42,754 bases of DNA from Methanomassiliicoccaceae archaeon (GTDB lineage: Archaea; Thermoplasmatota; Thermoplasmata; Methanomassiliicoccales; Methanomethylophilaceae): assembly GCA_003555025.1 (NCBI GenBank), contig PWHV01000017.1:1-42754 (forward strand), written 5' to 3'. Each line of letters starts with the position of its first letter. Positions within the stretch are counted from its first letter, which is position 1. Of the stretch, positions 1 through 42,754 are shown piece by piece. Below the pieces are notes generated by a model that had not been told where the DNA came from, did no database searches, and saw nothing but the letters and a program-made list of their open reading frames with translations. The translations under genes were made by a program, and so were the position numbers.

Positions 1-339
1 ATGCGATGGGTGCTACGTGGAAAGATCCATAGGGCCAGGGTCACCGAGACCAGGCTGGATTATGTGGGCAGCATCACCATCGATTCCGATCTCATGCGGG
101 CGGTGGACATCTGGCCGGGGGAGAAGGTCCAGGTGGCCAACATCAACAACGGCGCCCGTTTCGAAACCTATACCATAGAGGGCGAGGCGGGGAGCGGCAT
201 CGTCGCCGTTAACGGTGCCGCCGCCCGTCTCAACGGGCCGGGAGACCGCATCATCATCATCGGCTACGAGCTCACAAACGAGCCCATCGAGGCCAAAGTC
301 ATGGTGGTCGATGAGGACAACCGCCCGCTGCGGCGCTGA
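1..339 (+). CDS. panD: Aspartate 1-decarboxylase (pyruvoyl-dependent PanD)
   Basis: Decarboxylates L-aspartate to beta-alanine for pantothenate and coenzyme A synthesis in the cytoplasm. The 112-residue length fits PanD. The self-cleavage site is visible as Gly23-Ser24 in YVGSITID, where Ser24 would become the pyruvoyl group. Lys8, Arg53 and Tyr57 align with the Escherichia coli active-site residues Lys9, Arg54 and Tyr58, and the NGAAARL motif follows. The ATG is the first base of the window, so promoter and upstream neighbours are unseen. RNase HI starts 9 bases downstream, which suggests co-transcription. Many archaea are known to use a PLP-dependent decarboxylase instead, so a bacterial-type PanD here is of some note. 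Family assignment is very secure. Confidence 0.95.
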
Positions 340-348
340 GGCTTCACC

Positions 349-759
349 ATGAAGATGGTCTTCTATTCCGACGGCGGCGCCCGCGGCAACCCCGGACCGG
401 CGGCCTACGCGGTAGTGGCATGCAAGGACGACGGCTTCGTCATGTACGAGAAGGCGGAGTACATCGGTGAAGCCACCAACAACGAGGCCGAGTACCGGGG
501 CCTGATAGCGGCCATAGTCATGGCGGCTTCCTACAGCGCCGAGGAGGCGGTCTTCGTTCTGGACTCCGAGCTTGTGGTGAAGCAGATGCGGGGCGAGTAC
601 CGCGTCAAAGCGGCCCACTTGAAGGCCCTGAGGGACGACGCCGCCGCTTTGGCTGCAGGGATACCCAAGGTCTCCTTCCGCCACGTGGGCCGGGAACACC
701 CGATGATCGCCCGCGCCGACGAGCTTCTCAACGAGAAACTGAACGCCGCCTCACGCTGA
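349..759 (+). CDS. rnhA: Ribonuclease HI
   Basis: Cleaves the RNA strand of RNA-DNA hybrids. This is the short archaeal/Halobacterium-like RNase HI type, 136 residues, without an N-terminal hybrid-binding domain. The acidic catalytic residues are visible: Asp8 in YSDGGARGNPGP, Glu48 in TNNEAEYRG, Asp72 in LDSELV and Asp124 in ARADEL. ATG 349 is 9 bases after panD; ATG 355 in the same frame is an alternative start. The last 9 bases overlap the 3' end of the convergent hisS gene. The symbol is by family; orthology to bacterial rnhA was not tested. Confidence 0.93.
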   Translation: MKMVFYSDGGARGNPGPAAYAVVACKDDGFVMYEKAEYIGEATNNEAEYRGLIAAIVMAASYSAEEAVFVLDSELVVKQMRGEYRVKAAHLKALRDDAAALAAGIPKVSFRHVGREHPMIARADELLNEKLNAASR

Positions 760-2001
760 GAGCGCTTCCGCCAGCTCTTCCACGGGCACCAGCGACTGCT
801 CGCCGCTTTCCATGTCGCGGATGGTCACCGTCCCTTGCGCCAGGTCCTTGGCGCCCACGATCACCGCGTAGCGGGCGCCGGTGGCGGCGGCGTGCTTCAT
901 GGCCTTGGACATCTTCCTCCTCATCAGGTCCACGTCCACGCTGAGGCCGGCGCGGCGCAGCCGGGCGGCGATGCGGAAGCTCTCCTCGCGGGTATCCTCG
1001 CCGGTAGGCAGCACGTAAGCATCCAGTTTCGCAGCGTCGAATGCATGCTCCTCCCTCTCCAATGCGAGGAGGATGCGGTCGAAGCCGATGGCGAAGCCGG
1101 TGGAGAACACTGGCTCCCCACCTAACACCTCCGACAGCGTGTAGGAGCCGCCGCCGCAGACCTGCTTCTCCGCCCCCAGGCAGGGTGCCTCCACCTCGAA
1201 GACCACCCCGGTGTAGTAGTCCAGGCCGCGGACGGTCCCCAGGTCGATGACCACGTCCTCGATGCCATACGCGTCGAGGAAACGGAAGAGCTCGTTCAGG
1301 TAACGGCCGGGCTCGCCGCCGATGTCCGCCAGCAGCTCCTTGCCCCCCGCGACCCGGGTGGTGGCGAAAAGGGATTCGATCTCCTCCTCTTGAACCCCGT
1401 GGGACCGGAGCAGCGGCGCCGCCTCGTCGTACAGTTTCTTGTCCAGCTTCTGCAGTATCCCCGCCGCCGCATCGGCGGGCACGCCGAGCTCAGCCAACCG
1501 GCTGCGCAGGATGCCGATGTGCCCCACCTTCAGGTCGTACTCCTTCAGCCCCAACCCCTCCACCAGGGAGGCGGCGAGGGCGATGGCCTCGGCGTCGGTC
1601 TCGGCGTTGGGGGCGCCGATTATCTCCGCCCCGAACTGGTAGAACTCGCGGTAGCGGCCGCTCTGCGGCCGCTCGTAGCGGAAGCATTGGCCGAAGTAGA
1701 ACAGCTTCAGCGGTCGCGGGAGGTTGCTCATCTCGTTGATGAACATGCGGATCACCGAGGCGGTCACCTCCGGACGCAGGGCTATCTCGCGGCCGCCCTT
1801 GTCCTCGAAGGAGTAAATCTCCTCCACGATGTTGGGGCCGGACTTGGCGGTGAACAGCTCAGTGTTCTCGAATATGGGGGTGGAGACCTCGCGGAAGCCG
1901 TGCGAGAGGGACACCTGGCGCAGAAGCTGCTCGTAGTGGCGGCGGCGCTCCATCTCCTCGGGCAGGAAGTCCCTGGTGCCCCGCGGACGCTGTATCATCA
2001 T
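751..2001 (-). CDS. hisS: Histidyl-tRNA synthetase
   Basis: Class II aminoacyl-tRNA synthetase that charges tRNA-His. The 416-residue length is normal. The N-terminal PRGTRDFLP, motif 2 around FRYERPQSGRYREFYQFG, and the histidine-specific RGLDYYTG motif are all present, with an anticodon-binding C-terminal domain after about residue 320 (YAVIVGAKDL region). Two ATGs lie in tandem at 2001 and 1998. A TATA-like ATTAAT about 24 bases upstream supports a leaderless start at either. It follows the DRG GTPase by only 39 bases but has its own TATA, and it converges with rnhA. Confidence 0.96.
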   Translation of the reverse strand: MMIQRPRGTRDFLPEEMERRRHYEQLLRQVSLSHGFREVSTPIFENTELFTAKSGPNIVEEIYSFEDKGGREIALRPEVTASVIRMFINEMSNLPRPLKLFYFGQCFRYERPQSGRYREFYQFGAEIIGAPNAETDAEAIALAASLVEGLGLKEYDLKVGHIGILRSRLAELGVPADAAAGILQKLDKKLYDEAAPLLRSHGVQEEEIESLFATTRVAGGKELLADIGGEPGRYLNELFRFLDAYGIEDVVIDLGTVRGLDYYTGVVFEVEAPCLGAEKQVCGGGSYTLSEVLGGEPVFSTGFAIGFDRILLALEREEHAFDAAKLDAYVLPTGEDTREESFRIAARLRRAGLSVDVDLMRRKMSKAMKHAAATGARYAVIVGAKDLAQGTVTIRDMESGEQSLVPVEELAEALSA

Positions 2002-2019
2002 CTGGGAGATTAGGAATGG

Positions 2020-2030
2020 GGTATTAATTG
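2020..2030 (-). promoter_or_regulatory. TATA box of hisS
   Basis: An AT-rich box (CAATTAATACC on the minus strand) lies in the 39-base gap between the DRG gene and hisS, about 23 bases upstream of the hisS ATG. That spacing fits a leaderless archaeal transcript. Confidence 0.5.
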
Positions 2031-2040
2031 TTTGTTCGGC

Positions 2041-3144
2041 TCAGCGCTTGACGATGATCGAGATGATGTCGCCGTCCTTGACCACGTGGTCGATGCCCAC
2101 CATCTGCCCGGGGAACTTGGCGCTGGGCCCCCATATGTTGGCGTAGCGGAAGTTGGGGCGGAAGGTGCGGTGGATCTGGTCGCAGACCTCGCCGATGTCG
2201 CTGTCGCGGCGCACGATCAGAGGCTCTTCCAGGTCGGCCTCCTGGCCCTGGGGCTTCATGTAGACCCGGATGAGGTCGATGGTCTCGAACATGGCGTCCT
2301 TCAGGTCCTCGATGCCCGTGCCATTCTGGGCGGAGACGGTGACCTTGGGGAAGTCTGGTAGCTTCGCGAAAACCGATGGCAGCACCGAGGGGTCCGCCAG
2401 ATCGATCTTGTTGACGGCGATCAGCGGCTTGATGTAGACGCGGTTCCCCGTCAGGACGTCGAGGAGCTGGTTCTCGTCGATGTCCTCCCTGATGACCACC
2501 GAGGCGTTGACATAACCGTAGGCGGCCACCATCCCACGGGCCAGGTCCTCGTCTATCTTCGTGAGCTTTACCGTGCTGAGCACGCTGATGCCCCCGCGGT
2601 ATGATGGAGTCACCACCACGTCCGGCGGGTTCTGCCCCAGGCGTATGGCGGCGTCCTCCAGCTCCTTGATCAAAACATGGAGGTGGGGGTCGAAGACGTC
2701 CACCACGAAGAGTATGACATCGGCGGAGCGGGCGGCGGAGATGACCTCGCGGCCGCGGCCCTTGCCGCGGGAGGCGTCGCGTATCAGGCCCGGCATGTCC
2801 AGCATCTGAATCTTGGCGTGGTTGTGCTCCATAACGCCGGGCACCACGTCCAAGGTGGTGAAGTGGTAGTCGGCCACCTCGCTCTTGGCGTCGGTGAGCT
2901 GGTTCAGCAACGTGGACTTGCCCACGCTGGGGAAGCCTATCAGCGCCACGGTGGCGTTGCCCGCCTTCTTCACGCCGTACCCCTTGCTGGGGCCCTTGGA
3001 GGAACGCCTCTTCTCGTTCTCGGCGCTCAGCCTGGCGATCTTGGCCTTCAGCTTACCGATGTGGGCCTGGGTGGCCTTGTTGTACTTGGTATTGCTGATC
3101 TCATCTTCGAGTTCCTTTATCTGTTCCTCGATGGTCTTGGCCAT
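2041..3144 (-). CDS. DRG-family GTPase with TGS domain
   Basis: Obg-related, developmentally regulated GTP-binding (Rbg/DRG) protein conserved in archaea and eukaryotes and linked to translation. It has 367 residues: a basic coiled N-terminus, a P-loop GFPSVGKST (residues 70-78), the G2 region FTTLDVVPG, G3 as DMPGLI, G4 as NKIDL, and a C-terminal TGS domain from about residue 290. The ATG at 3144 lies about 37 bases from a TATA-like AATTTATAT on the minus strand. The gene is divergent from the zinc-ribbon membrane protein and is followed by hisS. Family is certain; cellular role is known only by family. Confidence 0.95.
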   Translation of the reverse strand: MAKTIEEQIKELEDEISNTKYNKATQAHIGKLKAKIARLSAENEKRRSSKGPSKGYGVKKAGNATVALIGFPSVGKSTLLNQLTDAKSEVADYHFTTLDVVPGVMEHNHAKIQMLDMPGLIRDASRGKGRGREVISAARSADVILFVVDVFDPHLHVLIKELEDAAIRLGQNPPDVVVTPSYRGGISVLSTVKLTKIDEDLARGMVAAYGYVNASVVIREDIDENQLLDVLTGNRVYIKPLIAVNKIDLADPSVLPSVFAKLPDFPKVTVSAQNGTGIEDLKDAMFETIDLIRVYMKPQGQEADLEEPLIVRRDSDIGEVCDQIHRTFRPNFRYANIWGPSAKFPGQMVGIDHVVKDGDIISIIVKR

Positions 3145-3239
3145 TTCGAAGCTCCGTAGTCGGAGAAATCCTACTCTGATATAAATTAATCATTTCCGCA
3201 TAGGTAACGTTTAAGGATTCAATACGCAATGCGGTGGAG
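3145..3239. promoter_or_regulatory. Divergent promoter region, DRG GTPase / zinc-ribbon membrane protein
   Basis: This 95-base AT-rich spacer holds two candidate TATA boxes. One is AATTTATAT on the minus strand (about 3178-3186) for the DRG GTPase. The other is GTTTAAGG on the plus strand (3209-3216), about 28 bases before ATG 3240, for the membrane protein. The second spacing supports ATG 3240 over the GTG at 3234. Confidence 0.5.
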
Positions 3240-4253
3240 ATGTCCGAGGAGCAGCCCCAGAGCAAGGTCGTGGCATTCATGGAGAGCAAGTACGCCGTCC
3301 CGGCCGGTTTGGCGCTGGCATTGGTGCTATCCGCATTCCTGCTGACATTGGAGAAGGACGGCGCCCTGTGCATGGCCACCCTGCTCATCGCCGTCGCCGG
3401 CTACATCATCCCCCGCAACTTCGGGCTGCGCGACATCAAGAAGCTCATGGTATGGGGCGTGGCCTTCGTCATGATAGTCACCTCCATGGCTTTCGTTTTC
3501 ACCTGGAGCTACTACGAGGACGGCGCCAGCGGACCTGTGTCCGATGACGACGGGTTGCTGGTTGACGGGGGGGTCTCCCCATACAGGACCGCGGACGACG
3601 GCGTCTACAACTACACGGTGACGGTGAAAGGGAACCTGAGCGATGTGGAGGTCCACGTGGGCGTGATAGAGGTCATGTACCTGGAGGCCGGCGGCGGCGA
3701 CCTGTTGGAGAACCATTCGATGACGAAGATGGACGATCTCCCTGACGGAGGCGCGGTCTACAGCGCCTTAGTCCCGTTGGAAGGGGGCGAGATCTACTTC
3801 TTCTACTTCTCCGCGGAGGACGCTGAGGACGAGCACGAGACCGCCCACGGCGAGGGGCCCAACACCATGGACGGACCGGCCGCAGCCTGGTTCTACTTCT
3901 CGCAGAACTTCAACAACATCTTCACGCTGGTGGGCCTGCCGTATTTCTTCCTGGCCTTCATATCCTGGTGGATGCGCCGCAACATCGATAAGGCGGTGGA
4001 GCGCATGGAGGAGCAGGGCCGCATACCGCCACGGGACGGGCGTCCCTGCGTCAAGTGCAAGACCCCCCTCGGCAAGGATGAAGAGACCTGCCCCGGCTGC
4101 GGCCGCGAGATACCGCAGTACGTCCCCCCTCCCCAACTGAGCAAGGAGGAGCCCGAGCCCAAGGATGACGAGTTCGTCTGCTCGGAGTGCGGCGCCGTGG
4201 TTGACGACGAGGCCCCCGCTTGCCCCAGCTGCGGCGAGGAGTTCGAGGACTGA
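3240..4253 (+). CDS. Membrane protein with two C-terminal zinc ribbons
   Basis: Function not recognised; 337 residues. The N-terminus has about three hydrophobic segments (roughly residues 18-38, 43-60 and 66-88). An outside domain of about 130 residues with Asn-X-Ser/Thr sites (for example YNYTV) follows, then another membrane segment (VGLPYFFLAFISWWM). The cytoplasmic tail carries two four-cysteine zinc ribbons, CVKC...CPGC and CSEC...CPSC, separated by a proline- and acid-rich linker. ATG 3240 is chosen because a TATA-like box lies about 28 bases upstream. The gene precedes top6B on the same strand, but top6B has its own TATA, so co-function is not implied. Such tails often mediate protein contacts; that role is inference. 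Confidence 0.8.
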   Translation: MSEEQPQSKVVAFMESKYAVPAGLALALVLSAFLLTLEKDGALCMATLLIAVAGYIIPRNFGLRDIKKLMVWGVAFVMIVTSMAFVFTWSYYEDGASGPVSDDDGLLVDGGVSPYRTADDGVYNYTVTVKGNLSDVEVHVGVIEVMYLEAGGGDLLENHSMTKMDDLPDGGAVYSALVPLEGGEIYFFYFSAEDAEDEHETAHGEGPNTMDGPAAAWFYFSQNFNNIFTLVGLPYFFLAFISWWMRRNIDKAVERMEEQGRIPPRDGRPCVKCKTPLGKDEETCPGCGREIPQYVPPPQLSKEEPEPKDDEFVCSECGAVVDDEAPACPSCGEEFED

Positions 4254-4266
4254 GGTCGATTGGCAA

Positions 4267-4275
4267 GTTTTAATA
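4267..4275 (+). promoter_or_regulatory. TATA box of the topoisomerase VI operon
   Basis: GTTTTAATA lies about 28 bases upstream of the top6B ATG at 4300. It fits a leaderless transcript, with no Shine-Dalgarno sequence visible before the ATG. Confidence 0.6.
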
Positions 4276-4299
4276 GCAACCAGCTCTTCATAGGTTCGG

Positions 4300-6315
4300 A
4301 TGCACTCAGAGGACGACAGGCCCAAGGCCGGGTCCAAACGCTCCGTGGCCAACGACCTGGCGGGCAAACAGCAGGAGATATCGGTAACCGAGTTCTTCGA
4401 GAAGAACAAGCACATCCTCGGATTCGACTCCCGCGCCAAGGCGCTGCTCATCGGCATCAAAGAAGCTGTGGACAACTCCCTCGACGCCTGCGAGGAGGCG
4501 GGAGTGCTCCCAGACCTCTTCATCTCGGTGCAGCGCAGTGACGAGGACGAGGAGTTCCACATCGTCATCGAGGACAACGGCCCGGGTATCGTGCACGCCA
4601 TGATGCCCAACGTGTTCGGCCGGCTGCTCTTCGGTTCGCGCTTCCACGCACAGTGCCAGTCGAGGGGGCAGCAGGGCATCGGCATATCCGCCACCGTGAT
4701 GTACGGGAACATCACCACCGGCAAGCCGGCGCGGCTCATGTCCAAGATTGAAGAGGAAGACACCGCCTGGCTGATGGACATAACCGTCGACACCAAGCGC
4801 AACCGGCCCAACGTCACCAACGACCAGCCCTTGATCTGGCCGGAGAAGGAGCACGGCACCCGCATCGAGTACTACATCCGCGGGCGCTACGTCAAGGGCA
4901 AGCAGTCCATCTTCGAATACCTCAAGAACACCGCCATAGTCAACCCCCACGCGGAGATAAGCTACACCGACCCCGACGGCAAGTCCTATCTCTTCGCCCG
5001 CGCCACCACCAAGATGCCCCCCAAGCCCAAGGAGGTCAAGCCTCACATCCAGGGCCTGGAGATAGGCGACATGATGAGCCTGGCCCGCGACACCAAGCAG
5101 AAGACGGTGAAGAGCTTCCTCAAGAACGATTTCAGCCGCATCAGCGACCGCGTCGCCAACGATATACTCGAGCTGTCGGGGATCAGCGAGAAGGTGAAGC
5201 CCTCCTCCCTGGGAAGGAACGAGGCCCGCCGCCTCATCAGCGCGGTGGACAATGTCAAGATAATGGCCCCTCCCACCGATTGCCTTTCGCCGATTGGCGA
5301 GGAGCTCATAAAGAAGGGGCTGAAGCATGTGCTCGAGGGCAACCGCCCCGAGTACTACGCCCCCCCGGTGACCCGGGCGCCGCGGGTCGCCAACGGCAAC
5401 CCCTTCGTCATCGAGGCGGGCATCGTCTACGGCGGAGAGCTCCCCCGCGACGGCCAGGTGAGCATACTGCGCTTCGCCAACCGCGTCCCCCTGCTCTACC
5501 AGCAGGGAGCCTGCGCCATCACCAAGGCGGTGGAGGCCATAGATTGGAGGAACTATGGCCTGGAGCAGCGCGGCGGCAAGGGCATCCCCTACGGGCCGGC
5601 GATAATAATGGTGCATATCGCCTCCACCAAGGTGCCATTCACATCCGAGGGCAAGGAGGCGGTGGCCAACCTGGAGGAGGTGCACAAGGAGGTGGCGCTC
5701 GCCCTCCGGCTCTGCGCCCGCAGCCTCAAGAGCCATCTCAACAAGAAGGAGAGGAAGAAGAAGACCCGCGCCAAATTCGATGTGGTGCAGCAGATACTGC
5801 CGGAGATAGCCCAGAAGAGCGCTGGCATGCTGCAGCGCCCCGTGCCCAGCCTCGATGCCACCATCACCAAGATAATGAACGTCGTATGGATAGAGCCGAA
5901 ATCGGCGGTGGAGAACGGCGGCCTGCGGGAGGTCAGCTACAGCATATACAACTACACCACCGCCCCCAAGAGCTTCATGCTCCACAGCATACTCCCCAAG
6001 AGCTGCCTCAACGAGACGGTGCTCGACCACCGCCTGCAGGAGGTGAAGGAGGACGGCAAGGCCACCTGGGAGATAAAGGACCTGGCGCCCTCGGACAGCA
6101 CCGAGATCCGCTTCCAGCTCGACGGGGAGCTCTCCGACGTCTTCGAGGAGTCGGACATCTTCGTCTCCGGGCTGAACATGGCCATGATCATGGGCGCGGA
6201 CCCTCTTCCCGGGGACTGGGGCATAAAGGGCATGGAGATAAGCGAGTCCGACGCCCAACCCGAGGAAGAGGATGAGGACGAGGAGCAGGAGGAGGTTCTC
6301 AATGACGATTACTGA
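4300..6315 (+). CDS. top6B: DNA topoisomerase VI subunit B
   Basis: ATPase subunit of the type IIB topoisomerase that relaxes and decatenates DNA. The 671-residue protein has a Bergerat (GHKL) fold with Asn59 in EAVDNSLDA, DNGPGI at residues 92-97 and the lid QQGIGISA near 124-131. A helix-two-turn-helix and transducer region follow, with the lysine-bearing TSEGKEAVA. An extended Ig-like C-terminal domain (from about residue 530) is followed by a very acidic tail. The length fits the longer methanogen-type B subunit. The 3' end overlaps top6A by 14 bases, so the pair is probably translationally coupled. Confidence 0.97.
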   Translation: MHSEDDRPKAGSKRSVANDLAGKQQEISVTEFFEKNKHILGFDSRAKALLIGIKEAVDNSLDACEEAGVLPDLFISVQRSDEDEEFHIVIEDNGPGIVHAMMPNVFGRLLFGSRFHAQCQSRGQQGIGISATVMYGNITTGKPARLMSKIEEEDTAWLMDITVDTKRNRPNVTNDQPLIWPEKEHGTRIEYYIRGRYVKGKQSIFEYLKNTAIVNPHAEISYTDPDGKSYLFARATTKMPPKPKEVKPHIQGLEIGDMMSLARDTKQKTVKSFLKNDFSRISDRVANDILELSGISEKVKPSSLGRNEARRLISAVDNVKIMAPPTDCLSPIGEELIKKGLKHVLEGNRPEYYAPPVTRAPRVANGNPFVIEAGIVYGGELPRDGQVSILRFANRVPLLYQQGACAITKAVEAIDWRNYGLEQRGGKGIPYGPAIIMVHIASTKVPFTSEGKEAVANLEEVHKEVALALRLCARSLKSHLNKKERKKKTRAKFDVVQQILPEIAQKSAGMLQRPVPSLDATITKIMNVVWIEPKSAVENGGLREVSYSIYNYTTAPKSFMLHSILPKSCLNETVLDHRLQEVKEDGKATWEIKDLAPSDSTEIRFQLDGELSDVFEESDIFVSGLNMAMIMGADPLPGDWGIKGMEISESDAQPEEEDEDEEQEEVLNDDY

Positions 6316-7402
6316 CAGGCAGGAGCGGGCCCTGAAAGAGCTGCTCCGCATCGCGGAATCGGTGTATGACCAGATCGATGAGGGCGAGATTCCGCAGATG
6401 AGCCTCGCCCTGCGCTCCAAGAAGAACATCGAGTTCGACCCGCGCAAGAACGTGTGGACCTACGGCGACCTGACCGCCCACCGCGGCGCCAAGACCATCA
6501 AGGGAGCGACCCTGATGCTGCGCACCCTGCACATGGTGGACTTCATCCGCGACATGATCGACCAGCAGCACTCCTCCACCTTGAGGGAGATGTACTACAT
6601 CTCCGAGGGCTGGGGGAACGGCAAGTTCAACTCCCAGGACGAGAGCAACCTTCTGGCCGAAGACCTGGAGATCATCAGCCGCTGCATGCGGGAGGACTTC
6701 AAGCTGCGGCCGGAGGAGGACGGCGCCCGCATCATCGGCGACCTGACCATCGTGGAGACCGACCGCAAGGGCAAGAGGAAGACCATCAACTGCCGCGACG
6801 ACGTGGGGGACTCCGGTTACAGCATACCGTTCAAGGTGGAGAAGGACAAGATCGAGATGAAGTCCTGCGGCGCCGAGTTCGTCATCGCCATCGAGACCGG
6901 CGGTATGTTCGACCGGCTGGTGGAGAACGGCTTCGACGAGGAGAGCAACGCCCTGCTGCTGCATCTCAAAGGGCAGCCGGCGCGCAGCACCCGCCGTTTC
7001 ATGAAGCGCCTCAACGAGGAGATGGGGCTTCCAGTGCTGGTCTTCACCGACGCCGATCCCTGGTCCTTCCGCATCTTCGCCTCCATCGCCTACGGCGCCA
7101 TAAAGACGGCGCACATCTCCGATTACCTGGCCACGCCGGGCGCCGAGTACGTGGGCATAACCAGCAGCGACATACTCAACTACGACCTGCCGTCGGACAA
7201 GCTCACCGACCAGGACGTGGCCGCCCTCAAGAGCGAGCTGAAGGACCCGCGCTTCAACGACGAGTTCTGGCGCTCGGAGATCGAGGCCATGCTGCAGATG
7301 GGCAAGAAAGCTGAGCAGCAGGCGCTGGCCAAGTACGGCCTCGATTTCGTGACCGATACCTATCTGCCCGAGAAGCTGGCGGAGATGGGCATAAGGCTCT
7401 AG
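6302..7402 (+). CDS. top6A: DNA topoisomerase VI subunit A
   Basis: Spo11-related DNA-cleaving subunit that works as an A2B2 tetramer with top6B. The 366-residue protein has the winged-helix catalytic tyrosine in [11 protein letters not shown] (Tyr98/Tyr99). Its Toprim metal ligands are Glu198 (IAIETGG) and the pair Asp250/Asp252 (FTDADPW). ATG 6302, inside the end of top6B, is chosen because the family starts here; the frame stays open a little upstream without homology. The stop codon TAG shares a CTAG palindrome with the stop of the convergent lysS gene. Confidence 0.97.
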
Positions 7403-8943
7403 GCGCTGGCGGCCTCAGCGATGCGGCGGAGAACGAAATCCCGGTCCAGCGTCGCCAGGAAGTAGCCCATGCGGGGGCCGTTGCGCCGCTCGATGAAGAT
7501 GCGGTACAGCGCCTGGAACCCCTTCTTGGCGCCCAGGCCCTCCTCTTTGGCGGTCTCGTAGACGGTGTTGTGGATCACGTCCCCCTCCCAGTCGCAGCCT
7601 TGCAGCTCCTCCCGCAGCCGCGACAGGAAGCCGGCCTCGGCATCGCTCAATCCGATGTCGGGCATCTCCTCCGCTATGGAGTACTTCACCTGCTCGGGGG
7701 CGAAAGCGTTCAACCAGTACTTGACGCAATCCACCCTCTCCTCCAGGGTCTTGAGCTCGTTGACGCTTATGCCCCCGAGGTCCTCGGTCCTCCTCAGGGT
7801 CTCGAGGATGTCGTCGAAGTCCTTGGATATCTGCACCACGTTGACCAGGTGGCGATAGGGGATCTGCATGGGCATGTCCTCCCGCGGACCATGGGGCTGG
7901 GAGAGCTCGTAGGCGCGGACCAGGTCCTCGTCCTTGTCGGTGGCTCCGCTTTCGTAGTACATGCGCTCGACGCGGTCGTACTCATCGACCATGTCCAATA
8001 TGCCCATCTCGGAGTCGTAGTCGATGTGCCTCTCCGGGTTCACCCGCGCTATGGTATAGCTGAAGACCGACGCGGGCGTCATCCGCAACGCGTCCACTCC
8101 CGAGACCGCCGATCCGGTGGACTTGTGCATCTGCCCCTTGCCCTTGAGCTGGATGAACTCGTAGGGTATGGGCTTGGGGGGCTCAGCGTCGAAGACCTCC
8201 CTCACCAGACGGATGCCGGAGTCATAGGAGCCGCCGGCGGCGGCGTGGTCCTTGCCGAACGGCTCGCAGGTGACGCCGAAGATGGCCCACTTCGCCGGCC
8301 ACTCCAGCCTCCAGCTGAGCTTGCCCTCCCCCTTGCGGATGTCCACCTCTCCTTCCTCGCCGCAGACGCAGCGGTAGCTCACCAACGGGTATTCGTATCC
8401 CGTTACCTCTCCGTTGCTGAAACGGCCGCAGGCGGAACAGAGCGGGCTGAAGGGGTAGAACCCTTCCGGCATGCTGCGGCCGGTCACGGTGCTGAGTATC
8501 TCCAGCACCCGGTCGTGGCGCTGGAAGCTGGCATCGATAGCATCGGCGAACTCCCCCCGCCGGTAGAGCTCGTGGGTCCAGAATATCTCGCAGTCGATGC
8601 CCAGGTCGTCCATGGAGTCCATGAAGGGCTTGATGAAGTGGCCCGCATAGGTGTCATGGCATCCGTAGGGGCAGGGGATGTCGCTTATGGGCCTTCCCAC
8701 CTCATCCTCGAAGCTGTCAGGAAGGAATTCGTAACGGCGGCGCAGAGGGTCGTAGGAATCGATGAGGTATATCATCCTGACATCGGCATCCCGGTCCGCC
8801 AGCGCTTTGCGCACCGTCTCGGCGGTGACCGCCTCGCGAAGGCTTCCCACGTGTATGAAGCCCGTGGGGCTGATGCCGGCGGAGATCAGATGCTCGTCCT
8901 TAGTGGATGTCAGTTCCTTGGCGACCACGTCTGCCCAATGCAT
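7399..8943 (-). CDS. lysS: Lysyl-tRNA synthetase, class I
   Basis: Charges tRNA-Lys with the class I Rossmann fold found in many archaea and a few bacteria. From ATG 8943 it has 514 residues. The HIGH motif appears as FIHVGS (residues 29-34) and the KMSKS equivalent as MHKSTGSAVS. Cysteine pairs that may bind zinc are visible (CPYGC, CSAC, CVCG), followed by an alpha-helical C-terminal anticodon domain. The frame is open 24 codons further upstream, but a TATA box (AATTTATAT, minus strand 8971-8979) about 32 bases before ATG 8943 marks that codon as the real start. Divergent from sec61-beta. Confidence 0.96.
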   Translation of the reverse strand: MHWADVVAKELTSTKDEHLISAGISPTGFIHVGSLREAVTAETVRKALADRDADVRMIYLIDSYDPLRRRYEFLPDSFEDEVGRPISDIPCPYGCHDTYAGHFIKPFMDSMDDLGIDCEIFWTHELYRRGEFADAIDASFQRHDRVLEILSTVTGRSMPEGFYPFSPLCSACGRFSNGEVTGYEYPLVSYRCVCGEEGEVDIRKGEGKLSWRLEWPAKWAIFGVTCEPFGKDHAAAGGSYDSGIRLVREVFDAEPPKPIPYEFIQLKGKGQMHKSTGSAVSGVDALRMTPASVFSYTIARVNPERHIDYDSEMGILDMVDEYDRVERMYYESGATDKDEDLVRAYELSQPHGPREDMPMQIPYRHLVNVVQISKDFDDILETLRRTEDLGGISVNELKTLEERVDCVKYWLNAFAPEQVKYSIAEEMPDIGLSDAEAGFLSRLREELQGCDWEGDVIHNTVYETAKEEGLGAKKGFQALYRIFIERRNGPRMGYFLATLDRDFVLRRIAEAASA

Positions 8944-9049
8944 GCTATCGTCCGCTGTTATAGCCGAGGGATATAAATTGTTTGTCGGCGCGGAAGAGGC
9001 GGCGGTCGCAGGCAAGGTATTTATAGGGAAGATATTTCATGTCTATGCG
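8944..9049. promoter_or_regulatory. Divergent promoter region, lysS / sec61-beta
   Basis: Two TATA boxes face outward. AATTTATAT on the minus strand (8971-8979) serves lysS. GTATTTATA on the plus strand (about 9017-9025) lies about 28 bases before the sec61-beta ATG. Both spacings fit short-leader or leaderless archaeal transcripts. Confidence 0.6.
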
Positions 9050-9214
9050 ATGGCCAAAAAGAAGAACGAGGGATTCCAGTCCTCCGCGGGTCTGGTGCGT
9101 TACTTCGACACCGATGACGACAAGTCCCCCAAGATCAGCCCTTACTACATCATTGGGTTCGCCATCGTTCTTTCCATAGCGGTGCTGGTGGCCAACAGCG
9201 TTTGGCCCATGTGA
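9050..9214 (+). CDS. Preprotein translocase subunit Sec61-beta
   Basis: Small tail-anchored subunit of the SecYEG/Sec61 protein-conducting channel. It has 54 residues: a charged start MAKKKNEG, the family-typical SSAGLVRYFD...SPKISPYYII, and a single C-terminal membrane helix (GFAIVLSIAVLVAN). ATG 9050 sits about 28 bases downstream of a TATA box. The frame is open upstream but without homology. It stands alone between lysS and a spacer of about 160 bases that starts with T-rich runs likely to terminate it. Confidence 0.92.
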   Translation: MAKKKNEGFQSSAGLVRYFDTDDDKSPKISPYYIIGFAIVLSIAVLVANSVWPM

Positions 9215-9378
9215 ACTCCGGTTTTATCCGGGTTTTCATCAGTTTCCGATGACGGGTCAAGGGCATATCACGCATCGTTCCGCCGTGCTGGCATCATCCA
9301 CAGGGACTCTCGTTCTTGTCCTTTGGATCATGAACTGCCTTAGGCATACGGAAGCGGGCAGCGGCTGTTGGCCTACGC

Positions 9379-10743
9379 TCAATCCGCGGATTCGGTCACG
9401 TCCTGCGTGTACTTCTTCTTGAAGGACCTCGCCAGCCATGAAGGGGCGATCATGGCGGTGAAGATGGACATGAACACCACGATGGAGTACATCTCCCTGC
9501 TTATCGCCCCGGCGGTGAGGCCGATGGCGGCGATGATTATGCCCACCTCGCCACGTGGGGACATCCCCGCACCGACGATCTCCCCCGAGTGGTAGCCAAG
9601 GGATTTGTCGGTGCCCATCACACCGATTATGCCCGCGATGTACTTACCGGCGATGGCGAGGAAGATGACCACTATGGTCAGCGGTATCAGTGGCGCGAAG
9701 CCGTCCAACTCCACCCGCATGCCCACGTAAACGAAGAAGAAGGGCACCAGGAAACCGTTCAACGCCTTGATCTTGGGGACAAGCTCCTCCTGGGCGTACT
9801 CCGCGAAGAGCATGCCGGCGAGGAAGGCGCCGATGATGGCAGCCAGACCGAGGGAGAGGGCCATGGCGGAGAGCCCCAGGCAGACTATTATCGCCAGAGG
9901 GAAAGGGTCTATCTTCAGCGACCACTCCTTCTCATCGCAGACGACCCCCTTCTCGGCGAGGCGGCAGCGGTGATTGTGCCTCAGCAACGGGAGGCAATAA
10001 GCGCAGAAGAAGAGTATGAAGAGCACGAAACCTACGGCCAGCGCCACGCTAAGAACCAGGTCGGCGATGTTGATCCCGCCGGCGCCTGCCGTCGCACCGG
10101 CCACGGCCACGACCACGGCCAATATTATCATGGCGATGATGTCGTCGACCACCGCGGCGCCGATGATTATCTTGGACTCGATGGTGTCCATCACGTTTAA
10201 CTCGGTCAGCACCCGGGCGGTGATGCCGATGCAGGTGGCCACCATCGCTGCGGACATGAACAGCGCATGATCGAACCAATCAGGGTGGGGGACTATGTGG
10301 ACCTCGTAGACATAGATGACCATGAAGCCGAGAATGAACGGCAATATCGCGCCCAGGGTGGCGACCGCCGTAGAGGGCTTACCCACCGCCCGAAGCTCGG
10401 AGACCTTTGTCTCCAGGCCTACGAAGAACAGCAGGAATATGACGCCCAGGTTGGCGATGACCTCGAAGATCTCATGGTACACGCTGGGCTCGTGGGGGTC
10501 GAACTCTATCATCAGGCCGCTGGCCAGCGTCCAGTCCCCGATCATAAGGTTCGCCAGCAGTATGCCCGCGAGTATCTCTCCGATCTGGCCCAGCATCCCG
10601 ACGCGTGTGAATATCTCAGCGAATATCCTGGCCAGGACGAAAATGATGAACAGTTGGATTAAGGCCGCCTCCAACAGCATCATGTCCTCCAAAGGGGCCA
10701 TCAACTCGTAGAGGAAGTCCCCCGCCGCATCGAGGTCAGGCAT
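9379..10743 (-). CDS. CPA2-family cation/proton antiporter (copy 1)
   Basis: Predicted Na+/H+ or K+/H+ exchanger of the Kef/NapA type, 454 residues, about 12-13 membrane helices. It shows the paired-aspartate VVDDI motif in the ion-binding helix, typical of electrogenic exchangers of the superfamily, and the SPRGEVGIIIA motif near the C-terminus. It is very like the next gene along its whole length. A hydrophilic loop with CRLAEKGVVC, shared with copy 2, separates two membrane halves. ATG 10743 has a Shine-Dalgarno-like GAGGT 8-12 bases upstream; another ATG in frame lies at 10779. There is no RCK domain. The ion transported cannot be told from sequence. Confidence 0.9.
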   Translation of the reverse strand: MPDLDAAGDFLYELMAPLEDMMLLEAALIQLFIIFVLARIFAEIFTRVGMLGQIGEILAGILLANLMIGDWTLASGLMIEFDPHEPSVYHEIFEVIANLGVIFLLFFVGLETKVSELRAVGKPSTAVATLGAILPFILGFMVIYVYEVHIVPHPDWFDHALFMSAAMVATCIGITARVLTELNVMDTIESKIIIGAAVVDDIIAMIILAVVVAVAGATAGAGGINIADLVLSVALAVGFVLFILFFCAYCLPLLRHNHRCRLAEKGVVCDEKEWSLKIDPFPLAIIVCLGLSAMALSLGLAAIIGAFLAGMLFAEYAQEELVPKIKALNGFLVPFFFVYVGMRVELDGFAPLIPLTIVVIFLAIAGKYIAGIIGVMGTDKSLGYHSGEIVGAGMSPRGEVGIIIAAIGLTAGAISREMYSIVVFMSIFTAMIAPSWLARSFKKKYTQDVTESAD

Positions 10744-10875
10744 GATATCAACCTCAATGCCTTTTGATATGGTGACCATAAAGATTTTTTGTTGGTCAAC
10801 GGCACGGACGCTAAAGCTTGCAGGCTAACGACCGGTATGGAAATGGAATGGAAGATGTTTAAGCCGCCCAGCCGC

Positions 10876-12234
10876 CTACTGGCTTTCCGTCACGTCATCC
10901 AGATACTTCTTCCTGAAGGACCTGGCCAGCCAGGGAGGCGCTATCAGGGCGGTGATGATGGACATGAAGACCACCACGGTGTACATGTCGCGGGATATGG
11001 CGCCGGCGGTGAGGCCGATGGCGGCGATGATTATGCCCACCTCGCCACGGGGCGACATGCCGATGCCAACGATGTCCCCGGTCTTCTTGCCCAATGACTT
11101 GTCGGTCAGGGTCACTCCGAGGTAGCCTGCTGCGTACTTGCCCAGTATGGCCAGTATTATCGTTCCTATGGCCAAGGGTATGATGTCCACGAATCCGGCC
11201 ATCTCCACCCGCATGCCCACGTACACGAAGAAGAACGGCACGAGGAAAGCGTTGATGCCCTTGAACTTGCTCTCCAGCTTGTCGTGGGCGAACTCGGCGA
11301 AGAGCATGCCGGCGAGGAAGGCGCCGATGATGGCTGCCAGACCAAGGGAGAGGGCCACGGCGGAAAGGCCCAGGCAGGTGAGCATGGCCAGCGGGAACGG
11401 TTCCAGCTTAAGGGGCCAGTCCCTATCCTGGCAGCTGACGCCCTTCTCGGTCAAGCGGCAGATCTGCTTCTCCTTGATCTTGGGCATGCCAGCGCAGAGC
11501 AGCAGTATGGAGGCCACGAATATTAGTGCGATTAGGATGGTCAATCCTATATTGGCGAGGTCCAATCCGCCGCCGGCCATCGCCCCGCCGGATATGCCTA
11601 CCACCACAGCCAGAACTATCATGGCCAAGATGTCGTCGACAACAGCGGCGCCGACGATTATCTTGGACTCGATGGTGTCCATGACGCCCATCTCGGTGAG
11701 GACCCTGGCGGTGATACCGATGCAGGTGGCGACCATGGCGGCCGCCATGAACAGCGCGTGTAAGAACCAGTCGTCATGAGGCACGAGATAGACCTCGTAG
11801 GCGAAGATCAGGCCGAAACCCAGCACGAAGGGGAATATCACGCCGAGTATGGCGACCCAGGCCGCCGTCTTCCCCACGGCGCGCAGGTCGCAGATGCGGG
11901 TCTCCATCCCCACCGCGAACAGCAGGAATATGACGCCCAGGTTGGCGATGACCTCGAATATCTCATGGTACACGGAGGGATGGTCCGGGTCCCAGGCGAT
12001 ATCAAGGCCGGCGGCGATGGTGAAATCGCCGATGAAGAGGTTGGCTATGAGTATGCCCGCCACAATCTCCCCCACCTGGCCTAGCATCCCGAATTTGATG
12101 AATATCTCCGCGAAGAGACGCGCCAGGAAGAATATGATGAACAGCTGGAACAGCACCGTCCCCATCAGCTGCATCTCCAACAGCGGCGCGGTAAGGTCGA
12201 ATAGAATCTCGCCTAGGTTGTCCATGAAAGACAA
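10876..12234 (-). CDS. CPA2-family cation/proton antiporter (copy 2)
   Basis: Tandem paralogue of the preceding antiporter, 452 residues. The ion-binding VVDD pair is at residues 198-201, and it shares the MSPRGEVGIIIAAIGLTAG motif and the Cys259/Cys268 loop CRLTEKGVSC. The coded start is a TTG at 12234, four bases after a strong GAGGTGA Shine-Dalgarno; the ATG at 12225 is the alternative. A TATA-like box (TTCTATTATAGG on the minus strand, about 12263-12274) lies upstream. The 132-base gap to copy 1 means both could share a transcript, although copy 1 has its own AT-rich upstream region. Duplication followed by specialisation is likely; substrate is unknown. Confidence 0.9.
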   Translation of the reverse strand: MSFMDNLGEILFDLTAPLLEMQLMGTVLFQLFIIFFLARLFAEIFIKFGMLGQVGEIVAGILIANLFIGDFTIAAGLDIAWDPDHPSVYHEIFEVIANLGVIFLLFAVGMETRICDLRAVGKTAAWVAILGVIFPFVLGFGLIFAYEVYLVPHDDWFLHALFMAAAMVATCIGITARVLTEMGVMDTIESKIIVGAAVVDDILAMIVLAVVVGISGGAMAGGGLDLANIGLTILIALIFVASILLLCAGMPKIKEKQICRLTEKGVSCQDRDWPLKLEPFPLAMLTCLGLSAVALSLGLAAIIGAFLAGMLFAEFAHDKLESKFKGINAFLVPFFFVYVGMRVEMAGFVDIIPLAIGTIILAILGKYAAGYLGVTLTDKSLGKKTGDIVGIGMSPRGEVGIIIAAIGLTAGAISRDMYTVVVFMSIITALIAPPWLARSFRKKYLDDVTESQ

Positions 12235-12546
12235 GGTCTCACCTCGCTTTTGATACTAGATTGCCTATAATAGAATTTCGGTCCAAACGAGGCTATGGGC
12301 CGTTTTCTTTACCTGCCGTCTCGTGTCAAGTCGGTCAGCGGTTTCCCACGCCACCGTACTCGGAGCGGAATCATCTCACTGCCCATGGTGGGCAGAACTC
12401 TATCAACACTGTCAATACTTTCCCAGTTCATGATTGAGGCGGCATGTTTGCAATTTTATAACGGCGTTGATCATCGATCGAAATGACGATTGCTGGAATC
12501 AGCGATGGAATACGATGGGGATTGGCCCAGGTCAAGGTTCTACCGG
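12235..12546. other. Intergenic region between antiporter copy 2 and nikR
   Basis: About 310 bases without a convincing gene. The left end holds the TATA and Shine-Dalgarno of antiporter copy 2. The right part holds a strong plus-strand TATA (see separate entry) pointing toward the 3' end of nikR. No tRNA-like fold or repeat was seen. Confidence 0.5.
12450..12462 (+). promoter_or_regulatory. Strong TATA box pointing into the nikR 3' end
   Basis: CAATTTTATAACG is centred about 26 bases before ATG 12483, the spacing seen at leaderless genes in this window. The ATG opens a 43-codon frame that runs antisense into nikR. It could drive a small peptide or an antisense RNA; neither is proven. Confidence 0.4.
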
Positions 12547-12930
12547 CTAGCTGCGCACGAACTTCACGTATTCGGCCACGCTCTTGGAATGGATGTCTTG
12601 CAGCATGGACTTGATTTCTTCAGCCTCCCCCCTGACGATGAGTACCTCCAGGCACTTGTGGTTGCGCAGGTGGGAGTGAAGGTGGGTCTGTATCATGTCC
12701 TCGTTCTTGTGTATGATGTTCATCAGCCAGGTATCGTTGTGCCTGCTGTGGACGATGATGGCCACCCCCTCGACCTCTCCCGCGAGGTCCTCGCGCTCCT
12801 TCATCTCCGCCTCCGCCGCGCGGAGGCACAGGCGTATCGCTTCGCTCCGATTGCTGAGGCCCAGGGTCTGCTGCAGGCAGTCGAGGTCCTCGATATTCTT
12901 GTCGTTCAATGATATGCTGACAACGGCCAT
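12547..12930 (-). CDS. nikR: NikR-type nickel-responsive regulator
   Basis: Ribbon-helix-helix repressor with a C-terminal ACT-like metal-sensing domain, 127 residues. The DNA-binding part is MAVVSISLNDKNIEDL...SNRSEAIRLCLR. The metal site aligns with E. coli NikR: His74, His85, His87 and Cys93 fall at the same spacing as His76, His87, His89 and Cys95, within THLHSHLRNHKCLEVLIVRG. All four high-affinity nickel ligands are therefore kept. It is divergent from a TroA/ZnuA-type metal ABC importer, across a 181-base AT-rich spacer with direct repeats, so it probably controls that importer. ATG 12930 is the family-typical start. Metal specificity is inferred from ligand conservation. Confidence 0.9.
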   Translation of the reverse strand: MAVVSISLNDKNIEDLDCLQQTLGLSNRSEAIRLCLRAAEAEMKEREDLAGEVEGVAIIVHSRHNDTWLMNIIHKNEDMIQTHLHSHLRNHKCLEVLIVRGEAEEIKSMLQDIHSKSVAEYVKFVRS

Positions 12931-12996
12931 GGTAAATCGTCCCGTGTGATAGATTGGTTGTTGATTATTATTGTCGACCCTTCACTTTATTGAACA

Positions 12997-13034
12997 GTAT
13001 GGATTGTTATTTGTCCCGTATGTGAATTGTTATT
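12997..13034. promoter_or_regulatory. Paired direct repeats, candidate metalloregulator operator
   Basis: GTATGGATTGTTATT (12997-13011) is repeated as GTATGTGAATTGTTATT (13018-13034), starting 21 bases apart, in the spacer between nikR and the metal importer. A weaker relative, GTGTGATAGATTGGTTGTTG, lies at 12944-12963. The E. coli NikR half-site is GTATGA, so the shared GTATG is suggestive. The copies here are direct, though, not the inverted arrangement of the classical operator. Confidence 0.4.
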
Positions 13035-13080
13035 AAAGTTGTAGGTGATTTCCTTTAATATTTATGAAGATGCTAATCAA

Positions 13081-13089
13081 ATATTAATA
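13081..13089 (+). promoter_or_regulatory. TATA box of the metal importer operon
   Basis: ATATTAATA is centred about 27 bases before ATG 13112 and supports a leaderless start for the substrate-binding protein. Confidence 0.55.
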
Positions 13090-13111
13090 ATCATTCAATA
13101 ATTCCTTTTGC

Positions 13112-13969
13112 ATGCAACCGGTTCAGTTACTCGCCGCCATGCTCGCCGCAGCCCTTTTGCTCGCAGGCGGCATCATAATACTGGGTTCGGATGAAGATGA
13201 CAGAGCGGAGATCGCCGTCACATTGGCCTGGCAGAAGGAGATGGTGGAGTGGATAGGCGGGGACCACTTCAAGGCGACCCACATGGTGAGACCCGGTGAG
13301 GATCCCCACGTCCCCGAGGGGATGACCCCGGCGGAGGTGGTGTCAGCGGCCAATTCCGAGGCCTACTTGTACATAGGTGCGGGCATGGGATGGGAATCGA
13401 CGCACCTCAGCACCATAGAATCTGAGTTGCCTGAACTGAAGATGTTCAAGATGTCCGAGGGTGTGGACCTCATACCGCGGGGAGCGAGCAACGACTCCCA
13501 TATATGGACGCTTCCCGACAATCTGCTGATAACGGCGAACAACACCAAGAACGCCCTCATCGAGCTCGACCCTGAGAACGAGGCGGACTACATAGCGGGA
13601 TACGAGAGTTATGTCCAGAAAGTCAACGAGATAAAATCACTGGCCGATGACAAGCTGGGTGACGCCGATGGCAACGAGTTCCTGGTTTTCCATTCCGCCT
13701 GGCAGTATTTCGCTCAACACTACAACCTGACTGAGGTGGCCCTCCAGGACGAGTTCGGAAGTGACCTCGACCCGACCACAGTAGCCAGCTGGATAGACAA
13801 CAACCATGCTGGCCTGGACAAGATGTACGTCAGGCCTCATGACCCCGTCAATGAGGGGGCTTTCGCCGATCAGGGGATCGAGGTCGTGATTATGAACCCG
13901 CTCTCGCTCAATTGGTTGGACGAGTTGGAAAAGTTCATTAACGAATTGGAGGATTTCTCCGCGGCCTGA
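13112..13969 (+). CDS. Metal ABC importer, substrate-binding protein (TroA/ZnuA type)
   Basis: Extracytoplasmic cluster A-I binding protein that captures a transition metal, 285 residues. A hydrophobic N-terminal anchor or signal (residues 5-25) has no lipobox cysteine. Three family metal ligands are visible as His66 (PGEDPH), His130 (NDSHIW) and His194 (FHSAW). The fourth position, normally Asp in a DPL motif, reads Asn262 in MNPLSLNW. There is no histidine-rich loop of the kind seen in many zinc-specific ZnuA proteins. It is first in an operon with its ATPase and permease and divergent from nikR. The metal could be zinc, manganese or, given nikR, nickel; this is unresolved. Confidence 0.9.
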   Translation: MQPVQLLAAMLAAALLLAGGIIILGSDEDDRAEIAVTLAWQKEMVEWIGGDHFKATHMVRPGEDPHVPEGMTPAEVVSAANSEAYLYIGAGMGWESTHLSTIESELPELKMFKMSEGVDLIPRGASNDSHIWTLPDNLLITANNTKNALIELDPENEADYIAGYESYVQKVNEIKSLADDKLGDADGNEFLVFHSAWQYFAQHYNLTEVALQDEFGSDLDPTTVASWIDNNHAGLDKMYVRPHDPVNEGAFADQGIEVVIMNPLSLNWLDELEKFINELEDFSAA

Positions 13970-13984
13970 TGGCTCTGTGTTACG

Positions 13985-14749
13985 ATGGCAAGCAGTCCGC
14001 CCATAGAAATCGATGACCTCACCGCGGGTTACGGCAGCAACATCGTCCTCGAGGGCGTCAGCCTCAGGCTTGAGGAGAAGGATTTCCTCGCCGTCATCGG
14101 GCCGAACGGAGGGGGGAAGACCACACTCCTCAAGGCCATACTGGGCATCATAACCCCTCTCAAGGGCGATATTCGCATCTTCGGAGAAACGGTCGGCAAC
14201 GGTCTGAGAAAGATTGGCTATGTGCCTCAGAGAGGTAACTTCGACAGCAGCTACCCCATATCGGTTTACGACGTGGTCCTGATGGGGACCCGGGTGATGA
14301 AGGGCTACAGCCCCCGCTACAGCGCGGAGTGCCACGAGAGGACGGCAGAGGCTTTGGAGATAGTCGGCATAGAGGACCTGGCGGAATACAGCCTTTCAAA
14401 GCTCTCCGGGGGGCAGATGCAGAGGGCGTTGCTGGCGAGGGCCATGGCCGGCAGGCCGGACATACTGCTCCTCGACGAGCCCACCGCCAGCCTGGACCCG
14501 CATATCAAGGAGTGCATCTATGACTCCCTGCGCCGCATAAACAAGGACCTCGCCATCATGATCGTCACCCATGACATCGGAGTGGTCTCCACCCACGTCA
14601 AGAGGGTGGCATGCCTGAACAAGAACATAATAGTCCATGACGAGCCTTTGATAACCCCCGACATGCTGGAGATGGGCTACCATTGCAACGTGGAGCTGTT
14701 GGCCCACGGCGTGCCGCACAGGACATACGGGGAGCATGACCATGACTGA
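13985..14749 (+). CDS. Metal ABC importer, ATP-binding protein (ZnuC type)
   Basis: Cytoplasmic ATPase of the metal importer, 254 residues. Walker A is GPNGGGKTT, the Q-loop is VPQRG, the signature is LSGGQMQRA, Walker B is LLLDEPTAS and the switch histidine is in VTHDIG. All are intact. ATG 13985 lies 15 bases after the binding-protein gene. The stop overlaps the start of the permease gene, so the three genes form one operon. The ZnuC/TroB/MntB-like family is clear, but the metal cannot be assigned from this subunit. Confidence 0.95.
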   Translation: MASSPPIEIDDLTAGYGSNIVLEGVSLRLEEKDFLAVIGPNGGGKTTLLKAILGIITPLKGDIRIFGETVGNGLRKIGYVPQRGNFDSSYPISVYDVVLMGTRVMKGYSPRYSAECHERTAEALEIVGIEDLAEYSLSKLSGGQMQRALLARAMAGRPDILLLDEPTASLDPHIKECIYDSLRRINKDLAIMIVTHDIGVVSTHVKRVACLNKNIIVHDEPLITPDMLEMGYHCNVELLAHGVPHRTYGEHDHD

Positions 14750-15617
14750 TTGGGGCATGGTGCTCTCCATAGGCCTCATCCAGAACATGTTCCTGGCCAC
14801 CATAATGGCCAGTGTGGTGTGCGGGGTGATCGGCACCTATGTGGTGGTGAAGAGGATAGTGTTCGTCAGCGGCGGGATAGCGCACACCACCTTCGGAGGC
14901 GTCGGTTTCGCGTATTACCTGCAATCGGTCTACCTGGTGTCATGGTTCACGCCGATGATCGGCGCTATAGTCTTCGCGGTGGCCGCGGCGCTCATAATCG
15001 GCTCCCCCCGCATAAACAAGATAGTGCGCGAAGACTCCACCATCGGCGTGCTATGGGTGGTCGGAATGGCGCTGGGTGTGCTTTTCATAAGCCTCACCGA
15101 CCACAACGTGGTGCTGGTGAGGTCGTACGAGAGCATCCTGTTCGGGAACGTTCTCCTCGTCAGCAGCCAGAACCTTCAGGTAATGGCCGTCATGGGCATA
15201 GTCATACTGTCCCTGGTGGCTTATCTGTACCGCGATCTGCAGATACTCACCTTCGACGAGACCCAAGCAAGGATAAGCGGCATCAACGTAACCTTGATGA
15301 ACATCCTGCTCTACGTGCTGGTCGCCTTGACCTGCGTCTTCGTGATGAACATCGTGGGCATAGTCCTGGTCATAGCCCTGCTGACACTGCCCGCGGCCAT
15401 AGCGAGCATGTTCAGCAACGACCTGCGGCAGATCATGGTCCTGGCGACGGTGTGCGCGCTGGTGCTCTCGTTTCTGGGCCTGGTGCTGTCGATAGAGTTC
15501 AGCATACCACCGGGGGCCTCGATCGTGCTCACCCTAGCGGTGTTCTTCATGCTCTCCCTGGGGATCAAGTCCTACCATGACCGTGGAGCGGTAGTATCGA
15601 AGGCGGAGAGGGATTGA
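14742..15617 (+). CDS. Metal ABC importer, permease (ZnuB/TroC type)
   Basis: Membrane channel subunit of the metal importer, ABC-3 family, 291 residues with about eight or nine membrane helices. Family-typical stretches are GGIAHTTFGGVG (near residue 48) and the C-terminal MNIVGIVLVIALLTLPAAIA. ATG 14742 is preferred because GGGGAG lies seven bases upstream; ATG 14736 in the same frame is the alternative. The start overlaps the ATPase gene by 8 bases. A small hairpin followed by T residues lies just after the stop and may end the operon. Confidence 0.94.
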   Translation: MTDWGMVLSIGLIQNMFLATIMASVVCGVIGTYVVVKRIVFVSGGIAHTTFGGVGFAYYLQSVYLVSWFTPMIGAIVFAVAAALIIGSPRINKIVREDSTIGVLWVVGMALGVLFISLTDHNVVLVRSYESILFGNVLLVSSQNLQVMAVMGIVILSLVAYLYRDLQILTFDETQARISGINVTLMNILLYVLVALTCVFVMNIVGIVLVIALLTLPAAIASMFSNDLRQIMVLATVCALVLSFLGLVLSIEFSIPPGASIVLTLAVFFMLSLGIKSYHDRGAVVSKAERD

Positions 15618-15643
15618 AGAAAGGGTTTTGAAATGAAAGGTTA

Positions 15644-15666
15644 CGGCTCAGATGTAGCCGTTTTCC
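15644..15666 (+). terminator. Possible terminator hairpin of the metal importer operon
   Basis: ACGGCT (15644-15649) and AGCCGT (15657-15662) form a six-base stem with a seven-base loop, followed by TTTCC. It lies 27 bases after the permease stop and overlaps the end of the convergent SDR gene. A short stem, so modest support. Confidence 0.3.
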
Positions 15667-16637
15667 TTATACCATTCCACCGTTTCGCGCAGGCCCTCCT
15701 TGAGATCGTAGGCCGGAGAGTATCCCAGCTCCGTCATGATCTTGTCCACCGAGTAGCTGCGGTCGCTGTTCACCGCGTCTACGGTGCTCAGCCTCCACAT
15801 GAAATTGTCACGGCGGAGCAGGGCGTTGGCCCCCTGGACCGGCGCTATCATCGCCTTGGCGAGCATGGGATTGAGGCGGATTCTCGGCCTGGGCTTTCCG
15901 ATTATCTCCGCCAGCATCGAGTAGACCTCCTCGTAGCTGTAGGAGCGACCCTCGCTGACTATGTAGGTCTCACCGATGGAGGACGGATCGTTGAGGGCAA
16001 GGATGTGCGCCTGGACCACGTCCTTGACATGAACGAACTGGACATGGCTCTTGCCTTTGCCGATCATGAAACGGGAGGCGATGGAATTGGCGAAGGAGGT
16101 TATGAACCAGAAGGACACGTCGTTGACGTTGCGGGGGCCGTATATGCCGGAAGGGCGGAGGATGGTGTAGCGCAGGCCGCTGCGCTCGAAACGTCGTACG
16201 ACCTCCTCCGCCATAAGCTTGGAGCGCCCGTAGTCGAAGGCGGGATGGGGGTCGCTGTACTCGTTGGCGGGAATCGCCTCCACCGGCCCCATCGCCTCAG
16301 TGGAGGAGCAATAGATGAAGCGTTCCACGCCCTCGCCCAGGGCGGCCTTGATGAGATTCTCGGTGCCGTCGACGTTCACCCTCCGATAGTTTTCCCATTT
16401 GCCGGAGAACGTGTAATAGGCGGCCAAGTGAATGACGGCGTCCACCCCTCGGACCGCCTCCCGCAACGACGGAGGGTCGTCGAGGTAGCCCTCGCGCAGC
16501 TCCACGCCCATCTCCTCCAGCCGGGAGGTGTCGCTGCTGCCGCGCACCATGACCGCCACCTGGTGGCCGTCCTCGAGCAGACCTTCCGTCATATGCCCGC
16601 CGAGGAACCCTGTCGCCCCGGTCACCAGGACCTTCAA
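15648..16637 (-). CDS. NAD(P)-dependent extended SDR (3-beta-HSD / epimerase-like)
   Basis: Extended short-chain dehydrogenase/reductase, 329 residues. The Rossmann dinucleotide motif is TGATGFLGG (6-14), the serine/threonine is in YCSSTEAMG, and the catalytic pair is Tyr136-X3-Lys140 (YGRSK). The sequence is closest in style to 3-beta-hydroxysteroid dehydrogenase/dihydroflavonol reductase-like members. The start is a TTG at 16637 with GAGGTG five bases before it, and TTGA overlaps the stop of the luxC-like gene, so the two are translationally coupled. As the third gene of the luxE-luxC-SDR operon it may act on the same aldehyde or carbonyl product. Its substrate is not known. Confidence 0.88.
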   Translation of the reverse strand: MKVLVTGATGFLGGHMTEGLLEDGHQVAVMVRGSSDTSRLEEMGVELREGYLDDPPSLREAVRGVDAVIHLAAYYTFSGKWENYRRVNVDGTENLIKAALGEGVERFIYCSSTEAMGPVEAIPANEYSDPHPAFDYGRSKLMAEEVVRRFERSGLRYTILRPSGIYGPRNVNDVSFWFITSFANSIASRFMIGKGKSHVQFVHVKDVVQAHILALNDPSSIGETYIVSEGRSYSYEEVYSMLAEIIGKPRPRIRLNPMLAKAMIAPVQGANALLRRDNFMWRLSTVDAVNSDRSYSVDKIMTELGYSPAYDLKEGLRETVEWYKENGYI

Positions 16638-18082
16638 TCCAACACCTCTTTGCCGAGCGAGAGGTCGCGTTGGTAGACGCCGTAGGTGAACAGTTTGGCC
16701 ATGTCCACGCCGTCATAGGGCTCCAGCGGGCTGCGCATGAACATGTCGTCCAATGGGACGATGCGATAGGCCCCCGTCGACGGCAGCGAAGGGATCAGGG
16801 CCTCCTTCCTGCCCGCGTTCACAGCGAGACCGATGGTCTGGACCTTGTCGGCGCCGCGGTAGGCGTTATTGTCGGGAAGGTCGCCGATGAGGTCGATGAC
16901 GCGCTCGCTGTCGTCCACGCGTATCACCTCCAGGAAGCGGCGGCGGTTGTGGAAGGCCAGCGGGCCATAGGCCTGGCTGGCGTCGTCCAGGTCGCTTATG
17001 CTCTCGGAGAGGGTTATCGTCCACATGTTGTCCGTGTCGTTGGAGGAGAACACCCTCCCGCCGGCGAACTGCACGTATTTGCGGGCGCACTGCAGTATGA
17101 ACGCCCCGTCGTCGCTCATCCCCATGGCCATGCCCTTGCCCATAGCGTCCAGACGCTCGCCCACCTGGGAGCAGAAGCTCTTGGCGGCTTCCATCGAGCC
17201 GATGAAGGCGGCCTGCGTGGGCGAGGAGCATAGCTGCTGGTCGTAGAGCAGCATGTTCATCGCCAGTCCGTGGGCGGCCTCGGCGCCGGCGCTCTCCTCG
17301 TCGATGACCGCGAATCCTGTCAGCGGCCCGTTGGCGAAGTAGCGCGGCATGTGAGGGTTCATCGCCACCTTGGCGGACACCTCCCCTCTGCCAGGATCCC
17401 CGCCCCAGAAGTTGACCACTCCGATGCGGGCGTGGGAGAGCAGATAGTCGAGGACCGCGCTGCGATGGGAGAAGTAGCTGACCACCAGCAGATCCAGCAT
17501 CTCCTGGGCGCCGGTCGTCTTCACCGCCTCCTCCAGGGTGCTTATCACCGCCAGCACCGCCTCGTAGTTGGACAGCGACGGCTTCAGTATGGTGAGGTTG
17601 CCGGTGGCGAGGGCGGTTATGGTGGGTATGAACGGAGGGACCAGCGAGTTCCCGGAGCTGATCACCAGCGCCGGGCCGCAGGGATGGTTGCGGATGTTCT
17701 CTCCCTCCGCTATCGGCATCATGGCCTCCAGCGACGCCGCGCCGCCCCGCAGGGTGGAGTCGAGGTTCTTCCTCATCTTCTCGGGGTCGAGGACCTCGGC
17801 CACGAACGACATCTCCAGCCTGATGACCTCGGGGGAGTAGCCGGTGCTCAGGGCCAGGCGCTCGGCCACCCCGTCCAGCTCTCCCGACTCCCATCGCCGC
17901 CTCCATATCCTCCCCATCTCCTCGATGGTCCTGAGGCGCTTCTCCACGGGCAGATTGGCGGCCGCCCGCTGCAGCCTGTCGGCCTTCGACAGTATGGCCT
18001 CGATGGAGGGGCGGTCGATCTCCGCGGCGGGCTGCGCAGTGTCGCAACGGAACTGGTGTCCAGGGCAGTAAGGTTCGAACAT
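16634..18082 (-). CDS. LuxC-like acyl-CoA/acyl-enzyme reductase
   Basis: Predicted NADPH-dependent reductase that turns an activated acyl group into an aldehyde, as LuxC does in bacterial luciferase fatty-acid reductase. From ATG 18082 it has 482 residues, the normal LuxC length. The active-site cysteine is Cys285 in YDQQLCSSPTQ, matching Cys286 of Vibrio harveyi LuxC. The nucleotide-binding region includes ISSGNSLVPPF and LKPSLSN. ATG 18082 follows GGAGGAG of the luxE-like gene's end; the open frame further upstream is a shadow of that gene. It lies between the luxE-like and SDR genes. No luciferase (luxAB) is in the window, and the acyl substrate is unknown. Confidence 0.9.
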   Translation of the reverse strand: MFEPYCPGHQFRCDTAQPAAEIDRPSIEAILSKADRLQRAAANLPVEKRLRTIEEMGRIWRRRWESGELDGVAERLALSTGYSPEVIRLEMSFVAEVLDPEKMRKNLDSTLRGGAASLEAMMPIAEGENIRNHPCGPALVISSGNSLVPPFIPTITALATGNLTILKPSLSNYEAVLAVISTLEEAVKTTGAQEMLDLLVVSYFSHRSAVLDYLLSHARIGVVNFWGGDPGRGEVSAKVAMNPHMPRYFANGPLTGFAVIDEESAGAEAAHGLAMNMLLYDQQLCSSPTQAAFIGSMEAAKSFCSQVGERLDAMGKGMAMGMSDDGAFILQCARKYVQFAGGRVFSSNDTDNMWTITLSESISDLDDASQAYGPLAFHNRRRFLEVIRVDDSERVIDLIGDLPDNNAYRGADKVQTIGLAVNAGRKEALIPSLPSTGAYRIVPLDDMFMRSPLEPYDGVDMAKLFTYGVYQRDLSLGKEVLD

Positions 18083-18084
18083 CT

Positions 18085-19353
18085 TCACTCCTCCATCATC
18101 TCTTCCATGGTCCCCCCGCAGGCCCGTTGCAGGTCCCAGCCCTCCTTCACCGTCAAGCGGCGGCCGAACTCGAACTCCTTGCCGTAGAAACGCTCGGAGG
18201 AATGGTACTTCATGATGTCGCCGGGGAAGAACGCCTCCAGCCATGTGGTGACGAAGGGGTTGTAGATGCATATCAGCCCCTCCTTGCCCTCCTCCTCTAT
18301 GAGCTCGAAGGTCGTGGGGTCCACCAGGAACACCTCGGACAGTGGGTGGGGAAGCTTCCCCATCTTCTCGTGGTTGTCGATGAGCGCTGTCAGGGTCTCG
18401 GTCATGCCCAGAACGTCCATGAAGGGTGCCTCGACGCCGTCGCCGCCGCGGGTCAGCGCTTTGAAGTAGTTGCGGGCGCCCTCGGCCATCTCCGCGTAGG
18501 GCGGCAGGTCGGTGAAGCCCTTGGACCCGCCGCCGGTGACTATGACGCCGCCCTTGCCCAGGTTCACGGGCGGGGCGCGGGTGATGATCTTTGACACCTC
18601 GCGCTTGAGGTTGCTCATGTCGTTGAAGCGCTTCGACATCAGGTATACGCCGGCGGGAGCGGTGAAGAAGAGCTTGGGCTCCTCCTTGCTCTTGAGGAAC
18701 TTGAGGATGTTCTTCTTGTCCGGCTGCAGCCTCTGCCACGGGGTCTCATCCCCATCGGCCTCGCGCATGCTCATGCCGTAGAGCAGCTCGATCCCCTTCG
18801 ACTCGAGCGCCAGCTCCACGAACGCCACGAAGCTCAGCATGTGCCTCAATTCGGGGGCGGCCATGAACAACGCCTGGCCCTTGTTCTCCTCCAGCTCGTG
18901 GCCGTAGACGTACTCGAACAGGTCGGCGTTGGCCTTGACCATTATGGCGAGGTCCACGGGGCTGCGGTAGACCTTGACGGGCGCCTTGCCGGTGGTGCCG
19001 CTGGACTGGAACTGCTCCCCGCCCTCGTCCACGTCATCGATGACGAAGCGCTCGTGGCCGTCGCCGCGGATCATGTCCGCAGGGACCATAAGCTTGACCA
19101 GGTCCTGCTTCTCGGCGGTGGCGGGGTCGATCTCCAGCCTATCGAAGAGCGCCGCGTAGTACTCGGAGTTGTCGCGGAAGAACGCGAGCGACTGCCGCAT
19201 CAGATCCTTCCTCAGCTCGGCGAGCTCCTGCGGCGTCTTCTCGAACAGACCCGGTTCGTTTATGAGGTTCCATATCCTCTCCACGAACGGGTCCTGGCGG
19301 TGTTTGCTGTCGGCAGCCTTTTGCTTTATCTCTTCGATTCCCAGAATGAGCAC
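18085..19353 (-). CDS. LuxE-like acyl-protein synthetase
   Basis: Predicted ATP-dependent activator of a free carboxylic acid. It would form an acyl-adenylate, then an acyl-thioester on its own cysteine for handover to LuxC. It has 422 residues, with the adenylation motif SSGTTGKAPVKVYRS (117-131) and a second conserved block DVLGMTET. Cys412, ten residues from the C-terminus (QRACGG), is placed like the acyl-accepting cysteine of LuxE. The start is a GTG at 19353, about 31 bases from AATAAAC on the minus strand, so it may be leaderless. It is first in the operon, and the luxC-like gene starts two bases after its stop. A phenylacetate-CoA ligase-like role is the main alternative. Confidence 0.88.
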   Translation of the reverse strand: MLILGIEEIKQKAADSKHRQDPFVERIWNLINEPGLFEKTPQELAELRKDLMRQSLAFFRDNSEYYAALFDRLEIDPATAEKQDLVKLMVPADMIRGDGHERFVIDDVDEGGEQFQSSGTTGKAPVKVYRSPVDLAIMVKANADLFEYVYGHELEENKGQALFMAAPELRHMLSFVAFVELALESKGIELLYGMSMREADGDETPWQRLQPDKKNILKFLKSKEEPKLFFTAPAGVYLMSKRFNDMSNLKREVSKIITRAPPVNLGKGGVIVTGGGSKGFTDLPPYAEMAEGARNYFKALTRGGDGVEAPFMDVLGMTETLTALIDNHEKMGKLPHPLSEVFLVDPTTFELIEEEGKEGLICIYNPFVTTWLEAFFPGDIMKYHSSERFYGKEFEFGRRLTVKEGWDLQRACGGTMEEMMEE

Positions 19354-19375
19354 CCCCCGGCGGATGAAAGTAGAA

Positions 19376-19400
19376 GGGGTTTATTGTTTATTGAATTATT
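19376..19400 (-). promoter_or_regulatory. AT-rich promoter of the luxE-luxC-SDR operon
   Basis: The 65-base spacer between pycA and the luxE-like gene contains ATTCAATAAACAATAAACC on the minus strand. Its position about 30 bases before the GTG at 19353 suggests an independent promoter rather than read-through from pycA. Confidence 0.45.
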
Positions 19401-19418
19401 GCCGGGAGGGCTTAAAAG

Positions 19419-20900
19419 TCACTTCTGCGGCTGATTGCTGCGCACGTAAACATCCACGGCGGCGGCGATGGCGGCCACCTCCCGGCCTTGGCTGAAGGAC
19501 TCCGCCAGTGTCCGCATGCGCGACTCCTCGTCCTCCATATAGCGCTCCAGCTTGGAGAGTATCCCCTCCTGCTCGATGAAATGGGTGTGGGTGTCGCCGT
19601 TGATGTAGCTGCGGTTGTTCATTATCGCGTAGTGCAGCGGCAAAGTGGTCTTCACCCCCAGGATCACGTACTCGTAGATGGCGCGCCGCATCCTCTGGAT
19701 GGCCTCCATGCGGTCCGATCCATAGGAGCACAGCTTAGAGACCAGGGAGTCGTAATGCGCCGGAATGGTGTATCCCATGTGCACCCCCGAGTCCACCCTG
19801 ACCCCGGGGCCGCCCGGCGATCGATAGCGAACTATCTTCCCGGGGTCTGCGTTGAAGTCGTTCATGGGGTCCTCGGCGTTCACACGGCACTCGATGGCGT
19901 GGCCGCGTATGCCGATGTCCTCCTGGCCCAGGGCCAGGGGCTCGCCGGCGGCGATGGCCAGCTGCTGCTTCACGATGTCGATGCCGGTGATCAGCTCGGA
20001 GATGGTGTGCTCCACCTGCAGGCGGGTGTTCATCTCCATGAAGTAGTGCTGCCCGTCGGCGAAGAGGAACTCCACCGTGCCGGCGTTGGTGTAGCCCACG
20101 GTTCTGGCGACGGTGAGCGCCGACTCGGTGATCGCGTCGCGGAGCTCCTCGGTCATGATGGGGGAGGGGGCCTCCTCCACCAGCTTCTGGTAGCGCCTCT
20201 GGATGGAGCATTCTCTCTCGAAGAGGTGCACCGCGTTCCCCTGGGAATCGGCAAGCACCTGCACCTCGATGTGGCGGGGCTTCTCCAGGTACTTCTCGAT
20301 GAACACCGTGGCATCGCCGAAGGCGGAGCCGGCGATGCGTATCGCCTTCTCGATGGCCTCCTTGAGCCCGTCCTCGCTGTGGACTATCTGCATCCCTATG
20401 CCCCCGCCGCCGGCGCTGGCCTTGGTTATGACCGGATAGCCGATGCGGGAGGCGACCTCGCGCGCCTCGTCCACGGTCTTGACCCCGCCCTCGGTGCCCC
20501 CCAGCACCGGGACGCCGGCATCGCGCATCAGGCGCTTGCTGCCGATCTTGGAGCCCATGGTCTCGATGACCTGCGACGAGGGGCCGATGAAGACAACGCC
20601 CTCGTCCTCGCAGAGCTTGGCGAAGGAGCTGTTCTCCGCCAGGAACCCGTAGCCAGGGTGCACAGCCTCCGCCCCGGACTTCTGGGCGATCTCGCATATC
20701 CTCTCCTTGTTCAGATAGCTGTGAGACGGGTGCGCCTCGCCGACATGGAAGGCCTCGTCGGCGTACTTCACGTGCAGGGCGTTCTTGTCCGGGTCGGAGT
20801 ATATGGCGACGGTCTCTATCCCCAGCTCGCGGCAGGCGCGCATCACCCGGATGGCGATCTCTCCGCGGTTGGCGATGAGTACCTTGTTGAAGTAAGACAT
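19419..20900 (-). CDS. pycA: Pyruvate carboxylase subunit A (biotin carboxylase)
   Basis: Carboxylates the biotin on PycB using ATP and bicarbonate, supplying oxaloacetate for the incomplete citric acid cycle and amino acids. The 493-residue protein opens with MSYFNKVLIANRGEIAIRV, has the ATP-grasp glycine loop KASAGGGGIG, and carries the biotin-carboxylase motifs HIEVQVLADSQG, RECSIQRR and EMNTRLQVEH. The archaeal two-subunit form is expected in methanogens. It starts 13 bases after pycB, so one operon is clear. Acetyl-CoA carboxylase biotin carboxylase is similar, but the pycB neighbour decides the assignment. Confidence 0.95.
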   Translation of the reverse strand: MSYFNKVLIANRGEIAIRVMRACRELGIETVAIYSDPDKNALHVKYADEAFHVGEAHPSHSYLNKERICEIAQKSGAEAVHPGYGFLAENSSFAKLCEDEGVVFIGPSSQVIETMGSKIGSKRLMRDAGVPVLGGTEGGVKTVDEAREVASRIGYPVITKASAGGGGIGMQIVHSEDGLKEAIEKAIRIAGSAFGDATVFIEKYLEKPRHIEVQVLADSQGNAVHLFERECSIQRRYQKLVEEAPSPIMTEELRDAITESALTVARTVGYTNAGTVEFLFADGQHYFMEMNTRLQVEHTISELITGIDIVKQQLAIAAGEPLALGQEDIGIRGHAIECRVNAEDPMNDFNADPGKIVRYRSPGGPGVRVDSGVHMGYTIPAHYDSLVSKLCSYGSDRMEAIQRMRRAIYEYVILGVKTTLPLHYAIMNNRSYINGDTHTHFIEQEGILSKLERYMEDEESRMRTLAESFSQGREVAAIAAAVDVYVRSNQPQK

Positions 20901-20913
20901 GCGAGAAAACCCC

Positions 20914-22662
20914 TCAATTCAGCACCATAAGGACGTCGCCGGTCTGGACCACGTCGCCGTTGCTCACGAATATCTCCTTCACGGTACCGTCGGCAGGGCT
21001 GTTGATGGGATTCTCCATCTTCATCGCCTCCAGTATCACCAGGGTGTCCCCTTTCTTCACCTCGGCGCCGGCCTCCACCGGGATCTTCAGCACCATTCCG
21101 GTCATGTTGCTCTTCACGCCGCCTTCGACGTCGCCGCGGGGAGCCCCTCCCACGGGATTGCCCGAGGCCTCGACGGTCGAGCCTTCGACGGACACGATGC
21201 GCACCGCGAATATCTCCCCGTCGACCTCCACCTCCATGGCGGCGGGCATTCCCGTGGGAGCGGCCGCGGCGGGCGCCTCACCGGGCTTGGCGGGTAGGCA
21301 CTCGCACTCCCGCTCGCCCTTGAGGAACGAGGGAGCGATGCTGGGGTAGATGATGTAGCTGAGGATGTCCTCCTCCTTCTTCACCATGCCCGCCCCCTCG
21401 GCATCCTTCTTCATCTGCTCGTACACCGGCTCGAGGAGGTCGGCGGGCCTCGCCGTGACCACTTCCTCGTCGCCGATGATCAGTTTCAGAATGTCCCCCT
21501 CGATGGGCTTGGGCGGCTTCCCGTAGAGGCCGAGGACGTAATCCTTGACCTCCTTGGTGACGCTGGTGTAACGGCCCCCGGGCACGAGGACGTTGAATAT
21601 CGCCTGGGTCCCCACTATCTGGCTGGTGGGGGTCACCAGGGGAGGGTAGCCGAGGTCCTTGCGCACCGCGGGTATCTCCATCAATACTTCCTCGAGGCGG
21701 TCGAAGGCGTTCTGCTCCTTCAACTGCGATATGAGGTTGGATATCATGCCCCCCGGCAGCTGGTAGATGAGCACGTCGGAGTCGACGCGCTCGGATATGG
21801 GGTCCACCAGACCGCCGTACTTGTCGCGCAGCTTCATGCAGAGGTTGCGCGTCTCCCGCAGGGCGGCGAGATCGATGCCGCTGTCGCGCTCGGTTCCCTG
21901 CACCGCGGCCACGATGGTCTCGGTGGCGGGCTGGGACGTCCCGAAGGCGAAGGGGGACATCGCCGTGTCGACGATGTCCACGCCGGCCTCGATGGCCGCC
22001 TGGTAGCTCATGGGCGCGAGGCCGCTGGTGGAATGGGAGTGCAGGCATACCGGCACGTCCATCTCGTCCTTGATGCCGGTGACTATCGCCACCGCCTCGT
22101 GGGGGGTGATCAGGCCGGCCATGTCCTTGATGGCGATGGAGTCGCAGTCATGGGAGTAGAGCTCGCGGGCCATGCCGATGAATGCATCGCTGTCGTGCAC
22201 CGGGCTGGTGGTGTAGCATATCGCCCCCTGCAGATGGGCGCCGTTGTTCTTCACCTCCTCCATTGACTTCCTCATGTTGCGTACGTCATTCAAAGCGTCG
22301 AATACACGGAAGATGTCCACGCCGTTCCTCGATGCCGCCTCCACGAACCTCTCCACCACGTCATCGGGGTAATGCCGGTATCCCACCAGGTTCTGTCCGC
22401 GCAGGAGCATCTGCACCTGGGTGTTCTTGAGCTCCTCCTTGATCTTGACGAGGCGCTCCCATGGGTCCTCCGCCAGGTATCTCATGCTGCAATCGAACGT
22501 GGCCCCGCCCCAGGCCTCCAGGGAATGGAATCCCATCCTGTCCATGGACCTCGCCAATGGAAGCATGTCATCGGTACGCATCCGAGTGGCGATCAGAGAT
22601 TGGTGGGCGTCACGTAGCGTGGTATCGGTGATTTTCAACATCTTACGGCTGGCGGGGCTCAT
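20914..22662 (-). CDS. pycB: Pyruvate carboxylase subunit B (carboxyltransferase plus biotin carrier)
   Basis: Moves CO2 from carboxybiotin to pyruvate. From ATG 22662 it has 582 residues. The N-terminal HMG-CoA-lyase-like TIM barrel opens with KITDTTLRDAHQSLIATR, a conserved PYC-OADA domain follows, and an alanine/proline linker leads to a biotinyl domain with the biotin lysine in LEAMKMENP. ATG 22662 is chosen because GAGGT lies 7-11 bases upstream; the frame stays open 21 codons further without homology. Oxaloacetate decarboxylase alpha is the close alternative, but pairing with a biotin carboxylase and the absence of sodium-pump beta/gamma subunits favour pyruvate carboxylase. Confidence 0.95.
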   Translation of the reverse strand: MSPASRKMLKITDTTLRDAHQSLIATRMRTDDMLPLARSMDRMGFHSLEAWGGATFDCSMRYLAEDPWERLVKIKEELKNTQVQMLLRGQNLVGYRHYPDDVVERFVEAASRNGVDIFRVFDALNDVRNMRKSMEEVKNNGAHLQGAICYTTSPVHDSDAFIGMARELYSHDCDSIAIKDMAGLITPHEAVAIVTGIKDEMDVPVCLHSHSTSGLAPMSYQAAIEAGVDIVDTAMSPFAFGTSQPATETIVAAVQGTERDSGIDLAALRETRNLCMKLRDKYGGLVDPISERVDSDVLIYQLPGGMISNLISQLKEQNAFDRLEEVLMEIPAVRKDLGYPPLVTPTSQIVGTQAIFNVLVPGGRYTSVTKEVKDYVLGLYGKPPKPIEGDILKLIIGDEEVVTARPADLLEPVYEQMKKDAEGAGMVKKEEDILSYIIYPSIAPSFLKGERECECLPAKPGEAPAAAAPTGMPAAMEVEVDGEIFAVRIVSVEGSTVEASGNPVGGAPRGDVEGGVKSNMTGMVLKIPVEAGAEVKKGDTLVILEAMKMENPINSPADGTVKEIFVSNGDVVQTGDVLMVLN

Positions 22663-22715
22663 GGTAGTACCTCGTGGGGAATGTGGATCTCCAAAAAACT
22701 GTTTCAGCAGAAATC

Positions 22716-22734
22716 TACAATACAAGTATAAAAA
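22716..22734 (-). promoter_or_regulatory. pycB upstream motif shared with bioY
   Basis: On the plus strand this reads TACAATACAAGTATAAAAA. It matches 14 of 19 positions of the element upstream of bioY (25258-25276) and lies at a similar distance from the start codon (about 53 bases). It may combine a TATA box with a biotin-operon operator for BirA; this is inference. Confidence 0.35.
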
Positions 22735-22737
22735 ATT

Positions 22738-23370
22738 TCACCAATGGGCCAGCAGGGAGAGAATCGGAACTGCCGAAGCCAAGACGGCCAGCAACAGGTC
22801 GCGGCGCTCGGTGAGAAAGGTGGGCTCTATCTCCCCGCCGGCGCTGTAGCCGCGCACCGTGAGCAGTTTGGCGGTCTCCTCGGTGCGCCGCAGCTGGTTT
22901 ATCACTATGTTGGCCGCCAGGGGCACCAGGTTGCGCACCGAGGGTTTCATGCCCTTAATCTCCATCGCCTGCCGCACCTGCACTATGTCCTGGTTTATCA
23001 TCCGCAGCCCTTGCAGGCCCATCTCCGCCATAAGGCCGATGTCGAAGCCTGTCCTCTTTCCCATCATCCACACCGACACGTCGAGAAGCTCGCTCTCCTG
23101 GCGGTCGCTGAACGCCCAGGCGGCGATGAGAAGTATGGGGATCATCCTCAGCAGATAGAGGAGCCCGAGCCCCCCGGTGAGCTCGGAGACGATGGCGGTG
23201 GCGCTTATCATCAGGACCACGCCGCTCAGCATCCGCGGATGGGGCACCGCCTTCAGCCTGGGGGTGAAGAGGGCCCACCACAGGAGGGCGGCCACCGCCC
23301 CCACGGGGCTGATGAACGCCCCCGCCGAGAGGAGTATGGTGCTGAGTATCCTCAGCCGCGGGTCGCGCAT
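22738..23370 (-). CDS. ECF transporter transmembrane subunit EcfT (biotin)
   Basis: Membrane coupling subunit of an energy-coupling-factor importer, 210 residues with about four or five helices. The coupling-helix motifs of EcfT are visible as QAMEIKGMKP (a variant of ALKARG) and LLTVRGYSAG. ATG 23370 lies inside the end of the second ATPase gene, an overlap of 19 bases. It is last in the order bioY - ATPase - ATPase - ecfT. It transmits ATP-driven motion to the substrate component BioY; BioMNY-type biotin transport is the expected role. Confidence 0.9.
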   Translation of the reverse strand: MRDPRLRILSTILLSAGAFISPVGAVAALLWWALFTPRLKAVPHPRMLSGVVLMISATAIVSELTGGLGLLYLLRMIPILLIAAWAFSDRQESELLDVSVWMMGKRTGFDIGLMAEMGLQGLRMINQDIVQVRQAMEIKGMKPSVRNLVPLAANIVINQLRRTEETAKLLTVRGYSAGGEIEPTFLTERRDLLLAVLASAVPILSLLAHW

Positions 23371-24044
23371 AGGGCCTCCTCCACATCGTCCATGGCTATG
23401 TTGCGCGGCCTCGCACCGTGCTCCAGCGCACGGCGCAGATACGGCGGCGCGCCAGCCCAGCGGCCGATGGACCCCGGCACCGCGCCCAGGGGCTCCAACT
23501 CCGCATCGGAGATCTGTGACAGCGTCGTCACCCGCGGGAGCATCGCCCGCTCGTGGGAGAACAGCATCGTAATCCTCCCGTCGCGCGAGCCGATGGCCTG
23601 GCACACCTTGGCCTTGGCCCGGCAGTCCAAGGAGCTGAATGGCTCGTCCAGGATCAACAGGTCGGGGTCGAGGGCGAAAACGCAGGCCAGGTTCAAGCGC
23701 TTGAGCTGGCCGCGGCTGAGCTTGAAAGGGTCGACGGCATTGCGGCCGATGAGCCCCGCCCGGGGCAGCACCTCGCCGGGGTCCAGCCCCCAAGACCGGA
23801 CCTCGTCGTCGACGCTGGCGGCGGTCACGTGGTATTCGGGGAACTGCAGCGACATAACCTTGCTCTCCACTCCTTCGAAGCGCAGGTCGCCGTCGAAGGG
23901 GACGAGCCCCGCCATCGCCAAGGCCATGGTGGTCTTACCGCTGCCGATGGCCCCGCTGACGAGATGGACGCCGGGGCCGTAGGACGCCCGGCAGCGGAGG
24001 GAGAACCCCTCCCTGCTGGCCATCAGTTCCAGTTCGGCCCTCAT
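23352..24044 (-). CDS. ECF transporter ATPase (second subunit)
   Basis: ABC ATPase of the biotin ECF importer, 230 residues. Walker A is GAIGSGKTT (31-39), Walker B is LLILDEPFSS (129-138) and the switch histidine is His164 in FSHER. The signature loop is degenerate, LSRGQ (109-113), instead of LSGGQ. ATG 24044 overlaps the stop of the upstream ATPase gene as ATGA. It probably forms a heterodimer with that ATPase. The degenerate signature would complete the upstream subunit's ATP site, which also lacks its switch histidine. Confidence 0.9.
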   Translation of the reverse strand: MRAELELMASREGFSLRCRASYGPGVHLVSGAIGSGKTTMALAMAGLVPFDGDLRFEGVESKVMSLQFPEYHVTAASVDDEVRSWGLDPGEVLPRAGLIGRNAVDPFKLSRGQLKRLNLACVFALDPDLLILDEPFSSLDCRAKAKVCQAIGSRDGRITMLFSHERAMLPRVTTLSQISDAELEPLGAVPGSIGRWAGAPPYLRRALEHGARPRNIAMDDVEEALCATRG

Positions 24045-24709
24045 CGCCGCAGCCTCCACATGCTGGGATAGAAACAGGTGCCCTCCAAGGATGCGAACAC
24101 CTCCTCCGGAGGGCCTCGCAGCATCACCCTCCCCCCGTCGATGTATAGGACGAGGTCGGCGGCGGCGGCATGGTCCATGTCCTGGGTGCAGTACACCGCC
24201 CTCTGATCAGAGGAAAGGACCGTCTCCCGTATGAGGCGGGAGCTGGCCTCGTCCAAGTGACTGTCCACCTCATCGAGCACCAGCAGGTCCGGCGACGGCG
24301 CCAGCGCCGCCGCCAGCGCCACCAGCGCCTTCTCCCCCCCGGATATCTCCCCCGTGCCCCTGAGGAGAAGGTCGGGCCTCCCCAGCATCCCCATGGTGGC
24401 CCGCGTCCTCCTATCAGCGACGTCCACCGGGACCTTGAGGAAGCGCAGCGACGAGGCCACCTCATCGAACACCCGTGAGAACAGCATGGTGTGGTCGGGG
24501 AACTCTCCCACCCAGCCCACGGTGGCCAGCTCCGGCCGGCGGCCCATTACCTCCACCGTGCCCTCGCGGGGCTTGTCCATGCCCGACAGCAGCTCCAGCA
24601 GGGTGGTCTTGCCGGCGCCGTTGGGGCCTATGACCGCCACCCTCCCCTCCTTCGCGATGAGGGAGGGGACGTCGAGCAGGTGGTGCCTCAGGCCCTCTAT
24701 CCGGATCAT
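24041..24709 (-). CDS. ECF transporter ATPase (first subunit)
   Basis: ABC ATPase of the biotin ECF importer, 222 residues. Walker A is GPNGAGKTT (28-36), the signature is ISGGE (122-126) and Walker B is LLVLDEVDS (142-150). The switch histidine of the usual VTHD is replaced by glutamine, Gln176 in YCTQDMDH. ATG 24709 overlaps the bioY stop as ATGA, so translation is coupled. The open frame extends upstream into bioY as a shadow. Pairing with the second ATPase would give one canonical and one degenerate composite ATP site. Confidence 0.9.
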   Translation of the reverse strand: MIRIEGLRHHLLDVPSLIAKEGRVAVIGPNGAGKTTLLELLSGMDKPREGTVEVMGRRPELATVGWVGEFPDHTMLFSRVFDEVASSLRFLKVPVDVADRRTRATMGMLGRPDLLLRGTGEISGGEKALVALAAALAPSPDLLVLDEVDSHLDEASSRLIRETVLSSDQRAVYCTQDMDHAAAADLVLYIDGGRVMLRGPPEEVFASLEGTCFYPSMWRLRR

Positions 24710-25209
24710 TCCAAGCGCTCCCCGATCTTGTAGGCGGCGATGAGCTTCACCGCGTCCCCGAGGAGGAAGGGGGCCACCCCGAGCATGGTCGCCTCCGGCA
24801 GCGGTATCTGCGCCGAGTAGGCCAGCCACAGCACGCCGGTAAGGTATATCATGCCGCTGGCTAGCACCAGGCCCGTCAGACGCAGCGCCCTGCCCTCCCT
24901 CTCATAGGCGAGCCCCGCCAGCAGCACGGCGGGCAGGAAGCCGACCAGATAACCGCCCGTGGGGCCCAGCAGCACACCGATGCCGGCGGTGCCGTTGTGG
25001 AACACCGGGAGGTTGAGAGCGCCCAGCATCAGATACAGGACGACGGGGATGACGGCGTGCCTCTTCATGACGATGGCCGCCAGCAGCACGAAGAGGGTCT
25101 GCAGCGTCAGCGGGACGGGGATGAACGGGATGGATATCCAGCTGCCCGCGGCTATGAGGGCTATGAACGTGGCGCTGTAGGACAGCAGGGCGGCGCGGTT
25201 CTCCATCAT
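24706..25209 (-). CDS. bioY: Biotin transporter substrate-binding subunit BioY
   Basis: Substrate-capture membrane component (S component) of the biotin ECF importer, 167 residues, six predicted helices. BioY hallmarks are visible: ISIPFIPVPLTLQTLFVLLA near the N-terminus and GPTGGYLVGF in the middle. Two ATGs lie at 25209 and 25206; GGAGG about nine bases before 25209 supports it. It is first in a bioY - ATPase - ATPase - ecfT operon with overlapping genes, next to birA and pycAB, which need biotin. No biotin biosynthesis genes are in the window. Confidence 0.94.
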   Translation of the reverse strand: MMENRAALLSYSATFIALIAAGSWISIPFIPVPLTLQTLFVLLAAIVMKRHAVIPVVLYLMLGALNLPVFHNGTAGIGVLLGPTGGYLVGFLPAVLLAGLAYEREGRALRLTGLVLASGMIYLTGVLWLAYSAQIPLPEATMLGVAPFLLGDAVKLIAAYKIGERLE

Positions 25210-25257
25210 CGTCTCAATCCTCCGGGGCGCTGGCCGTCGCCAGCTGAGATAGGACTA

Positions 25258-25276
25258 TAGAAAACAAGATGAAAAA
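25258..25276 (-). promoter_or_regulatory. bioY upstream motif shared with pycB
   Basis: The plus strand reads TAGAAAACAAGATGAAAAA, matching 14 of 19 positions of the element before pycB. It lies about 48 bases from the bioY start. It is a candidate site for BirA, which here has a DNA-binding domain; unproven. Confidence 0.35.
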
Positions 25277-25295
25277 GTAAGCGGTGGAAGCGGTT

Positions 25296-26270
25296 TCAGA
25301 GCTGGAAGAGGTCGCCGGCGATCACCTTCTCGACCCGGCCGTTGTCCTTCCGGATCACCAGGGCGCCGTGGTCGTCGATGTCCACCGCCTCGCCCTTGAA
25401 GGTCCTCTTCAGCGTCTTGACGTGCACCCTGCGGTTGATGGTGAGGGAGAGGCTCTTCCACTCCTGCACGATGGTGTCATACTCCCCGCTCTCCAGCTGC
25501 AGCAGTCGGAGCTCCAGCTCCTTCAGCACCCGGGCGAGGAAGCGGGGGCGGTCCACGGGCGCGCCCAATTCGAGGTGCAGGGAAGTGGCTATCTCCCTCA
25601 GCTCGTCGGGCAGCTCTTCGAGGTCGATGTTGGCGTCAATGCCCATGCCGAGGAGCACGTAGTTCACCTTATCGCCGTCGGTGGACACCTCCTGCAGCAG
25701 GCCGGCGACCTTCTTGGAGCCGATGAATATGTCGTTGGGCCATTTGATGAGGGCGCCGATGTCGTACTCGCGGCGGATCGCCCGCGCGATGGCCAGGGAC
25801 CCGGCCATGGTTATCATGAACAGACGGTCAACCGGGATGTTGGGAGTCATGATGACGGTGGCCCATATCCCGCCCGGAGGCGATGCCCACATCCTGCCGT
25901 GGCGCCCCACGCCGCCGGTCTGCTGCTCCGACATGACCACCGTGCCGTGCAGGTCGACAGGGTCATTCTCCTCCGCCAAGCGCTTGGCGGCGGCCACAGT
26001 GGAGGGGATGCTGTCGAAGTGACGGGCGTCCTTGCCGATGAAACGGGTGCGGAGGCTCCGGCTCAGCTCGTAAGGAAGCATCAGGCCGGTCCTCCCCTTG
26101 AGCTCGACGCCGCCCTCGGAGGTCCCGATCGCATAGCCAAGGGCGGAAAGCTCGGCCAACGCCTCCTCCGCCTGGGAGCGGTTGATGCCCAGCCTCTCCG
26201 CTGCCTCGTCGAGGGGGATGGCGCTGGCGTTCTCGAGCAGAGCTAAAACCTCAGATGCCTTTTCCTTCAT
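25296..26270 (-). CDS. birA: Biotin-protein ligase BirA with N-terminal HTH
   Basis: Activates biotin as biotinyl-AMP and attaches it to the PycB lysine. Here it also has an N-terminal winged helix-turn-helix (residues 1-60, AAERLGINRSQAEEAL), so it can probably repress biotin genes. From ATG 26270 it has 324 residues. The ligase core shows GGVGRHGRMWASPPGG (equivalent of the GRGRXG loop) and KWPNDIFIGSKKVAG, with an SH3-like C-terminal domain. ATG 26270 is preceded by GAAGG; a GTG at 26318 would add 16 residues with no family support. It lies upstream of bioY on the same strand, with an 86-base gap. Confidence 0.94.
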   Translation of the reverse strand: MKEKASEVLALLENASAIPLDEAAERLGINRSQAEEALAELSALGYAIGTSEGGVELKGRTGLMLPYELSRSLRTRFIGKDARHFDSIPSTVAAAKRLAEENDPVDLHGTVVMSEQQTGGVGRHGRMWASPPGGIWATVIMTPNIPVDRLFMITMAGSLAIARAIRREYDIGALIKWPNDIFIGSKKVAGLLQEVSTDGDKVNYVLLGMGIDANIDLEELPDELREIATSLHLELGAPVDRPRFLARVLKELELRLLQLESGEYDTIVQEWKSLSLTINRRVHVKTLKRTFKGEAVDIDDHGALVIRKDNGRVEKVIAGDLFQL

Positions 26271-26550
26271 GACATATACCTTCTTTCCGTGACGGTCGAC
26301 GGGCCTGCGGCCCCGCACGCCAGGGAACGGGCTGTTGAGACTCCGGGCCGCTTATCAACTTTGCGCCCGTTCCAAGCCATGACACCTGTGATTATATTGT
26401 AATAATCGTTTATTTGTTTATTGCAGGGCCTCGGCACGGCCGTTGCGTATGAGGCTTCCATCGAACCCTCGCATATACGCATCGGAGGCCGGATGCGGCG
26501 GCAAGAAGATTGATAAGGGCTCCAGGACAATGTTCGAGCAGGTGATGGCA

Positions 26551-27024
26551 ATGGTGTTCGCTCCTTCAGACATGATCCTAATGAGCCCGGCGTTCCCCGA
26601 CCGGGGGAAGATACCGCTGCGGCACAGCGGCGACGGCGACGACCTGTCCCCGCCGCTGGCATGGAAGGACGTGCCGGAGAAGGCGCGCTCCTTGGCCCTG
26701 GTCTGCCACGACCCTGACGCCCCCCTGGTCATAGAGGGGGCCTACGGCTTCGTCCATTGGGTGCTGTACAACATCCCCGCAACGGAGAAGGGTCTGCCCG
26801 AGGGTTGCCAGGACTTCACCGTCGGCCGCAACGACGCGGGGGGGCAGGGGTACGTGGGCCCCAAGCCCCCGGAGGGGCACGGGCAGCACCACTACTTCAT
26901 CTGGCTGCTGGCCCTGAGCGAGGACCTCGAGCTCCGCCCCGGCCTGACGATGTGGGAGCTGATGGCGGAGATCGAGCCCCATTTGATAGGCATGAACCGC
27001 CTGGTGGGCGTCTACGAGCGCTGA
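26551..27024 (+). CDS. PEBP-family protein (YbhB/YbcL type)
   Basis: Phosphatidylethanolamine-binding-protein fold, 157 residues, probably cytoplasmic; archaeal and bacterial members have no firm function. Family blocks are visible: LSPPLAWKDVP, CHDPDAPL with HWVLYNIPA, and the glycine/proline-rich YVGPKPPEGHGQHHYFIWLLAL. ATG 26551 is chosen because GGTGAT lies just upstream, matching the usual short N-terminus. In-frame ATGs at 26449, 26530 and 26545 are alternatives. It stands alone between birA (divergent) and the small protein gene. Confidence 0.88.
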   Translation: MVFAPSDMILMSPAFPDRGKIPLRHSGDGDDLSPPLAWKDVPEKARSLALVCHDPDAPLVIEGAYGFVHWVLYNIPATEKGLPEGCQDFTVGRNDAGGQGYVGPKPPEGHGQHHYFIWLLALSEDLELRPGLTMWELMAEIEPHLIGMNRLVGVYER

Positions 27025-27140
27025 GGCGGGGGGTCCGGAACGCGAGCGGCATATCGGCGCGTTCCATGAGCGCCAACGGCGTTGGTCGCTGCATAAACCT
27101 TAACAAGAAGGATTGTCCGTGTTCACGTAGGTGATTGGCG

Positions 27141-27350
27141 ATGAACGGTAACAATGCCCCGGTCAACGGCATCGGCCAAGAGATATCCGAAGGGATGAGA
27201 GGTATGGCCGATGAACTGGTGGAAGGACTCAAAGGAATGGGGCCCGAAATCTCCGATGCGGCCAATGGGATAGGCAGTGACGTCTCGGAGACCGTGTTGG
27301 ATATCCTCGATGGGGTGCTGGGTTCCCTATTCTTACTTCTGCCTTTCTGA
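27141..27350 (+). CDS. Small amphipathic protein of 69 residues, unknown
   Basis: Not recognised. ATG 27141 has a good Shine-Dalgarno (GGTGAT, five bases upstream) and a TATA-like CATAAACC about 45 bases upstream, so it is probably expressed. The product is acidic and rich in glycine, methionine and glutamate, with heptad-like amphipathic stretches (GQEISEGMRGMADELVEGLK) and a very hydrophobic C-terminus (DGVLGSLFLLLPF). It may be membrane-associated or may bind a partner. It follows the PEBP gene by 116 bases and converges with the CPBP protease. Confidence 0.6.
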   Translation: MNGNNAPVNGIGQEISEGMRGMADELVEGLKGMGPEISDAANGIGSDVSETVLDILDGVLGSLFLLLPF

Positions 27351-27412
27351 AACCGTTTTGTTCTGAGGGCGGCGGCCCGCCCCGACCCTCTTCCATTGTC
27401 AGGGCTTCGAGG

Positions 27413-28153
27413 CTATAATGCGAGTGATGACGCCGCGATGATAGCCAGGTTATATGCGGCATGGCCCAGGACCGGCGCCCACAAATTCCCTGTCTTCTCG
27501 TAGATGAGACCGAGTATTGCCCCGACCGCGACGATCAGCAGCATTCCAGCCAGCACCCCTTCCAACGGCCCGGTGTAGTTCAGTGAGTGTACGGAGCCGA
27601 AGAGCAGACTGGCTATAGCTATCGAAGCGGGTGCGCCCATGCTCTTGCGCAGCCGCCCCTGTATGACCCCGCGGAAAAGAAACTCCTCCACCGGGGCCAC
27701 GATGAAGGTGCTGATCACCGCGAAACCGATGAGGAACGAGGCATCCGCAGCGGTGTCCTCATAGGCGGAGCCGGGAACGGCGCCGGTCATCTCCATGACG
27801 ATCATGCCGAGCATCGCCAGTGCGAAGGCGGACGCAGTGCCCAGCGCTGCCAGGCCCAGAAGGTTGCGGTCGGGCATGGAAAGCGGAATCCCTATGTCCC
27901 TTTTTTTGACATAAACATAGGCGACGAGGAAGAAGACGAACTGCCCTAGTACGATGAGAAGGAGCGTCATGGGCAGGCTGGCCACGTCCGCTCCCAGCGG
28001 TACGCTCAAGAACCCTACCGTTACTCCGACCAGCACCTGGATGATGAAGGCGGCAAGGGTGAGTGCCGCAGCGACTGCTACCGCCCTGAGGCGGCGCGTC
28101 CTGTCGGTAGGCGGGGCTTGTCCCTCTGACTTAGCTACCTTGTCACCGGTCAT
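27413..28153 (-). CDS. CPBP-family intramembrane metalloprotease (CAAX/Abi)
   Basis: Membrane glutamate protease of the type II CAAX-processing (Rce1)/bacteriocin-self-immunity family, 246 residues with about seven helices. The active-site motifs are present: VEEFLFRGVIQ (EEXXXR), FGSVHSLNY (FXXXH) and HAAYN. The substrate is unknown; archaeal members may process membrane-anchored proteins. ATG 28153 is chosen since the protein begins with a short polar tail before the first helix. The frame remains open to 28384, but that stretch is arginine-rich and has no family likeness. It converges with the small protein gene. Confidence 0.85.
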   Translation of the reverse strand: MTGDKVAKSEGQAPPTDRTRRLRAVAVAAALTLAAFIIQVLVGVTVGFLSVPLGADVASLPMTLLLIVLGQFVFFLVAYVYVKKRDIGIPLSMPDRNLLGLAALGTASAFALAMLGMIVMEMTGAVPGSAYEDTAADASFLIGFAVISTFIVAPVEEFLFRGVIQGRLRKSMGAPASIAIASLLFGSVHSLNYTGPLEGVLAGMLLIVAVGAILGLIYEKTGNLWAPVLGHAAYNLAIIAASSLAL

Positions 28154-28465
28154 AACAAATTTGTCACGGACAGTGACCATAGAAAAATTGTTGTCCGGGG
28201 CGTTTCCAACGGATGCCGTCGACCAGTGGAAAAACGAGCTTATCGCGCGGTGGCGGATACGGGGGCATCCGTATAATCTGACCCGGTGGCCATCATATTT
28301 GAGGGGGACAAGGGGCATTGATCGACCGTTCTTGGCATCCCATAACCGACGTTCAGACGCCTCTCTGATGAAGTTCAAAACCATTTTATATGGACTTATG
28401 AAAATTTTTTAGAAACAGACCCTGCGGTTCACCACCACGCGTGCTGGGAATGAATGTATATAAAG

Positions 28466-28528
28466 CCGGAGTTCGACACTTAGGACTCTGATTTGAGCTT
28501 TCGGAGAATCCTAAGTGTCGAACTCCGG
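28466..28528. repeat. Perfect 20-bp inverted repeat with 23-base loop
   Basis: CCGGAGTTCGACACTTAGGA (28466-28485) is followed after 23 bases by its exact reverse complement (28509-28528). As RNA it would fold into a 20-bp stem, extended by a G-U and an A-U pair. A TATA box (GTATATAAA) sits immediately upstream. The arms look like terminal inverted repeats of a transposon collapsed to a 63-base element, or a hairpin RNA. No clear target-site duplication is seen. Confidence 0.85.
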
Positions 28529-28616
28529 TTCGCAGAAGTGATCTTTGAATCCGAGTTAATGCGGGGAGTGAAACGCAAGGAATTATCCGTCAAGGGCTGG
28601 AAACGGAAAACCGTGA

Positions 28617-28877
28617 TTTGTTTTTCAAAAGCGGACGGTTGGATGGAAGAATAGAGCTCCCGACGGAAAAGGTAAAGAAATAATCCAAACATCGGATTTC
28701 GAGAACCAGTTACAGGTTTTCTCAGTCTCCTTGTTAAGTGTTCTTCAGTATGACTATGGAATCCTGTTTATTGAGGAGCCTATAAAGGTTTTCAATTCCC
28801 ACGATGCGCCCACAACGAGTCTGCAGACCATAATCAGAGAAATGGCCGTTTTTATACAATTGTTGTTCATGGTGTAA
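28617..28877 (+). pseudogene. Possible degenerate coding stretch
   Basis: An 86-codon stretch is open on the plus strand but has no usable start codon. A shorter open stretch in another plus frame precedes and overlaps it (ending near 28683, LPTEKVKK). The translation (for example LQYDYGILFIEEP) looks somewhat protein-like but matches no family I recognise. It could be a frameshifted relic linked to the nearby inverted repeat, or chance in AT-rich DNA. Confidence 0.2.
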
Positions 28878-28893
28878 GCTGCACATCTATGGA

Positions 28894-31800
28894 TCAGGTC
28901 CGGCGGAATATCAGCTTCGAGGGTATGAGCACTGCTCCCAACACAAGAGGTATGAGGATCGCCATGCATGGACTTTCCACCGTCTCCTCCTCTTCATCGC
29001 TTTCGATGGGCGTCATTTCGATTTTAAGGTTTTCATCACCCTCGACTTCCAACTGTAAGGTCTCCGTCGAATAGCCTTCCTTATGGGCCTCTAGCTCGTA
29101 CACTCCTTCATTGATCAATAAAGAGAATGTCCCATTCTCGTCAGTGCTTGTCACCTTTTCTCCGTCAAGATGGATTTCAAGGTTCGTCAATGGGTTGCCG
29201 TCCGCATCTATTACCGTTCCATTCACAACGTTCTTGCGCTCCACCGACAGCAGGGCAGTGTCGTTGCTGAGTTCCGAAGGAGTGTGGTTCACCGTGACGG
29301 TGCTGCCGTCATGGTCTGCTCGCAGCATCTCGGTGCCGTTAACCGGCGTGGCACTGAGGTTCCCTCCCTCCGCCCAGGCGTAAGTGTAGTCGGAACCGTT
29401 GAGGTAGTGCAGCGTCACGTTCATACCGCTGAGGTCCAGAAACTCCCCCTCTTCGTACTCGAGACTGGGTTGATCGGCGATGCTTACGTCTATGATCTTG
29501 CGCTCGACGGAGAGCGGAGCGGTCGCATTTATGGGCCCTTCGTCATGCTCGATGGATATGGCCTCGCCGTCATGGTCTGCTCGCAGCATCTCGGTGCCGT
29601 TAACCGGCGTGGCACTGAGGTTCCCTCCCTCCACCCAAGCGTAGGTGTGAGGGTCTCCGCTGCTGAAAACGAGCGTGACTTCCATGCCGCTGAGGTCTTG
29701 CTCTTCACCCTCCACGTAGTCGAGCTTGGGCTGTTCGGTGATAAAGATGTCCGATGGAATCCTGATAATCTGCAAGGTGAAATTCTGCCAAGCGGGGACC
29801 CCTTGTTCAGAAACAGCGGTGATGTTCACATGGTAGTGTCCCGCATGCCCCGGAGAGGGTTGGCAACTCAATAATCCATCCGGGCCCATGGTGAGAGTGA
29901 ATGGAGAATCGCTTACGACAGACCAATTCCCTTCGGGTATCTCCAAGTTCGCCTCCACCTGATATCCGTATGAGATCGTTTCCCGACCTTCCGTTACCGG
30001 TTCACTCACGATCTCTGTAGCCGGCAGCACTGAGAATGTGAAATTCTGGGAGCTGCTCCCTTTTCCTTCTGAGGATACGGCGATGATGTTGACCCAGTAT
30101 TCTCCCTCATCTTCACTTCCGGGTTCGGCGGTGACCGTGAGAGCATCGCCGACATCGAAAGACAGGAAACCGGCCTCAGGGTGGAATGAGAAAAACCATT
30201 CAACCGTCTCATTTGCCTCGGCTGCATAGTTGAAATCCAGTGGTGCCTGTACAAGGTCAGGAGGCTTACTGACTATCTCAGGCGCCCATACATCACCCTC
30301 CTCCAGCAAGGGGAATGTGACACCGTCGGCCATCCACCAAACATCCTCGAAGTCCCATCCCGCGGCAGTGAATGTGTCCTGCGACAGCATCGATTCATGT
30401 GTCAGGCCGGTGCCTCCTGCGCTGGTGACCTTTCCGGATGTGTCAACATTCCAGAATGAATCGGTGACGGCCCCGTCATTAAGTCCGACGAGGCCACCGA
30501 AGTAATCATCGGCAACAACGGCTCCAGAGGAATAGCTCCTCAAGATGGTTCCATCGCTCCAGCCCACCAGCCCGCCGACATATTCCTTTCCTTCAACATC
30601 ACCGACTGCGTATGAGTCGGAGATTTCAGAATCTTGGTTATCCCCTATAAGGCCACCTACGCCTCTATAGCCTACAACATCCGCACTGGAATGCGATTGT
30701 GTCACAGTGCCCCTATCATTGTAACCTACCAGGCCGCCAACGGACCAGGAATCTTCAGGGTCGCCTTCAACGAATCCTGAGGATGAGGAGTGTTCAACCT
30801 CGGCCTGATGATTATACCCCACCAGACCTCCTATGCCCTGCTTTGCTGACACATGTCCTTGGGAATGGGAGTATTCGATCTCGCCTCCAGGGGCGTTGTA
30901 GCCTACGAGTCCGCCGCCCCCGTAGTTCAATACGGTCACCGAGGCCGTGGATGAGCTGTGTGCGATACCGCCCTCATTGACACCCACCAGACCTCCTCCA
31001 CAATGATTCTCACTGAATACATGTCCGTCCACGCTACAGGTGTTTATCGACCCTTCATTGTACCCTGCCAATGCCCCTGTATGGTCATTCCCTCTGACGG
31101 AGACGTCGATCATATCCACATCGGAAACCTCCCCCTCTGGTCCGATGTGACCGAAAACACCCACGGAATCATCTATTGACCTGTTAATGAAGAGACCTTC
31201 AACGGAGTGCCCCTGGCCGTCGAGGTATCCGTTGAATGGCGACTCCTCTGTACCTATGGGTTCGAAACCCTCTCCTCCATTCCATGCCTCGGTACCGGAA
31301 CCGTCTATATCAGTGTCCAGATAATAATAACCATCCAAATCGTCCTTGATGTCCTGAAGCCCCTCAACATCGGATATCAGGACATACTCGATGACTTCCG
31401 CTTGGACGGTGTCCGTTCCAATGAAGCCGAACTCGTCCTTGATGAACAGTTCCACATCGTAAACTCCCTTATCTTCGAAGAGATGAGTGGCTGTCTCACC
31501 GGAAACAACCACTTTGCCTTCCTCATAGAAGGCCCATATCCAATCAGTGATATCCCCTTCGCTGGCGCTACCGTTCAACATCACCTCCTCGGTGATGTGA
31601 TGGGGGCGGTCCCTCACCTCTGCATCGGCTATGAGCGTCCTGTATGATATGCTAACATTGTGGCCGCCTGATTCCACAACCCCTGCGTTCTCACCGACCA
31701 GACCTCCCGTTCCCAATTCTGAATAACCAACCATGTCGCCTTCAGCATAGCAGTTCTGCACCGTGCCGTGGTTCATACCCACCATACCGCCAACCTTGTC

Positions 31801-33411
31801 ATAGCCGATCACAAGCCCGGATGATTGGGAGTCGACGATTTTCCCATGGTTCTCACCCACCAGTGCGCCGACGGAGGTGTGCCCTTTGACCTGGTCGCAT
31901 TTCAGGGTCAGATTGGATACTGTACCGTGGTTGATCCCGAACAGCCCCGCCTTGGAGACGAAGGCGTTGTCCATGCGCAGGCCTTCGATGCGGTGGCCGT
32001 TGCCATCCAAATCAGCCATAAGATATGGTATGAACAGCCCTTGTTGCTCGGATAGGTCGATATCATCTGATATGCGGAAACTAAGGCCTTCACCATCGGC
32101 GAAACCGAGAAGGTCACGCATCCCTTCTGCATCGTTTATGAGGTGAACGTCACTGCTGGGGACGAGGGTTGAATCGTAATCGGTGATGTCCAAGTTACCG
32201 TCCTCGGCCCAATCGCGGTATTGCTCATCGAAAAGGCCTCCGACGGTCAAATGATGACCGCCGTTTATTTTGACGGTGTCGACGTTGTAGTAGGAGGAGT
32301 TCACATCCGCCGCCACATACCCGATTAATCCGCCCACGTCCATCTCTCCCTCCACGGTCCCGTTGAAGGCCGATCCATGCACTGAGCTGTCATCCGTGCG
32401 TCCTATAAGTCCGCCAACGTAAATTATGCCTTCAACCTGACCATCAGATTTCGATCCCTCCGTGGATCCTGAGGCATCCATTCCCATCAGCCCTCCGATG
32501 GATCTCACACCGCTGACATCAGCTGACGAGTTGGAGTCTTCCAGTGACCCTTGGTCATTGTAACCTATGATCCCGCCGACCGATTCGTATCCATCTACCG
32601 CATGATTTGTCGAACTGTCGCGGACCGTCCCCCTGTCATTGTATCCGACGATGCCTCCGATGCGTGATTCACCTTCGACTTTACCAGAGGAGTGTGAAAA
32701 AGTGATCTCGCCCCCGAGTCCCGAGTGTCCCACCAGTCCTCCTGCGCAACATTGCCCCCTTACATTCCCATGGGCCTGTGAATTCGACACGATGCCGTCT
32801 CTGTCATTGAAACCTGCAAGGCCGCCCACATAATAATCACCTATCACATCCGCGCTGCTGGAGCAGTTGATCATGAGACCGTAAGAGTATTCACCGACCA
32901 GACCTCCCACATAAACCTCACCCTCTACATCGCCACTGCCACTGACGTTCTTCACCATGCCTATGTTCAATCCGGCTAGTCCACCAACAAAATAATTCCC
33001 ATTGATCGAAAGATTCTCTAACCGCAGATCATGAACTTTTCCTTCATCCCCTATGAGGCCGAACATCCCCACCACGCTCTCATCCGGCCGGTCGATATGT
33101 AGGCCCGTGATATTATGGCCTTTACCATCGAAGGTTCCGGTGAAGGGACTGTCATCATCGCCTATGGGCACGAATCCCTCCGCGTTGTTCCAACCAGAGG
33201 TATCGGAGGCGTCTATGTCATTTCCCAATTCATAATTAGCATCGAGATTGTTCCGGACATCATCCAATTGATCCAAGGTCTGAATCATGAAAGGGTTTTC
33301 TTCGGTGCCCTCTCCGTTTGCGAATTCGGCTTTCGTCTCATCCGTTACTGCGGAGGGCACCAACAAAGCCACCAGAAGCAGCGTGGCGATGACCGCCGTG
33401 CCTTTTCCGAT
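28894..33411 (-). CDS. Giant GLUG-repeat surface protein (adhesin-like)
   Basis: Predicted cell-surface protein of about 1500 residues. In order: signal peptide, a long beta-helical region with many GLUG-type repeats (VGGLVGYN, followed by polar Ser-rich strands), a PKD-like domain (VMLNGSASEGDITDWIW), a second GLUG block, two Ig-like domains, two near-identical Big_3-like domains (EGEEQDLSGMEVTL), a carboxypeptidase-regulatory-like domain (VVNGTVIDADGNPLTN), an acidic linker and a C-terminal membrane helix with FRRT. Many Asn-X-Ser/Thr sites are present. The first standard start codon is GTG 33372, but it would cut the signal peptide. The frame upstream encodes GKGTAVIATLLLVALLVPSA, and a GGAGG lies seven bases before an in-frame ATC at 33411, used here as the start. 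The gene is AT-richer than its neighbours. Confidence 0.85.
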   Translation of the reverse strand: MGKGTAVIATLLLVALLVPSAVTDETKAEFANGEGTEENPFMIQTLDQLDDVRNNLDANYELGNDIDASDTSGWNNAEGFVPIGDDDSPFTGTFDGKGHNITGLHIDRPDESVVGMFGLIGDEGKVHDLRLENLSINGNYFVGGLAGLNIGMVKNVSGSGDVEGEVYVGGLVGEYSYGLMINCSSSADVIGDYYVGGLAGFNDRDGIVSNSQAHGNVRGQCCAGGLVGHSGLGGEITFSHSSGKVEGESRIGGIVGYNDRGTVRDSSTNHAVDGYESVGGIIGYNDQGSLEDSNSSADVSGVRSIGGLMGMDASGSTEGSKSDGQVEGIIYVGGLIGRTDDSSVHGSAFNGTVEGEMDVGGLIGYVAADVNSSYYNVDTVKINGGHHLTVGGLFDEQYRDWAEDGNLDITDYDSTLVPSSDVHLINDAEGMRDLLGFADGEGLSFRISDDIDLSEQQGLFIPYLMADLDGNGHRIEGLRMDNAFVSKAGLFGINHGTVSNLTLKCDQVKGHTSVGALVGENHGKIVDSQSSGLVIGYDKVGGMVGMNHGTVQNCYAEGDMVGYSELGTGGLVGENAGVVESGGHNVSISYRTLIADAEVRDRPHHITEEVMLNGSASEGDITDWIWAFYEEGKVVVSGETATHLFEDKGVYDVELFIKDEFGFIGTDTVQAEVIEYVLISDVEGLQDIKDDLDGYYYLDTDIDGSGTEAWNGGEGFEPIGTEESPFNGYLDGQGHSVEGLFINRSIDDSVGVFGHIGPEGEVSDVDMIDVSVRGNDHTGALAGYNEGSINTCSVDGHVFSENHCGGGLVGVNEGGIAHSSSTASVTVLNYGGGGLVGYNAPGGEIEYSHSQGHVSAKQGIGGLVGYNHQAEVEHSSSSGFVEGDPEDSWSVGGLVGYNDRGTVTQSHSSADVVGYRGVGGLIGDNQDSEISDSYAVGDVEGKEYVGGLVGWSDGTILRSYSSGAVVADDYFGGLVGLNDGAVTDSFWNVDTSGKVTSAGGTGLTHESMLSQDTFTAAGWDFEDVWWMADGVTFPLLEEGDVWAPEIVSKPPDLVQAPLDFNYAAEANETVEWFFSFHPEAGFLSFDVGDALTVTAEPGSEDEGEYWVNIIAVSSEGKGSSSQNFTFSVLPATEIVSEPVTEGRETISYGYQVEANLEIPEGNWSVVSDSPFTLTMGPDGLLSCQPSPGHAGHYHVNITAVSEQGVPAWQNFTLQIIRIPSDIFITEQPKLDYVEGEEQDLSGMEVTLVFSSGDPHTYAWVEGGNLSATPVNGTEMLRADHDGEAISIEHDEGPINATAPLSVERKIIDVSIADQPSLEYEEGEFLDLSGMNVTLHYLNGSDYTYAWAEGGNLSATPVNGTEMLRADHDGSTVTVNHTPSELSNDTALLSVERKNVVNGTVIDADGNPLTNLEIHLDGEKVTSTDENGTFSLLINEGVYELEAHKEGYSTETLQLEVEGDENLKIEMTPIESDEEEETVESPCMAILIPLVLGAVLIPSKLIFRRT
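29305..29632. repeat. Exact 67-bp direct repeat inside the surface protein gene
   Basis: Bases 29305-29371 and 29566-29632 are identical. They encode the shared core of the two Big_3-like domains (GGNLSATPVNGTEMLRADHDG), set 261 bases (87 codons) apart. Identity at the DNA level means recent duplication or gene conversion, and recombination between the copies would remove exactly one domain in frame. Confidence 0.9.
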
Positions 33412-33757
33412 GTCAAATCCTCCATACCTATTGACTGATCTACCGGTCGGATCCCGATATGTAAGTAATCCTTGGCCTAATTATTTGTATTATTCGGATT
33501 TCCGGGAGGTATAAACAAATCGAAAAGGCATGTGTCCGTATTCCGCGACTCCTCTTGCGCCACATGATTTGAAGAACGAGATGACTCTTCCCGCTATCGA
33601 TGTTTTGACGACAATTTATCAGTAAAACAGAATTCCAACAACGAAAAGAGTCTAAGGATTTCCATGATATCGGGAGAAACTGTTTTCTGACCGAGGGGAT
33701 GATCATCGGGATTATCCTGGTCGATTTCTTATAACTGATTCTAAAATAGAGTAGTAG
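33412..33757. promoter_or_regulatory. AT-rich region with surface-protein promoter
   Basis: About 345 bases without a gene. A minus-strand TATA (TTTATACC, about 33509-33516) lies about 100 bases from the inferred start of the surface protein, leaving a leader of about 75 bases. A second AT-rich box is at 33478-33492. The rest, up to the tRNA-Glu 3' end, shows no gene or repeat that I can support. Confidence 0.4.
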
Positions 33758-33830
33758 TGCTCCCGCCGGGATTTGAACCCGGGTCGAAGGCTCGAGAGGC
33801 CCTCATGATTGGCCACTACACTACGGGAGC
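33758..33830 (-). tRNA. tRNA-Glu (anticodon CTC)
   Basis: It folds as a complete 73-base tRNA: acceptor stem GCTCCCG/CGGGAGC, a D arm, anticodon stem AGGGC/GCCTT with loop CTCTCGA giving anticodon CTC, T arm CCCGG-GTTCAAAT-CCCGG, and discriminator A. CCA is not encoded. Its 3' end faces the AT-rich island that carries the surface protein, a usual place for integration of foreign DNA. Confidence 0.96.
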
Positions 33831-33854
33831 GTGAAACTGGTGAAAGCACGGCTG

Positions 33855-33867
33855 TTAATATATTTTT
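33855..33867 (-). promoter_or_regulatory. TATA box of tRNA-Glu
   Basis: AAAATATATTAAC on the minus strand lies about 30 bases before the tRNA 5' end, the expected archaeal spacing. Confidence 0.6.
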
Positions 33868-33880
33868 TGACTGCTCCCGC

Positions 33881-34645
33881 TCAGACTCCAGGCATCGGCG
33901 GGGAATGGCGCTTGTGGCGGTTGGCGGCCACCCGCTGCTCGATGTCCATCACCCGGGCCATGGTGGCTTCCAGGCCCTCGGCGATCTCCTCCGGGGACGT
34001 GCTGTCCTGTATGCCCTGGAGGATGATGTCCAGCTCCTCGTAGGAAATCCCCATCTCGTCCTCGTCGCTCTGCCCCTCCCAGAGGTCGGCGCTCGGCGCC
34101 CTCGTGATTATCTCCTGCGGAAGGTCCAGGTGCTTCGCCAGCCGCCACACGTTTGTCTTGTAGAGGTTGCCTATCGGTAGCGCGTCGCAGGCGCCGTCGC
34201 CGTGCTTGGTGAAATATCCCATGAGCAGCTCGCTCTTGTTGCCGGTGCCCATCACCAGGAGGTTCCCGGCGCGGGCGAAGTGGTAGAGCACCGTCATCCG
34301 GCAGCGGGCCATCACGTTCCCTCTCTCCAGCCGGTCGTCAAGTCCCAGGGCGACATCGAAGGCGTCCACCATCCCTTGGATGGGGACCACCCGGTAATCG
34401 CTGCCGATGGACCGGCTGTAGGACTCCGTCAGCATCCCGTCCTCCCGCGGGGAGGCGTCCGATGGCATGTGTATGTTGAGGACCTTTTTCCCGCCGAGGG
34501 CGTCAGCGCAGAGGCGGCTGACCAATGCGGAGTCTATCCCTCCGCTCAGGCCCACCACGACGCCGGAGGCGCCGGCGTCGTCGACCACGGATGAGATGAA
34601 GTCCTGGATCCCCTCCAATGTCTGAAGGGGGAATTCCTCGGTCAT
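33881..34645 (-). CDS. nadE: NH3-dependent NAD synthetase
   Basis: Converts deamido-NAD to NAD using ATP and ammonia. From ATG 34645 it has 254 residues, so it is the short form without a fused glutaminase domain. The PP-loop is GLSGGIDSAL (32-41), and the NAD-synthetase blocks MGTGNKSELLMGYFTKHGDGACD and PIGNLYKT...LAKHL...PSADLWEGQSDEDE are present. The frame is open ten codons further upstream without homology. It is divergent from a nitrilase-family gene with only 84 bases between, which raises the question of whether that protein supplies ammonia. Confidence 0.95.
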   Translation of the reverse strand: MTEEFPLQTLEGIQDFISSVVDDAGASGVVVGLSGGIDSALVSRLCADALGGKKVLNIHMPSDASPREDGMLTESYSRSIGSDYRVVPIQGMVDAFDVALGLDDRLERGNVMARCRMTVLYHFARAGNLLVMGTGNKSELLMGYFTKHGDGACDALPIGNLYKTNVWRLAKHLDLPQEIITRAPSADLWEGQSDEDEMGISYEELDIILQGIQDSTSPEEIAEGLEATMARVMDIEQRVAANRHKRHSPPMPGV

Positions 34646-34729
34646 GCCTACCCATAGCAGGAGGGCGCTTTTCAAGGTTGCGACCGCTAATCAGAAAAAT
34701 TCATAAACAGCGATGGCGTCCTCATTCAG
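34646..34729. promoter_or_regulatory. Divergent promoter region, nadE / nitrilase
   Basis: An 84-base spacer. AATTCATAAAC on the plus strand is centred about 27 bases before ATG 34730 and supports a leaderless nitrilase transcript. The same AT-rich block read on the minus strand (TTTATGAATTTTT) lies about 60 bases before the nadE start. Confidence 0.5.
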
Positions 34730-35518
34730 ATGAGAGTCACGCTGGTCCAGTCGTTGAGCGCCGCGGACGGTTCCGGAGACAACCTGGATGCCATCGGATC
34801 GGCCGTTAAGGAGGCGAAGGGCGAAGTGGTGGTCTTTCCTGAGCTCTACCTCTGCGGCTACAGCACCGCCCCAGAGCTGAAAGACCGCGTGGCCCAGAAC
34901 ACCGAGCGCTGGCGCAACGAGCTGATGCGCATCTCCTCCGAGAGTTGCAAGTGGCTGATAGTGGGCGCCGCCCTTCTCGACAGCGATGGGCTGAAGAATG
35001 TGCTCTGGGTACTCTCGCCCGACGGCGGGGAGCAGCGCTACGACAAGATACATCTCGCCCAGTTCGGAGAGTTCGAGGAGGGCGCGGCATTCGTGCCCGG
35101 CGACCGAGCCCTAATGGTGGACATCGGCGGCTTCCGCTTCGGCCTCTCCATATGCTACGACCTGTTCTTCCCCGAGCTTTGCCGTCGCTACGCGCTGATG
35201 GGCGCTGACGTGCTGCTGTGCGCATCGGCGTCCCCGATGCGCTCGCAGACCCCCTTCGAGAGGGTGCTTCCGGCGAGGGCGGTGGAGAATACCTGCTACG
35301 TCCTCTTCGTGAACAACGTCGGCGATCTCGACAAGTTCCAGTACTTCGGCGGCAGCCGGGCGATATCCCCCCTGGGCCATGAGATGGAGTCCTGCGGCGA
35401 CTCGGGCCACTGCCTGCTCGAGGTCGAGCTCCAGCGCAACGAGCTGGAGCGCGCCCGTGAAGGGAGGCCCACCCTCAGGGACCACCGCGGCGACGTCGAC
35501 TGGGGCAACGCTGTATGA
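34730..35518 (+). CDS. Nitrilase-superfamily carbon-nitrogen hydrolase
   Basis: Predicted amidase of the nitrilase superfamily, 262 residues. The catalytic Glu-Lys-Cys triad is visible as Glu38 (VVFPELYLCGY), Lys106 (YDKIHLAQFGEFEEG) and Cys142 (LSICYDLFFPEL). The likely reaction is release of ammonia from an amide, for example omega-amidase or glutaminase; the exact substrate is unknown. It is divergent from nadE and overlaps the next gene, an antiporter, as ATGA. Free-standing nitrilase proteins resemble the glutaminase domain fused to NAD synthetase in other organisms, so a role as ammonia donor is possible. Confidence 0.93.
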   Translation: MRVTLVQSLSAADGSGDNLDAIGSAVKEAKGEVVVFPELYLCGYSTAPELKDRVAQNTERWRNELMRISSESCKWLIVGAALLDSDGLKNVLWVLSPDGGEQRYDKIHLAQFGEFEEGAAFVPGDRALMVDIGGFRFGLSICYDLFFPELCRRYALMGADVLLCASASPMRSQTPFERVLPARAVENTCYVLFVNNVGDLDKFQYFGGSRAISPLGHEMESCGDSGHCLLEVELQRNELERAREGRPTLRDHRGDVDWGNAV

Positions 35519-36753
35519 TCAACGAGTACTTCATACTCCTCATAATCGTATCGCTGGCTTTGGTAATGCCTCTGTTGCTGCAGCGCAGCAACATACCCGG
35601 AGTGGTGGGGGAGATCGCTGCCGGCATGGCCGTCGGGCTCCTGTTCTTCATCATACACCAGGTCACCGGCGAGGCCTACATCGGCGAGTACCCGTCGGTG
35701 GACTTCCTCGCCCACATCGGCTTCATCTTCCTGATGTTCCTCTCCGGCCTGGAACTGGATTTCGTCCGCATCGGCAGCCAGGGCCGCAGGAGACAGGCGA
35801 AGGGGGTGCTGTTCTTCTTTATGACGCTGGTCATCGCCTACTTACTGGTGGTTTTGCTCAACCATCTGACCTCCGCCGGACTGGAGGCGGTGTTCTTCGC
35901 CATCGTGCTCGCCACCACCTCATTGGCGGTGGTGCTCACCGTGGTGCGGGAGATGATGCTGAACCGGCGCCCCCTGGGCCAAGAGCTTATAGTCAACGCG
36001 GTTATAGCCGACGTGTCCGCAATGGTCATGCTCACCCTGTACGCCATAACCGTGGACCTCAGCAACTCCGATGACCTCATCTACCCGTTGATGGCGGGGT
36101 CGATCCTCCTGGCCATACTGGTGTTCTTCATCGTCGTATACCGCATCGGAAACTGGGCGATGTGGTACTTCCCTGACACCCTGAGGCGTTTCTTCGCCTC
36201 CAAGGACCCCCATGAGCTGGGGGTACGGGCGTCGCTGGTGGTGATATTCGGATTCGTGGCCATATCCTCGTTGGTGGACAGCAAGGCCCTCACCGTCCTC
36301 GGCGCGTTCCTGGCCGGCGCCGCCATATCCATGCTCTTCCGGGACTCCTTGCTCCTGGGGGAGAAGCTCAACGGCATCGGCTACGGTTTCTTCATCCCGG
36401 TGTTCTTCATAACCATCGGCATCAATTTCGCTTTCGCCGACGTGCTGCGGGCGGAGACGCTCATCCTGCTTCCGGCGCTGGTGATCATCACCGCGGTGGC
36501 CAAGATGCTCCCCTTCGTCCTTATGAGCGATCGGCTTAGGCTGAAGACCGATCTGTCCCAGGGCGTGCTGATGACCGGGGGCCTCACCCTGATGATCGCC
36601 GGGGCGGAGATCGGCCTCGACCTCGGCGTCCTAGACGCGGCCAACTACGGTCTCCTCATCCTTTTGGCCGTGGTGCTGGCCGTCATCACCCCCACCCTCT
36701 TCCGCTACCTGTATTATCGTTTGGAGCTTGATGACGGAGGTGACGCGACATGA
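35515..36753 (+). CDS. CPA2-family cation/proton antiporter (third copy, RCK-linked)
   Basis: Membrane exchanger of 412 residues, about 12 helices. It is distinct from the tandem pair at 9.4-12.2 kb: the ion-site helix has a single Asp166 (NAVIADVSAM) instead of an Asp pair, and the RGEVGIIIA motif is absent. FLSGLELD is near residue 75. It overlaps the nitrilase gene upstream and the RCK gene downstream, both as ATGA, so all three are translationally coupled. Antiporters of this family paired with RCK/TrkA-C proteins are known to move K+ or NH4+, for example AmhT/AmhM of alkaliphilic Bacillus; here that is an analogy. Confidence 0.9.
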   Translation: MINEYFILLIIVSLALVMPLLLQRSNIPGVVGEIAAGMAVGLLFFIIHQVTGEAYIGEYPSVDFLAHIGFIFLMFLSGLELDFVRIGSQGRRRQAKGVLFFFMTLVIAYLLVVLLNHLTSAGLEAVFFAIVLATTSLAVVLTVVREMMLNRRPLGQELIVNAVIADVSAMVMLTLYAITVDLSNSDDLIYPLMAGSILLAILVFFIVVYRIGNWAMWYFPDTLRRFFASKDPHELGVRASLVVIFGFVAISSLVDSKALTVLGAFLAGAAISMLFRDSLLLGEKLNGIGYGFFIPVFFITIGINFAFADVLRAETLILLPALVIITAVAKMLPFVLMSDRLRLKTDLSQGVLMTGGLTLMIAGAEIGLDLGVLDAANYGLLILLAVVLAVITPTLFRYLYYRLELDDGGDAT

Positions 36754-38078
36754 GGATACTGATAATCGGCGGCGGAAGGATGGGCCAAGAGCTTATGGCC
36801 TCCACCCCCAAAGCGCTGGTGGTGGAGGCCAACCCCCGCCGCCTCGAGACCCTGCGCGGGCTCTTCGGAGAGGAGAGGGTGATCGAAGGGCCGTGGAGGG
36901 AGGAGCACCTGGACATCCCTGGCCTCGAGGGCATCGTCGCCGCCACCCATGAGGACGAGCGCAACATCAACATCGCGCAGACCGCCCGCGAGCGCGGCAT
37001 GAGGTACGTGGTGGTCAAGGTCAAGCACCCCGCCCGCGTGGACGAGCTGCACGACATGGGCTTCGAGGATGTCATATGCCCCCATCAGTTCGCCGCCAAG
37101 GCCATACGCGCGTCCTTGACGCCGCGCTCGAAGGACCTCATCGAGATACCCGTGTTCCCCGACTCACCCCACATCGGCAAGAGGATGGAGGACCTGGGTT
37201 TCGGCCTTGATGCCATCGTCGTCGGCGTGGTGAGGAACGGCTCCGTCATCCGCGCCTGCGGACTGAGGATCGAATCAGGGGACCATATTATCGTGGTGTC
37301 CATAGGTTGGCGCTCCAAGGAGCTGCAGCGCACCATCGTGCGCAAGGAGAGCCGCATGCGTCCGTTCGAATCCATCACCGTCCTTCTCGCCGAGGAGGGC
37401 GACCTCAACAGCACCATGTCCGAGTCGCTCTACATGGCGAGGCTCTTCGACACCCGTGTGGACATCGTATCCTCCAACCCTAAGCTGCTGGAGAAGGGCA
37501 AGGAGATGGCCCGCGTCTCGGGTGTGGAGCGAAATGCGATCGCCGTGCCCTCGCTGGACCTCGGGACGCTCCCTTCGCTCCTGGATGAGTGGGAGCTCAA
37601 GGGCTGCTGCGTGGCCCTGCGCCCCTCCTCATCGTACCGGGAGCGCCGGCGATTCAGCAAATGGAAGCTCTACCGCTTCCTCCGCGATGTGGAGACCCCG
37701 GTGCTGATATGCCGCCAGCGCCACCCGTACCAGTCGGTGCTCAATGTGCTGGATGAGCATGCCGGCAGCGCGGCGGTGACTGAGCTGGTGTTCAAGCTCG
37801 GCTTCCTCAGCCGCGCCCGGCTGCGCGTCCTGCGCTACGGTTACGTGGACCCCCGCGAGCAGGAGAGGCTGGTGGAGAGGCTTACCAAGCTCTACGGAGT
37901 GCACTGCAGCGACGAGCCGCTGGTCGGAAATCCCACCTTGGAGTTCGTCAGCGAGCTCAGCTCTGGGGACCGCGACCTCACCGTGTTGAACTGGGACAGC
38001 TACAGCATCAACATCGACATATTGGGCCGCGCCATAATGGACGGGCCGTCGTCACTGCTGCTGATGCGGGGCGACTAG
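36750..38078 (+). CDS. RCK (TrkA-N/TrkA-C) regulator with USP-like C-terminal half
   Basis: Cytoplasmic ligand-gated regulator of the upstream antiporter, 442 residues. The Rossmann nucleotide-binding domain starts MRILIIGGGRMGQE (GXGXXG form) and runs to about residue 120. A TrkA-C domain follows (IPVFPDSPHIGKRMEDLGFG...GDHIIVVS, about 128-190). The remaining 240 residues look like one or two universal-stress-protein-like or cation-regulatory repeats (FESITVLLAEEGDLN, TPVLICRQRH). ATG 36750 overlaps the antiporter stop. The ligand could be NAD(H), ATP or a cyclic dinucleotide; sequence alone does not say. Confidence 0.88.
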   Translation: MRILIIGGGRMGQELMASTPKALVVEANPRRLETLRGLFGEERVIEGPWREEHLDIPGLEGIVAATHEDERNINIAQTARERGMRYVVVKVKHPARVDELHDMGFEDVICPHQFAAKAIRASLTPRSKDLIEIPVFPDSPHIGKRMEDLGFGLDAIVVGVVRNGSVIRACGLRIESGDHIIVVSIGWRSKELQRTIVRKESRMRPFESITVLLAEEGDLNSTMSESLYMARLFDTRVDIVSSNPKLLEKGKEMARVSGVERNAIAVPSLDLGTLPSLLDEWELKGCCVALRPSSSYRERRRFSKWKLYRFLRDVETPVLICRQRHPYQSVLNVLDEHAGSAAVTELVFKLGFLSRARLRVLRYGYVDPREQERLVERLTKLYGVHCSDEPLVGNPTLEFVSELSSGDRDLTVLNWDSYSINIDILGRAIMDGPSSLLLMRGD

Positions 38079-38081
38079 AAA

Positions 38082-38090
38082 CGTTTTAAT
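38082..38090 (+). promoter_or_regulatory. TATA box of tRNA-Ser
   Basis: CGTTTTAAT lies about 30 bases before the tRNA-Ser 5' end, right after the RCK gene stop. Confidence 0.55.
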
Positions 38091-38115
38091 CACAGGAGCA
38101 ATTTCACTGCCACAG

Positions 38116-38203
38116 GCCGAGATAGCCCAGCCCGGTAAGGCGCGAGCCTGGAAAGCTCGTGGGGTTCTTCCCCTCGGGAGTTCAAATCTCCCTCTCGGCG
38201 CCA
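38116..38203 (+). tRNA. tRNA-Ser (anticodon GGA)
   Basis: Acceptor stem GCCGAGA/TCTCGGC, anticodon stem CGAGC/GCTCG with loop CTGGAAA giving anticodon GGA, a long class II variable arm (GGGGTTCTTCCCC), T arm GGGAG-TTCAAAT-CTCCC, discriminator G, and an encoded CCA at 38201-38203. Confidence 0.97.
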
Positions 38204-38272
38204 TCCTATTCTCCGAGGGCATAACGGAATAAATAACAGGAAGTGAATCATCAAAGGACGCTGGTGAGACAG

Positions 38273-38770
38273 ATGAGGGTGAACGCCGATCTTTACGTGA
38301 AGGACGTCCCCGGCCAACTGGTCGCGGCTTTGGAGCCTGTATCCGTCATGGAAGGGAACATCGTGGGCGTGGTGCACCACCGCGACCAGGTAATGAACGA
38401 CCGCATCGGCGTCAACATAACCTTCGAACTCTTGGACTCCGAGCGCCTCGACAAGCTGCTGGGCATATGGAAGGACCGCGACGTGCGCGTGTCCCGCATC
38501 GCTTCGGTGGTGGAGACCTACCCGCTCGACTATCTGCTCATCGGGGAGATATCGCCGTCGCGTCTCGAGGAGATCCTCGACGAGGTGAAGGACATGCTGG
38601 GCATGGAGGCCCTCGACATCCGCTACTCATCGGTGATGGAGTCGGGCAGCCGCACCGCCCTCATCAACGCCAAGCTCACCAACAGGGAGAACCTCCGCAA
38701 GGCGGAGGACATGATCGCCTCCATGGTCCAGGAGAAGGGCATCGTCGCCGTCAGGGGGCTGGGGAAATGA
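38273..38770 (+). CDS. ACT-domain protein, likely regulator of homoserine dehydrogenase
   Basis: A 165-residue cytoplasmic protein. An N-terminal ACT domain (VNADLYVKDVPGQLVAALEPVSVMEGNIVGVVH) probably binds an amino acid. The second half (from about residue 80) has no family I can name. ATG 38273 has GGTGAG five bases upstream; the upstream GTG 38243 lacks a ribosome site. The stop overlaps the start of the homoserine dehydrogenase gene as ATGA. Since that enzyme lacks its own ACT domain, the split protein may provide feedback control by threonine; similar pairs occur in other archaea. Confidence 0.85.
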   Translation: MRVNADLYVKDVPGQLVAALEPVSVMEGNIVGVVHHRDQVMNDRIGVNITFELLDSERLDKLLGIWKDRDVRVSRIASVVETYPLDYLLIGEISPSRLEEILDEVKDMLGMEALDIRYSSVMESGSRTALINAKLTNRENLRKAEDMIASMVQEKGIVAVRGLGK

Positions 38771-39777
38771 GCGTGGACATCGCCATCGCCGGCTTCGGCA
38801 CGGTGGGGCAGGGATTCGCCGAGGTGCTCGCCCTGCGCCAGGACATGATCAGGGAGGCCTTCGGCACCGAGGCGAGGATCGTTGCCGCCTTCGACTCCGG
38901 CAGCGCCGTCTACGACGAGGAGGGCCTGGACCCCTTGGCCCTCATCACCGCCAAGACGGAGACTGGGAAAGTTGGCGACGAGCCGCTGGTGGACGGCGCC
39001 GCGTTCCTGGAGTCGATAGACTACGATGTGCTGGTGGAGGTGAGCCCCACCGACATCGTCACCGGCGGAGCGGGGCTGCACCACATCAAGGGAGCCCTCG
39101 CCGCCGGCAGGCATGTTATCACCGTCAACAAAGGCCCGCTGGCCCTGGCGTTCGCCGAGCTTGACTCCCTGGCAAAGGAGAACGGGGTGCAGATGCGCTA
39201 CGAGGGCTCGGTGGGAGGGGCGATGCCCATCGTCAACCTCTGCCGCGAGAGCCTGATGGGTCAGGAGATCGGCTCGGTGATGGGAATCCTGAACGGCACC
39301 TGCAACTTCATACTCAGCCGCATGGACGACGGGCTCCCGTTCGAGCAGGCGCTCAAAGAGGCCCAGGAGCTGGGCTACGCGGAGGCCGACCCCGGTTACG
39401 ACATCGACGGCGTGGACACCGCCTGCAAGGTGGTGATCCTCGCCAACTCCGTCTTCGGCATAGAATGCAGCTACGAGGACGTGGACGTCACCGGCATAAC
39501 GGCGATAAGCGAGGAGGCGGTGGCCATGGCGGCGGAGCAGAACTACTGCATCCGGCTGATCGGCGAGATATCCCCGGAGAGGTTGGAGGTGTCGCCGCGG
39601 CTTGTCACCAAGGGTCATCCCCTCAGCGTCACCGGGACGCTCAACGTGGCCCAGGTGAACACCGACCTCGCCGGCCCGATAAGCATATCCGGCCGCGGGG
39701 CGGGGAGGTCGGAGACCGCATCGGCCATACTCAGCGACCTGCTGGCGATGATGCGTTCCTTCGTCAATACTAAATAA
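38767..39777 (+). CDS. hom: Homoserine dehydrogenase
   Basis: Reduces aspartate semialdehyde to homoserine, the branch to threonine, isoleucine and methionine. It has 336 residues, with the NAD(P) site IAGFGTVGQGFAEVL at the N-terminus and the catalytic core GILNGTCNFIL and EAQELGYAEADPGYDIDGVDTACK. There is no C-terminal ACT domain. ATG 38767 overlaps the upstream ACT gene by four bases. Citramalate synthase lies 60 bases downstream, so this is an isoleucine/threonine precursor cluster. Confidence 0.96.
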   Translation: MSVDIAIAGFGTVGQGFAEVLALRQDMIREAFGTEARIVAAFDSGSAVYDEEGLDPLALITAKTETGKVGDEPLVDGAAFLESIDYDVLVEVSPTDIVTGGAGLHHIKGALAAGRHVITVNKGPLALAFAELDSLAKENGVQMRYEGSVGGAMPIVNLCRESLMGQEIGSVMGILNGTCNFILSRMDDGLPFEQALKEAQELGYAEADPGYDIDGVDTACKVVILANSVFGIECSYEDVDVTGITAISEEAVAMAAEQNYCIRLIGEISPERLEVSPRLVTKGHPLSVTGTLNVAQVNTDLAGPISISGRGAGRSETASAILSDLLAMMRSFVNTK

Positions 39778-39837
39778 TACCCACGGGATAGTCACATGGG
39801 CCTCCGGGCCTAGAACTCACAAGGGTTGATCGCATTA

Positions 39838-41409
39838 TTGGCCGATAGAGTTGTATTGTACGACACCACCCTCAGGGATGGTGCCCAGACCGAAGGGGTC
39901 TCATTCTCGATCGAGGACAAGCTGGAGATACTGCAAAGGCTGGACGAGTTCGGCATTGATTTCGTGGAGGGGGGCTGGCCCTCCTCCAACCCCAAGGACG
40001 ACCAGTTCTTCGAGCAGGCCCAGGGGATCGAACTGAGGAACACCAAGCTGGTGGCGTTCGGCTCCACGCGCCGGGCGAAGAACAGCGCCGACCGCGACGA
40101 TGGGCTGGCATCCCTCATCGCCGCCGGAACGGAATGGATATGCATCTTCGGCAAGACCTGGGACCTGCACGTGGAGAAGGCGCTGCAGGTCAGCCTGGAT
40201 GAGAACCTGGAGATCGTCAAGGACAGCGTCGAGCACCTGCGGGCCGAAGGCAAGAGGGTCGTATTCGACGCGGAGCACTTCTTCGACGGCTACAAGGACA
40301 ACCCCGAATACGCGCTGGAGGTGCTCAAGGCCGCCGAGGCCGGCGGTGCCGAATGGGTGGTGCTCTGCGACACCAACGGAGGGTCGCTGCCCTACGACGT
40401 GGCGAAGGCGGTGAAGAAGGTCATGGAGACCGTGGGGGTGCCGGTGGGCGTCCACTGCCACAACGACTCCGACCTGGCGGTCGCCTGCTCCCACGCCGGC
40501 GTCCGCATGGGCGCCACCATGGTGCAGGGCACGATCAACGGCATCGGCGAGCGTTGCGGCAACGCCAACCTCTGCTCCATAATACCCAACCTGGTCCTGA
40601 AGATGGGGGTGGAGACATCCGTGCCCGACCTCGGCAAGCTGCGCTCGCTCAGCAACTTCATCGGCGACATCAGCAACCTCTTCCCCCAGCCAGGGATGCC
40701 CTATGTGGGGGAGAGGGCCTTCGCCCACAAGGGCGGGGTGCACGTCAGCGCCATGGCCCGCGACTCGCGGACCTACGAGCACATCGACCCGCAGACGGTG
40801 GGCAACCGCCGCCGCTTCCTGGTGTCGGAGATGTCGGGCAGCAGCAGCATCCTGGAGAAGGTGAGGGAGCTGGGCATTGACGACCAGCGCGAGGACAGTA
40901 AGCCCATCCTCGAGCACATCAAGGCGCTGGAGTCGCAGGGCTTCCAGTTCGACGGCGCCGAGGCCAGCTTCGAGCTCCTCGTCCGCCGCTTCCGCGAGGA
41001 GCAACGGACCCCGTTCGAGATGGAGGGTTTCCGCCTGTTCATAGACTCGCAGATGGGGTCCAAGCTGACCTCCGAGGCTTCGGTCAAGGTCGTCGACCGC
41101 AACGGTAACGTGGAGCACACCGCCTCCGACGGCGACGGTCCGGTGAACGCCCTCGACCAGGCGTTGAGGAAGGCGCTGGCGCGTTTCTTCCCCAAATTGA
41201 ACCGCGTGCGCCTCACCGACTACAAGGTCCGCGTCATCGACGAGAAGGCCGGTACCGCCGCCAAGGTGCGGGTGCTGATACGCTCCACCGACGGCGACAG
41301 CTCCTGGACCACAGTGGGCGTCTCCGAGAACATCATCGAGGCCTCGCTCATGGCCCTGGTGGACTCCATGGAGTACATCCTCATGAAGGAGGAGTACAAC
41401 GGAGTCTGA
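39838..41409 (+). CDS. cimA: Citramalate synthase (CimA)
   Basis: Condenses acetyl-CoA with pyruvate to (R)-citramalate, the start of the pyruvate route to isoleucine. It has 523 residues. The HMGL-like catalytic barrel opens with VVLYDTTLRDGAQTEGVSFS, has metal ligands in GVHCHNDSDLAVA and GTINGIGERCGNANL, and ends in a LeuA-type allosteric domain (from about residue 400). TTG 39838 is chosen because GGTTGAT lies seven bases upstream; TTG 39826 in frame is the alternative. The length fits the long CimA type rather than isopropylmalate or homocitrate synthase. It probably shares a transcript with hom. Confidence 0.92.
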   Translation: MADRVVLYDTTLRDGAQTEGVSFSIEDKLEILQRLDEFGIDFVEGGWPSSNPKDDQFFEQAQGIELRNTKLVAFGSTRRAKNSADRDDGLASLIAAGTEWICIFGKTWDLHVEKALQVSLDENLEIVKDSVEHLRAEGKRVVFDAEHFFDGYKDNPEYALEVLKAAEAGGAEWVVLCDTNGGSLPYDVAKAVKKVMETVGVPVGVHCHNDSDLAVACSHAGVRMGATMVQGTINGIGERCGNANLCSIIPNLVLKMGVETSVPDLGKLRSLSNFIGDISNLFPQPGMPYVGERAFAHKGGVHVSAMARDSRTYEHIDPQTVGNRRRFLVSEMSGSSSILEKVRELGIDDQREDSKPILEHIKALESQGFQFDGAEASFELLVRRFREEQRTPFEMEGFRLFIDSQMGSKLTSEASVKVVDRNGNVEHTASDGDGPVNALDQALRKALARFFPKLNRVRLTDYKVRVIDEKAGTAAKVRVLIRSTDGDSSWTTVGVSENIIEASLMALVDSMEYILMKEEYNGV

Positions 41410-41420
41410 AAGCTGAAAAA

Positions 41421-41479
41421 GGAGGGCCCCCGAGAATCTTTATGGTGGGGAAGTTGGAGAAGGTCCGCGGGGGCCCTCC
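41421..41479. repeat. Perfect 12-bp GC-rich inverted repeat after cimA
   Basis: GGAGGGCCCCCG (41421-41432) and CGGGGGCCCTCC (41468-41479) are exact complements with a 35-base loop, starting 11 bases after the cimA stop. The loop contains a TATA-like ATCTTTATGG. It could be a 3' untranslated hairpin, a terminator or a small RNA. The 207-base spacer to the photolyase gene contains nothing else coding. Confidence 0.8.
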
Positions 41480-41521
41480 GACGCGGTCATCATAAACTAA
41501 TTTCTAAAACATTATCGGGCG

Positions 41522-41539
41522 ATTATCAAAAGTGATAAT
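41522..41539. promoter_or_regulatory. Short palindrome upstream of photolyase
   Basis: ATTATCA and TGATAAT are complementary with a four-base spacer in an AT-rich block. They lie next to a TATA-like GATAATTAATCC (41534-41545), about 75 bases before the photolyase ATG. It could be an operator for that gene. Confidence 0.35.
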
Positions 41540-41616
41540 TAATCCTGTCCAGATGATGAGGCCCCTATCATCCGTGCGGACGGCAGCGTTATCCATGAGC
41601 ACAACGATGCCGCTTT

Positions 41617-42754
41617 ATGACCGGCGAGGGGAGGATCAGCGTCCTTCGCGAGGGAGAGGGCGCATCCGGAGACCGCGTCGTATATTGGATGCAGGCGAGC
41701 CAACGGACGGTCTGCAACCCGGCGTTGGAGCACGCCGTCGCCCTGGCAGACGGCATGTCCAAGCCCTTGGACGTCCTCTTCGTCATAGACCCTGGCCATG
41801 CGGGGGCGAGCCGGCGGTCGTTCACCTTCATGCTCCAGGGCCTGGAGGATGTGGCCCGCTCGCTCAAAGAGCGGGGCGTAAGCTTCTCCGTCCGCACGGG
41901 AGGGACCGTCGAGGAGGCCGTGGGGCACTTGGACGAGGCGGCGGCGCTGGTGATGGACCGCGGCTATCTCCGTCATCAGAACGCCTGGTACGATGAGGTT
42001 CTGAACGCCACCGGCATGCCCGTCCACCAGGTCGAGGCGAACGTGGTCGCGCCCACCGCACTGGCATCGGAGAAGGAGGAGTGGTCGGCCGCCACCCTGC
42101 GGCGGAAGATCTCACCGCTGGTGCAGCGCTTCCTCCATATCCCGGCCGAGAAGGGGCCGGGGATCGTAAGCGACGGCCTGTGGGACGAGGGCATGGGATG
42201 GAAGGGCAGCGAGGAGCATGCCAAGGACATGAAGCTCAAAGGGCCCGGCCCCTCGCCGATCCTCCGAGGAGGGCAGCAGGCGGCTCAGAAACTGTTCTCG
42301 GAATTCCTCGACAGGAAAATCCACCGCTACGGTGAGAAGAGGAACGACCCCTCGGAGGAATGGACGTCGCGCATGTCGCCCTACCTCCGATTCGGACAGG
42401 TGTCACCGGTCCTGCTTGCCGTCCAGGCCTCCCAGCGCGGAGGTGCGGAGGAATTCCTCGAGGAGCTGATAGTGAGGAGAGAGTTGGCGGTCAACTTCGT
42501 GAAGCACAACGGTCGGTACGACAACTACGCCTGTCTTCCAGAGTGGGCATCGAAGACGTTGGAGGAGCATGCGGGCGACAGGAGGGAGTATATCTACAGC
42601 CCCGAGGAGTTGGAGAGGGCGGAGACCCACGACGTCTACTGGAACGCCGCCCAGAGCGAGATGCTCGCCACCGGCAGGATGCACAACTACATGCGCATGT
42701 ACTGGGGCAAGAAGATTCTGGAGTGGTCAGAGATTCCGGAAAGGGGCTATAACA
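41617..42754 (+). CDS. Class II CPD photolyase (3' end beyond the window)
   Basis: Light-driven repair of UV cyclobutane pyrimidine dimers, FAD-dependent. The visible 379 residues start MTGEGRISVLREGEGASGDRV and show the class II opening VVYWMQASQR. They then show the FAD/DNA-binding C-terminal core: SPYLRFGQVSP, RRELAVNFVKHN and the hallmark WNAAQSEMLATGRMHNYMRMYWGKKILEWS. It resembles the methanogen (Methanosarcina-type) enzyme. About 80 C-terminal residues would lie beyond the right edge. ATG 41617 is the only start that fits the family, and an in-frame stop lies just upstream. Confidence 0.94.
   Translation, partial: MTGEGRISVLREGEGASGDRVVYWMQASQRTVCNPALEHAVALADGMSKPLDVLFVIDPGHAGASRRSFTFMLQGLEDVARSLKERGVSFSVRTGGTVEEAVGHLDEAAALVMDRGYLRHQNAWYDEVLNATGMPVHQVEANVVAPTALASEKEEWSAATLRRKISPLVQRFLHIPAEKGPGIVSDGLWDEGMGWKGSEEHAKDMKLKGPGPSPILRGGQQAAQKLFSEFLDRKIHRYGEKRNDPSEEWTSRMSPYLRFGQVSPVLLAVQASQRGGAEEFLEELIVRRELAVNFVKHNGRYDNYACLPEWASKTLEEHAGDRREYIYSPEELERAETHDVYWNAAQSEMLATGRMHNYMRMYWGKKILEWSEIPERGYN

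Follow-up and report, generated by a model that had tools for sequence, protein, structure and literature searches.

The window analysed here, a stretch of 42,754 nucleotides from a Methanomassiliicoccaceae archaeon, contains three confirmed open reading frames that lie nearly abutting on the minus strand, with the following features.

18085..19353, minus strand: LuxE-like acyl-adenylating/acyl-protein synthetase-like enzyme, 422 aa, GTG start
16634..18082, minus strand: LuxC-family acyl-thioester reductase, 482 aa, ATG start (PF05893, alignment with 7xc6_A, Cys285)
15648..16637, minus strand: extended SDR, putative aldehyde reductase step, 329 aa, TTG start (PF01370, 3wj7, Y136/K140)
16634..16637, minus strand: 4 nt in which the luxC stop overlaps the beginning of the SDR gene, from the coordinates
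19354..19418, minus strand: gap of 65 nt separating luxE from the gene (19419-20900) for the biotin-carboxylase subunit of a pyruvate carboxylase; in the window's genus this gap is the trio leader

The ATG of luxC is at 18082, 2 nt past the luxE stop, and the 4-nt overlap between luxC and the SDR gene is read from the sequence as tight translational linkage. The description given in the initial annotation, i.e. three co-oriented and tightly packed genes for a LuxE-like protein, a LuxC-like protein and an extended SDR, therefore agrees with the reading frames, gaps and overlap found. The pyruvate carboxylase biotin-carboxylase subunit gene upstream of luxE is peculiar to the window's genus.

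The LuxE-like protein contains an adenylation loop (S117-S118-G119-T120), the motifs G316-M-T-E319 and G378-D379, and a C-terminal QRAC412GG. Cys412 is kept in 63 of the 64 sequences, and the motif QRACGG[TS] at the C-terminus is nearly invariant. It should be noted that the window protein has no match to Pfam LuxE (PF04443) at E ≤ 10, that only one of 16 relatives matches this family at E 0.0032, the others being weaker, and that the sole Pfam match of the window protein is a weak one to AMP-binding (E 0.012). When the family profile was compared with the PDB, the best of all chains was the solved LuxE 7xc6_E (E 2.5e-5, in two stretches). Both share the motif RRLxxxE and a terminal Cys (Cys412 of 422 residues here, Cys364 of 373 in 7xc6_E), which is placed 8 residues past RRLxxxE here versus 4 in 7xc6_E. 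The AF2 model (pLDDT 85.5) has a PaaK/EhpF-type fold, and its tail (residues 411-422) is predicted with low confidence, as would fit a flexible arm.

The LuxC protein matches PF05893 at 107.6 bits (E 8.6e-31), well above the cut-off of 21, and aligns with the solved long-chain acyl-protein thioester reductase 7xc6_A through the motif YDQQxC. Its catalytic Cys285 lies in YDQQLC285SSPT and its Asn145 in SGN145S; against NF052251, the equivalog model of long-chain-fatty-acyl-CoA reductases, it scores 54.9 bits, far short of the cut-off of 750. Cys285 is present in all of 58 sequences. Cys412 and Cys285 are both at the positions first proposed for them. The SDR (PF01370, E 3e-48) contains GATGFLG, the NADPH-type residues R32/S35, and a catalytic Y136xxxK140, whose Tyr and Lys are invariant in 52 of 52 sequences. 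Its best PDB match is 3wj7 (E 1.5e-40), which we take to be the Gluconobacter NADPH aldehyde reductase Gox2253.

A prokaryote-wide scan of 84,980 genomes yielded 47 loci, 39 of which, all archaeal, have the complete order luxE-luxC-SDR; five of the others are cut at contig ends and three are exceptions. The hosts include Methanomassiliicoccales, Methanomethylicota, Brockarchaeota, Desulfurococcales, Thermofilales and Odinarchaeia, among others, and closed genomes that match Thermosphaera aggregans and Thermosphaera sp. 3507 also carry the trio. The initial annotation had asked whether the gene order is kept in related genomes, and had regarded a lack of synteny in any relative as fatal to its proposal; the order is in fact kept in relatives and far beyond, and its sharing over several archaeal phyla is far beyond chance. 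The trio is nonetheless patchy (8/293 in Thermoplasmatota, 2/345 in the phylum of G326 and 25/398 in the phylum of G323), and is therefore not a housekeeping function. Two weak Salmonella matches were all that was found for bacterial LuxE/LuxC from plasmids, a source that was discarded. An apparent LuxE-LuxC fusion of 898 aa at locus L046 was treated as an error of gene calling, since LuxE and LuxC are matched separately there.

Genomes in which the set has been broken also indicate that the three proteins belong together. G534 and G427 have neither LuxC nor the trio SDR, and it is exactly there that LuxE has decayed, with 9 and 22 changes, respectively, at 95 otherwise invariant positions, compared with at most 3 in intact sequences; the three proteins therefore form a functional unit. 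The two decayed LuxE sequences do not form one clade in the tree (p-AU 2e-6). In addition, evolutionary distances are correlated among the three proteins (r 0.84-0.90), and shared ancestry contributes to this correlation. In a Sulfolobales metagenome-assembled genome luxE lies about 30 kb away from the rest, and LuxC and SDR are still present, while the G324 lineage has LuxE and LuxC and lacks the trio SDR, so that another enzyme may be able to stand in for the SDR, or this step may differ. Taken together, conservation and joint loss indicate that the three proteins work as one pathway from acid to aldehyde, and probably on to alcohol.

Judging from residues and architecture, the LuxE-like enzyme would adenylate a carboxylic acid with ATP and transfer the acyl group to its own Cys412 on the flexible C-terminal tail, which would in turn pass it to Cys285 of LuxC. 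LuxC would then reduce the thioester to the aldehyde with NAD(P)H, and the SDR would convert the aldehyde to the alcohol with NADPH. We infer, with good support from the conserved synteny and the retained C-terminal Cys, that the acid-reductase reading initially put forward is correct, and we assign a probability of about 0.72 to the trio being a stand-alone, CoA-independent archaeal carboxylic acid reductase system followed by SDR reduction to the alcohol. It does not correspond to a fused carboxylic acid reductase (CAR, A-T-R), since the proteins are separate and no carrier domain appears in their Pfam matches.

An unlikely alternative would make the first enzyme a PaaK-type CoA ligase of the ordinary kind and LuxC an acyl-CoA reductase, the acid being converted to acyl-CoA and then to aldehyde with no acyl-protein intermediate. 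This would be in line with the missing Pfam LuxE match, with the name of PF05893 (acyl-CoA reductase), and with the Foldseek results for the LuxE model, whose best whole-chain matches are PaaK1/PaaK2 and the BT_0428 acyl-CoA ligase (E 1.9e-13 for 2y27, TM about 0.6 for its chain B), 7xc6_E not being within the best 50 fold matches. The adenylating-domain fold is thus shared with PaaK-type ligases. However, in CoA ligases of the ANL superfamily the GD motif is followed by a mobile C-terminal domain some 100 residues long, whereas the present chain stops 43 residues after D379, close to the approximately 41 residues of LuxE, and this short tail bears a candidate acylatable Cys near the C-terminus in a nearly invariant motif. 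Moreover, LuxE decays upon loss of LuxC and SDR, while a general acyl-CoA ligase could have other uses. The outcome that would have undermined the original proposal, i.e. a first gene placed firmly among CoA ligases and devoid of the C-terminal Cys, was thus not found, even though the fold is PaaK-like.

It is also improbable that LuxE and LuxC make an aldehyde and the SDR acts elsewhere, either on a keto/hydroxy acid before activation, like OleD, or on a sugar moiety, like HpnA. The corresponding NCBIfam scores (141.2 bits for OleD, cut-off 580; 195.8 bits for HpnA, cut-off 367.65) point in this direction from far below both cut-offs, as does the retention of LuxE-LuxC in G324, but the closest solved relative, 3wj7, is taken to be an aldehyde reductase, and the SDR gene directly follows luxC nearly everywhere and is lost with it. 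It appears very unlikely that the trio belongs, with the MenA-like UbiA prenyltransferase and the radical SAM protein found downstream in many Methanomassiliicoccales, to a pathway for a prenylated cofactor or lipid. At several loci of this order the UbiA gene follows the SDR gene on the same strand after about 45 nt, and the association is strong in Methanomassiliicoccaceae; the pair is, however, common in trio-negative genomes, does not adjoin the trio in other phyla or in the window's genus, and G044 and G047 have the trio and no close UbiA relative. As to a pathway running from alcohol to acid, with energy saved through cleavage of the acyl-adenylate, every step is reversible in principle and many hosts are anaerobes, but the NADPH-type residues R32/S35 of the SDR fit reduction, and no case is known to us in which an ANL enzyme yields net ATP in such a setting, so that the probability of this reading is close to negligible.

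No neighbour common to all lineages, which might hint at the substrate or product, was found at the trio loci. Links to biotin and pyruvate carboxylase were dismissed because PycAB, BirA, BioY and ECF genes are neighbours of the trio in the window's genus alone; those to glutaredoxin and ferredoxin-thioredoxin reductase, because both are downstream only in Methanomethylicota and persist where LuxC-SDR is gone; and that to 2-phosphosulfolactate phosphatase in Brockarchaeota, because it is lineage-specific. Butanetriol tetraether lipids, also considered, were dropped, as they are not suggested by the trio distribution.

Among the closest known systems is the LuxE-LuxC pair that reduces fatty acids in luminous bacteria (7xc6), a distant relative of the archaeal enzymes, with its short-tailed adenylating enzyme, terminal Cys, and LuxC partner with YDQQxC. 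The archaeal system differs in a LuxE that falls below Pfam detection and has the Cys 4 residues further along, and in the gene order luxE-luxC-SDR, with a dedicated SDR. The luciferase family PF00296 was found in none of 10 trio genomes, including the window's own, while 10 of 14 controls were positive, which upholds the earlier statement that luxAB is absent. PaaK-type CoA ligases and AMP-ligases (2y27, 4r1m) resemble the LuxE model over the whole chain, and lack its combination of short C-terminal region and conserved terminal Cys. EhpF, of the phenazine D-alanylgriseoluteic acid pathway, also matches in fold (3hgv, 3l2k; TM (target) about 0.6); it is an adenylating enzyme that acts on an aromatic acid together with EhpG, a reductase resembling aldehyde dehydrogenases, but it belongs to a bacterial antibiotic pathway, and nothing found here points to an aromatic substrate for the trio. 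LuxE-LuxC outside luminescence is known from Aeromonas flagellar glycosylation islands, embedded amid acyl carrier protein and glycosyltransferase genes (PMC7874193), whereas genes of these kinds are not conserved beside the archaeal trio. An archaeal route from acyl donor to alcohol is provided by the haloarchaeal fatty acyl-CoA reductase FcrA, which belongs to the HMG-CoA reductase family, is CoA-dependent and works with a wax synthase (PMC11948995); a wax synthase search matched none of 10 trio genomes, and the control search matched nowhere either.

The substrate is most likely a hydrophobic acid, fatty or isoprenoid, to which we give by judgement an even chance, an aromatic acid coming next at about one in five, and other acids sharing somewhat under a third. 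The absence of fatty acyl chains from archaeal membranes, pointed out in the initial annotation, does not exclude a fatty substrate, because archaea are reported to have been shown to synthesise fatty acids at a low level, and haloarchaea to make wax esters (PMC11948995). Tentatively, the trio could be an old, archaea-specific pathway, extending from anaerobic methanogens to hyperthermophilic Desulfurococcales and Odinarchaeia, that takes a fatty or isoprenoid acid by way of an acyl-protein to an alcohol, either for an undescribed archaeal lipid or cofactor or for the salvage of membrane chains.

The metabolic step of the trio is described in none of the open-access papers searched, those on LuxE and archaea concerning other proteins. 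With its intact catalytic residues and its conservation over several archaeal phyla, the operon would amount to a whole undescribed metabolic step, namely a LuxE-LuxC acid reductase working with no luminescence, and apparently no CoA, in organisms that do not build their membranes from fatty acids. Its substrate would reveal either a new archaeal lipid or cofactor or the use of scavenged acids. Thermosphaera aggregans is a cultured type strain, and the trio is thus testable with heat-stable proteins.

The genome containing the window (1.41 Mb) has Methanomethylophilaceae and Methanomassiliicoccaceae MAGs as its closest named relatives, the nearest LuxE being 93% identical. The three co-oriented, tightly packed genes of the initial annotation are present as claimed, nearly contiguous on the minus strand of the window:

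18085-19353, minus strand: LuxE-like protein; no family model passed
16634-18082, minus strand: LuxC-like protein; Pfam LuxC cut-off passed (107.6 vs 21 bits)
15648-16637, minus strand: SDR; Epimerase model passed

The description of the first protein as a LuxE-like acyl-protein synthetase stands as far as its predicted mechanism is concerned; it is not classed in PF04443, because the membership test for that family failed. In profile comparison its best solved relative was LuxE (7xc6_E, E 2.5e-5), with PaaK behind (0.08). In fold comparison of the AF2 model (pLDDT 85.5), PaaK ligases ranked top, the phenazine-pathway adenylating enzyme EhpF also matched, and 7xc6_E was missing from the top 50. 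It is the architecture that decides for a LuxE-like mechanism: only 43 residues follow the GD motif (about 41 in LuxE), and a conserved Cys lies ten residues before the chain end (nine in LuxE). The model has low confidence from residue 411 onward, as would a swinging arm.

The cysteines claimed to be intact are conserved in 63/64 LuxE (Cys412) and 58/58 LuxC sequences (Cys285), as is the SDR pair Y136/K140 in 52/52. LuxC Asn145, at the position of the conserved Asn of aligned aldehyde dehydrogenases, is likewise invariant. Past the second strand of the SDR, R32 and S35 do not vary among the 15 sequences from the order, and are residues of a type that favours NADPH in SDRs.

Full-length LuxE was found in 16 of 61 genomes (the window's own and 60 from the same order), plus one weak match, and the luxE-luxC-SDR order is retained in 15/15 relatives examined, in one of which (L024) the contig end falls inside the SDR. 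A scan of 84,980 prokaryote species returned 47 loci, every one archaeal, although distant bacterial relatives might escape it because it needs exact peptide patterns. The trio is complete in 39 loci and interrupted by a contig end in 5; the three exceptions are L047 (SDR absent), L067 (LuxE apart) and L076 (LuxE fragment). Phylum samples contained LuxE in 8/293 Thermoplasmatota genomes, and in 25/398 and 2/345 genomes of the phyla of G323 and G326. The trio also occurs in two closed Thermoproteota genomes, for which strong but indirect evidence points to Thermosphaera sp. 3507 and Thermosphaera aggregans. In a Sulfolobales MAG (L142), LuxC and SDR are still together, with LuxE about 30 kb off on the same contig.

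The LuxE tree clusters mostly by lineage, with Methanomassiliicoccales together, Methanomethylicota mostly together and Brockarchaeota grouped with Nitrososphaeria-type genomes, and distances among LuxE, LuxC and SDR correlate (r 0.84-0.90). Both observations fit an old archaeal module inherited together and frequently lost; transfer between phyla may also have occurred.

LuxE is present in G534 and G427, two genomes of Methanomethylicota type, but LuxC was found in neither, and only background SDRs were present (best 94 and 113 bits; trio SDRs 411-531). A gene might be hidden by incomplete assembly, but at both loci LuxE runs directly into the next conserved genes. At 95 LuxE positions invariant among 61 other sequences, G534 has 9 substitutions and G427 has 22 (intact sequences at most 3 each). 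The GMTET adenylation motif and the C-terminal motif are among the sites affected; in G427, Cys412 is replaced by Ser. Because the two fall on separate branches of the tree and their grouping as one clade is rejected (p-AU 2e-6), the losses look independent. LuxE thus decays after partner loss, and therefore its selected function depends on LuxC and SDR. The two orphan LuxE genes that remain after these apparently independent losses lie at the following loci:

L138, 7919-9178: orphan LuxE with decayed catalytic motifs; glutaredoxin and FTR (ferredoxin-thioredoxin reductase) genes immediately after
L140, 7878-9137: orphan LuxE with decayed catalytic motifs; glutaredoxin and FTR genes immediately after

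From LuxE/LuxC homology and residues, we propose that an acid and ATP would give acyl-AMP, the acyl group would pass to LuxE and then to LuxC as thioesters, and LuxC would release an aldehyde. Reduction to the alcohol by the SDR, suggested by homology (3wj7), gene order and co-loss, is the weaker step, because the Nitrososphaeria MAG G324 (locus L047), with LuxE-LuxC present, had no trio SDR in its genome; it is a useful test case for the replaceability of this step. As the initial annotation held for luxAB, no luciferase family protein was found in ten trio genomes. A fatty acid may be the substrate, since low-level archaeal fatty acid synthesis has been demonstrated and an archaeal fatty acyl-CoA reductase, FcrA, described (PMC11948995); FcrA, in contrast, is CoA-dependent and unrelated to the trio.

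No conserved neighbour across trio loci points to a substrate. Just downstream of the trio in L028, a MenA-like UbiA prenyltransferase and a radical SAM protein are convergent (7432-8385 and 6522-7478), with equivalents in 13 to 16 Methanomassiliicoccales loci; since the pair is also widespread without the trio, it possibly belongs to a separate prenylated cofactor pathway. The best radical SAM models, including PTO1314 and HpnH, all scored below cut-off. In a biotin uptake/use cluster specific to the window's genus (19419-26318), immediately upstream of the trio, the genes for both pyruvate carboxylase subunits (A and B) adjoin those for ECF-type ATPases, BioY (PF02632) and biotin-protein ligase. 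A ZnuACB-type metal transporter adjoining a NikR-like regulator (12547-15617) is convergent with the SDR gene, and a 1492-aa protein (28894-33372) that carries GLUG repeats together with PKD and carboxypeptidase-regulatory-like domains is probably a large surface protein.
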